From: Tachypleus tridentatus
Lineage: Eukaryota; Arthropoda; Merostomata; Xiphosura; Limulidae
Direction of reading: 5' to 3'
Assembly: GCF_004210375.1 (NCBI RefSeq)
Contig: NC_134831.1
Span: 46,658,035 to 46,722,034, forward strand
DNA: 64,000 nt
The notes under the pieces were generated by a model. The model saw only the letters and a program-made list of their open reading frames with translations. It did no database searches and had not been told where the DNA came from. The first letter of the stretch is position 1. Every line of letters starts with the position of its first letter. Positions 1 through 64,000 of the stretch are shown here, one piece after another. A program made the translations under genes and the position numbers.

Positions 1-733
1 TCAAAAACCAAAATGCAATGAATCACACACACGAAAGAAATGTCAAGAAGAGATATAAAGAAATCGAGGGCACTCACAAGAGAACTTCTCTTCGCCCTAC
101 TCGTTATGTAAAATTTAACTGGGCTAGTGATTGATTATTAATAACCAAACCGACAAGATTTAAAGTTAACGAGTTTGTAATTCAATCTGGTGAAAACGGT
201 CAAATGGTGGTCTGCGAGATATTAAATATTAACTCTACAAAAAAAAAACACAAAAATACAATAGGATAGGGATCTGTAGATACAAAAACCTCAGAACTTT
301 CACGATCACGGCACCAAAACATCTACCCTTACCGTGCCAGGACGATGCTGGAAAGTAAATCAGTTTTAATAAAGCTTATAACAAAAAACACTCAAAAAAT
401 ATACAACAATAAAACACAAGTGTTAAATCTGCAATTGATCAAAAGATCGATCTGAGGCAGTAGCAGGATAAATATGGAGAGTTCTTGGATATATAACTGA
501 GTAATCGATTCTATCTGTCTCAGTGAGTTGTTATATTTCCGTCTGGGACGATTAATGACTTTTTGCGAATCTTCCTTGTGTCTTCTTTCTGAACGTGATG
601 TTGATTTCTGTAGTGGTTGACATGTCTGTAGTTTTAACGAGCGTGGTTTGGGTCTGTCTTCTTTCGTTTGGGTCGCTGCTGAAGGGTAAAGTCAACGTTG
701 CTCAAAATATCTTGTCTTTCTTCTTAGCATTAA
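1..733. other. non-genic AT-rich stretch
   Basis: I see no recognisable gene, RNA or mobile element here. The minus strand has short open stretches downstream of the small ORF at 734-1066, but stops interrupt them in every frame and no family is recognisable. Confidence 0.4.
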
Positions 734-1066
734 TTAAAGGGTGGCTCTTGCAGCAGAGATAATTGGCATACATGAAGATGAAAAGCTTACTGGACGAGGG
801 GTACTCTGACTGACAGACTTCACATGTTTAAGTAGTTGGTCGATTTCGGAGACTTTCGACACTAAAATGAAAATACTGTAGGTACATCTGTGGTTAAGTA
901 TATAATCAGCTACCTGTTTATGCTCGGTAACGACTTCAACAAACGTAGTTGATAAACCTGTGGTCTTGGAGTGGATTCTATGGGCTGCATGGAGTTTCGT
1001 GGAAGTTGTTGTTTTCAAAGAATATTGAATTTCAGCAGGAGTTACAAAGAAATGAACGTTCTTCAT
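734..1066 (-). CDS. hypothetical 110-aa ORF, unrecognised
   Basis: An uninterrupted minus-strand frame of 110 codons starts with an ATG at 1066 and stops just below 734. The composition is fairly protein-like, rich in Thr, Ser, His and Lys, and the middle contains a hydrophobic patch (YSIFILV). I recognise no domain, signal peptide or motif. A TTTCATTTTAG tract inside the frame could be a splice acceptor, so this may be one exon of a larger gene rather than a small gene. Neighbouring sequence on both sides is repeat-rich and non-coding. It could equally be a chance ORF. Confidence 0.2.
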   Translation of the reverse strand: MKNVHFFVTPAEIQYSLKTTTSTKLHAAHRIHSKTTGLSTTFVEVVTEHKQVADYILNHRCTYSIFILVSKVSEIDQLLKHVKSVSQSTPRPVSFSSSCMPIISAARATL

Positions 1067-1140
1067 AAATACCGAGTATAAGCTAACGACTAGCTGCTAG
1101 TGATAAAAATAAATAAACACACACACGTGACACCAACAGA

Positions 1141-3220
1141 ATATACTGTATTAGTGTAAATTAGATGAATGGTTAAAGTTATTAAAGTTATTTTACTCCT
1201 TCTTTTACCAATACGTAAATAGGTAATTTAAGTTTAGGGGTTTTAAACCATACTAATTTATTATTGTGTATTGTTTAACTATAAAAGTTGTCTGATGTTC
1301 TAAGAAACAAACATGCAGCCCAGGTTTTTATCCATTTTATCACTTTTCACGTGATTATTATTGTTTCAATATTTCGCAGCTCTGCTTACTGACATCGAAG
1401 GGTGTAAGTATGTAAGATACAGATATCTATTTATGTACCTCTAAAATTATGTACACTGTTATATTCCTCTAACACATTAGTTGCCTTGGTATCAATTTTT
1501 GTTTCAATATCCTAATCATTTTAAACTGTATTTTCTGTGACTGTTGGTTATAAAATGGTTAAGTGCGAGAAAAAGAGAAACTGTTCAGATGAAAGTTAAT
1601 TGAAGAATAAAAGGATTTTTGATATTAACGAAAACTGATCATGAAAAGTTATTTTGTAACAACAATTAAATCTTTATAGGTAGAAATGTTTGAACCTGTA
1701 TAGAGACGATCGCACTTATTGTTGAGAATAGTTTTCACAGAAAAAAATATGATTTCTATCTTTCATGCAAACGACAACTGGAAATAAAAACTCACGTCAG
1801 TACGAAATATAAAAAAAATAAGCACATAATATTTTATACTTTACATAATATTTTATACTTTACATAATATTTTATGGTAACACACAAATAGATACTTGAT
1901 AACACAAAACACAGGAATACATCAGGATATACCCCTTGACTGAGTTTTATCTATCTCTTTCGTTTTTGTTTCTTTTTTTATAGTTGATTTGATTTATTCA
2001 AACTTTTGTCTAAAGTATGTTATACTTTGTGTTTCTTTTCCACTAGATTTTTAATATTAACATACTCTTGTTTATTTGGTCTTTTACTCTTATTATACAC
2101 ATGACAAAAGTGATGGCAGATGTTAGGACTGACTGCTTCATACATCAGAAACCTTCAAAAGTATTATGTATTACTTGTGTTGAACGAGATGCCTCGTCAG
2201 CACCTGAGATGTCAGTTGTTATGTGATTAACATATAACATATTCTCCTTTGCTTTAAACTATGAGTTTTTATAATTTCCATAACCCGAAAAGTATCTAAA
2301 GCTTAATAGCACGGGAATTATCAGTGTCGGTATACGGAAGTTCTTTCAACTGATTTCCTAATTTTGTAAAACCGAAATCAGTTTTCCAGAACTTAAAATT
2401 TATTATTTGTACATGCAATTTTAATTTTTCACGTTTCCTTTTGTTCTGCTGTTATTATCTCCACTACTATACAAATATTTATGTCTTAAGATAAAGGTTG
2501 CCCAACAGCATGTTAACAAGTTTTGAACGTGTCTGTACAGGTGGATCAAATTCAAACCTTTTGCATAAATCTCAAGTTAAAAATAATTTAATAAATTCTA
2601 TAGAATATTTGAATTCACTCTTTTTACCTCTGTTAAGATAAATATGTAAGAAATTGTTAATGAAGACACCAATAAACTTCAACGAGAGATCGTCTACATT
2701 TCGAAAATTAAAACATTATATCCTTATGAGCCATTATTTTAGTAACTCTACTGCTTTGAATTTAACTTTTAATTACTGCATTGATAATTTTTGTTTATAG
2801 ATAACTGTTTTCATAAAAGTACAAATCCTAGAGGCAAAAGAAATAATATATTGAAATGGGTTTATTTATCAGTATTTTGTAGTAATTTGGATAATACATT
2901 TATACTAGTACCAGTGTTCTTTAATTAATTTTTAAAAAGATTTATCTACTTAATCTCTCCAAAATAAGAACATTAATGACTGTAATAAGTTTTTTTTTTA
3001 ATTTTGGACACGATAATGCAAAACACGTACTTGTAGATATATAAAATATCTCTTAAAAGTGAATGGTTTATGAAGTTTAGAAAAAGAGAAACTACAAATC
3101 AAACCTTCATATTTGGTAATTAATTTTAGACATAACGTGTTCAGTGACTTGCAGAATTCTAAAATTATTGATCAAAATATAAAAAGTAATATCTTTCCTT
3201 GTAAAAACCTAAAGCCTACC
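1141..3220. repeat. diverged segmental repeat, copy 1 (partner 34690-37240)
   Basis: This stretch aligns by eye, in the same orientation and order, with 34690-37240. Shared landmarks include the passage around AAGAAACAAACATGCAGC (near 1300 and 34857), TTGCCTTGGTATCAATTTTTG (near 1480 and 35031) and the block ending in GAACTATG-like AT-rich sequence near 2260 and 36285. Divergence is substantial, with many substitutions and small indels, so the duplication is old or this is a dispersed repeat family. No conserved reading frame is evident in either copy. The similarity continues into the Penelope-like remnant that follows each copy. Confidence 0.7.
1824..1875. repeat. 19-bp AT-rich minisatellite, about 2.7 copies
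   Basis: A 19-base unit (ACATAATATTTTATACTTT) occurs twice perfectly, followed by a partial third copy. A degenerate two-unit version sits at the matching place in the other segmental copy near 35370-35400, so the repeat predates the duplication. Confidence 0.75.
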
Positions 3221-3268
3221 ATCAGTTATAAATACGAAGTTCCAACTGGTCCACCACATTATAACGCA

Positions 3269-5900
3269 GAGTGATAGCCAGTGTATCTCCACCAATGTTG
3301 TTCTTTGTTCCGCAGTTACTTCGAAAAACTAGAATACCTTTAATATCCCACATTATAGCTGTTACATTGGGATACTTTCAGTTAGTACAGCGTTTATTTT
3401 TGTATCGGCTTGTTTTTGGTTATAAAAATTATTATTAAAGTTTTTTAAACTGATTTAAATGTAGATGAAGTTAATAACTTATCTTGTGAGTGTGAACACA
3501 ATTTATATTTTGATACTTTACAGAAACATTTTAATGCTGGTATCTTGAAAATTTAAAAAATAAAATATTAAATGAAATATTCAAAAATTACCTAAATACA
3601 CAACAGCCACAAAATTAAATAACAATAATATTCTAAAATCTATTGAAAACAATATTGAGGAATATATTTTAAAACATAACTATATTACATTTTATCCACC
3701 TAGATGGTTTATGTAAAGTTGTAGTCACTTGAAAAGTTAAAATTAAACTATCTCGTACAAAATTAAAGAAATACCATATAGATATATTGATTCATTAGTT
3801 AAAAAATAAGTTTCAAGAAATGCAAGAAAATGTTATAATTCCCATTGATAAGGCTAATAGTGGTATCATTTCTAAAAGGTTTTAAACATTATGATAAAAG
3901 AAATCAATAGTACAAAAAATTAAAATACTAACCAATCTAAAGATACAGTAATTAACAATCACATTAAAGTTTATAATAAACTTTATTCTAAATAAAAATA
4001 TTTTGTAGTTTTATCTTTTATTTATGCTATTCCCAAACTCAAAATCGACAATTAAATTTAGTTTTATTTCAAATTCATTAAAAACATTTATCAAACAAAC
4101 GGACATTTTGTTAGATGTTTATTTTTTTAATTTTTCGCAAAACTACACGAGGGCTATCTGCGCTAGCCATTTCTAATATAGTAGTGTAAGATTAGAGGGA
4201 AGGCAACTAGTCATCATCACCCACCGCTAACTTTTGGGCTGTTCTGTTACCAACGAATAATGGGAGTGACCGTCACGTTATAACGCCAATACGGATCAAA
4301 AAGCGAGCCTGTTTGGAGCGACGGGGATTGTAGCCTGCGGCTTTCAGATTACGAGTCGCACTCCTTAACCCACCTGGCCATGCCGGCCCACTCCATTAAA
4401 TAAATCACTTAATATTTTACTTTTTAAAATAAAAAACCAAAGTGTTAATGATATAAAAACCTTATTTTATATAATAAAAAACAATCAAACCATTTTAAAA
4501 TATCTACAAAATTGTGAACAAATAAATAATATTCAAACATTTCATTTTACTACATTCTACACAACAATTCCATTAAAAGATTTGACCTTTATTTTAAATT
4601 CTTCAGTAGAACAGTTTTTTATCCTGTTATTAAACAGCAAAAAAAAAAGATTTTGCTCCAAAAACATCAAAGATATATTAAGTTTCTGTATTTACAATAA
4701 TTATATGCTTTTCAATAACCAGTTTTTAAACAAGTATTAGTTCCAATGGGAGCTATTTATTCCACTTTTATAGCAAATTTATGTCTTTACTATAATAAGA
4801 ATAGATTTTTTTCAAACTACACAATTTCAGATATTTTTATCTTAACTTACAGATGTATAGATAATTTAATTAGCATAAATAATTTTGTTCAACATCTGAT
4901 ACCAAAGCAAGTTACTTAAATTTATAAATTAAAATAATTTCTAAGGATATCAATGTATATATTTTTTATAAAAGAAAATGTTTTCCTTTTGTAATTTATG
5001 GTCTATCGTATTTTTATAGTACGATACCGCACTCTTCTTTTAAAAGCATTATAACTTTGCAATTACTCAGATATTGTAAAATTTGTAATAAGTTACAATA
5101 ATATATCAGTAATGTTGAAATACTGATAAAAAGTCAATAGTTACTTCATGTCATAAAGAAACTTTGAAAAAATTATTAAACTGTTCTGTAACAAACACAA
5201 GAATGTATAAAATAAATATAAAGAAACAAGAATTTTACTAAAAATGTATAATAACTATTTTTAGTTATGAATAAGGCAATTTAATAGCGTGGCTCGACTT
5301 TATGCAGACGTACACCTTACCGCATGTAGAGGCTTATTTAGAACATGATAATCAAAATAGACTGAACGAGTGGTAGTTGGAAATTATACTAGTTAGTTTT
5401 AATAACTGGGTGGGACCCTTCATACTGAAATAATTCGTTTACTGAGCTACCAATTATTGCCTTTCTACTGTCTCAATGAGGCTGGAATTCTAGCTTGAAG
5501 AGGTAAATTTAATAAACCTACCTTCTCCAAATGACTTTAACTCACTTTTTCTTCTTTATTTCGGGTAACAGTTACCTTCCAACAACTATCTGAAGACAGT
5601 AAAGGATGACATAGATGAAAATCGTTGTGTGCGTGAGCACACACATCTCACTCTATTTCTATATCTATTATTTCTATTGCTATTTCTTTACTTTATTTTT
5701 CTTTATGTGAGACTGGCGAATGGGAGTGAAGACTGATAGATGGTGTATTCCCACCGCAATGTGGGCCCTTTTCCTATAGTCGCCTTTAAATCCTAGGATA
5801 CATTTTATATCCCACATTATAGCTTATACTCTGAGATCCATTCAGTTAGTGCAGCTTTGTTTTTTTATCCACTTTTGTTCATAACAAGTTAGTATAAAAT
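3269..5900 (+). mobile_element. decayed Penelope-like element with direct pseudo-LTRs
   Basis: Two related direct repeats (about 3269-3440 and 5715-5900) share the words for a CTCCACCRCAATGT-like motif, ATCCCACATTATAGCT and a TTCAGTTAGT-CAGC block, as expected of the pseudo-LTRs typical of Penelope-like elements. Between them, plus-strand frames give broken reverse-transcriptase remnants. One is a motif-B-like VPMGAIYSTFIANLCLYY near 4738-4791. Another is TYRCIDN near 4850-4870, a wreck of the catalytic RYIDD with Tyr and one Asp lost. Stops and frameshifts are everywhere, so the copy is dead. Motif style resembles the Neptune-like branch rather than the fresher element in the 3' array. A SINE is nested at 4131-4390. 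Confidence 0.6.
4131..4390 (-). mobile_element. tRNA-derived SINE (family A)
   Basis: The element shows the family hallmarks GAGGGCTATCTGCGCTAG, CACCCACCGC and an end at CTGGCCATGCCGGCC. Read on the minus strand, that end is a tRNA-like head with A-box-like and degraded B-box sequence. It interrupts the Penelope-like remnant, so it inserted later. Confidence 0.85.
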
Positions 5901-5949
5901 GTATATATCAGTTCTAAGGAAAAAACTATTTTATTTTGACAAAAATTAG

Positions 5950-5992
5950 CTTGCATGGCCAGGGGGTTAGAACGCTTGACTCGCGTTCTAAT
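5950..5992 (+). mobile_element. SINE family A head fragment
   Basis: GCATGGCCAGGGGGTTAGAACG followed by GACTCGCGTTCTAAT is the tRNA-like head of the family-A SINE in forward orientation. The similarity stops exactly where the left terminal inverted repeat of the next element starts, so that element probably inserted into this SINE. Confidence 0.6.
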
Positions 5993-6220
5993 TGAGGCAA
6001 GCACAAAAATAGTTGTTTTAACCTTAATTTTGGGGTGCTGAATTCAGATTTGAAATCCGTTTTTACTCATCGCCTCTAGTTTTTTAGATATGCATACTGT
6101 ACATTTTGTACACATACTGTACATAAAGGCGTATATGCATTCAGAGTTAATTTCTAATATTGTGTGACTTATGTCTTCTTTTTTAGTTATTATGCAATAA
6201 ATGTAAGTGATAGCATTACA

Positions 6221-6245
6221 TTATATATATATATATATATATATA
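6221..6245. repeat. (AT)n microsatellite
   Basis: An uninterrupted run of alternating TA dinucleotides of about 24 bases, inside the TIR element upstream of its ORF. Confidence 0.9.
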
Positions 6246-6464
6246 GCTATATATCAAGACGGATTTTGCCAGTTAAGCGTAGCCAACACGTCTCAATCAA
6301 CAGCAAGTAGTGCACTGGCAGTCAGCGCAGGAGGTTGGTGTCCCTCGACAATTGTGTTACACAATCTTTTGGGTATATATTTGTATTACAATTTCCAACA
6401 ACGCACATAATTATTATTGCCTTACATATGATTTAATTTTACTTTGTTTTTTTCAGATTCTCCA

Positions 6465-8171
6465 ATGGCTTCAAGCTCGTCAAAACACCGAGGATGCCTC
6501 AACAAGGCCAATTCTTTCTGCCACGTGTGTGGGGACTTCACAACAGTTGCACAGCGTCGAACCATCACTTCCCTCCTCAGAACTGCCTACTTTCATTATT
6601 TTGACTGTAAAATTGGTGATCAGGACAAATCTTGGGCTCCAAACATCTGTTGTAAACCCTGCTACAATGGACTAACTGCTTGGATTAATGGCAAGAAAGC
6701 GGCTTTCAACTTTGCAGTCCCGATGGTTTGGAGAGAGCCACGAAGCCATGCAGATGATTGTTATTTTTGTCTAACAAATATAACTGGTTTCAATGCATCT
6801 TCTAGAAAAAAAATCAAATATCCCAACCTTCCATCTGCTATGAGACCCGTTCCCCATTCAGATGATCTTCCTATCCCATCACCTCCAGTAAATAAGGATC
6901 TTCGTTCCTCATCAGATGAAGAAATGCCTCCAAGGGAAGATTCTGCCAGGTCAATCTCTTCCGAAGATATTGACTCTTCTTATTCAGTTACAAGTGGCAA
7001 CGAGCCACACTGGATCACGCAAGAAGACCTGAATGACCTTGCTCGTGATTTGTATCTGTAAAAACAGCAGTCAGAGCTCTTGGCTTCTCGGCTTAAACAG
7101 TGGAACCTAGTCCAGGAAGATGTAAGGATCACCAGTTTCAGGAATCGGAACAAAGACCTTGCTTCATTTTTCGACATGGAAAACAAGTTGTGCTACTGCA
7201 CAAATGTACCTGGCTTGTTCACTTTCCTTGGTTTGCCACATAATCCTTCAGACTGACGTCTTTTCATAGACTCTTCCAAGCGAAGTCTCAAGGCTGTGCT
7301 TCTGCACAACGGGAATAAATATCCCAGCATTCCCACTGCACACTCTGTCCATATAAAGGAGTCCTATGACAATATGGAGCTTTTTTTAGAAGCTGTTAGG
7401 TACAACCAGTACCAGTAAAGTCTGTGTGGGGACCTCAAGGTCATTGGTCTTCTTATGGGTATGCAAGCGGGCTTCACAAAGTACTGTTGCTTTCTCTGTC
7501 TCTGGGATAGTCGAGCTGTATCCCAGCATTACAAGCAGAAAGACTGGGGGTTTAGAAGCATTTTCGTTCCTGGCAAACACAGCGTCTAGGAGAATCCTCT
7601 GGTTGACATGAAGAAGGTGCTTCTTTCTCCTCTTCACATCAAGCTTGGTTTGATGAAGAATTTCGTGAAGACCATTGACAAAAATGGTGCTGCCTTCCAA
7701 CACTTGTCTACTGTGTTCTCAGGTCTCAGTGCTACTAAGCTCAAAGAGGGCATCTTTGTCGGACCTCAAATCCGAGAAGTGCTGAAGGATACTAATTTTG
7801 AGGAGCTTCTTACCTTAAAGGAACTGAGAGCTTGGGAAGCATTTAAGTCAGTCTGTAGTGGATTCCTTGGTAACACACGCGTACCAAATTACCAAGCCTG
7901 TATTGAGAAGTTGCTAAAGACTTATGAGGATATGGGATGCCGAATGTCACTCAAAATTCATTTTCTCCATTCCCACCTCAACTTCTTCCCTCCAAACCTT
8001 GGAGCAGTGAGTGATGAGCAGGGAGAAAGATTCCATCAAGACATTACGAAAATGGAGAGCAACTGCCAAGGCAAGTGGAACCCCAGCATGATGGGAGACT
8101 TCTGCTGGATGCTCTTGCGTGTCATCCCGGAGGCAAAATACACCAGATCATCTAAGAAAACACACTTCTAA
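6465..8171 (+). pseudogene. broken intronless ORF of an uncharacterised transposon-associated protein family
   Basis: A single frame runs the whole length, interrupted only by in-frame stops at 7059-7061 (TAA) and near 7254 (TGA), 7416 (TAA) and 7587 (TAG). There are no frameshifts. The start used here is the ATG at 6465 (MASSSSKHRG). The ATG at 6444 overlaps a polypyrimidine-CAG acceptor-like tract, so 6444-6464 may be intronic. The N-terminal part has paired cysteines (CHVCGD, CCKPC) and then HADDCYFCLTN, suggesting zinc-binding knuckles. An acidic Ser-rich stretch follows. Further on lie CGDLKVIGLLMGMQ, KYCCFLCLWDSRA and PLHIKLGLMKNFVK. I recall proteins of this kind as multicopy 'uncharacterised' entries in arthropods and cnidarians, but no biochemical role is known to me. 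Its position between TIRs suggests it is the element's own gene. Confidence 0.7.
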
Positions 8172-8439
8172 CTGTCTGCGGTACTATGAATTGTGTACAT
8201 TGTGTCATCCAAGTATATTTATTCCGTCAATGTTCTTTATCTATCCTGTTTTATCTGTAATATGCTGCTGCAACTGTTGAAATAAGCACGTATATACTCT
8301 GTATATACTAAAATGAGACTATTTAAAAGCCAGAAAACTAGACGTGATAGAGCAAAACTGTTTATAAATTTGAATTCAGCACACCCAAATTAGTAAAAAA
8401 ACACCTATTCACATTCTTGCCTCAGACAAAAAATATTTT

Positions 8440-11400
8440 TTGTAAACCAGTGTAATTTACACGAATAAACTAGTTATACCAGTTTTTCGTACTTCTGAAA
8501 TTCCTTCGTAAAAAACACTTACTGTGTGAATAAAATCCCTTTCAAATAACTCTACATATAATATACTCTCCCGCTCTATGTAGCCTAGTATTTCATTTTA
8601 ATCAACCCTCACTAATAAAGGATACAATTTCTTGATTTTCTGATCAGCCAAATAAATACATATATATCCCAGTTTACATTTTTCTATCATAGTACTGAAG
8701 ACGTTAGAGCATATGTCAATTATGCAATGAATCAAAAATATGCAGCATTTTACTTTATCAATTTGTTTTCATTAGAGAGCTAATGAATATCTCTGTGTCA
8801 CTATACTTTTAAATGGGTTAAAGAAAACTCTATCAAACAGATGAACAAACATTTACGATACTTAAATATATACATAATGTATTAATTAAACATAAAGTGA
8901 AGGCTGTGTTGATATCACAGTTTGAAATATATCTGGAGATTAACAAGTATAAAGAAAGTATCTTCTAATGTTCAAAAGATCCGTAACTAGTTCCCTCGCT
9001 GTTCCTGTCAAAATTTGTTGATATTAATGGTTGTGTACGTTGTATGTCAGGGAAAAATATAGTCACAAGCATCCCTATGAAAAGAGAAAAACAAACAAAC
9101 AGGCGAATGGCAATAAAATTATAAATTGTTTATCATTACGCAATCACGTAATATATTTTCATTAATTTCTAAAATATTTCATTGTAATTTATTTTTCATG
9201 ATAAATGTATATCACTCACACACAATATGCAGTGACAGCTCTAATCCATTAATTAAGAAACTTAAATTAATTTTCATTATTGCATTACTAACAAGAAAAC
9301 ACTGCAACGCTAAATCTAATTTTTACCAATAACATTTTCCTTCTTAAAGCTTCATTCAAAAGGATGAGTACATTTCGCTTAATAGCGAAACTTATTAGAC
9401 CAGTTAGGATGCAAATAATATAAAGTCTTGATTGCTCTTGAGTGTCTCAGAGTTACGACTGTTTTAAGAATCATAAAAACATCGTAGTTAATTTGCGTTG
9501 TGAATTAGAAATTTATTTACTTTTTTCCCAAGCAAAAAATGATAAAAATAACAAACGCTGATCTTTAAAATACAGTAAAATAGAAAACTTCTAATTTCTA
9601 AACTAAAACGAAATCATTCTGACCTGTGAAAGAAATAGTCGCTGTGACACAAAATGTAGTAAACCATCCCAATGAAGAAACAATACGATGTATAAATAAG
9701 AACCAGAGAAAGAAGGAAGCCGTGTGAAATAAAAAGTCATGAATTATTAGTTAAAACTCGATATGTTCACCTAGTGTATTGTAGAAAGATATCAACTTTA
9801 TTTCTCATAATTGAAATCTAGAATATAACGTGGTTTTAATGAAATTACACTTTCACAAAGTAGGTTGGTCTTTAAAGAAACCATGTAAAGTTGAATAATT
9901 TCTTTATAGAAACATTTATTTAGTTTTGTTTTAGAAATAAAAAGTTGATATAATATTGTGTACTTACTGATGTAAAAATTACCATTCCGAAAATTTCAGA
10001 AGTGTATTTGAATCCAAAAACTTCAGCAACAGCAGCCGGAACACAGACAAAATCAAGAGAAAATGTAAAAGAAAGCCCACAAATCCAGATCATGTACATA
10101 AATTTCCCTTCAAGAGATGTCGCCACCATATTGAACAGTAAAACTGCCTGTACTCCCAGCAAGAGAAGACTCGTTAACTAAAAATATAATGTTATAGCTT
10201 AAAGTGACTAAAGTTAAAAAACGAATTTAAGATACAAGAAACATAAAACAATATCTATAAAGAAGGATAAAAATCATTATATATAACCCAGACATATGTT
10301 CTTATTATAAGTACACATTATTTGGTCCACAGTTTGGATAAAGTGCATGATTCTTGTACTTTCATTTCCGTGAGATAAACAGATTACTTATCAAATCGAC
10401 TGTTTAGGTGAGTAATCTGAAAGTGTTCGTATTATTATTTTATTTGCGTTCAAATAAAGTATTTTAAACACTTTTTCAAAAGAGTGTTTTTTCAACAATA
10501 TTTTCACTACTTCAGTATCGCTGAGTATTATTACACTGATATATTTTGTCTTCATGTAAAAATGATAAGAATAGACTATGTTGTTATACCGTAGAGCTCA
10601 GAAAAAGTTTTATTATTCTGAACTCTCTATTTTACTACTTAACCATAAAGATTTTATACATTTAACACAATAAATATTATTTTAATAATTTTAACAACAT
10701 AAGTTCAATCACTTCCCTTTACATGTTTTTACCTTGTAAGATATTTTGTCCTGAATTAAGCTCACAGTCACTCGGCTGAGAGCATGAACAGCTCCAGCAA
10801 CAGAACCAACGATAGATATAAATGTATCGTCTTCTATAAACGTCTGTCCATATGTCTGAAAAACAGTAAAAAACTTATTTTCAAATGAGAAAAACATTCT
10901 CTCATCACTCTGGATAGATTGTTTTAACACAGACCTGGAGTTTTTACTTAGTTTCTAAATATAACTTCTGCTTATTTTATATAAGGTTAGAAAACTGCAC
11001 TCAATGGAGTCGTCCAGAGTTTTTTTCCATGTCGCACAAGAAGACGGTTTATAATGACAATAAAATTAATATTTTCTGAAGGTTAATCTTAGTTATGGTA
11101 GTTAATAGTTACAGATACTACTTACCTTATAAAAAACATTCACAAACATATATGGGTAATATGAGCTGATACAAACTATTGACAAAAGATAAAATTCTTT
11201 CATTTTAAGAGTTTCTGTTGGTAACACATCAAGTTCAGCTTGTTTATTTCTGTTCGGTTGTCGGTCATCAATGGTCGCATTGGCTGGAGTTTCTTCCAGT
11301 GATGTAGAAAGTTTTTCATTATTTATTGTTGTTTTATAGTCCAGAGTTTTTGTACTCGATTCTTTAATGCACGAATGCCTTGACGTTTTACACATATGTG

Positions 11401-12081
11401 TTAGTTCCCTGGATACTGTTTCTTCCTGGATTAGAAATATGAAAACAGTTGTTCTGTATGTATAGAAACTGACAATAGAATATAATGGAAAATAGAAGTA
11501 GAAACTCTTCTAATTTTTTTTTAAATTACTTGATTAAGATATAATTTTACTAAAGGTTGTTTTCTAACAAAAAACACTACTTTTCATTATTAATAAACAC
11601 TGGCTGAGCCTCTTTTGATGAAAATTTAATTCCACCAACGTTTCTATATATTAGTATATACATCTGTCCACACAGCTTCGGTTCATGAATTCCAAAATTT
11701 CTTGAAAAATTCGCTGTAACACTATTTTTTTTTTTAACAATAGAGTCTTAAATAGTGGAAAAGGAAGAAGAAAACAGGTACTACTCAATTAATGACACTC
11801 ATATGGAACACGTAGAGTAATGGCACTTTAGAGTAAATAATCTCTAAAACATTTTGAGAAAAAATTGCTCGAAATAATAAAGCGTTTAAAAATGTGATGG
11901 AAATAAGCAAAGTTCTTTTACTGCCGTGTTTGGTTTTAATGAAGAATTAATTATCTTAAAAACATCTCATTTTTATAAATCTTCTAGGTTTGTCTTATAT
12001 ATGTGACTAACGTAAAACACGATCAGAAGTTGAACGGGACATTTTAGAGCGTAAAGAGGATACAATCACAGAGGTTCAATA
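8440..12081. repeat. tandem-duplicated MFS locus, copy 1
   Basis: This block matches 17620-21430 in the same orientation. Matching landmarks include the ACTAGTTATACCAGTTTTTCG tract (8468 and 17621), the GTCAATTATNCAATGA tract (8717 and 18568), all transporter exons, and an end at AGAGGTTCAATATA (12070 and 21423). The duplication breakpoint coincides with the TA where the Tc1-like element inserted in copy 1. Divergence is moderate, roughly one difference in eight to ten bases by eye. Confidence 0.75.
9598..11425 (-). pseudogene. MFS transporter (monocarboxylate / oxalate-formate-like), 3' half, damaged
   Basis: Four minus-strand exons, all phase 0, join into one frame: 11126-11425 (central loop and TM7), 10733-10855 (TM8 with a DKISYK MFS loop), 9968-10177 (TM9-TM11 region, FGFKYTSEIFGMVIFTS) and 9598-9723 (last membrane segment to a TAG stop). 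Splice signals are visible: CCAG acceptor above 11425, AAG|GTAAGT at 11126, TTTCAG above 10855, AAG|GTAAAA, TTTTTAG above 10177, A|GTAAGTA at 9968. The last exon's acceptor should be TTTTAG, as in the second copy, but reads TTTCAC, so AG is lost. Exons for TM1-TM6 were not found upstream as far as 17.4 kb. This family moves monocarboxylates or related organic anions across membranes; the substrate here is unknown. Probably a dead or truncated duplicate. Confidence 0.65.
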
Positions 12082-13243
12082 TATACTCTTCAAAAAAAGA
12101 AACGCAAAAGGCAAAATTTGAGACATATTGTTAACAAGTTTATTCCGGGTAGTTCTGTATGACATTTGTGAAACTTTGCACATTCACTGCAGAACATCCA
12201 AAGTTTGCAAAGGCGAAGTCCACGCTCACTAGTTGAAGTTTAACGTCACTCAACCTCAATAACGAGTATGCCCCCCGTGAGCATCAATAACTGCTTGGCA
12301 TCTCCTGCCGATGGAAGCTATGAGATGACCAATCACATCCTGTGGAATGGCTGTCCACTCAGCCTGCAAAGCTGCTGCAAGCTGAGGTAGAGTCTGCAGT
12401 TGAGGTTGTCGCCGTCGCATACGTCGGTCCAACTCGTCCCAAAGATGTTCGATGGGGTTTAAATCCGGTGATCTGGATGGCCAGGGAGGAACGTTGATGT
12501 TGTGGTGTCTCAAGAAGACAGTGGCGAGTCGGGCTGTGTGAGGACGGGCGTTGTCATGTTGAAAAACGTCGTTGACTTTCACCATGATGGGTTGCACATG
12601 GGGCCTAAGAATCTCGTCGACGGTTGCGTAGGTCTGATCGGAAATTCTACGCAGCCCTGGTATAGTTGAGGCAGTAGACGTCGCAGTGGTGATCCTATCC
12701 CGAAGGTGACGTAACCCGATGTAGCGATCTTGTGCGGGCGTGATCACCCGAGGTCTGCCAGATCGTGGACGGTCACGAGTTGATACATGTTGTTGGTGAC
12801 GATTCCATAGCCTTGTGATGGCGCTTGGGTGGACATTCACAACTCTCGCAACATCTGATCGAGATTCGCCTGCTTCCAAGCGACCAATGGCGTTTTTGCG
12901 TTGTGCTTCATTCAGTCTTGGCGTAAATGTATTGCGTGTCGGTGGCTTAACACTGAGCTATGGAAACCGAGAACCCGTTACTTTTATAGGGATTTTGCAC
13001 ATGTTGCCCTTGCAGAACATGCAAATCTCTCAAACAAATTTATTGGACACGCAAGCGTTTTGGCGAAAAATTCAATGTTTTCCTCCGTTTTCAAAGTGCA
13101 CAACTTTTATTGTCATTTTGGTCTGACAATCAGTGCCTTAACACGTGTAACATCACATACTCTGAGCTTGTAACATTATTACATATATTTCTTTTAAAAA
13201 TAACAAAATTATCCCTTTCGCGTTTCTTTTTTTGAAAAGTATA
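12082..13243 (-). mobile_element. Tc1/mariner-type transposon with TA duplication
   Basis: Terminal inverted repeats TACTCTTCAAAAAAAGAAAC (from 12084) and, on the minus strand, TACTTTTCAAAAAAAGAAAC (from 13241) continue as GCAAAAGGCAAAATTT against GCGAAAGGGATAATTTT. Each end is bordered by TA (12082-12083 and 13242-13243), the target dinucleotide of Tc1/mariner elements. The element is 1158 bp, shorter than an intact one, and contains the deleted transposase described separately. Base composition is clearly more GC-rich than the surrounding DNA. Confidence 0.9.
12256..12939 (-). pseudogene. Tc1-like transposase, internally deleted
   Basis: The minus-strand frame encodes an N-terminal helix-turn-helix region (EAGESRSDVARVVNVHPSA, then GRPRVITPAQD) and jumps, without a frame change, to the C-terminal catalytic half. 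That half has DNARPHTA, which carries the second catalytic Asp, and SPDLNPIEHLWDEL, which carries the third acidic residue. The segment that should carry the first catalytic Asp is missing, and the protein is about 207-227 residues against roughly 340 for intact family members. The frame is open above the 12879 start up to about 12939, but I see no ATG there that opens this frame. It cannot be catalytically active but could still bind its TIRs. Confidence 0.85.
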
Positions 13244-13244
13244 T

Positions 13245-14290
13245 TTAACTATGTACGTTACATACATTTCTAAATATATATTTAAGTAAAATTAACATCT
13301 ATATTATAACAAGTAGGTACTACTAAACACGCTACAACAACTAGAAAAGCATTTCTTAAAATGAGTTATTCTGTGAACTTTTCAATGGCCTGAACCGCTA
13401 TAAAACGATAAATCGAATGATAGTTTCGAATTCATATTAATGTATTAGTATTTTAAGCAGAATGTCTTGCTAAATAATTTACTTGAATAAACAAGACATA
13501 CCAGTTTTTCATACTTCTGAAATTCCTTTGTAAACAAATATTTCTGTGTGAATAAAAGGCCTTTCAAATAACTCTACATATAATATACTCTCCTGTTCTG
13601 TGTCGCCTAGTCTTTCTTATTAGGAACCCTCACTAATCTTTTTCTTCATGTGTCAAATCTGCGGCAATCATCGACGACCATGGCATGCCAGACTTCTCTG
13701 TTGTCAATCCTCCTTATCAACTCGATGTTGCTCATTGAGTTCTTGGTGACATAGTTATTGAGGCTGTCGATATATTTAGTTCTTTGACACCCTCTGCTTT
13801 TCCTCCCTTCTATTGTTCCACATAGCATCTGTTTCTCTATCCCATTCTTCCTGCAGATGTGTCCTAGAAATTTCATTTGTCTCTTTCTTATAGTTTTCAT
13901 GAGGGACCTTTTGTATCCTGCCAGTTCCATGACTTCCAAATTTGTTTTTCTTTCAGTCCATGATATTTTCCTCACTAATACAGGATACAATTCCCCGCAA
14001 TTTGTATAAATAAGTAACATTAGTGAATTTATTATCTTTGGATTAAGAGTTAATAATTTAAACAACGTGATTTGCAAAGAGTACAGGAAAGTAAGTTAGA
14101 TTCTGAGATCACTATATTAATATCGAAATCTGGGTGAGTAAATAACATTTGAAAATACACATATACTGTTGTATCAAGCGTTAGTGTCTAAATATTTTAA
14201 TTAAAATTAACTTTTAAATATTAACTAAACATTCCTCAAAATACATCGTTTATCATTGATATGTTTGATATTATAATTATATAACACCAT
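13245..14290. repeat. duplicated non-coding block (partner 17385-18110; partial at 8468-8640)
   Basis: This region resumes directly after the Tc1-like element and matches 17385-18110 (ACATNCATTTCTAAATATATATTTAA, ACATACCAGTTTTTC-type tract, GTTAATAATTTAAACAACGTG). It is the flank of the tandemly duplicated transporter locus. A LINE fragment interrupts it at 13638-13969. Confidence 0.7.
13638..13969 (-). mobile_element. 5'-truncated non-LTR retrotransposon, reverse-transcriptase C-terminus
   Basis: The minus-strand frame reads KISWTERKTNLEVMELAG, then KTIRKRQMKFLGHICRKNG, KSRGCQRTKYIDSL and NREVWHAMVVDDCRR. This is the characteristic tail downstream of the reverse-transcriptase domain in RTE/R4-like LINEs. 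The insert is bounded by the 10-bp direct repeat CCTCACTAAT at 13628-13637 and 13970-13979. The uninterrupted paralogous site near 17750 holds only one copy, so this is a clean retrotransposition event of 332 bp with a short A-rich end. Confidence 0.85.
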
Positions 14291-15324
14291 GTTTAACTAT
14301 TTGTCTAAAGAGTAGAAATTTTTTACATAAATATTTTAACTAAAGAATTCCCGAAGCTGCCCAAATCTCTTGCTCTATTTATGTTTTAAAATTATATTTA
14401 GCATTCCGTTTGATTCTTTATTTTTTTGAATTTCTACTCGAGGACTATTGAATAATCTTCAATGAACACACCGATTTTTTCTGCACGCTTGGTATTTGTC
14501 ATTTCTCTTCTCGGAGGCACACAACTATTGGAAACAGTAAGGTTATCCGCAGACGCAGCTTCGTGTGACGATTGAAGTCATTCACATTCGTAAACAATCA
14601 ACGCAGAACTGACACGAATATACATCCTTCTATGTGCTTCAAACATGTTAAGGAAAGATAGATAAGACAATGTAATACGAAAGCTTTACTTAATAAGATT
14701 CTTTTTACTTTTACAATTTCGACGTACGATTTACTCTGAGTCTATCAGCACTGGTAACAGGCGGTAGTAGGAAGCTAAAACTAAAATATATTAAATGCCA
14801 AATTGTTCTCAAACACCAACAGAATTTTATTACTATCTATCTTTCCAGACGTTCTTGATCCAGCTAATAACTAGTAAGTTTCTAAAAATTCGAATACAAT
14901 GATAAGATATTGCATACAAAAATAAGTGCATTGCACTCGTTTCCCTAAAGAAGGAAATGTCTTATTCAATTTTTTTGGTGAATTTAATGCACTGACATAA
15001 CAGGCAGAACACTTAATTTACAGTCCCTGTTTCGAATTGAAGAGAATAGATAGTTTAATCCAAACACATATTATTCCAATAGTTACACAATCTCACTAAT
15101 TGTCCTTAACGTTTAATACGTTAGATGTCAACGTCAATAGTATCTTATCAATGAAAATAGACAAGAATGTATAACAATATGTCAATCACACAATATCTGT
15201 GATATTCAGAGAGGAAGACGTTTTGAACACTATAACAGAACTCCTGGCGCCGAATTAGATGCAACATTCACATTAATGGTTCGTCTTCTTAAGGAGAGTG
15301 CCAAGTTTACAAACTTCCATTACT

Positions 15325-15402
15325 AAAATCCTGTATTCGATTCCCAGTAGTGGACATAGCAAAAAGCCCAATATGGCTTTGCTCTAAGACAAGCAAACAT
15401 TT
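15325..15402 (+). mobile_element. SINE family B fragment
   Basis: CTGTATTCGATTCCCAGTAG contains a well-preserved B-box-like word. It is followed by the family tail AGCCCAATATGGCTTTGCTCT, matching the SINE found in every unit of the 3' array. Confidence 0.6.
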
Positions 15403-15645
15403 TTTTTTGTTTTGTATGGGGCTAAGATATAGATATTATTAGACCCATTATCAGACACAAGCCACTAATGCCACTGTGAGGTCACTTGCATTGTTTGGAG
15501 CAAATGCATTCCATTATTAATAATGTGTAAATTATGTAATGTTTAGGATTACGACAAACAAAGTAAAAAAAAATCATTTAATTGTTTGGTTTGTTTTGAA
15601 CTGAGCACAAAACTTTTATTTTTATTTGTTTGTTTGTTTTTTTAA

Positions 15646-15905
15646 ATTTTGCTGTAAGTTACAAGAGGGCTATCTGAGCTAGGTGTCCCTAATTTAGCAG
15701 TGTAAAACTAGAATGAAAGCACCTAGTTATCACCACCCACCCTCAACTCTTGGGTTACTCTTTTACCAACGAATAGTGGGAGTGACCGTTACATTATAAC
15801 GCACCCATGGCTGAAAGGGCTACCATTTTTAGTGCGACGGGGATTGGAACCCGCGACATTCAGATGGCGAGTCAAACGCCTTAACTCACCTGGTTATGAT
15901 GGGCT
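15646..15905 (-). mobile_element. tRNA-derived SINE (family A)
   Basis: Same hallmarks as the 4131-4390 copy: GAGGGCTATCTGAGCTAGG, CACCACCCACCCTCAACTC, GCGACGGGGATTGGAACCCGC (B box on the minus strand), ending near TGGTTATGATGGGCTCC. Confidence 0.85.
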
Positions 15906-16010
15906 CCAAGTACAAAGCTACACAATGGACAAACTGTTCTCTGCCCACCACGACTATTGATACCTGGATTTTAGCAGTGTGAGTCCGCATACATACCGTG
16001 AAATTACTGG
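15906..16010 (-). mobile_element. SINE family B copy, reversed
   Basis: Forward-strand words AAAGCTACACAATGGACAAA, CTGCCCACCACGACTATTGA and TTTTAGCAGTGTGAGTCCGC are the reverse-orientation family-B SINE. It abuts the family-A copy directly, as a composite. Confidence 0.6.
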
Positions 16011-16479
16011 GGGACTCATTTAATGGACCTAACTAACGACAATGCAAGTTGTGCAAATATAATAAAAGTGATAAAGAACATGCTCATTGCTAAATTTGAT
16101 ATATTTGTCCAAATTCTTCTGAAATAGTATAAACTGGTTTACTAAGACCTCTTTGAAATTGGTGTGTGCATTTTGTTTATGTCACTAAGCAGAAATATTT
16201 TTTGTTAAACTCAAAACCCTCAGGTAAATATGGCATTGATGCTGACCATCAAAAAATGACGATTAAAATACATCACCATGTTAAACTTCAGTTAATATTA
16301 TGAATAAAGAAAGATTTGCAACATTATTGCTTATGATATTAAGGAATCAAGCGAATATAAAATCGTGACAGTTGATATAGTTATTAAAAATGTAGTAATT
16401 CGTGATGACGAGAAGCTTCTATAGATATTAAAATAAAGTTTAGAATGACGTTTTCACCCTCTTAGATCTTCTTTAAATT

Positions 16480-16570
16480 AACAAAAAAGCTACATAAGCG
16501 TTATTCGTCAATAATTTAGCAATGTGAGAACTAGAGAGAAGGCAGCTAGTCACCACCACATACCGCCAAG
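16480..16570 (-). mobile_element. SINE family A fragment
   Basis: Only the portion around AGAGAGAAGGCAGCTAGTCA and CCACATACCGCC is preserved. Confidence 0.55.
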
Positions 16571-17384
16571 TGTGTTTTGTAAAAGGAAAAGTATATATAT
16601 ATATAAGTTTACTGTAAAAACATATTTTCTTACTGTAATTAAATAATTTCGGAGTCTTTGGTTACTTTCTATTCATGTAACGTCCCACTCCTAGGAAAAG
16701 CCTCTCATTCCCTAGAACATGCCAACCACTTCCAAGGAGAAGCCTCTCTACCGCTCAAATAAACCTTTTACCATATACCCGAAGCTCCATGTCATATACA
16801 TTACATTCTAGACATTATTGTTCAGAGTCATATAGTTTTGATTCGAAATAACTGTTTCTGAAATGCCATAGAATGGTTTGAGTACCTGTTTAATAGGAAA
16901 TGCCTAAATCTAAAGGCATCCTGTTCCTATCAAAGGTATTTTGTAGTATATAAAATTGTTCATTTCAAATAAATAGCCCTTATTATGGAAATTGAATGTC
17001 ATAGGTATTTGACAAATTTGGAATCTGAGTTTGATTGGCGACAGTGACGTGAACGATGCAGTCCTAAAAAGGTTGAAACAGCTTATGATTTGCAGACTTA
17101 TGAGTAATTTTACTAGAAAGAGACGTTTCGACATACTTGGTTTTCCAAGTGCAACTATACTAATAACCGTTACTAAGTTATAGATTACGAAGTTTATAGT
17201 ATGCTAACTGTAGCAAGCCAAGAATATAAAACTGATACTCGGTGTTGCATTCATTATCTTTTTTTTAAGCTTGATGGGAGTTCTTCTAGAAATTTTAGTT
17301 AAGGCAAAAATACCTGTAAAACATACTTTGTTGTCTCTCGTACTAAAAAATCTTCGACAAATTTTGGGAAATAGTTGGGAATTT

Positions 17385-20300
17385 CACAATATATATTCAA
17401 CAATGTAAGTTACATGCATTTCTAAATATATATTTAACTAAAATAAACATCTTTATTAAAACAAGTAGATATCTCTAAATCCGTAACAACAATTAGAAAA
17501 GTTTTTTTTTTAAAAAAAAGGATATTGTATACCATGAAACGTGTATAACACAATAAATCGAAGGACACTTTGGGATTGATATTAATGTTAGAATTTTAAG
17601 CAGAATGTCTTGCTAAATAAACTAGTTATACCAGTTTTTCGTTCTTCTGAAATTTCTTTGTAAACAAATACTTACTGTGTGAATAAAAGGCCTTTCAAAT
17701 AACTACACACATAATATACTCTCCCGCTCTGTGTCTTTCTTGTTGGGAACCCTCACTAATAAAGGATACAATTCCTTGCAATTGTACAAATAAGTAACAG
17801 TAATCAATTTATTATATATCGGATTAACAGTTAATAATTTAAACAACGTGATTTATAAATACTACACAAAAGTAAGTTAATAGCTTTTGTTCCAAATGAT
17901 TCCGCAATTACTATATTAATATAGAAAACTGTGTGTGTGAAAATATACATATACTATTGTATCGAGTTTTAATGTCTGAATCACTTAATTAAAATTAACT
18001 CTTAAATATTCACTAAACATTCCTCAAAATACATGGTATATAATTGATATGTTATATACCAGAAAATATATAAAGAATATAAAATCTTCACTTCAATATT
18101 TTTAACCACAGAATTCTCGGATCATATTTTGTTTTCGATGATATCGTAGAACAGAAGTCAAACGATAAGAATCACAAAAAAATAAATATAGAAGTTTAAA
18201 CATCAGCAAGTTTATAATGCATGATATCTTTTGACTTAGAGTATATCAGGTTCTGACAAACCAGGATTTTCTACAAGTTTTCTGAAAGACATGTTATAAA
18301 TACAGAGAAATAATCACTTTTAAAACAATAACTTTCAATACATTCATAGCAATGTTTGTATATTATACATAATGATAATACATGAAATAGTTAGTAAAAA
18401 GAAACAGCTGATATCCAGAGAAAATCATTTTATTTTTCAATGTTTCATTCTATGGTCTCATCACATCGTAAACACCTCACTGAACACAAGCCCTGATTAC
18501 CCAAACAAATATATTTATACTCCACTATGTGTTATTCTACTATGTTAATGAAAACGTCAGAGCATCTGTCAATTATTCAATGAGCCATTAATATACAGCA
18601 TTTTATTTTATCAATTTGTTTTCATAAGAAAGATAATGAACATCTCTGTGTTACTATACTTTTAGATGGGTCAAATAAATCAAAGCAGCCACAGATGAAC
18701 AAACATTACTATACTTTATTGTGTAGTGTTAAAAAGAAAGTGAAGGCTGTGTTGATGTTACAGTTTTAAAACATCTGCAAATTAACAAGTATTATTAAAT
18801 AACTTCTAATTTTCAAAAAATCCGTAGCTGGTTTCTTCGCTCTTCCCGTCAAAATTTTTTCATATTAATGGTTGTGTACGTTGTGCTTCAGGGGAAAATA
18901 TAGTTACAAGAATCTCTATGAGAAAGGGAAACAAAGATATAAACGAAATGATTACGCATTTACATAATATATGTTCATTAATTTATAAAGTATATCATTG
19001 AGTGTCTCAGATTTCAACTGCTTTAAGTATCATAAAAACATGGTAGTTAATTTGCGTTGTGAATCAGACATTTATTTACTTCAATTTCTTTCCCAAGGAA
19101 ACAAATGATAAAAAAAACAAACGCTGATCTTTAAAATACAGTAAAATAGAACCCTTCTGGTTCCTAAACTAAAACAAAATCATTCTAATCTGGGAAAAAA
19201 CAGTCACTCTGACACAAAATGTATCAAACCATCCCAACGAAGAAATAATACGATGGATTAAAAAGGACCAGAGAAAGAAAGAAGCCGTCTAAAATAAAAA
19301 GCCATGAATTATTAGTTAAAACTCGATACGTTTACTAAATGTATTGTAAAAAGATATCAACATTATTTCTGATAATTTTAAATCCAGAAGACAACGTGGT
19401 TTTAAGGTAAATACACTTTCAGAAAGAGGGTTGATCCCTAACAATTTTACCATAAATAGTTCAATAATTTCTTTACAAAAACATTTATTTAGTTTTTTTT
19501 AGCAATAAAAAATTGATATAATGTGTGTACTTACTGGTGTAAAAATTACAACTCCGAAAATTTTGGAAGTATATTTCGATCCAAAAACTTCAGCAACAGG
19601 AGCCGGAATACAGACAAAAACAAGAGAAAATGTAAAATGAAGTCCACAAATCCAGATCATGTATATATTTTTTCCTTCAAGAGATGTCGCCATCATAGTG
19701 AACACTGATACTGTCTTTATTCCCACCAATAAGAGACTCGTTAACTGAAAATGTAATATATTATAACTTAAAGTGACTAAAAATAAAACACGAATTTAAA
19801 ATATCATAAACATTAAACAACAGCTATAAAAAAGAATAAAAATCAATATATTTAATCCAGAGATATTTTCTTATTATAAGTTCTTCATTATTCTGTTCAG
19901 AGTTCGGATTAAGTGCATGTTTCCAATCCTTTTATTTGGGTGAGAAAAACTGAGTACCTATCAAATCGACTAATAAGGTGAGTAATACGAAATTGTTTGT
20001 ATAATTCTTTTCTTTGCGTTAAACTAAACTCTTATAAATACTTTTCAAAACAGTGTTTTTTTTTCAACATTATTTTCACCATTTTAGTATCTATGAGTAT
20101 TATTACACTGATGTATTTTCGCATTACGTACAAAGCAAAGAATGGACTATGCTGTAAAATGGCAGAGCTCAAACAAAAGTTTTATTGTTCTAAACTCTCT
20201 ATCTTACTGCGTAACCAGAACGGTTTTATAAATTTAACACAACAAATATTATTCTAATAATTTTTAATAACAACACAAGTCCAATCACTTCCCATTACAC

Positions 20301-21430
20301 GGTTTTGCCTTGTAACATATTTGGTCCTGAATTAAGCCCACAGTCACCCGGCTGAGAGCATTAACAGCTCCAGCTACACAACCAACGATAGATAGAAACG
20401 TATCGTCTTCTATAAACTTCTGTCCGTACGTCTCAGAAACAATAAGAAAGTAATTTTGAAATGAAAAGCAAATTTATTTCATAAGTCAGGCTAGAGTGTT
20501 TTAACACAGACCAGGAGTTGTTACTTAGGTTCTAAATATAACTCAGGCTTATTTTATATAAAGTTAGAAAACTGCACTCTATGGTTTCTTGCAGAGTTTG
20601 TTCCGTGTCGCACATCAAAACGGTTTATAATGAAAAATTTTTGAAGGTTAATCTTAGTTACGGTAGTGAAAAGTTACAGATAACACTTACCTTATAAAAA
20701 CATTCAGAAACATATATCGGTAACATGCCTTAATACAAACTATTAACAAAAGGTAAAATTCTTTGATTGTCATAGCTTCTTTTAGTGACACATGAAGTTC
20801 AGCTTCATTATTTCTGTACGATCGTTGGTCATCAGCGTTCGCATTTTCAAGAATTTATTCCAATGATGTAGAGAGATTTTCATTATTTATTGTTCTTCCA
20901 CAGTCTTAAGTTTTTGTATTTATTTCTTTAATGCACGAACTAGTTTCCGTTAATATTAAATACTGGCTGAGCCTCTTCAGATAACAATTCAATACTACCA
21001 ACGTTTCTATATATTAATCCTCACAGCTTCGGTTCACATTTGCCAAAATTTCTTCAGAAATACACTATAACCGTAATTTTTTTTAACAACAGATACTGAA
21101 ATAATGAAGAAGGAAGAAGAAAACAGGTACCACTTAATTAATGAAACATGTCTGGAACACGAAGTGTAATGGCACTTATCAATAATATATAAAACTCTTA
21201 GGCTCATTTTCAAAATGAATTGCTAAGAATAATGAAGCGTTGAAAAACGTGATGGAAATTAGCGAAGTTCTTTTATTGCCGTGTATGGCTTTAAAGAGGA
21301 GTTACTTATCATAGAAACAACTCATGTTTATAAATCATCTACATTTGTATTACTTATGTGACCAACGTGAAATCGAGCAGAAGTTAAAGAAACATTTTAG
21401 AGCACTAAAGGAATATATCTCCAGAGGTTC
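17385..21430. repeat. tandem-duplicated MFS locus, copy 2
   Basis: Partner of 8440-12081 plus 13245-14290. Order here is the non-coding block (17385-18110), then transporter sequence to 21430. The similarity ends at the same TTCAATATA word at which copy 1 is interrupted by the Tc1-like element. Confidence 0.75.
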
Positions 21431-23264
21431 AATATATGTTGTTGAAACTAAATTATTTTTATAATTTGGTTGGAATTTAACATACTTTCACAGAAACCTT
21501 ACTATTCAGAATTAAAAGATTCACAGCTCGCATAAGGAAAACTCCCACTAGTAAATAAGTCGAACTTTTTCATATCATATAATGAAGATTTGCTTTGAAA
21601 TCTAAAGTTCCTTTAATAAACTGTTTAATTCAGACTCCTCTAATCTGTTTAATTCTTCCGGTAATTATTTATACATGAGTAACCCAATCAGTAGAATGCC
21701 ACCGGTAAAACTAGCCGTTATCAGAAACAAAGCAGGAACACTTTCTATAATTTCATCGTTGTAAAAATATCTGAAAGAATGTTGAACGTTTACTTGTTAA
21801 TAAAAAACTAAAGTGACGAAAGAATTAATTTAATACTATAGTGATGTGATTGAACAGCATCACTCCACTTAACGCGGACTTATTTATAAGGTTAGAAACC
21901 AGGTTTCGACAATACAGATAGTCCAAGTTGTAGCTTTATGTTTAACTACAAACAATAAAACCAACACACAAAACTAATAATTAAACTCGTGGGTATATTA
22001 TACATTTAATTCCTGATGTAATACAATATTTGTGTCTTTCGAATACCTTTCTCCAGTCTGGTATCAAAAATGTAATTTACCTTGTTTCAACAACTAACAT
22101 TTAATATTTCTAAATTTCATAAATTTAATGAAAGAACAATCTATGACATATAACCCTTTAAAAATATTATAAATATTTTGAAATTAAAATAATTAATAAA
22201 CAATAATGTGCAGGATCTGGTATATTTTATACGACTTGCTTGGGTAAACGTACTCTGGACAGCAATTACGTAATATCATGATTAATGAAAGGTTGTCTTA
22301 GAATATGAAAAGTTGTTTTCTTCATATATAATTTTAAGAAAACGCCCGTAAAAACAGAAAAACACAAAATATGAAACCGTAGGTTTCATAAAGAGGTGCA
22401 AAGTAGTGTTTAGAAAAACGGAGCAAAATATTCATTTGTCCACCATCTGCTACCTATTTACATGAACATACAAAAGATAGTACTATTATACTTATGCAGA
22501 TGCTGCCAGCGTTTTACATACGCGTCAGACGTATTCATGACGTCATATTTGTACCCGAAGAATGAAGATTTGTTTTGAATTTCGCGGAAAGCTACTCGAT
22601 GGCTATCTGCGCTATCCATCTCTCATTTAGCATTGAAAGACAAATAGAGAGATTGAACGTCACATTATAACACCTCCAAGGCTGAAAGGGCGATCTTGTT
22701 CAATGCGACCACGATTCAAACCTTCTAACAGCGGATTCCGAGAAAAACGCTCTGACACGCTTGGCTATGCCGGGCTCAGGAAAATGAAGGAAAATAAAGT
22801 TCTACAAAATGAGAAACGGAGACGAAATTGTGACTTCTAAAGCAAATCTACATCTACACACAATAAAATTTCGCAAAATTGGGGTTTGCACATGGCGCGG
22901 TAATTTTTTTTTCAGTGTGAAGTAAGAGTTCCATTATAGCATAATTTTACAATCTTCCAAAACGTTCTGAGTATTTGTGACTTCTACAGTAAAAAAAATA
23001 ACTGTTAAAATAAAAATATGTAAGGATTTTGATGATTTTGAGTAAAAAGTAAGAAAAAGGTAGTAGAAAACTGAATCTAGTAGAAAGTGTTTTATCTGTA
23101 GAAGCGCACGAAAGTTTGCAGAAATTTGTAACTTATCCATCAAAAGCAGGTTGTAGATTTTTCGGGTCCACAAAGAATGTCTGAACACTATTCATAAAGG
23201 GAGGAGTTACAGCTAACCCTAAAGCAACTAACCCTGTCACAAAGCCTTTCTTGTTGGGAAACAA
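19169..23264 (-). pseudogene. MFS transporter (monocarboxylate / oxalate-formate-like), multi-lesion pseudogene
   Basis: Exon remnants on the minus strand: 23137-23264 (LFPNKKGFVTGLVALGLAV, TM4-TM5), about 21602-21770 (VPALFLITASFTGGILLIG, TM6), 20691 to about 20945 (central loop and TM7), 20309-20431 (TM8), 19535-19744 (TM9-TM11) and 19169-19288 (TM12). They are collinear with copy 1 and add the TM4-TM6 exons missing there. Lesions: donor after TM4-TM5 reads ATAAGT instead of GTAAGT; in-frame TAA in the TM6 exon at 21665-21667; loop/TM7 exon has lost its 5' end, gained a nonsense codon and a one-base deletion; TM8 donor is GC; the final exon has a one-base deletion near its end. TM1-TM3 were not found. 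Family membership is clear from the MFS loop and membrane-segment pattern; the substrate is not. Confidence 0.75.
22578..22777 (-). mobile_element. SINE family A, shortened
   Basis: GAATTTCGCGGAAAGCTACT, TGGCTATCTGCGCTATCC and the end GGCTATGCCGGGCTC mark a family-A SINE with an internal deletion of the CACCACCCACC portion. It lies in an intron of the transporter pseudogene. Confidence 0.75.
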
Positions 23265-26200
23265 CTGTGAGACAAAAAGGTTAATTTATTTTGTGGCGTG
23301 TCTTTTGAAATAATCAAGGTTAATGTTATATCACTTTGTAAGTTTAGAAACGTTATATATGAACTATATATTAACTGGTTATTAGTGGAAACGATATGTA
23401 TTTGCATTAAGAAACACATCCATTTTATTATAGATTTACGGGACAGACGAGCATACCGCTCGGCAAAATTTGTTGGCGCACTAACCAATATCGCCACACC
23501 CTTGTATATCCTAACCTCAATTGTTGTATCTATCTTCAAAATAATTTTTGGCGAAATCTAGTTTCATCAACGTAGAGGCAGAAAACAAGCATTGAATACA
23601 GTCAAACGTCAGTAAACACCATCGTGAATCAACCAAAATTAAGATAATTCATAAAATATATTCATGACGTATTCACATAATAATAATTATTAGAAATCAA
23701 CAAGTTGTTGTTGTGGTTTCGACTTGTAAATCCGCAGACATTGTTCTTCCAGTGAGAGGTAAACATCAATCAGATTAACAACTAATATGTTGGAAAAGCA
23801 TGATCCAAAATGTCTTTTAAAACTTCTTGGTTAGCAATAGAATTATAACTTTATATTGTTCTCAGCATTTGTACTTGAAGTACAAAATGAAATATATACA
23901 TAAGAAGGAAAAAATATTTCTTGATTTATTAATTTATAAGATTACACTGAAACACAAAGTTTCACGGCAACCCCATTTGAACCTCGTCACTAAAATTACA
24001 ACGGACAGACAATATTATAACTATTGTATTTGGATAAATGCACTTTGACTCTTTTGACATCTCCTATTCTCATAAATGAATCATGACGTGGAGTGACACA
24101 TACAGAGTATAGATACCCAGCGGAATAATTACCGATTCCCTTCTCATAACAGTTTATATAAGTATGATGAATTCAAGAATTACATCAATTCGAAGTCTTA
24201 ACTATTACTATTGTAGATTAGATATGGACGTTGACATAGATATATAAATGTATATATTTATATGTATGGTGCTTTATAACTATTGCAATAAAATAGTTAA
24301 ATGATATTTTTTAACCAAATAGAATATGAAATTATCTGTTGTTTTTTTTTAATATTACGAGGCTCTGTTGTATACTCCAGTACGTTCCTGGTATCCCAAA
24401 AGTAACAGACAAAAATGTTTTTATTTAACTTGAATAAATACGCCAGTACGAGAACTACGAGAGTTACACACATATAACATTCTCATTAACAAAAAGTATA
24501 TATTACATGTAGAGCTGTCTTTGAGATCTAAAAAGAGATTACAAATCATTCCTATTCCATTTTATCACTTTGATATTTGCTCTTCTAATACAGTATCATA
24601 ATTTTGGTTTTCCTTCTGTTCCTTTATCTATACAATATATCTTTGTTGTACACTTATAGCGCCTACACTTCTTATTTACCTACTTGATGCCAACATATTT
24701 CATAATCATATATCGCAACGTCATCATCGTTTTCTTGCCGAAATTGTGAACTGTTGTCAATACATTTAACAATGAAAATATCCCTTCAGACATTTAGTAG
24801 CATTACCTTAAACAAACAAAAACTGCTTTCTGAGGATTTGTTGATCTACTTTAGCAGACAGTTACGTGCTATTTATGGTGGTCTTCTAGTGGTAAAATTG
24901 TTATCACTACAAATTAAATGGTATTTTATTTGTGTTTTCTCTTCAGAGAGTTACAAAATCCTCACAATATGTTGTTAATTTCCATACTCGCAATAAACTT
25001 CCTGTCTTGCATTATGTTTTGATCTTTAGAGATGAAGAAATATTATATTATCAGCAATTCACTATGGTAACGTGTTTCGTTATTAATTCGGTTTATTAAT
25101 ATTACTTATGAGATAATGTTAGTTTTAATTTATATTATGATAGCAAATTAATATGTTTCTTTAATAAACGTTTACGATACCCACGTTCATTTTAAAGCCG
25201 ATTTTCAAATACTTTAAATTTTCAACATAAGCTCCGAAACGAATGTAGAATTAACTTATGAACTTACTAATTGACCGACTAAATGAATAACAAAATATAA
25301 CAACAACAATAATTCTTACTTCTATCAGTAAATAACATTTCTAACTCTGCATTAAGTAAACTCTGTATTCACTAATTTTCTTAAATTTTGAGAAAATAAG
25401 ATATCGGAGAGAAATTTTCAATGAGTTTGGATACAAAATGTATAAATAATCCAAATTTCAGTTCATAAATAATGACTGACCTGCTACGAGCAATACAACA
25501 TAATATCAGTGCTATTACTTATTTTAATGAATTAAGAAATCGTTTTAATTTACCAATATGTGCATATTGTAATTCAATGTGCACTAGATAAAATGTAAGT
25601 TAACATTTCAAAACGACTAAACGACATATTTGAACGAAATGATAGAAGGATCATCAAACAAACAGTAAATAAAAACCACAGCAAAATAAAAGTAAAATTT
25701 TCTATCTCACAAAGTACATAAACTAAAAAGAGAAGAACGTAGAACTTATATTCATTTACCTAAAATAGATGAAAAGTGACGATTAATTTTCACTTCATAA
25801 AACCCAAAAACCCTCTATTTCAGTAAAAAGGTGTCTTGCTTTCTTTCAATGAAAATTCTAATGACGTCTCTATATTAATACAAACTTTACTGAGTTTTGT
25901 TAATTACACGTTTGCCTCCAAAATAAAACAATGAACATGTAGAGATAAATGCACAGAAAATATAGCTAGTTTCTTCATACGTTGTATTCTTCTTGACTCT
26001 TTGTTTTAGGTATGAAGAAATGTTTCCAAACGTTAGTACTGTACCGAGTGCCAGTTAAATCAGGAAATATCCTCAACTGACATCAATGGTTGAATTTCCA
26101 TTCCACTAATTTTTCATACGAATAAAACTAGTACTTTATAGTTTTAACGAAATTAAGAAAATAGTTATTCATAGTTATGCACATCAATGTTATAGAGCAC

Positions 26201-28060
26201 ATAACTAATCACACCATACAACGACAACTGCAAAACGTGTATTGCTCATTTGGTCGTAATTGTCTTGCCATTACATCAAGCCATTCTTCAGTATTATATA
26301 CCCTCTATTGGCACAGCGGTATGACTGAGGACTCACAGTGCAAGAAACCGGTTTTCGATACATGTGGTGAGCAGAACACAGATAGCCCATTGTGTAGCTT
26401 TGTGCATAATTTCCTATAAAACCATGTAACACAAATTTTGTTCCTGGATAATATGTGCTATTACTTAATTGCTTATGTTCAGAAAGTACAGAAAAAAGTC
26501 ATTATTCTCTTTACACTTTGGTTCTGTGACCTGGATAATGAAATTTAGAAATTAACTTATTTTCTAGGTATAAACGATCAAATTTGCGCATTTTCATTTA
26601 CATAAGATCTGAATAAAGCGATATTAATCAAAATTTACATCTATTTATACTTATGTTATATAAAAACGAACAAAATGTTTAGAAGTGTGTAGTTTTTCGA
26701 GATTTGCGACTGTAATGTAAATGTCTTTCACGTATCAGCCTCCAAATATAATCTTCCATCACGTTTTCGTTATACGCTCCCAGGTTACAAAAGAAGAGTT
26801 TGAATAGAAAAATAGGTATTTACCATTTACTTAGGCATAAGCAATTGGGAAATAACACTTTCTGCCCAGGAACAAGAAAAAGTAAAAATCAGTCAATCAG
26901 TGTTAAAGAATTAAACATATCAAAGGATTAATAAAAATGACGTGAAAAACATACTCTGTTAACGCCAAAATCAAATTGTATAAAAAGTAAGAAATTCTTT
27001 AAAACTTAGTAAAAGCTATTGTATTTACCACATCACTCAATTTCAATGATATAAAAACTTCTACCTTATCGAGTTTAGGCCTTGGTACATTGTACACAAG
27101 GCTAGGTATTCTATAAGAAAATTTTCTTTGTTATTTTGTTGTAAATAACTTTACTAACTGTATCTCATGATTGTTAAAGGCTGTAAAATTACAGGACATT
27201 ATTTCAAATGCTATAGCTTTCAATGTTCCCCATGAAAGCGGAAAATCTTGTATAATAGCGGCGTGTTTAGGACCTCATTTGATTGAGAAACAACATCAAA
27301 CGCTAATTCACACATCATTAGACAATCTGAAAATACTTTTATTTCGATGAGTTGTGTATGGTTTAACTCATTTGCTTCACATAATTTTGTTAGAATTACA
27401 GTTAAGATCGAAGATTGCATGATCCTGACAAAATATGGAATAATAAGGAAAGTGCAACACATGATACATCTGTCTTAATTTAGTACGTGTAACTATTTAG
27501 TGAAACAAAGGTTTATAATAAATAGAAAACCACCGTATGTAAAACTGAAATAAAGCAAGTGGTATCTAACAAAAGTAAATCTGGAGTATATTAAGATATT
27601 GTAAACAGTACATATTTTTAACTCCGTGTAATTAATAAAGTAAAAGTCAATATGAAACGAGATAAAACGGTAAATTTTGTAATGCTTATACTGTAACTGT
27701 TCTGGTTTACTTTCCGCTACCTCTAAAATATAACTAAAATAGCTACTTTTAGAGTCCAATACTCTTTCTTTCTTTTTTAAAAAAATATTTTGGACAAAAA
27801 GTTATAGTTATTTTAACCGTCACAGAAAATATGATACATGAAAACTAAGAAACGCTATGACTTCACAGAGAGAAAAATAACTTTTGTCAAATTATATTTA
27901 TTTTTGTATGACAACTGTTCTGTTTGTGTGCATGCGCACAACTCAATAAATATAGATGCATAAGTATAACAAAAAAAAACCTTGTGTTTCAGAACAGATG
28001 GCTTCCATCATTAATGTTAGGGTAATCTTTCTTTATTGTTTTACAGTTTTGGACAGAACC
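23265..28060. other. about 4.8 kb without a supported gene
   Basis: AT-rich sequence with scattered short ORFs (longest about 88 codons) and no family I recognise. The first transporter exons (TM1-TM3) would be expected somewhere here on the minus strand. I looked for MFS-like membrane segments and did not find convincing ones. One SINE fragment lies at 26308-26420. Confidence 0.4.
26308..26420 (+). mobile_element. SINE family B, diverged
   Basis: CTATTGGCACAGCGGTATGA, AAACCGGTTTTCGATACATG (B-box-like) and AGATAGCCCATTGTGTAGCT follow the family-B order. Confidence 0.6.
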
Positions 28061-28374
28061 AAGAGAGGAATGATGTAAGAACTTCTATATGTATTGAGCT
28101 TGTTAGAAAATTACTTTTTTTTCATGTACAAAACAATTATTGACATTCCGCGATGACGAGAAAACCCTCTTGTAAAGAAAATATATATGTAAAAACGGCA
28201 GGTATTGATAGAGAAAGCTCTTTGTTTCCTCCTACTTCGGTCATAGTCAGGTTCATAAAGAAATAAAGAGGAAACTGATCCACAGCTGACCACATGTTTG
28301 TAGGGGGTTATGTAATTCAGTAAGAAATGTATAAGGCGTGCTTAAATGTTTGATTTCATTTTTTAATATAGGTA

Positions 28375-28833
28375 AAAAGGTGTTACTTTTTGTTTCCTTC
28401 TTCCATGGAAAAATTGAGCTTCATGATATACAGGGGCGTCAAACACCAGCTGGCTACATTGGCATGTTGGAGAGAGCATCCTTATTCACTGAATGTCTTT
28501 GCTTGTGTGAAAATGACTGGATCTTTTAGCAGGACAACGTTTCAATCCACAATGTTCGCAAGACAAAGGAATTTTTTTATGACGAATAACGTGACTTTAT
28601 TAGATCATCTAGTGTGTTCGCCCGAACTAAACCCCATAGAAAATGTTTGGGGGTTGGTGGTAATGAAAGTCTATAGAAATGTATATCAGTTCCAAACAGT
28701 GCATGATCTTCGTAAAGCCATCTTTGCAACTTGGACGAACATTCCAGCCAGCTTTCTACAATCTCTTATATCGACCATGCCAAAGCGAATATTTGCAATC
28801 ATTCGCAATGAAGACCGTGAAACTCACAAATGA
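28375..28833 (+). pseudogene. Tc1/Tc3-like transposase C-terminal part
   Basis: Two overlapping frames give the catalytic domain. The first reads from about LLFVSFFHGKIELHDIQG through RASLFTE to NDWIF, then hits a TAG at about 28528 where a Gln is usual, just before QDNVSIHN (second catalytic Asp). After a frame change the other frame continues FFMTNNVTLLDHLVCSPELN, PIENVWG (third acidic residue) and ends MPKRIFAIIRNEDRETHK. One stop and one frameshift make it inactive. The N-terminal DNA-binding domain is missing. Confidence 0.85.
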
Positions 28834-29091
28834 GACGTCTTGTAGGGCATTTCTTACCCTGTTTAGGACTTCTTTTTGGTATGGTCTTAAACTTTTGACC
28901 AGCTAGTATTCAGGCTAATTTCATAGTGTTAACATTTTCCCTATTAAATGCTAAAAAAAATTATTTTTAATTTTCCTTTTTTTTATTTTCATCTTTTGAA
29001 GCTCTCCTCAAGTAAGTGGTTGAGTTTAACAACGTAAAATGCGAATTTTTTTTTCATGATCATTGGTCTTAACATTTTGACCAGCAGTGTA
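28375..29091 (+). mobile_element. Tc1/Tc3-like transposon, 3' part with right terminal repeat
   Basis: The right end TTGGTCTTAACATTTTGACC-AGCAGTGTA (about 29064-29091) is the classic Tc1-type terminal repeat. A second copy, GGTCTTAAACTTTTGACCAGC, sits inside at about 28882-28903, the internal/terminal repeat pairing seen in many members of this group. The left terminal repeat is not visible, so the element is 5'-truncated or rearranged. The transposase remnant lies within it. Confidence 0.8.
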
Positions 29092-29109
29092 TAAATAATT
29101 TAAATAAAC

Positions 29110-29225
29110 TATATGCTGGTCCGTAATGGTCATGTGGTTGATATGCTCGACTCCTAATCTGAGGGTCACGGGTTTGAAATCTCGACGAACCAAACATGCT
29201 CTGCTTTCAGCCATGATGAGTTTCA
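29110..29225 (+). mobile_element. tRNA-derived SINE, family A-like head
   Basis: AATGGTCATGTGGTTGATATG, GACTCCTAATCTGAGGGTCA and CGGGTTTGAAATC give recognisable A-box-like, anticodon-region and B-box-like segments of the family-A tRNA head, here in forward orientation. Confidence 0.65.
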
Positions 29226-29531
29226 GTGCGCATATCGATAAATTTCAGGACATGCTAACGATGGTAGTCAAAAAACAAAAAGTCCGAGTGCATTACTAAG
29301 CTTAAGAAAACAACGCATATTAAATATAAAGTTTCTTTAAATCTTCAAGATATATAGGTATATTTAATTTTTTTCTTTCTGAGGTATATATGAAACAAGC
29401 ACTAAGTGACATCATTTGTCTTACTTAAAGATGTGTTTCGACATCTAGTAATACGGCTACATGTCTTTATTTCTATAGCAACACAATTTAATTAATAATT
29501 TAACCTAATTTCTTAACCCTTTGTGTTTACT

Positions 29532-29810
29532 GTTTTGTTTGTTTGTTTTTGAATTTCGCACAAAGCTACTCGAGGGCTATCTGTGCTAGCTGTCCCTAAT
29601 TCAGTAGTGTAAGACTAGAGGGAAGGCAGCTAGTCATCACCACCCACCGTCAACACTTGGGCTACTCTTTCACCAATGAATAGTGGGATTGACCGTTACA
29701 GTATAACGCCCACACGAATGAAAGGGCGAGCATTATTGGTTTAACGAGGATGCGTACCCGTGACCCTCAGATTACGAGTCGCACGCCTTAACACGCTTGG
29801 CCATGCCGGG
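29532..29810 (-). mobile_element. tRNA-derived SINE (family A) with 14-bp target duplication
   Basis: Near-complete family-A SINE (GAATTTCGCACAAAGCTACT, GGAAGGCAGCTAGTCATCAC, CTCAGATTACGAGTCGCACG, GGCCATGCCGGG). It is flanked by the direct repeat CCTTTGTGTTTACT at 29518-29531 and 29811-29824, which fixes the insertion boundaries. Confidence 0.9.
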
Positions 29811-29959
29811 CCTTTGTGTTTACTATTTCGTTTTAAACGTAAAACAGTAAATCTACGATTTTGAGATATCAGCTGTTTTGTTTCTTCTTGCAAAGACGAA
29901 TAGTATTTCTCTAAAGAGATTGTCTTTGTTAATTTCATACCAGAGTTCATTGGTTCTCT

Positions 29960-30010
29960 CCTATGTTCACTGTAGAGAATGGAACCCCGAATTTTAGCAT
30001 TGTAAGTACG
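29960..30010 (-). mobile_element. SINE family B fragment, reversed
   Basis: ATGGAACCCCGAATTTTAGC followed by ATTGTAAGTACGC is the reversed B-box region and following arm of the family-B SINE. Confidence 0.5.
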
Positions 30011-30349
30011 CTTTCTTGTTGTTTTTTTACCGACAACGGGTTACTATCATCCCATAACTCTCTCTCTCTCTGGTGTTTGGGTATATATATTTGTACATCC
30101 AGGAGGGTCAGGTACACGAGACCTTTTCCTCCTTCCATAACTTTGTTGGAGTGGCCTTATTAATGTATTTCGAGTACATACTGAATGGCTGGAGTAATAT
30201 CATAACTTTAGTCTGGTCTTCTCCAGGGCAATGTTCATTTATATTGTTCTGTCATTTTTTTAATAAGTCCAGAACGTAGGTGGCCTGTTTTATTTTAGCT
30301 CTATTTTATTATTTCACATGATTTTATCTTTATGATCTGATGTGCAGAA

Positions 30350-33100
30350 TTAACGGGTAGAGGCGTTTAGGTCTCTCTTCATCATATACGCAATATCTGT
30401 CAAGTTCGCACAACAACTCATTTGTTCGCCAATTTTTTCAAAATATTTTATTGTACTATGTAGAAGTATATCTTGTATTGTTTGTGTATTTGAGTAATTG
30501 TGCATGAACTTTGAGGAAGTGGTTTTAGGTACTCTGTATGCTGATGTCATTAGTGTATTCTGTAATGCTTGGAGTTTGGTTTGAATTTGTTTTTCACTTA
30601 CATTGATCCATGCAGGAGCTGCATAGTCTATTACAGGTCTAATGTATGTAAATGGTAAATTGGAGTAAATGGTGGTTGTCTGTGTGCTGCTCTTAGTATT
30701 TTTTTTGTTGTACTTGGATTTTCTGAAGTGTGTTATTTGACATATTATATGTGACTTGACATCCATACTCAATCAACGGACGGATGTAAGCCTTATATAT
30801 TTGAATAGTAGTCTTTGATGAGTAGTTTGAGAGTTTGCTCGTTAGAGTCATTAAATGTGAAATGCGTTTTCTGATTGATGAGTGTATGTTGTTAACATGT
30901 TTTTTCCATGTTATGTCTTGTGTCGAAAGTGATATTAATGGGCGTATTTCCAAGTGAGAATTTTACTTTTTCTAGAGTTTTTCTTTGTCTTTTTAGATTC
31001 CTGTAGAAGGTGAATGCTTGTGTTTTAGTTGGATTTAAAACTTCTCTCAACTTGTTACTCCAGGCGAGACATGGCCATTACTGGGTTTCTTGAGGTACTC
31101 CAGATAGCAATGTCGTCTGCGTATTGCAAATTATGAGTGTATGTTAAACTGGGGAAAGGTATATCGCTGGCAAAGATGATGTACAGTAGTGGAGAAAGAA
31201 CTGATCCTTGGGGCACTCATGCAGTTATTTTGAAAGACTTGGATATAGTTTTATTGACTTTTACTTGTGCTGTTCTATATGTTGGGAAGTTTAATATCCA
31301 TTTAATAATAGTGGGATTTGTTTTTAGATGTGTTAATTTGTTCTTGATGGCGTTGTGCCATACGCTATGAAATCTTTTTTAACATCTAAAAATACACCTC
31401 TTGTTACCTGATTGTTATTAAAGCTTTATAGATTGATTTGGTGAGTCGTGTGAGGTGATCTATTGTTTGTCTATTTTTCCTGGAGGTATTTTGAGATTCC
31501 GGAAGGATATTATTTATTTTACAGAAGTGAAGAAGACGATTTGAGATAATTTTTTCCATCAGTTTGCGAATGTAACTTAACAGACTGATGGGACGGAAAT
31601 TATCCGGATTTGTCCTGTTTTTTTGTTTCTTTGGAATCGTGGTGATGATGGCTTTTTTCCATAAGTCGGGGTAGACCCCAGTTGTTAGTGAGATGTTCAT
31701 GATGTTTGTAAAGTGTTGTAATTGGAGAGTAGAGCCTTTTTTGAGAATAATGTTTGGTTTTTGGTCGTGTCCGGGGGAAGTGTTTTTCAAGTTTTTAATG
31801 TTAATTTTGAGTTCTGTGATGGTAATTTTCCTCTTGATTGAACTTGAGTATCTTTCTAATTTTTGTGTTTATGAAGTTGTTGACATGTTGTTGGTGTTGT
31901 GTGTTAAAGTCGACTGAATTTAAGTCGCTGAAGGAGGATTGGTAGTTGTCGGCTTTCTGCGAGTCCGTCCTTGTGTGATGTGTTAAGACAATTAATTTGT
32001 GTTTTTGTTGGAAGAAATACTCTTGAATTTTTTCCAAAATTCTTTTGGACTGTTTTTGACTTTTTCCAAGCTTTTACAAAAGTTTTGCTAATTTATTTCT
32101 TTTGTTATTTTAACTTGTTTAATTTTTGCATTTGTTCTATTGATCTGTGTTTTGATAGTCGGATGACGTGTTATGAAATGTGTTCTTAATTACCTGCGTT
32201 TGATTATTAGCCATGAATTTTCAGTGTTAAAGTCCATTGATTATGTGAGTGTTTTTTCTTTGTTTTAGGGATTGTGTTTCTAATGGCTTTGTGTATGGCT
32301 TCTGTTACTTTATTAACATAGTTGTATAATTTTGTTTAGTTGTTAGCATGTTCAATTGAGCGGGGTAGATAGGAATCTAGCGAGACGTTAAACGAGAGAC
32401 AATCTGTTTTGGTGTACGAGTACACTGAGGGAGTCACGTATGCCGCAGTTGGGTGGCGCGGGTGAATCATGCAGGAAATGGTCTCTGGTGATTTTATCAT
32501 GTACATTAAAGTTAGAGATTCTGTTTACTGCGTCCTCGGGAGTTATGATGAAATAGAGTAGTCGTATGAGCCTTTAGAGGCTGAAAATTGTGTAGGTGTG
32601 TGGTCGTTTATTAAACGAATGTTGTTTATAGAAATGAAGTTTTTCACAATTGACCTTTCTGTTTCCTCTAATTCTATGTGCGGGGAGTTAAAATCCCCTA
32701 TGATAATTGGTTTTGGATTACGATTAACACATTTCTGTAAGAAGTTAATGTCGATGTCTTTTGAATGTGAATAATATATGGCTAGTATTGGGATTATCAG
32801 GGGGTTGTTAACATTTATATTACAAAAAATGCGTTCATTTATCCCTGATTTAAAAGATTCTTCTACAGGGATTAGATGTGATATTTCTATATTGAAGTAA
32901 GCTATTATACCTTTTGCAGAGTAGGGTATACTGTGTGTAATGAATCCGAGGATTGTGGTGTTTTGTTTCTCTGCGCAAAGTGTTTCCGAAATTATGATAA
33001 TGTTGACATTTATATGTTTATTTATGTTGTAAACTTCTATCCTTTTATCTTTAAGGTTTCCTTGGCAGTTGATGTGTAAAATTTGAATGTGTTGGATCAT
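30350..33100 (-). pseudogene. LINE ORF2: APE-type endonuclease and reverse transcriptase, broken
   Basis: The first part (33100-32543) reads ILHINCQGNLKDKR, IIIISET, AKGIIAYFN and IIIGDFNSPH, the conserved blocks of apurinic-type endonucleases of Jockey-like LINEs. The reverse transcriptase follows in pieces: SPGHDQKPN and FRPISLLSYIRKLMEKII at 31790-31404, a QGSVLSPLLYIIF block near 31190, and catalytic YADD at 31112-31123. The thumb and C-terminal part at 30953-30350 includes IRPVIDYAAPAW. Several frameshifts and stops separate the pieces, so the copy is not expected to work on its own. Confidence 0.85.
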
Positions 33101-33209
33101 TGTGATGTGCTACTTCCCTTGCATAAATTTTAAGCGATAAATGGTGTAGTTTGAGATTGGGAAGGTGAAAGTAATGTCTGCAGAGAGCCTTGAGTGACTC
33201 GTGTCTGGA

Positions 33210-34535
33210 TTAGAATATGAGGAATTCACTCAATTTGAATAACATTGCTAATAAATTTGTAGTGATTTCCGTGGGGTTGAAAGTGTGTGTTGTTTTCGTG
33301 CGTGTAACTTCTGCGTATTGTCGTGCTTGGGTGGTAGTGTTGGTGCTCTGTGATTCTCTTAGTGTTTGGAGAAATGGTTGTTTTGTGATATGAGTGTTGA
33401 GAGGTTGTATGTTGGTGTTTGTGGTTTTAAAAAAGGATTCTATTACGTATTTGAGTATATTTAGGGCAGCCTTTGTAACTGGTTGCATGTGGGCCTTGAC
33501 AGTTGGCGCATTTTACATGGTTCCGCTCACTGGGGAGTTGAGCAACCTTGTGAGGTCCACTGCATCTCGCACATCTGTCTTTGGCTGTGCAATTGACTTT
33601 GGTATGTCCGAACCTTTGAAATTTGTAGCATTGTAAAATTGGTTTTTGGTGTGGTTTCTCCGGTTCGGTCGTGCGTTTTTTGAAAAATAAAAAGCAACCG
33701 TCTTTTGATAGTTTATCTTGAACGTTTTTGGTGTTCATGGTTACTTTGACAAGTGGTGTTTTTTGTTTTGTTCTAAAAGAAATTATGCTTTTTTTTTTAA
33801 TGTCACAACCCTGAGTTTTTAGTTCATCAGTAATTTCGTTATCTTCGATGTCGAAATCGACACCTCTGATTACTACGGTTAGTTGAGTAGTGTTGTGTTT
33901 GGGTGTGTTGATCGTGGCTTTAACTCCGAAAGCATCCTTGGGCAAGTGGACCAAAATGTGTAAAAATTCGTGTGGTTCTGTACATTTGATCATGATTCTT
34001 CCGCTGGGAAGTCGTTAAATGTCTTTAAATTGGATGTCCGGGAAATAAGTTCTCAGTTGTTTCACAATCTGAGGGATGCGTGTTGTGTTGCTTATTCCTT
34101 TAATAAGCAGAGTTGGGATTCTGTATTAGGATCAGCGTGTGTGTGAGTGTTTCAAACAGTGGGAATACGTTTAGTGTTATCAGTTTCAGTGTTTGTGTTT
34201 TTAATTTCGTGTTTCTTAGAGCTATTAGTAATAGAGTTAGTAGAGTTACTAGTTTTAATGTTAGTCGAGTTATTAGAATTAGAGTTAGTGGAGTTATTTA
34301 AAACGGTGGCCTTTTTCTTCTTTAGTCTTTTTTTGTCTGGAGCTGGTTCTCCTTCTTTTCTTGTCTGTCTGTTTGTTTCCTCTGAACCTATATCCGGGTT
34401 GTCACTTTCCGATTCGTCTGTAGACGAGCTTGAAATTTCCGAGGCTGGTCCTTCAAATGCTTTAATCAGCATTTCAATGATTTCTTCATTAGTCATGGCT
34501 TCACCGTTGGATCTTGTAACGATCTTATTCTTCAC
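33210..34535 (-). pseudogene. LINE ORF1 (gag-like, zinc knuckles), frameshifted
   Basis: The N-terminal part (34535-34152) is an acidic then lysine-rich, Asn/Ser-rich low-complexity region containing KKRLKKKK. The frame is then disrupted and resumes at 33993 as KCTEPHEFLHILVHLP and RGVDFDIEDNEITDELK, the conserved region preceding the knuckles. Zinc-knuckle sequence follows: CYKFQRFGHTKVNC (CCHC), CARCSGPHK and CANCQGPHATSYKGCP. It would act as the nucleic-acid chaperone of the element's ribonucleoprotein. A further frame change near 33430 leads to the C-terminal part at 33488-33210. Confidence 0.8.
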
Positions 34536-34689
34536 TTAGCTTCTCATTGTTTTACTAGTCCTGAAAAGGCCTAAGGGTTTGTCTTTTTAGTAAAACTGAA
34601 GTAAATGCACAAAGTCAAAATATATCTGGTTAACGGTATATTCGCTCTGCTCAACGTCGACCTTCAAATCCCACACACGTAAAGCCAAG

Positions 34690-37240
34690 AGAATTCATCA
34701 TATACTGTAAAATTGTAAATTACATGAATGATCTTATTCAAATTATTCTACTCCAACTTTAACAAATATATGAATAGGTAAATTAAGTTTATGGGTTTTT
34801 AACCGTACTAAGTTATTATTGTGTATTGTTTCAGTATGTAAAAAGTCAAACTTTCTAAGAAACAAACATGCAGCTCAGGTTGTTATTAATTTTACCACTT
34901 TTCAAGTAATTATTCTTGTTTCAATATCTTGCACTTCTGTCCACTGATATTGAAGGATGTGTTAGACTTAGATATCTATTTATGTATATATAAATATACG
35001 TACACTGTCATATTCCTCTCACATAATAGTTGCCTTGGTATCAATTTTTGTTTCAATATCCTAATCATTTTAAACTGTATTTTCTGTTACTGTTGGTTAT
35101 AAAATGGTTAAGCGTGACAAAAAGAGAAACTGTTCAGATGAAAGTTGATTAAAGAATTGAAAGATTTTCTACATTACAGATAAATAATCATGAAAAGTTG
35201 TAACAACAATGAAATCTTTATAACTAGAAATGTCTGAAACTGTATAGAGAATCTCAAACTTATTCATGAGGTTAGTTTTCACAGAAAAAATATGATATAT
35301 ATATTTCGTGGAAACGACAAGTGGAAGTAAAAAACTCACGTTAGTACGACATATAAAAATGAAAAGAACCACATAATGTTTTATACTTTACATAACGTTT
35401 TATAGTAATACACAAATAGATACTGCTAAAAACAAACATTTAGTGTTGAAAAGGTTTCTGTTAGTGATAAAAACAAATTATAAGAGTGCATGATACTCTA
35501 TCGGGTATTATTTGGCATTTCATTTATTTCATTTGTAACTGAGTTGAAACTTTTGCGATATCTTAAAAATGAATTAGATTAGCTACCTTATGCCCACCAT
35601 CAGTACACGATGAATGAACTCAAGTAAAGTAATTGCGGTTCATAAATCTAGAAGAATAGAGGCAAGAGTTAATTATTTGTATCATTATTCCAAAATATTA
35701 CCAGAACTCCACTTTAATCCAGCACTGCAACCACGAATATCAAAATCCGGTTTTCAGCGTCTTAAGCCCACAGAGTAACCGTTGATTTATGGTGGGTATA
35801 CGTATTTTATAATTTACTTTTCATTCTGACTTTTAAATTTCTGAAAGAACTCGCAGATATGTCGAGAACATCACAGAAAATATCTGAAAATAGTTCAATT
35901 ATTTATTCGCTGAAAGAAAATATTAATACATAAAGAGTATTTGATAAAACAAAACATGGGAATACATCAGGATATACCCTGACTGTGTTTTATCTGTCTC
36001 TTACGTTTTTGTTTATTTTTCATAGTTGATTTGATTTATACAAAGATTCGTCTAAAGTATGTTATGCTTTGCGTTTCCTTTCCACAAGATATTTAACATT
36101 AACATACTCTTGTTTAGTGTTTTACTTTGATGATACAAATAACAAAAGTAATTTCACTGACTGCTTAATGCATCAGAAATCTTTAAACGTATTAACTATT
36201 ACTAGTGTTGGAGGAGAGACCTCGTCATTACCTGAGATGGCAGATCTCAGGTGACTAACATATAACATATTCTCCTTTGCTTTAAACTATGACTTTTTAT
36301 AATTTCCATAACCCGAAAAGTATCTAAATGTTAATAACATAGGAATAATCAGTGTCGGTATACGGAAGTTCTTTGAACTGATTTCCTAGTTTTCTTAAAC
36401 CGAAATCAGTTTTCCAGCACTTAAAATTTATTATTTGCACTTGCAATTTTAATTTTTCACATAATCTTCTGTTCTGCTGTTATTATCTCCACTGCTAAAC
36501 ACACATTTATGTCTAGAGCTAAAGGTTGCTAACAGCATGTTGACAAGTATTGTGCGTGTCTGTACAGGTGGATCAAATTCAAACCTTTTCCATAAATCTA
36601 AAGTTAAAAATAATTTAATAAATTCTATAGAATTTTTGAATTCACTCTTTTTACCTCTGTTAAGATAAGTATGTAAGAAATTGTTAATGAAAACACCAAT
36701 AGACTTCAACGAGAGAACTTCTACATTTCTAAATTGAAAACAATATATCCTAATAAATTGAACCAATATTTTAATAACTCTACTGCTTTAAATTTAAGTA
36801 ATAATTATTGTATTGTTAATTTTTGTTTACAGATGACTGTTTTAATAAAAGTAAGAAAAATAGAGGCAAAGAAAATAATAAATAAAATGGGTTTATTTAT
36901 CAGAATTTTGTTGTAATTTGGATAAGACTTTTTATACCAGTACTAGGGTACTTTAATTAATTTGTAAAAAGATTTATAAACTAATCTTAACAACATAAGA
37001 ACATTGATGATAAGTTTTTGATTTTGGACGCGATAATACAAAACATGTATTTGTATATATTATAAAATATATTTTAAAAGTCAGTAGTTTATTAAGTTTA
37101 GAAAAAGAGAAATCATAAATTAAACATTCATATTTGCTAATTAATTTTAGGCGCAAAGAATTCAGTGAGTTACAGATTTCTAAAAATTATTGATTAAACT
37201 ATAAAAAGTAATATCTTTTATTGTAAAAATTAAAGCCTAC
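34690..37240. repeat. diverged segmental repeat, copy 2 (partner 1141-3220)
   Basis: Collinear with 1141-3220 in the same orientation. This copy has an extra segment of about 515 bp at about 35425-35941 that is absent from copy 1 (compare GATACT|TGATAACACAAAACA near 1893). Short ORFs in it are not shared with copy 1, so they are not evidence of coding. Confidence 0.7.
35425..35941. other. insertion (or retained segment) relative to the paralogous copy
   Basis: Absent from the matching position in the first segmental copy. Part of it (about 35728-35785, ATCAAAATCCGGTTTTCAGC and nearby) resembles a reversed family-B SINE. The rest is unrecognised, and no clear target duplication was found. Confidence 0.5.
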
Positions 37241-38152
37241 CATCAGTAATAAATACGTAGTTTCAACTGGTCCACCACTATATAATGTGGAGTGATAGCC
37301 AATGTATCTCCACCGCAATGTTGTTCATACTTCTGTAGTTATCTCGAGAACCAAGAACACCTTTTCTATCCCACATTACAGCTGGTACCTTGCGATCCTT
37401 TCAATTTGTTTAGGCTCGTTTTTGGTCATAAAATCTATTATTAAAGTTTTTTTTTAAACTAAGTTAAATGTAGATGAAGTTAATAACTTTCCTTGTGAAT
37501 GTGAACATCTTTTATTTTTTGATACTTTACACAAACATATTATTGCTTGTATTTTGAAAATTTAAAAAATTAAATAATACATGAAATACTCAAAAAAATT
37601 ATATAAATACACAATAGCCACAAAATGCGATAAGAATAATATTATAAAATCTATTGAAAACAATAATGATGAATATATTTTAAAACGAAACAATATTACA
37701 TTTTATCCATCGAGATGGTTTATGTAAAGGAAATTGTAGTTAGTTCAAAGGTTAAAATTTAACTGTTGTTGCGAATTAAACACAAAACTGCACGCTGGGC
37801 TATCTGTGCTTTGCCCACCACGGATACCGGAACCCGGATTTTAGTGTTGTGAGTCCCCACTGGGGAACGAAAGCAAACTATCTCTTATAAAATTAAAGAA
37901 ATACTTTAAAGATTTATGAATTCATCTGTTAAAAAATAAGATTCAAGAAATGCAAGAAAATTCTCATTGATAAGGCTAATTGTAATATTGGTATCATTTA
38001 TAAAAGGTTTTAAACATTATGATAAAAGAAATCAATAGAACAAAAAATTTAAACTATTAACTAATCAAAAGAAACAGTAATTAACAATCACATTAAGGTT
38101 TATAATAAACTTTAGTATAAGCAATTTATTATGTAGATTTATCTTTTGTTTA
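37240..38152 (+). mobile_element. decayed Penelope-like element, 5' part, cut by the assembly gap
   Basis: Matches 3221-4020: the pseudo-LTR (CTCCACCGCAATGTTGTT, CTATCCCACATTACAGCT) followed by the same degenerate coding remnants (TTTTATCCATCGAGATGGTT). A reversed family-B SINE is nested at 37766-37862. The sequence runs straight into the N gap, so its 3' part is unknown. Confidence 0.6.
37766..37862 (-). mobile_element. SINE family B, reversed, nested in the Penelope-like remnant
   Basis: GTTGTTGCGAATTAAACACA, GGGCTATCTGTGCTTTGCCC and AACCCGGATTTTAGTGTTGT follow the reversed family-B order. The copy is absent from the paralogous element at 3720-3750. Confidence 0.7.
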
Positions 38153-38652
38153 NNNNNNNNNNNNNNNNNNNNNNNNNNNNNNNNNNNNNNNNNNNNNNNN
38201 NNNNNNNNNNNNNNNNNNNNNNNNNNNNNNNNNNNNNNNNNNNNNNNNNNNNNNNNNNNNNNNNNNNNNNNNNNNNNNNNNNNNNNNNNNNNNNNNNNNN
38301 NNNNNNNNNNNNNNNNNNNNNNNNNNNNNNNNNNNNNNNNNNNNNNNNNNNNNNNNNNNNNNNNNNNNNNNNNNNNNNNNNNNNNNNNNNNNNNNNNNNN
38401 NNNNNNNNNNNNNNNNNNNNNNNNNNNNNNNNNNNNNNNNNNNNNNNNNNNNNNNNNNNNNNNNNNNNNNNNNNNNNNNNNNNNNNNNNNNNNNNNNNNN
38501 NNNNNNNNNNNNNNNNNNNNNNNNNNNNNNNNNNNNNNNNNNNNNNNNNNNNNNNNNNNNNNNNNNNNNNNNNNNNNNNNNNNNNNNNNNNNNNNNNNNN
38601 NNNNNNNNNNNNNNNNNNNNNNNNNNNNNNNNNNNNNNNNNNNNNNNNNNNN
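38153..38652. other. assembly gap, exactly 500 N
   Basis: 500 consecutive N, a placeholder of arbitrary size. Sequence to the right starts in the middle of an array unit, so the true left boundary of the array lies inside the gap. Confidence 1.
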
Positions 38653-38981
38653 GTTATCGTATGAGTATGGTTTTGAGATGTCTTTTACGTACAGAGTAAT
38701 CCTTCACACATATATATGCAGTACTGTCAAAATATTCAACCTTAATGCCACGTCTTCCGAATTATTCCTTCGGCAAGATGTTTAACATAGCAAGGTAAGC
38801 GCGAAGTGTAAATCAGTGACAAATAGGAAAATCAAATAAGAGATCACCTTACGTTTATTGTTTTAAATATTCGTTCGATAACGTTACAAAACAATTTAAT
38901 TAAGCGTGTCTAAGACACACCACTCTTAAAGACGATTGCGTGAAATACGATACTAATTCAGAATTTCTTTTCCTCAATTAG

Positions 38982-39660
38982 ATCATTTGTCATCAAAGAA
39001 ACCCGAAGTATCAAATAGTTCTTCAACATACATCTCCGACCCGACTAGAGTCACAGACAGTCCGTTCTCAACTACCAGATCAGAAAATACATTTCAACCA
39101 TCCAAGAACAGAACGGAAGTAGTAATTTCTTCAAGAGACGAAGATGTTTTAACACCACAATGCCAGTTGCTGATGATAATAGAACCATAGAACAAGAATC
39201 AACTTCACATAGAAGTAAGTATGACACAATTAAACATTCAAACGTTCGGAACAACTTTGCGTTTTATAGTAATTGGCTACTATTAACAAATCTGAAATTT
39301 CATCGCGGTTTACGTATATCTAAAAACATGATGGAGTTTTTTTTATATAGCAAATCTATTCATGACTCCACAAAAGTAAAATTATATTAGAAAGTCTTTA
39401 CATTTAGAGATGTGAGTATGTTTTATTTATTTTTATTTTACCCTTTTAAGGTATCAGAACGACAACAATCGATCCATCCAAAGTGTGTCCTCCTCAAAAC
39501 GGCAAATTTCCAGTTTTTCTTCCTCATACTGAAAACTGCTCGTTGTACTATGTTTGTGATCATGGAATACCAAAATTAATGCGTTGCCCAGCTCCCCTTC
39601 ACTTCAACCGAGAGCTGAACGTATGTGACTATGAGTGGAGAGCTGGCTGTTCTACGAATG
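38982..39660 (+). CDS. array unit 1: linker exon A (frameshifted) and chitin-binding exon B
   Basis: Exon A is 38982-39214, after TTTTCCTCAATTAG and before GTAAGTATG; exon B is 39451-39660, after CCCTTTTAAG and before GTGAGC. Exon B encodes one complete type-2 chitin-binding (peritrophin-A/CBM14) domain with six cysteines spaced C-16-C-5-C-9-C-12-C-7-C and aromatic residues around LYYVC and YEWRAGC. Such domains bind chitin in peritrophic matrix and cuticle. Both exons enter and leave in phase 1. Exon A here has four T's where units 7-10 have five (near 39147), so its frame ends early in a stop unless exon A is skipped. Exon A has the Thr form of the DPTRV site, as units 7-10 do. Confidence 0.85.
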
Positions 39661-41093
39661 GTGAGCTTTAGGCCTTCTCTTCCTTTCCAGATCTTTTTCT
39701 TGGAAATTGAGGATCCTGAGACAATTTTAACAAAAACAGCAGAAGCTACTTTTCATTTGTTATCGTAAAGAACCCGATAAAAACATTTAAATTAAAAGAA
39801 ACAATCAAAAAACGCGAAACACGTTGATTTCACATAGTTTCTTTGAACCGTTTACAGTAATGCTAACCGCCGCTAGTACAGCGGTAAGTCTACGGACTTA
39901 CAACTCTAAAATCAAGGGCTCCATTTTCCTCTGTGAGCTCAGCCGATAGCCCGATGTGGCTTTGCTATAACAAAACACACACACACACTAATTCTGTTCA
40001 TAGCCTTACCCAACAATGTATAATATATCTACACATTCACCCCAAAATATATTGAATTTCTATTCTTCCAACATACTCTATAAAATATCACACTATCTAC
40101 AAAAACGGAATTTAAAAATACTTTCTTATTCGTCAATGAAACTTTAAGGTTATTTTCTGACATATTTTTGTCGACAATGAATAAGTAAAACATAATGTTA
40201 ATTTACATGAATTTTTTCAATATTAAATCACAAAAGAATGAATAAAAAGTATTCGAACACAAAAATCTCTCACAGAATAAAAAAACAGAAAGGCCTGGAT
40301 ATCAATTATCAATTTATAATTAACATGGAACTAAAATCATATTGAATTGGCAGTTTATTTTAAATAACATAAAGTTAATGACACGTCAACTGCAGGTGCA
40401 CGTGCTAAGAGTCAGTTTCAGCAACAAAGAACGTTGAAGAAAACATGGGAAAACATGTGACTACACCAAACAATTTTCAAGTGTTTTTTAGATCACAATA
40501 AAATCTCGTAGAACCTTTACAATTGTTACAAGAACAAATTAATATGAAAACAATCTAAGAGTTCATTCGATCTTTCCATATGTCACGTTTAAAACTGTCT
40601 TTATTTATCTGTTGACACAAATGTTCTAAGCATCAATGTTACGCAAATACTTATACAATTATTTTAAAAAGTATATATATTATCCTAACGTGCAATACAT
40701 CGAAACGTCTTTTCGAAAACAATATCTCATATTTTTAGAAAATTCAAAGTGTTATATAATATCGGTTATCGTATGAGTATGGTTTTGAGATGTCTTTTAC
40801 GTACAGAGTAATCCTTCACACATATATATGCAGTACTGTCAAAATATTCAACCTTAATGCCACGTCTTCCGAATTATTCCTTCGGCAAGATGTTTAACAT
40901 AGCAAGGTAAGCGCGAAGTGTAAATCAGTGACAAATAGGAAAATCAAATAAGAGATCACCTTACGTTTATTGTTTTAAATATTCGTTCGATAACGTTACA
41001 AAACAATTTAATTAAGCGTGTCTAAGACACACCACTCTTAAAGACGATTGCGTGAAATACGATACTAATTCAGAATTTCTTTTCCTCAATTAG
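39661..41093 (+). other. long intron of the array unit (example from unit 1)
   Basis: Between exon B and the next exon A lies about 1.43 kb with no conserved frame. It contains the family-B SINE and a hairpin-forming TCGAAACGTCTTTTCGA near 40700. It also has a donor-like GCAAGGTAAGCG near 40905 and the perfect dyad GTGTCTAAGACAC near 41020. Other units carry the same layout, plus the Penelope-like insert in units 3, 7 and 8. Confidence 0.7.
39862..39988 (+). mobile_element. SINE family B, one per array unit
   Basis: The copy begins GCTAACCGCCGCTAGTACAG and ends in a (CA)n tail. Equivalent copies lie at 41974-42101, 45447-45573, 47558-47684, 49666-49792, 51769-51895, 55241-55367, 58718-58844, 60831-60957 and 62945-63071. 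The head is tRNA-like with an A-box-like CAGCGGTAAG, but the B box is degraded (GGGCTCCATTTTCC). GTAAGTC and GACTTAC form a 7-bp stem closed by TACG (39884-39901 here). The SINE predates amplification of the array. The Penelope-like insert sits immediately upstream of it. Confidence 0.75.
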
Positions 41094-41773
41094 ATCATTT
41101 GTCATCAAAGAAACCCGAAGTATCAAATAGTTCTTCAACATACATCTCCGACCCGATTAGAGTCACAGACAGTCCGTTCTCAACTACCAGATCAGAAAAT
41201 ACATTTCAACCATCCAAGAACAGAACGGAAGTAGTAATTTCTTCAAGAGACGAAGATGTTTTAACACCACAATGCCAGTTGCTGATGATAATAGAACCAT
41301 AGAACAAGAATCAACTTCACATAGAAGTAAGTATGACACAATTAAACATTCAAACGTTCGGAACAACTTTGCGTTTTATAGTAATTGGCTACTATTAACA
41401 AATCTGAAATTTCATCGCGGTTTACGTATATCTAAAAACATGATGGAGTTTTTTTTATATAGCAAATATATTCATGACTCCACAAAAAGTAAAATTATAT
41501 TGGAAAGTCTTTACATTTAGAGATGTGAGTATGTTTTATTTATTTTTATTTTACCCTTTTAAGGTATCAGAACGACAACAATCGATCCATCCAAAGTGTG
41601 TCCTCCTCAAAACGGCAAATTTCCAGTTTTTCTTCCTCATACTGAAAACTGCTCGTTGTACTATGTTTGTGATCATGGAATACCAAAATTAATGCGTTGC
41701 CCAGCTCCCCTTCACTTCAACCGAGAGCTGAACGTATGTGACTATGAGTGGAGAGCTGGCTGTTCTACGAATG
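41094..41773 (+). CDS. array unit 2: exon A (frameshifted) and chitin-binding exon B
   Basis: Exon A 41094-41326, exon B 41564-41773. Exon B is identical in protein to unit 1. Exon A carries the four-T frameshift and the Thr-to-Ile change (DPIRV) shared by units 2-6, so these five descend from one variant or were homogenised. Confidence 0.85.
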
Positions 41774-43205
41774 GTGAGCTTTAGGCCTTCTCTTCCTTTC
41801 CAGATCTTTTTCTTGGAAATTGAGGATCCTGAGACAATTTTAACAAAAACAGCAGAAGCTACTTTTCATTTGTTATCGTAAAGAACCCGATAAAAACATT
41901 TAAATTAAAAGAAACAATCAAAAAACGCGAAACACGTTGATTTCACATAGTTTCTTTGAACCGTTTACAGTAATGCTAACCGCCGCTAGTACAGCGGTAA
42001 GTCTACGGACTTACAACTCTAAAATCAAGGGCTCCATTTTCCTCTGTGAGCTCAGCCGATAGCCCGATGTGGCTTTGCTATAACAAAACACACACACACA
42101 CTAATTCTGTTCATAGCCTTACCCAACAATGTATAATATATCTACACATTCACCCCAAAATATATTGAATTTCTATTCTTCCAACATACTCTATAAAATA
42201 TCACACTATCTACAAAAACGGAATTTAAAAATACTTTCTTATTCGTCAATGAAACTTTAAGGTTATTTTCTGACATATTTTTGTCGACAATGAATAAGTA
42301 AAACATAATGTTAATTTACATGAATTTTTTCAATATTAAATCACAAAAGAATGAATAAAAAGTATTCGAACACAAAAATCTCTCACAGAATAAAAAAACA
42401 GAAAGGCCTGGATATCAATTATCAATTTATAATTAACATGGAACTAAAATCATATTGAATTGACAGTTTATTTTAAATAACATAAAGTTAATGACACGTC
42501 AACTGCAGGTGCACGTGCTAAGAGTCAGTTTCAGCAACAAAGAACGTTGAAGAAAACATGGGAAAACATGTGACTACACCAAACAATTTTCAAGTGTTTT
42601 TTAGATCACAATAAAATCTCGTAGAACCTTTACAATTGTTACAAGAACAAATTAATATGAAAACAATCTAAGAGTTCATTCGATCTTTCCATATGTCACG
42701 TTTTAAAACTGTCTTTATTTATCTGTTGACACAAATGTTTTAAGCATCAATGTTACGCAAATACTTATACAATTATTTTAAAAGTATATATATTATCCTA
42801 ACGTGCAATACATCGAAACGTCTTTTCGAAAACAATATCTCATATTTTAGAAAATTCAAAGTGTTATATAATATCGGTTATCGTATGAGTATGGTTTTGA
42901 GATGTCTTTACGTACAGAGTAATCCTTCACACATATATATGCAGTACTGTCAAAAATATTCAACCTTAATGCCACGTCTTCCGAATTATTCCTTCGGCAA
43001 GATGTTTAACATAGCAAGGTAAGCGCGAAGTGTAAATCAGTGACAAATAGGAAAATCAAATAAGAGATCACCTTACGTTTATTGTTTTAAATATTCGTTC
43101 GATAACGTTACAAAACAATTTAATTAAGCGTGTCTAAGACACACCACTCTTAAAGACGATTGCGTGAAATACGATACTAATTCAGAATTTCTTTTCCTCA
43201 ATTAG

Positions 43206-43886
43206 ATCATTTGTCATCAAAGAAACCCGAAGTATCAAATAGTTCTTCAACATACATCTCCGACCCGATTAGAGTCACAGACAGTCCGTTCTCAACTACC
43301 AGATCAGAAAATACATTTCAACCATCCAAGAACAGAACTGAAGTAGTAATTTCTTCAAGAGACGAAGATGTTTTAACACCACAATGCCAGTTGCTGATGA
43401 TAATAGAACCATAGAACAAGAATCAACTTCACATAGAAGTAAGTATGACACAATTAAACATTCAAACGTTCGGAACAACTTTGCGTTTTATAGTAATTGG
43501 CTACTATTAACAAATCTGAAATTTCATCGCGGTTTACGTATATCTAAAAAACATGATGGAGTTTTTTTTATATAGCAAATGTATTCATGACTCCACAAAA
43601 AGTAAAATTATATTGGAAAGTCTTTACATTTAGAGATGTGAGTATGTTTTATTTATTTTTATTTTACCCTTTTAAGGTATCAGAACGACAACAATCGATC
43701 CATCCAAAGTGTGTCCTCCTCAAAACGGCAAATTTCCAGTTTTTCTTCCTCATACTGAAAACTGCTCGTTGTACTATGTTTGTGATCATGGAATACCAAA
43801 ATTAATGCTTTGCCCAGCTCCCCTTCACTTCAACCGAGAGCTGAACGTATGTGACTATGAGTGGAGAGCTGGCTGTTCTACGAATG
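43206..43886 (+). CDS. array unit 3: exon A (frameshifted) and chitin-binding exon B with Arg-to-Leu
   Basis: Exon A 43206-43438 (four T's, DPIRV), exon B 43677-43886. Exon B is the only copy with Leu in place of Arg just before the fourth cysteine (LMLCPAP instead of LMRCPAP); all six cysteines remain. The following long intron carries the first Penelope-like insert. Confidence 0.85.
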
Positions 43887-44088
43887 GTGAGCTTTAGGCC
43901 TTCTCTTCCTTTCCAGATCTTTTTCTTGGAAATTGAGGATCCTGAGACAATTTTAACAAAAACAGCAGAAGCTACTTTTCATTTGTTATCGTAAAGAACC
44001 CGATAAAAAACATTTAAATTAAAAGAAACAATCAAAAAACGCGAAACACGTTGATTTCACATAGTTTCTTTGAACCGTTTACAGTAAT

Positions 44089-45434
44089 AATCAGTGAGAC
44101 CCTAACCCGACTATAGAAATTCCCAGTAACCAGTTAGCAACCCTCATAGAATTCACCACGATAAAGACAAACTTCATGTTCAACAACCAAAACTATATAC
44201 AAACAAATGGCCTAAGCATGGGCAACCCAGTATCACCAGTTCTAGCCAATATTTTATGACACAAGTTGAAACACATGCAATTAACACAGCATTACATCCA
44301 CCATTATATTGGTACAGATATGTAGATGACACGGTTGTGGGATTCAAATTTACAGAACACATACTTAATTTTTTTCAATCACATTAACTCTATACATCCC
44401 AACATCAACTTCACATGTGAACAGGAAGAAAACAAACAAATATCATTTCTTAACCTCAAAATTACAAGAACTGATACACAATTTCAAACAGAAATCCACC
44501 GAAAAATCACCCATACTGGACTATACATTCCTTGGGACTCAGCACATGAAACAAAACAAAAACTCAACATACTAAGAAACCAAATAAACACAGCCATAAA
44601 ACTATGCTCACCAGATAAAATTAACCATGAATTAGACAAAATAAAACAATACTTCACCAACATCAATAAGTTTCCTCCACAAACCGTAGAAAACATTATA
44701 CGCACACACCTAGACAGAAAGCAAAATCAACCAACTAAAGTAAATACAGCTCACGAATCAAAAAACCACGAAACCACATACTGCTGTATACCATATATTC
44801 CTGACATCAGCAAACAAATAACCAACATTTGGCAAAAATTAGTAACAAAATATGACATTCCAATTAATACTAAATTTATTCAAAAACCCGGCACAAAACT
44901 GAGGTCTATACTATGTAAAAACTACACTGACAAACACCACACCAACATTATTTATAAAATACAATGTGATAACTGCCACGACTTCTATATTGGAGAAACA
45001 AGTAGAAAAATGGAAACCAGATTCAAAGAACATAAAAAGTCACCTTCACACGTTTTCGAACACTGCAAGTCAAATAAACACAACATAACCATAGAAAACA
45101 CTCAAATACTAAATAAAGAAACAAACATAAACAAACGCAAAATTAAAGAAGCCTTACTTATACAACAACTTAAACCCATAATAAACCAATATAAAGGAAC
45201 GCCTTTATACCTATATTAATAAAATAAATAAAATTATATATTCAAACATCTAATACCGCCCTCTATATTTCGACACACAGTTACACAACCCCTTTCAAAC
45301 ATGTGGTCAGCATCCGGTCAGTTACCTCTTTCTTTGTGAACCTGACGATGAACGAAGAAGGTCGAAACGTTGTTCGCTCTTCTATGTAAAAGTGTTTTCT
45401 CAGCCAAAACGAGCCGTTTTTGCATATAAATTTC
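44089..45434 (+). mobile_element. Penelope-like element, 5'-truncated, copy in unit 3
   Basis: 1346-bp insert flanked by a 12-bp direct repeat, GTTTACAGTAAT at 44077-44088 and GTTTACAGTGAT at 45435-45446. It holds the 3' part of a Penelope-like ORF: reverse-transcriptase motif B (GLSMGNPVSPVLANI, 44210-44254), catalytic YVDD (44319-44330), thumb region, then a GIY-YIG endonuclease (IIYKIQCDNC...FYIGETSRKMETRFKEH, about 44945-45035) to a TAA near 45217. Two T-run differences from copy 2 (near 44252 and 44371) shift the frame in the reverse-transcriptase part. The downstream 297-codon frame (44326-45219) is open through the endonuclease. The 5' part of the reverse transcriptase is absent, so it cannot be autonomous. 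Confidence 0.93.
45336..45377 (+). ncRNA. hammerhead-ribozyme-like motif in the Penelope-like 3' tail
   Basis: The sequence reads GUGAAC, CUGACGA, U, GAAC, GAAGAA, GGUC, GAAAC, GUU, GUUCGC. GUGAAC can pair with GUUCGC (stem I, one G-U pair), CUGACGA and GAAA are the hammerhead core, and the segment between them is stem II, here weakened by C-to-A relative to the other copies. Stem III is absent in cis, but AACGUU is self-complementary, so two molecules could form it. Hammerhead motifs are known in Penelope-like elements. One extra U after CUGACGA departs from the consensus. Confidence 0.4.
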
Positions 45435-46675
45435 GTTTACAGTGATGCTAACCGCCGCTCGTACAGCGGTAAGTCTACGGACTTACAACTCTAAAATCAA
45501 GGGCTCAATTTTCCTCGGTGAGCTCAGCCGATAGCCCGATGTGGCTTTGCTATAACAAAACACACACACACACTAATTCTGTTCATAGCCTTACCCAACA
45601 ATGTATAATATATCTACACATTCACCCCAAAATATATTGAATTTCTATTCTTCCAACATACTCTATAAAATATCACACTATCCACAAAAAACGGAATTTA
45701 AAAATACTTTCTTATTCGTCAATGAAACTTTAAGGTTATTTTCTGACATATTTTTGTCGACAATGAATAAGTAAAACATAATGTTAATTTACATGAATTT
45801 TTTCAATATTAAATCACAAAAGAATGAATAAAAATATTCGAACACAAAAATCTCTCACAGAATAAAAAACAGAAAGGCCTGGATATCAATTATCAATTTA
45901 TAATTAACATGGAACTAAAATCGAAATGAATTGACAGTTTATTTTAAATAACATAAAATTAATGACACGTCAACTGCAGGTGTACGTGCTAAGAGTCAGT
46001 TTCAGCAACAAAGAACGTTGAAGAAAACATGGGAAAACATGTGACTACACCAAACAATTTTCAAGTGTTTTTTAGATCACAGGAAAATCTCGTAGAACTT
46101 TACAATTGTTACAAGAACAAATTAATTTGAAAACAATCTAAGAGTTCATTCGATCTTTCCATATGTCACGTTTTAAAACTGTCTTTATTTATCTGTTGAC
46201 ACAAATGTTCTAAGCATCAATGTTACGCAAATACTTATACAATTATTTTAAAAGTATATATATTATCCTAACGTGCAATACATCGAAACGTCTTTTCGAA
46301 AACAATATCTCATATTTTAGAAAATTCAAAGTGTTATATAATATCGGTTATCGTATGAGTATGGTTTTGAGATGTCTTTACGTACAGAGTAATCCTTCAC
46401 ACATATATATGCAGTACTGTCAAAAATATTCAACCTTAATGCCACGTCTTCCGAATTATTCCTTCGGCAAGATGTTTAACATAGCAAGGTAAGCGCGAAG
46501 TGTAAATCAGTGACAAATAGGAAAATCAAATAAGAGATCACCTTACGTTTATTGTTTTAAATATTCGTTCGATAACGTTACAAAACAATTTAATTAAGCG
46601 TGTCTAAGACACACCACTCTTAAAGACGATTGCGTGAAATACGATACTAATTCAGAATTTCTTTTCCTCAATTAG

Positions 46676-47355
46676 ATCATTTGTCATCAAAGAAACCCGA
46701 AGTATCAAATAGTTCTTCAACATACATCTCCGACCCGATTAGAGTCACAGACAGTCCGTTCTCAACTACCAGATCAGAAAATACATTTCAACCATCCAAG
46801 AACAGAACTGAAGTAGTAATTTCTTCAAGAGACGAAGATGTTTTAACACCACAATGCCAGTTGCTGATGATAATAGAACCATAGAACAAGAATCAACTTC
46901 ACATAGAAGTAAGTATGACACAATTAAACATTCAAACGTTCGGAACAACTTTGCGTTTTATAGTAATTGGCTACTATTAACAAATCTGAAATTTCATCGC
47001 GGTTTACGTATATCTAAAAACATGATGGAGTTTTTTTTATATAGCAAATGTATTCATGACTCCACAAAAAGTAAAATTATATTGGAAAGTCTTTACATTT
47101 AGAGATGTGAGTATGTTTTATTTATTTTTATTTTACCCTTTTAAGGTATCAGAACGACAACAATCGATCCATCCAAAGTGTGTCCTCCTCAAAACGGCAA
47201 ATTTCCAGTTTTTCTTCCTCATACTGAAAACTGCTCGTTGTACTATGTTTGTGATCATGGAATACCAAAATTAATGCGTTGCCCAGCTCCCCTTCACTTC
47301 AACCGAGAGCTGAACGTATGTGACTATGAGTGGAGAGCTGGCTGTTCTACGAATG
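46676..47355 (+). CDS. array unit 4: exon A (frameshifted) and chitin-binding exon B
   Basis: Exon A 46676-46908 (four T's, DPIRV), exon B 47146-47355 with the common protein sequence. No transposon insert in the following intron. Confidence 0.85.
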
Positions 47356-48784
47356 GTGAGCTTTAGGCCTTCTCTTCCTTTCCAGATCTTTTTCTTGGAA
47401 ATTGAGGATCCTGAGACAATTTTAACAAAAACAGCAGAAGCTACTTTTCATTTGTTATCGTAAAGAACCCGATAAAAACATTTAAATTAAAAGAAACAAT
47501 CAAAAAAACGCGAAACACGTTGATTTCACATAGTTTCTTTGAACCGTTTACAGTAATGCTAACCGCCGCTAGTACAGCGGTAAGTCTACGGACTTACAAC
47601 TCTAAAATCAAGGGCTCCATTTTCCTCTGTGAGCTCAGCCGATAGCCCGATGTGGCTTTGCTATAACAAAACACACACACACACTAATTCTGTTCATAGC
47701 CTTACCCAACAATGTATAATATATCTACACATTCACCCCAAAATATATTGAATTTCTATTCTTCCAACATACTCTATAAAATATCACACTATCTACAAAA
47801 ACGGAATTTAAAAATACTTTCTTATTCGTCAATGAAACTTTAAGGTTATTTTCTGACATATTTTTGTCGACAATGAATAAGTAAAACATAATGTTAATTT
47901 ACATGAATTTTTCAATATTAAATCACAAAAGAATGAATAAAAATATTCGAACACAAAAATCTCTCACAGAATAAAAAACAGAAAGGCCTGGATATCAATT
48001 ATCAATTTATAATTAACATGGAACTAAAATCATATTGAATTGACAGTTTATTTTAAATAACATAAAGTTAATGACACGTCAACTGCAGGTGCACGTGCTA
48101 AGAGTCAGTTTCAGCAACAAAGAACGTTGAAGAAAACATGGGAAAACATGTGACTACACCAAACAATTTTCAAGTGTTTTTAGATCACAATAAAATCTCG
48201 TAGAACCTTTACAATTGTTACAAGAACAAATTAATATGAAAACAATCTAAGAGTTCATTCGATCTTTCCATATGTCACGTTTTAAAACTGTCTTTATTTA
48301 TCTGTTGACACAAATGTTCTAAGCATCAATGTTACGCAAATACTTATACAATTATTTTAAAAGTATATATATTATCCTAACGTGCAATACATCGAAACGT
48401 CTTTTCGAAAACAATATCTCATATTTTAGAAAATTCAAAGTGTTATATAATATCGGTTATCGTATGAGTATGGTTTTGAGATGTCTTTTACGTACAGAGT
48501 AATCCTTCACACATATATATGCAGTACTGTCAAAATATTCAACCTTAATGCCACGTCTTCCGAATTATTCCTTCGGCAAGATGTTTAACATAGCAAAATA
48601 AGCGCGAAGTGTAAATCAGTGACAAATAGGAAAATCAAATAAGAGATCACCTTACGTTTATTGTTTTAAATATTCGTTCGATAACGTTACAAAACAATTT
48701 AATTAAGCGTGTCTAAGACACACCACTCTTAAAGACGATTGCGTGAAATACGATACTAATTCAGAATTTCTTTTCCTCAATTAG

Positions 48785-49464
48785 ATCATTTGTCATCAAA
48801 GAAACCCGAAGTATCAAATAGTTCTTCAACATACATCTCCGACCCGATTAGAGTCACAGACAGTCCGTTCTCAACTACCAGATCAGAAAATACATTTCAA
48901 CCATCCAAGAACAGAACGGAAGTAGTAATTTCTTCAAGAGACGAAGATGTTTTAACACCACAATGCCAGTTGCTGATGATAATAGAACCATAGAACAAGA
49001 ATCAACTTCACATAGAAGTAAGTATGACACAATTAAACATTCAAACGTTCGGAACAACTTTGCGTTTTATAGTAATTGGCTACTATTAACAAATCTGAAA
49101 TTTCATCGCGGTTTACGTATATCTAAAAACATGATGGAGTTTTTTTTATATAGCAAATGTATTCATGACTCCACAAAAAGTAAAATTATATTGGAAAGTC
49201 TTTACATTTAGAGATGTGAGTATGTTTTATTTATTTTTATTTTACCCTTTTAAGGTATCAGAACGACAACAATCGATCCATCCAAAGTGTGTCCTCCTCA
49301 AAACGGCAAATTTCCAGTTTTTCTTCCTCATACTGAAAACTGCTCGTTGTACTATGTTTGTGATCATGGAATACCAAAATTAATGCGTTGCCCAGCTCCC
49401 CTTCACTTCAACCGAGAGCTGAACGTATGTGACTATGAGTGGAGAGCTGGCTGTTCTACGAATG
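48785..49464 (+). CDS. array unit 5: exon A (frameshifted) and chitin-binding exon B
   Basis: Exon A 48785-49017 (four T's, DPIRV), exon B 49255-49464 with the common protein sequence. This unit reads GCAAAATAAGCG near 48594 where all others have GCAAGGTAAGCG, which removes a donor-like site upstream and argues that the site is not used. Confidence 0.85.
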
Positions 49465-50890
49465 GTGAGCTTTAGGCCTTCTCTTCCTTTCCAGATCTTT
49501 TTCTTGGAAATTGAGGATCCTGAGACAATTTTAACAAAAACAGCAGAAGCTACTTTTCATTTGTTATCGTAAAGAACCCGATAAAAACATTTAAATTAAA
49601 AGAAACAATCAAAAAACGCGAAACACGTTGATTTCACATAGTTTCTTTGAACCGTTTACAGTAATGCTAACCGCCGCTAGTACAGCGGTAAGTCTACGGA
49701 CTTACAACTCTAAAATCAAGGGCTCCATTTTCCTCTGTGAGCTCAGCCGATAGCCCGATGTGGCTTTGCTATAACAAAACACACACACACACTAATTCTG
49801 TTCATAGCCTTACCCAACAATGTATAATATATCTACACATTCACCCCAAAATATATTGAATTTCTATTCTTCCAACATACTCTATAAAATATCACACTAT
49901 CTACAAAACGGAATTTAAAATACTTTCTTATTCGTCAATGAAACTTTAAGGTTATTTTCTGACATATTTTTGTCGACAATGAATAAGTAAAACATAATGT
50001 TAATTTACATGAATTTTTCAATATTAAATCACAAAAGAATGAATAAAAATATTCGAACACAAAAATCTCTCACAGAATAAAAAACAGAAAGGCCTGGATA
50101 TCAATTATCAATTTATAATTAACATGGAACTAAAATCATATTGAATTGACAGTTTATTTTAAATAACATAAAGTTAATGACACGTCAACTGCAGGTGCAC
50201 GTGCTAAGAGTCAGTTTCAGCAACAAAGAACGTTGAAGAAAACATGGGAAAACATGTGACTACACCAAACAATTTTCAAGTGTTTTTAGATCACAATAAA
50301 ATCTCGTAGAACCTTTACAATTGTTACAAGAACAAATTAATATGAAAACAATCTAAGAGTTCATTCGATCTTTCCATATGTCACGTTTTAAAACTGTCTT
50401 TATTTATCTGTTGACACAAATGTTCTAAGCATCAATGTTACGCAAATACTTATACAATTATTTTAAAAGTATATATATTATCCTAACGTGCAATACATCG
50501 AAACGTCTTTTCGAAAACAATATCTCATATTTTAGAAAATTCAAAGTGTTATATAATATCGGTTATCGTATGAGTATGGTTTTGAGATGTCTTTTACGTA
50601 CAGAGTAATCCTTCACACATATATATGCAGTACTGTCAAAATATTCAACCTTAATGCCACGTCTTCCGAATTATTCCTTCGGCAAGATGTTTAACATAGC
50701 AAGGTAAGCGCGAAGTGTAAATCAGTGACAAATAGGAAAATCAAATAAGAGATCACCTTACGTTTATTGTTTTAAATATTCGTTCGATAACGTTACAAAA
50801 CAATTTAATTAAGCGTGTCTAAGACACACCACTCTTAAAGACGATTGCGTGAAATACGATACTAATTCAGAATTTCTTTTCCTCAATTAG

Positions 50891-51570
50891 ATCATTTGTC
50901 ATCAAAGAAACCCGAAGTATCAAATAGTTCTTCAACATACATCTCCGACCCGATTAGAGTCACAGACAGTCCGTTCTCAACTACCAGATCAGAAAATACA
51001 TTTCAACCATCCAAGAACAGAACTGAAGTAGTAATTTCTTCAAGAGACGAAGATGTTTTAACACCACAATGCCAGTTGCTGATGATAATAGAACCATAGA
51101 ACAAGAATCAACTTCACATAGAAGTAAGTATGACACAATTAAACATTCAAACGTTCGGAACAACTTTGCGTTTTATAGTAATTGGCTACTATTAACAAAT
51201 CTGAAATTTCATCGCGGTTTACGTATATCTAAAAACATGATGGAGTTTTTTTTATATAGCAAATCTATTCATGACTCCACAAAAAGTAAAATTATATTGG
51301 AAAGTCTTTACATTTAGAGATGTGAGTATGTTTTATTTATTTTTATTTTACCCTTTTAAGGTATCAGAACGACAACAATCGATCCATCCAAAGTGTGTCC
51401 TCCTCAAAACGGCAAATTTCCAGTTTTTCTTCCTCATACTGAAAACTGCTCGTTGTACTATGTTTGTGATCATGGAATACCAAAATTAATGCGTTGCCCA
51501 GCTCCCCTTCACTTCAACCGAGAGCTGAACGTATGTGACTATGAGTGGAGAGCTGGCTGTTCTACGAATG
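50891..51570 (+). CDS. array unit 6: exon A (frameshifted) and chitin-binding exon B
   Basis: Exon A 50891-51123 (four T's, DPIRV), exon B 51361-51570 with the common protein sequence. It is the last unit carrying the frameshift; everything to its right is open. Confidence 0.85.
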
Positions 51571-52999
51571 GTGAGCTTTAGGCCTTCTCTTCCTTTCCAG
51601 ATCTTTTCTTGGAAATTGAGGATCCTGAGACAATTTTAACAAAACAGCAGAAGCTACTTTTCATTTGTTATCGTAAAGAACCCGATAAAACATTTAAATT
51701 AAAAGAAACAATCAAAAAACGCGAAACACGTTGATTTCACATAGTTTCTTTGAACCGTTTACAGTAATGCTAACCGCCGCTAGTACAGCGGTAAGTCTAC
51801 GGACTTACAACTCTAAAATCAAGGGCTCCATTTTCCTCTGTGAGCTCAGCCGATAGCCCGATGTGGCTTTGCTATAACAAAACACACACACACACTAATT
51901 CTGTTCATAGCCTTACCCAACAATGTATAATATATCTACACATTCACCCCAAAATATATTGAATTTCTATTCTTCCAACATACTCTATAAAATATCACAC
52001 TATCTACAAAACGGAATTTAAAAATACTTTCTTATTCGTCAATGAAACTTTAAGGTTATTTTCTGACATATTTTTGTCGACAATGAATAAGTAAAACATA
52101 ATGTTAATTTACATGAATTTTTTCAATATTAAATCACAAAAGAATGAATAAAAAATATTCGAACACAAAAATCTCTCACAGAATAAAAAACAGAAAGGCC
52201 TGGATATCAATTATCAATTTATAATTAACATGGAACTAAAATCATATTGAATTGGCAGTTTATTTTAAATAACATAAAGTTAATGACACGTCAACTGCAG
52301 GTGCACGTGCTAAGAGTCAGTTTCAGCAACAAAGAACGTTGAAGAAAACATAGGAAAACATGTGACTACACCAAACAATTTTCAAGTGTTTTTTCAGATC
52401 ACAGGAAAATCTCGTAGAACTTTACAATTGTTACAAGAACAAATTAATATGAAAACAATCTAAGAGTTCATTCGATCTTTCCATATGTCACGTTTTAAAA
52501 CTGTCTTTATTTATCTGTTGACACAAATGTTCTAAGCATCAATGTTACGCAAATACTTATACAATTATTTTAAAAAGTATATATATTATCCTAACGTGCA
52601 ATACATCGAAACGTCTTTTCGAAAACAATATCTCATATTTTTAGAAAATTCAAAGTGTTATATAATATCGGTTATCGTATGAGTATGGTTTTGAGATGTC
52701 TTTACGTACAGAGTAATCCTTCACACATATATATGCAGTACTGTCAAAAATATTCAACCTTAATGCCACGTCTTCCGAATTATTCCTTCGGCAAGATGTT
52801 TAACATAGCAAGGTAAGCGCGAAGTGTAAATCAGTGACAAATAAAAAAATCAAATAAGAGATCACCTTACGTTTATTGTTTTAAATATTCGTTCGATAAC
52901 GTTACAAAACAATTTAATTAAGCGTGTCTAAGACACACCACTCTTAAAGACGATTGCGTGAAATACGATACTAATTCAGAATTTCTTTTCCTCAATTAG

Positions 53000-53682
53000 A
53001 TCATTTGTCATCAAAGAAACCCGAAGTATCAAATAGTTCTTCAACATACATCTCCGACCCGACTAGAGTCACAGACAGTCCGTTCTCAACTACCAGATCA
53101 GAAAATACATTTCAACCATCCAAGAACAGAACTGAAGTAGTAATTTCTTCAAGAGACGAAGATGTTTTTAACACCACAATGCCAGTTGCTGATGATAATA
53201 GAACCATAGAACAAGAATCAACTTCACATAGAAGTAAGTATGACACAATTAAACATTCAAACGTTCGGAACAACTTTGCGTTTTATAGTAATTGGCTACT
53301 ATTAACAAATCTGAAATTTCATCGCGGTTTACGTATATCTAAAAAACATGATGGAGTTTTTTTTTATATAGCAAATCTATTCATGACTCCACAAAAAGTA
53401 AAATTATATTGGAAAGTCTTTACATTTAGAGATGTGAGTATGTTTTATTTATTTTTATTTTACCCTTTTAAGGTATCAGAACGACAACAATCGATCCATC
53501 CAAAGTGTGTCCTCCTCAAAACGGCAAATTTCCAGTTTTTCTTCCTCATACTGAAAACTGCTCGTTGTACTATGTTTGTGATCATGGAATACCAAAATTA
53601 ATGCGTTGCCCAGCTCCCCTTCACTTCAACCGAGAGCTGAACGTATGTGACTATGAGTGGAGAGCTGGCTGTTCTACGAATG
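53000..53682 (+). CDS. array unit 7: open exon A and chitin-binding exon B
   Basis: Exon A 53000-53233 (234 nt, 77 codons plus split codons) is fully open. It is Ser/Thr-rich with sequons at NSS, NRT, NTT and NRT, ending TSHRS across the junction. Exon B is 53473-53682. Splicing A to B rebuilds AGT (Ser), and exon B to the next A rebuilds GAT (Asp), so a B-A-B chain stays in frame. The 198-codon open frame through the 239-bp intron is incidental, since the intron has good donor and acceptor sites. Confidence 0.88.
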
Positions 53683-53884
53683 GTGAGCTTTAGGCCTTCT
53701 CTTCCTTTCCAGATCTTTTTCTTGGAAATTGAGGATCCTGAGACAATTTTAACAAAAACAGCAGAAGCTACTTTTCATTTGTTATCGTAAAGAACCCGAT
53801 AAAAAACATTTAAATTAAAAGAAACAATCAAAAAACGCGAAACACGTTGATTTCACATAGTTTCTTTGAACCGTTTACAGTAAT

Positions 53885-55228
53885 AATCAGTGAGACCCTA
53901 ACCCGACTATAGAAATTCCCAGTAACCAGTTAGCAACCCTCATAGAATTCACCACGATAAAGACAAACTTCATGTTCAACAACCTAAACTATATACAAAC
54001 AAATGGCCTAAGCATGGGCAACCCAGTATCACCAGTTCTAGCCAATATTTTTATGACACAAGTTGAAACACATGCAATTAACACAGCATTACATCCACCA
54101 TTATATTGGTACAGATATGTAGATGACACGGTTGCGGGATTCAAATTTACAGAACACATACTTAATTTTTTCAATCACATTAACTCTATACATCCCAACA
54201 TCAACTTCACATGTGAACAGGAAGAAAACAAACAAATATCATTTCTTAACCTCAAAATTACAAGAACTGATACACAATTTCAAACAGAAATCCACCGAAA
54301 AATCACCCATACTGGACTATACATTCCTTGGGACTCAGCACATGAAACAAAACAAAAACTCAACATACTAAGAAACCAAATAAACACAGCCATAAAACTA
54401 TGCTCACCAGATAAAATTAACCATGAATTAGACAAAATAAAACAATACTTCACCAACATCAATAAGTTTCCTCCACAAACCGTAGAAAACATTATACGCA
54501 CACACCTAGACAGAAAGCAAAATCAACCAACTAAAGTAAATACAGCTCACGAATCAAAACCACGAAACCACATACTGCTGTATACCATATATTCCTGACA
54601 TCAGCAAACAAATAACCAACATTTGGCAAAAATTAGTAACAAAATATGACATTCCAATTAATACTAAATTTATTCAAAAACCCTGCACAAAACTGAGGTC
54701 TATACTATGTAAAAACTACACTGACAAACACCACACCAACATTATTTATAAAATACAATGTGATAACTGCCACGACTTCTATATTGGAGAAACAAGTAGA
54801 AAAATGGAAACCAGATTCAAAGAACATAAAAAGTCACCTTCACACGTTTTCGAACACTGCAAGTCAAATAAACACAACATAACCATAGAAAACACTCAAA
54901 TACTAAATAAAGAAACAAACATAAACAAACGCAAAATTAAAGAAGCCTTACTTATACAACAACTTAAACCCATAATAAACCAATATAAAGGAACGCCTTT
55001 ATACCTATATTAATAAAATAAATAAAATTATATATTCAAACATCTAATACCGCCCTCTATATTTCGACACACAGTTACACAACCCCTTTCAAACATGTGG
55101 TCAGCATCCGGTCAGTTACCTCTTTCTTTGTGAACCTGACGATGACCGAAGAAGGTCGAAACGTTGTTCGCTTTTCTATGTAAAAGTGTTTTCTCAGCCA
55201 AAACGAGCCGATTTTGCATATAAATTTC
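53885..55228 (+). mobile_element. Penelope-like element, 5'-truncated, copy in unit 7
   Basis: Same insertion point as the unit-3 copy, with direct repeats at 53873-53884 and 55229-55240. The reverse-transcriptase part is open from 53972 to 54598, including motif B and YVDD (54116-54127). An A-run two bases shorter than in the unit-3 copy (near 54557) then shifts the frame before the endonuclease. The C-terminal endonuclease frame reappears at 54804-55013 ending GTPLYLY. A single GGC-to-TGC change near 54683 also distinguishes it. Confidence 0.93.
55130..55171 (+). ncRNA. hammerhead-ribozyme-like motif, copy 2
   Basis: Same arrangement as at 45336-45377, but stem II is fully paired here (GACC with GGUC closing a GAAGAA loop). 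This is the better candidate for a folding test. Confidence 0.42.
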
Positions 55229-56476
55229 GTTTACAGTGATGCTAACCGCCGCTCGTACAGCGGTAAGTCTACGGACTTACAACTCTAAAATCAAGGGCTC
55301 AATTTTCCTCGGTGAGCTCAGCCGATAGCCCGATGTGGCTTTGCTATAACAAAACACACACACACACTAATTCTGTTCATAGCCTTACCCAACAATGTAT
55401 AATATATCTACACATTCACCCCAAAATATATTGAATTTCTATTCTTCCAACATACTCTATAAAATATCACACTATCCACAAAAAACGGAATTTAAAAATA
55501 CTTTCTTATTCGTCAATGAAACTTTAAGGTTATTTTCTGACATATTTTTGTCGACAATGAATAAGTAAAACATAATGTTAATTTACATGAATTTTTTCAA
55601 TATTAAATCACAAAAGAATGAATAAAAATATTCGAACACAAAAATCTCTCACAGAATAAAAAACAGAAAGGCCTGGATATCAATTATCAATTTATAATTA
55701 ACATGGAACTAAAATCGAAATGAATTGACAGTTTATTTTAAATAACATAAAATTAATGACACATCAACTGCAGGTGTACGTGCTAAGAGTCAGTTTCAGC
55801 AACAAAGAACGTTGAAGAAAACATAGGAAAACATGTGACTACACCAAACAATTTTCAAGTGTTTTTTTTAGATCACAGGAAAATCTCGTAGAACTTCTAC
55901 AATTCTTACAAGAAGAAATTAATTTGAAAACAATCTAAGAGTTCATTCGATCTTTCCATATGTCACGTTTTAAAACTGTCTTTATTTATCTGTTGACACA
56001 AATGTTCTAAGCATCAATGTTACGCAAATACTTATACAATTATTTTAAAAAGTATATATATTATCCTAACGTGCAATACATCGAAACGTCTTTTCGAAAA
56101 CAATATCTGATATTTTTAGAAAATTCAAAGTGTTATATAATATCGGTTATCATATGAGTATGGTTTTGAGATGTCTTTTACGTACAGAGTAATCCTTCAC
56201 ACATATATATGCAGTACTGTCAAAAATATTCAACCTTAATGCCACGTCTTCCGAATTATTCCTTCGGCAAGATGTTTAACATAGCAAGGTAAGCGCGAAG
56301 TGTAAATCAGTGACAAATAAAAAAATCAAATAAGAGATCACCTTACGTTTATTGTTTTAAATATTCGTTCGATAACGTTACAAAACAATTTAATTAAGCG
56401 TGTCTAAGACACACCACTCTTAAAGACGATTGCGTGAAATACGATACTAATTCAGAATTTCTTTTTTCTCAATTAG

Positions 56477-57158
56477 ATCATTTGTCATCAAAGAAACCCG
56501 AAGTATCAAATAGTTCTTCAACATACATCTCCGACCCGACTAGAGTCACAGACAGTCCGTTCTCAACTACCAGATCAGAAAATACATTTCAACCATCCAA
56601 GAACAGAACGGAAGTAGTAATTTCTTCAAGAGACGAAAATGTTTTTAACACCACAATGCCAGTTGCTGATGATAATAGAACCATAGAACAAGAATCAACT
56701 TCACATAGAAGTAAGTATGACACAATTAAACATTCAAACGTTCGGAACAACTTTGCGTTTTATAGTAATTGGCTACTATTAACAAATCTGAAATTTCATC
56801 GCGGTTTACGTATATCTAAAAACATGATGGAGTTTTTTTTTATATAGCAAATCTATTCATGACTCCACAAAAAGTAAAATTATATTGGAAAGTCTTTACA
56901 TTTAGAGATGTGAGTATGTTTTATTTATTTTTATTTTACCCTTTTAAGGTATCAGAACGACAACAATCTATCCATCCAAAGTGTGTCCTCCTCAAAACGG
57001 CAAATTTCCAGTTTTTCTTCCTCATACTGAAAACTGCTCGTTGTACTATGTTTGTGATCATGGAATACCAAAATTAATGCGTTGCCCAGCTCCCCTTCAC
57101 TTCAACCGAGAGCTGAACGTATGTGACTATGAGTGGAGAGCTGGCTGTTCTACGAATG
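56477..57158 (+). CDS. array unit 8: open exon A and chitin-binding exon B with Asp-to-Tyr
   Basis: Exon A 56477-56710 is open, with Asp-to-Asn (RDENV) shared with units 9 and 10. Exon B 56949-57158 has TIYPSK instead of TIDPSK ahead of the first cysteine, shared only with unit 9. The acceptor tract of exon A is CTTTTTTCTCAATTAG, slightly richer in T than in units 1-7. Confidence 0.88.
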
Positions 57159-57360
57159 GTGAGCTTTAGGCCTTCTCTTCCTTTCCAGATCTTTTTCTTG
57201 GAGATTGAGGATCCTGAGACAATTTTAACAAAAACAGCAGAAGCTACTTTTCATTTGTTATCGTAAAGAACCCGATAAAAACATTTAAATTAAAAGAAAC
57301 AATCAAAAAAACGCGAAACACGTTGATTTCACATAGTTTCTTTGAACCGTTTACAGTAAT

Positions 57361-58705
57361 AATCAGTGAGACCCTAACCCGACTATAGAAATTCCCAGTA
57401 ACCAGTTAGCAACCCTCATAGAATTCACCACGATAAAGACAAACTTCATGTTCAACAACCAAAACTATATACAAACAAATGGCCTAAGCATGGGCAACCC
57501 AGTATCACCAGTTCTAGCCAATATTTTTTATGACACAAGTTGAAACACATGCAATTAACACAGCATTACATCCACCATTATATTGGTACAGATATGTAGA
57601 TGACACGGTTGCGGGATTCAAATTTACAGAACACATACTTAATTTTTTCAATCACATTAACTCTATACATCCCAACATCAACTTCACATGTGAACAGGAA
57701 GAAAACAAACAAATATCATTTCTTAACCTCAAAATTACAAGAACTGATACACAATTTCAAACAGAAATCCACCGAAAAATCACCCATACTGGACTATACA
57801 TTCCTTGGGACTCAGCACATGAAACAAAACAAAAACTCAACATACTAAGAAACCAAATAAACACAGCCATAAAACTATGCTCACCAGATAAAATTAACCA
57901 TGAATTAGACAAAATAAAACAATACTTCACCAACATCAATAAGTTTCCTCCACAAACCGTAGAAAACATTATACGCACACACCTAGACAGAAAGCAAAAT
58001 CAACCAACTAAAGTAAATACAGCTCACGAATCAAAAAAACCACGAAACCACATACTGCTGTATACCATATATTCCTGACATCAGCAAACAAATAACCAAC
58101 ATTTGGCAAAAAATTAGTAACAAAATATGACATTCCAATTAATACTAAATTTATTCAAAACCCGGCACAAAACTGAGGTCTATACTATGTAAAACTACAC
58201 TGACAAACACCACACCAACATTATTTATAAAATACAATGTGATAACTGCCACGACTTCTATATTGAGAAACAAGTAGAAAAATGGAAACCAGATTCAAAG
58301 AACATAAAAGTCACCTTCACACGTTTTCGAACACTGCAAGTCAAATAAACACAACATAACCATAGAAAACACTCAAATACTAAATAAAGAAACAAACATA
58401 AACAAACGCAAAATTAAAGAAGCCTTACTTATACAACAACTTAAACCCATAATAAACCAATATAAAGGAACGCCTTTATACCTATATTAATAAAATAAAT
58501 AAAATTATATATTCAAACATCTAATACCGCCCTCTATATTTCGACACACAGTTACACAACCCCTTTCAAACATGTGGTGAGCATCCGGTCAGTTACCTCT
58601 TTCTTTGTGAACCTGACGATGACCGAAGAAGGTCGAAACGTTGTTCGCTCTTCTATGTAAAAGTGTTTTCTCAGCCAAAACGAGCCGTTTTTGCATATAA
58701 ATTTC
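57361..58705 (+). mobile_element. Penelope-like element, 5'-truncated, copy in unit 8
   Basis: Same insertion point; direct repeats at 57349-57360 and 58706-58717. A T-run one base longer than in unit 7 (near 57527) shifts the frame just after motif B. The rest of the reverse transcriptase is open from 57530 to 58078. Further single-base losses near 58190, 58265 and 58308 break the endonuclease part. This is the most damaged of the three copies. Confidence 0.93.
58607..58648 (+). ncRNA. hammerhead-ribozyme-like motif, copy 3
   Basis: Identical in core and stems to the unit-7 motif (55130-55171). Confidence 0.42.
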
Positions 58706-59948
58706 GTTTACAGTGATGCTAACCGCCGCTCATACAGCGGTAAGTCTACGGACTTACAACTCTAAAATCAAGGGCTCAATTTTCCTCGGTGAGCTCAGCC
58801 GATAGCCCGATGTGGCTTTGCTATAACAAAACACACACACACACTAATTCTGTTCATAGCCTTACCCAACAATGTATAATATATCTACACATTCACCCCA
58901 AAATATATTGAATTTCTATTCTTCCAACATACTCTATAAAATATCACACTATCCACAAAACGGAATTTAAAAATACTTTCTTATTCGTCAATGAAACTTT
59001 AAGGTTATTTTCTGACATATTTTTGTCGACAATGAATAAGTAAAACATAATGTTAATTTACATGAATTTTTTCAATATTAAATCACAAAAGAATGAATAA
59101 AAATATTCGAACACAAAAATCTCTCACAGAATAAAAAACAGAAAGGCCTGGATATCAATTATCAATTTATAATTAATATGGAACTAAAATCGAAATGAAT
59201 TGACAGTTTATTTTAAATAACATAAAATTAATGACACGTCAACTGCAGGTGTACGTGCTAAGAGTCAGTTTCAGCAACAAAGAACGTTGAAGAAAACATG
59301 GGAAAACATGTGACTACACCAAACAATTTTCAAGTGTTTTTTAGATCACAATAAAATCTCGTAGAACCTTTTCAATTGTTACAAGAACAAATTAATATGA
59401 AAACAATCTAAGAGTTCATTCGATCTTTCCATATGTCACGTTTTAAAACTGTCTTTATTTATCTGTTGACACAAATGTTCTAAGCATCAATGTTACGCAA
59501 ATACTTATACAATTATTTTAAAAAGTATATATATTATCCTAACGTGCAATACATCGAAACGTCTTTTCGAAAACAATATCTCATATTTTTAGAAAATTCA
59601 AAGTGTTATATAATATCGGTTATCGTATGAGTATGGTTTTGAGATGTCTTTTACGTACAGAGTAATCCTTCACACATATATATGCAGTACTGTCAAAAAT
59701 ATTCAACCTTAATGCCACGTCTTCCGAATTATTCCTTCGGCAAGATGTTTAACATAGCAAGGTAAGCGCGAAGTGTAAATCAGTGACAAATAAAAAAATC
59801 AAATAAGAGATCACCTTACGTTTATTGTTTTAAATATTCGTTCGATAACGTTACAAAACAATTTAATTAAGCGTGTCTAAGACACACCACTCTTAAAGAC
59901 GATTGCGTGAAATACGATACTAATTCAGAATTTCTTTTTCTCAATTAG

Positions 59949-60629
59949 ATCATTTGTCATCAAAGAAACCCGAAGTATCAAATAGTTCTTCAACATACAT
60001 CTCCGACCCGACTAGAGTCACAGACAGTCCGTTCTCAACTACCAGATCAGAAAATACATTTCAACCATCCAAGAACAGAACGGAAGTAGTAATTTCTTCA
60101 AGAGACGAAAATGTTTTTAACACCACAATGCCAGTTGCTGATGATAATAGAACCATAGAACAAGAATCAACTTCACATAGAAGTAAGTATGACACAATTA
60201 AACATTCAAACGTTCGGAACAACTTTGCGTTTTATAGTAATTGGCTACTATTAACAAATCTGAAATTTCATCGCGGTTTACGTATATCTAAAAACATGAT
60301 GGAGTTTTTTTTATATAGCAAATGTATTCATGACTCCACAAAAAGTAAAATTATATTGGAAAGTCTTTACATTTAGAGATGTGAGTATGTTTTATTTATT
60401 TTTATTTTACCCTTTTAAGGTATCAGAACGACAACAATCTATCCATCCAAAGTGTGTCCTCCTCAAAACGGCAAATTTCCAGTTTTTCTTCCTCATACTG
60501 AAAACTGCTCGTTGTACTATGTTTGTGATCATGGAATACCAAAATTAATGCGTTGCCCAGCTCCCCTTCACTTCAACCGAGAGCTGAACGTATGTGACTA
60601 TGAGTGGAGAGCTGGCTGTTCTACGAATG
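59949..60629 (+). CDS. array unit 9: open exon A and chitin-binding exon B with Asp-to-Tyr
   Basis: Exon A 59949-60182 open (RDENV), exon B 60420-60629 (TIYPSK). Exons match unit 8, but the following intron lacks the Penelope-like insert and still carries intron variants typical of insert-bearing units, making it a mosaic. Confidence 0.88.
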
Positions 60630-62063
60630 GTGAGCTTTAGGCCTTCTCTTCCTTTCCAGATCTTTTTCTTGGAGATTGAGGATCCTGAGACAATTTTAAC
60701 AAAAACAGCAGAAGCTACTTTTCACTTGTTATCGTAAAGAACCCGATAAAAACATTTAAATTAAAAGAAACAATCAAAAAACGCGAAACACGTTGATTTC
60801 ACATAGTTTCTTTGAACCGTTTACAGTAATGCTAACCGCCGCTAGTACAGCGGTAAGTCTACGGACTTACAACTCTAAAATCAAGGGCTCCATTTTCCTC
60901 GGTGAGCTCAGCCGATAGCCCGATGTGGCTTTGCTATAACAAAACACACACACACACTAATTCTGTTCATAGCCTTACCCAACAATGTATAATATATCTA
61001 CACATTCACCCCAAAATATATTGAATTTCTATTCTTCCAACATACTCTATAAAATATCACACTATCTACAAAAACGGAATTTAAAAATACTTTCTTATTC
61101 GTCAATGAAACTTTAAGGTTATTTTCTGACATATTTTTGTCGACAATGAATAAGTAAAACATAATGTTAATTTACATGAATTTTTTCAATATTAAATCAC
61201 AAAAGAATGAATAAAAATATTCGAACACAAAAATCTCTCACAGAATAAAAAACAGAAAGGCCTGGATATCAATTATCAATTTATAATTAATATGGAACTA
61301 AAATCGAAATGAATTGACAGTTTATTTTAAATAACATAAAATTAATGACACGTCAACTGCAGGTGTACGTGCTAAGAGTCAGTTTCAGCAACAAAGAACG
61401 TTGAAGAAAACATGGGAAAACATGTGACTACACCAAACAATTTTCAAGTGTTTTTTAGATCACAATAAAATCTCGTAGAACCTTTTCAATTGTTACAAGA
61501 ACAAATTAATATGAAAACAATCTAAGAGTTCATTCGATCTTTCCATATGTCACGTTTTAAAACTGTCTTTATTTATCTGTTGACACAAATGTTCTAAGCA
61601 TCAATGTTACGCAAATACTTATACAATTATTTTAAAAAGTATATATATTATCCTAACGTGCAATACATCGAAACGTCTTTTCGAAAACAATATCTCATAT
61701 TTTTAGAAAATTCAAAGTGTTATATAATATCGGTTATCGTATGAGTATGGTTTTGAGATGTCTTTTACGTACAGAGTAATCCTTCACACATATATATGCA
61801 GTACTGTCAAAAATATTCAACCTTAATGCCACGTCTTCCGAATTATTCCTTCGGCAAGATGTTTAACATAGCAAGGTAAGCGCGAAGTGTAAATCAGTGA
61901 CAAATAAAAAAATCAAATAAGAGATCACCTTACGTTTATTGTTTTAAATATTCGTTCGATAACGTTACAAAACAATTTAATTAAGCGTGTCTAAGACACA
62001 CCACTCTTAAAGACGATTGCGTGAAATACGATACTAATTCAGAATTTCTTTTTTCTCAATTAG

Positions 62064-62744
62064 ATCATTTGTCATCAAAGAAACCCGAAGTATCAAATAG
62101 TTCTTCAACATACATCTCCGACCCGACTAGAGTCACAGACAGTCCGTTCTCAACTACCAGATCAGAAAATACATTTCAACCATCCAAGAACAGAACGGAA
62201 GTAGTAATTTCTTCAAGAGACGAAAATGTTTTTAACACCACAATGCCAGTTGCTGATGATAATAGAACCATAGAACAAGAATCAACTTCACATAGAAGTA
62301 AGTATGACACAATTAAACATTCAAACGTTCGGAACAACTTTGCGTTTTATAGTAATTGGCTACTATTAACAAATCTGAAATTTCATCGCGGTTTACGTAT
62401 ATCTAAAAACATGATGGAGTTTTTTTTATATAGCAAATGTATTCATGACTCCACAAAAAGTAAAATTATATTGGAAAGTCTTTACATTTAGAGATGTGAG
62501 TATGTTTTATTTATTTTTATTTTACCCTTTTAAGGTATCAGAACGACAACAATCGATCCATCCAAAGTGTGTCCTCCTCAAAACGGCAAATTTCCAGTTT
62601 TTCTTCCTCATACTGAAAACTGCTCGTTGTACTATGTTTGTGATCATGGAATACCAAAATTAATGCGTTGCCCAGCTCCCCTTCACTTCAACCGAGAGCT
62701 GAACGTATGTGACTATGAGTGGAGAGCTGGCTGTTCTACGAATG
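62064..62744 (+). CDS. array unit 10: open exon A and chitin-binding exon B
   Basis: Exon A 62064-62297 open (RDENV), exon B 62535-62744 with the common TIDPSK form. It is followed by a PLE-free intron and the first 155 bases of an eleventh unit at the window edge. Confidence 0.88.
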
Positions 62745-64000
62745 GTGAGCTTTAGGCCTTCTCTTCCTTTCCAGATCTTTTTCTTGGAAATTGAGGATCC
62801 TGAGACAATTTTAACAAAACAGCAGAAGCTACTTTTCATTTGTTATCGTAAAGAACCCGATAAAAACATTTAAATTAAAAGAAACAATCAAAAAACGCGA
62901 AACACGTTGATTTCACATAGTTTCTTTGAACCGTTTACAGTAATGCTAACCGCCGCTAGTACAGCGGTAAGTCTACGGACTTACAACTCTAAAATCAAGG
63001 GCTCCATTTTCCTCGGTGAGCTCAGCCGATAGCCCGATGTGGCTTTGCTATAACAAAACACACACACACACTAATTCTGTTCATAGCCTTACCCAACAAT
63101 GTATAATATATCTACACATTCACCCCAAAATATATTGAATTTCTATTCTTCCAACATACTCTATAAAATATCACACTATCTACAAAAACGGAATTTAAAA
63201 ATACTTTCTTATTCGTCAATGAAACTTTAAGGTTATTTTCTGACATATTTTTGTCGACAATGAATAAGTAAAACATAATGTTAATTTACATGAATTTTTT
63301 CAATATTAAATCACAAAAGAATGAATAAAAATATTCGAACACAAAAATCTCTCACAGAATAAAAAACAGAAAGGCCTGGATATCAATTATCAATTTATAA
63401 TTAACATGGAACTAAAATCGAAATGAATTGACAGTTTATTTTAAATAACATAAAATTAATGACACGTCAACTGCAGGTGTACGTGCTAAGAGTCAGTTTC
63501 AGCAACAAAGAACGTTGAAGAAAACATGGGAAAACATGTGACTACACCAAACAATTTTCAAGTGTTTTTTAGATCACAATAAAATCTCGTAGAACCTTTT
63601 CAATTGTTACAAGAACAAATTAATATGAAAACAATCTAAGAGTTCATTCGATCTTTCCATATGTCACGTTTTAAAACTGTCTTTATTTATCTGTTGACAC
63701 AAATGTTCTAAGCATCAATGTTACGCAAATACTTATACAATTATTTTAAAAGTATATATATTATCCTAACGTGCAATACATCGAAACGTCTTTTCGAAAA
63801 CAATATCTCATATTTTTAGAAAATTCAAAGTGTTATATAATATCGGTTATCGTATGAGTATGGTTTTGAGATGTCTTTTACGTACAGAGTAATCCTTCAC
63901 ACATATATATGCAGTACTGTCAAAAATATTCAACCTTAATGCCACGTCTTCCGAATTATTCCTTCGGCAAGATGTTTAACATAGCAAGGTAAGCGCGAAG

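Follow-up and report, generated by a model that had tools for sequence, protein, structure and literature searches.

The human LPA KIV-2 repeat is a tandemly repeated two-exon, two-intron cassette, present in 1 to more than 40 copies per gene (PMC4378929). Variants occur in a fraction of these copies, and one which affects the donor site of the repeat is associated with a null allele (PMC4378929). Among chitin-binding proteins, the spider protein ASG1 possesses chitin-binding type 2 domains and, according to a figure legend, a mucin-like domain, and has been proposed as a homologue of insect intestinal mucin; the mucin domains of Mamestra contain up to 68.7% Thr (PMC4753498). Among the matches listed in the literature searches, titles and abstract openings describe no array of chitin-binding exons.

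The window, which is the whole stretch of 64,000 nucleotides of Tachypleus tridentatus DNA analysed here, contains ten head-to-tail units (U1-U10) of approximately 2.1 kb apiece, all in a single orientation (+ strand). Each comprises exon A, a Ser/Thr-rich linker, and exon B, a six-cysteine CBM14 domain, and the units are near-identical with both exons and the introns included, as in a cassette of the LPA KIV-2 type. Exon A of U1 begins at 38982 and exon B of U10 ends at 62744, in agreement with the initial annotation, which had reported an amplification of at least ten copies at 38982-62744. The strings that it had proposed for the start and end of each exon (exon A, AT CAT and AGA A; exon B, GT ATC and AAT G) each occur ten times with no mismatches, so that all four splice boundaries are intact and identical in 10/10 units. 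Ten is a minimum, since the array adjoins a 500-N assembly gap on the left (38153..38652) and runs past the window on the right. Array sequence begins directly after the gap, at 38653, with the 329-base tail of a further unit which the gap truncates (38653..38981, +), and it extends to the end of the window through the B-A intron of U10 (62745..64000, +). Using the U9 unit as query, no match was found to the left of the gap (1-38152, E 1e-3). We consider it probable (approximately 0.58) that the locus is an internal stretch of a gene for a secreted, peritrophin-type protein with multiple CBM14 domains, whose exon pair was recently amplified in tandem, as in LPA KIV-2.

Exon B is 210 nt in length, is in phase 1 at both ends and is open in all ten units: 39451..39660 (U1), 41564..41773 (U2), 43677..43886 (U3), 47146..47355 (U4), 49255..49464 (U5), 51361..51570 (U6), 53473..53682 (U7), 56949..57158 (U8), 60420..60629 (U9) and 62535..62744 (U10), all on the + strand. 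U3 carries a single Arg-to-Leu change, and U8 and U9 the same single Asp-to-Tyr change ahead of the first cysteine. The U6 copy matched the Pfam family CBM_14 (PF01607) with an E-value of 5e-14 and 52.6 bits (curated cut-off 22.1) over profile positions 8-53 of 53, which bears out the earlier assignment of this exon to CBM14. The six-cysteine pattern is present in 10/10 copies with a spacing of 16-5-9-12-7, in which the spacing of five between the second and third cysteines is that expected of CBM14. Against PDB sequences the same copy gave nine matches up to E 1, among them chitinases (best 4.2e-06) and tachycitin (1.8e-05), the latter a protein with an antimicrobial role. A single-sequence AlphaFold model of the exon was of low confidence (pLDDT 54.5). 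The domain is predicted to bind chitin, as part of a secreted product. A six-frame search of the window for the six-cysteine pattern, which would miss any domain interrupted by an intron, returned the ten copies only, and tblastn with exon B gave only short matches elsewhere in the window (E 0.48 or worse).

Exon A is less uniform. It is 234 nt and open in four of the units, at 53000..53233 (U7), 56477..56710 (U8), 59949..60182 (U9) and 62064..62297 (U10). In the other six it is 233 nt, with a broken frame and an in-frame TAG: 38982..39214 (U1, with a run of four T), 41094..41326 (U2), 43206..43438 (U3), 46676..46908 (U4), 48785..49017 (U5) and 50891..51123 (U6), all again on the + strand. The one-base loss is common to U1-U6, and every broken copy lies 5' of the intact ones. 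The 234-nt form looks coding: when U9 exon A was subjected to dinucleotide shuffling (n=20000), 384 shuffles were open, of which 2 reached its Ser+Thr content and 4 its sequon count. With 34% Ser+Thr and four N-glycosylation sequons, the linker provides a modest basis for the term "mucin", and a giant mucin is no more than a possibility.

These lengths determine how chains of units can be read. Since exon B and the 234-nt exon A are both in phase 1-1, the frame survives the addition or removal of units of this kind; the phase-symmetric linker plus CBM14 cassette of the initial annotation thus stands for the four intact copies and fails for the six with a 233-nt exon A. Coding length per unit is 444 nt in 4/10 and 443 nt in 6/10, and so it is not the consistent multiple of three of an LPA KIV-2 type cassette. 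A chain of A and B exons begun at U1 reaches a stop at residue 69, as does one entering at any of U1-U6, because of the TAG in the 233-nt exon A; the chain through U7-U10 is open for 591 aa. It had been supposed that any A-B-A-B chain would keep the reading frame, with 148 residues per unit, which these stops contradict, and a protein of ten or more such units is not supported by the sequence as assembled, with six broken linker exons placed 5' of four intact ones.

Splice sites were scored around U9 with splice matrices. Among non-overlapping open segments running from phase 1 to phase 1, exon B ranked first and exon A second. The donors of exons A and B ranked sixth and third, respectively, among 107 GT sites, and the exon B acceptor sixth among 108 AG sites; the splice sites of both exons are thus good, not outstanding. 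A 101-nt segment at 61775-61875 outscored both exons. As a third cassette exon it was rejected as a decoy, being in phase 0-2 and having lost its donor in U4; an internal run also differs in length among units (alignment column 1872).

The initial annotation had further held that the introns are near-identical and that complete intron-exon units were recently amplified, and both statements agree with the pairwise differences. Over whole units, introns included, substitutions amount to 0.21-1.42%, a comparison from which, in three units, the retroelement was removed along with a single copy of its target duplication, and in which the U5 values are inflated by four misaligned columns. The retroelement is an insertion of 1.34 kb in three of the ten units, at 44089..45433 (U3, in the B-A intron), 53885..55227 (U7) and 57361..58704 (U8), all on the + strand. 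All three copies occupy the identical site and have an identical 13-base target duplication with the same single change, and substitutions linked to the insertion are found in the units carrying it. This is a single insertion common to three units, which shows that the units spread after it occurred. The U7 copy matches a reverse transcriptase (RVT_1, 4.3e-08) at 53894-54595, and motifs of the element suggest that it is Penelope-like. The open frame of the U3 copy (44326-45216) has no Pfam match (E 0.01), and a search of the U7 copy for GIY-YIG gave no match up to E 1. A SINE-like element is also present in the stretch, and neither ARAGORN (bacterial code) nor Rfam at gathering thresholds gave a match in the window.

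Under the preferred reading, recent unequal exchange would have tandemly amplified a 2.1-kb segment with a single linker exon and a single CBM14 exon, and gene conversion may have mixed the copies, which are mosaic. The units would be spliced into a single transcript, with the linkers perhaps acting as glycosylated spacers. Such a transcript would end early, leaving the intact 3' units untranslated, unless the break is a consensus error or the A exons of U1-U6 are skipped.

The first of these exceptions belongs to a set of assembly effects which are compatible with the other readings and which we regard as possible though doubtful. The break in U1-U6 may be an error in a homopolymer, and the number or order of the units may be wrong, possibly with two haplotypes (U1-U6 and U7-U10) joined. 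The missing T lies within a homopolymer, and its absence may be a true mutation or a consensus error. The adjoining 500-N gap fits such effects, as does the frequent length variation of long homopolymer runs outside exons: variable runs number 9/9 where the longest copy is six or more, 6/9 where it is five and 2/33 where it is four, in a classification by longest copy which is biased toward variable runs. The three retroelement copies likewise have 11 alignment columns with gaps, mostly in runs, versus 7 with substitutions, and some run lengths are common to units not otherwise close (U6/U10 at column 755, U4/U8 at column 831). However, other run-length states are shared by related or adjacent units (U1/U2 at column 1306; U4/U5 at 1238 and 1511; U3/U7 at 342, 802 and 1126), which random error would not produce, and the break affects 6/6 units on one side and 0/4 on the other. 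Variable runs of four or more make up 1/7 in exons versus 17/51 outside (p 0.42), from which no conclusion is drawn.

The loss may instead be real. It is rather unlikely that the locus is a decaying or passenger array, similar to a macrosatellite, which incorporated two exons from a CBM14 gene and whose chain is no longer, or never was, translated, the loss having spread through U1-U6 by unequal exchange. The shorter T run occupies six contiguous units and none of the other four, as this would predict. Furthermore, shared indels agree with nearby substitutions to much the same degree as substitutions agree among themselves, in the manner of inherited variants: within 150 columns, compatible pairs make up 0.73 of the 55 between indels and substitutions, 0.78 of the 18 between indels and 0.76 of the 51 between substitutions. 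Constraint on the amino acids is not evident either. Of five exon substitutions four change an amino acid and one is silent, a ratio near that of the possible changes (951 to 294), and no purifying selection on the exons is visible. Exons do not have a significantly lower substitution density than the long intron (Fisher p 0.17, with 32 long-intron sites counted and four of the 36 omitted for the local misalignment in U5). Of the selection or drift for domain number that had been suggested, selection therefore receives no support from the 4:1 ratio, and drift together with unequal exchange is sufficient. Against a passenger array stand the open exon B and intact splice strings of 10/10 units and the open exon A of 4/10; at a divergence of about 1%, however, few lesions would be expected in any case.

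Skipping of the broken linkers would be workable, since exon B joins exon B in frame. By itself this exon is a multiple of three in 10/10 units; a chain of exon B only is open for 699 aa, and joining B to B in U1-U6, followed by A-B in U7-U10, yields a chain across the window that is open for 1011 residues. The product would be a giant chitin-binding protein of variable copy number, with dense CBM14 domains at a 70-residue period (U1-U6) followed by wide spacing at a 148-residue period (U7-U10), and unequal exchange would vary both the number and the spacing of its domains. We judge this improbable.

That the locus comprises ten small individual genes in tandem, each encoding one CBM14 domain and having exon B as its last exon, is very improbable: read-through of the donor does give Gly-Glu-Leu-stop, three residues past exon B, in 10/10 units, and six AATAAA/ATTAAA motifs are found further downstream in U9 (the only unit inspected), but the exon B donor is among the best around U9 and none of the 11 stretches that separate or flank the units (the first of 329 bases, the last cut by the window end) contains a start exon combining a hydrophobic segment with a phase-1 donor. 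The lack of a start exon in these stretches fits internal exons; the ends of the gene, with any signal-peptide exon, would lie beyond the window or within the gap. A scan for such exons to the left of the gap (30000-38152), where array sequence is absent, gave eight weak candidates, seven of them in a LINE-like region.

Transcription of the array would make it an invertebrate-type counterpart of LPA KIV-2, in which the number of chitin-binding domains could change between individuals via unequal exchange, and a natural test of whether copy number tunes chitin-binding avidity. If the array is not transcribed, it would be a clear case of exons carried and broken within a young tandem array, and a caution against reading such arrays as giant proteins without checking every copy.

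In comparison with described systems, exon B matches residues 23-63 of tachycitin (PDB 1dqc; phmmer E 1.8e-05), which differs in being a small, single-domain protein with a chain of 74 residues. In a published study of repeated six-cysteine chitin-binding domains, the domains of one protein cluster together, which is a likeness to the array; the first cysteine gap there is 11-15, versus 16 in exon B, and no word beginning with exon, tandem, linker or duplication occurs in that study, which describes no exon array. Spider ASG1, as described, resembles the array in being an animal protein with chitin-binding type 2 domains. It has three such domains and six exons, with one domain in the long last exon, and no amplified cassette is described in the available part of the report (PMC4753498). 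The present linker, with 34% Ser+Thr, four sequons and an open frame in 4/10 units, also compares with up to 68.7% Thr in the Mamestra mucin domains (PMC4753498). Like LPA KIV-2, the array consists of a genomic cassette, with two exons and two introns, that is repeated in tandem and carries variants in some of its copies. The human unit is 5.5 kb, has exons of 160 and 182 bp and encodes a proven protein; the unit described here is 2.1 kb, is known at the level of genomic sequence, and, unlike KIV-2, pairs a linker exon with a whole-domain exon and has 6/10 linkers broken as assembled.

When one 2.5-kb stretch was compared with the whole window by BLAST, head-to-tail copies were located from 38653 to the window end. 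Four exon-boundary strings each occur exactly ten times, and the ten tandem plus-strand units (U1–U10), each with a Ser/Thr-rich linker exon (exon A) and a CBM14 exon (exon B), run from the first exon A at 38982 to the last exon B ending at 62744. U1–U9 measure 2106–2121 bases, excluding a retroelement; U10 is truncated by the window end. Whole-unit substitution differences range from 0.21% (U9–U10) to 1.42% (U5–U7), with four misaligned columns included in the U5 values. The left border is a 500-N gap (38153–38652), immediately 3' of which lie 329 bases of another unit, and sensitive BLAST revealed no match to U9 in 1–38152. The "at least ten" copies of the initial annotation are thus borne out by ten units plus the partial unit; since a gap lies on the left and the array reaches the window end, ten is a lower bound.

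It had also been proposed that every A–B chain stays in frame. This did not hold, as six of the ten units break it. A T run in exon A contains four T in U1–U6 versus five in U7–U10, and exon A of U1–U6 is 233 nt with an in-frame TAG. Chains starting in any of U1–U6 terminate at residue 69; those starting in any of U7–U10 are open, the full U7–U10 chain encoding 591 residues. Because plus-strand transcription meets U1–U6 first, a plain A–B chain would terminate 5' of the intact units. Joining the ten B exons alone (699 residues), or skipping exon A in U1–U6 only (1011 residues), leaves the frame open.

An inherited change behind the shorter T run is somewhat favoured over an assembly error. The short run is restricted to six adjacent units, several other run-length differences track relatedness or adjacency, and compatibility within 150 columns is 0.73 of 55 indel–substitution pairs versus 0.76 of 51 substitution pairs; however, run-length columns 755 and 831 link units that are otherwise not close. 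That the difference stems from difficult long-read assembly, somewhat the less probable explanation, is in keeping with the gap adjoining the array and with length variation in all nine runs of six or more outside exons.

Exon B (210 nt, phase 1 at both ends) retains its open frame in all ten copies. Its product matches CBM_14 (Pfam, 5e-14) with a cysteine spacing of 16-5-9-12-7, and its matches among PDB sequences include chitinases (best 4.2e-06), tachycitin (1dqc, 1.8e-05) and a polyphenol-binding protein. A six-frame search of the window revealed no six-cysteine CBM14-like pattern beyond these copies. The exon A linker is 34% Ser+Thr with 4 sequons. When the 234-nt form was shuffled, 384 of 20000 sequences were open, two of 20000 were open and equalled it in Ser+Thr, and four of 20000 were open and equalled it in sequon number; chance opening with such a composition is unlikely. 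The five exon substitutions comprise four amino-acid-changing and one silent (possible changes: 951 and 294, plus 69 to stops), and their density is not significantly lower than in the long intron between exon B and the next exon A (p 0.17). These substitutions show neither constraint nor positive selection; of the suggested "selection or drift", drift stands and selection does not, as far as these data reach.

A 1.34-kb insertion, which from its motifs we take to be Penelope-like, occupies one common site in this intron of U3, U7 and U8. The U7 copy has a reverse transcriptase match (RVT_1, 4.3e-08); Pfam gave no GIY-YIG match to this copy and no match at all for the tested open frame of the U3 copy. 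The 13-base duplication at the insertion is identical across the three units, its right copy carrying the same single change. U3 resembles other left-hand units in exon A but U7 around the insertion, and is therefore a mosaic. Unequal exchange and conversion, later than the insertion, would account for both the sharing and the mosaic. The same intron carries, in every unit (about 60831–60955 in U9), a SINE-like stretch recognized by eye from its CA-repeat tail and a head resembling a tRNA promoter. Ten exact matches to a 26-base segment of this stretch lie in the array, and the rest of the window has none even when up to 3 mismatches are allowed; ARAGORN and Rfam did not call the stretch. Strong splice-like sites flank an open segment of 101 nt (61775–61875, phase 0–2, same place in other units), which is probably a decoy; its donor is lost in U4.

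Outside the array, LINE-like remains lie at 30350–34535 (minus strand; reverse transcriptase piece, RVT_1, 1.6e-07), with an endonuclease piece narrowly below cut-off (26.8 versus 27.4 bits) and, by eye, what we presume to be a gag-like frame with zinc-knuckle-type cysteines. A long open transposase frame at 12256–12957 (minus strand; DDE_3, 5.8e-12) is presumably of the Tc1/mariner type, and a weaker piece, below cut-off, occurs at 28372–28830 (plus strand; DDE_3, 0.0016). Two similar hydrophobic open frames (9920–10177 and 19499–19795, minus strand), lacking Pfam matches, resemble by eye exons from a gene for a membrane transporter that has been duplicated.

Bombyx CBM14 proteins are reported to have up to 16 domains (PMC7663561), so ten domains here would be no record. 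A young amplification of the whole cassette in a chitin-binding gene would be less usual, and a limited search of the open-paper literature revealed none among the matches listed. To our knowledge, the nearest working model is human LPA KIV-2 (PMC4378929), where a 5.5-kb unit comprising two exons and two introns is present once or up to more than 40 times. One variant at a donor site within that repeat has been associated with a null allele, while other variants are found in a fraction of the copies.
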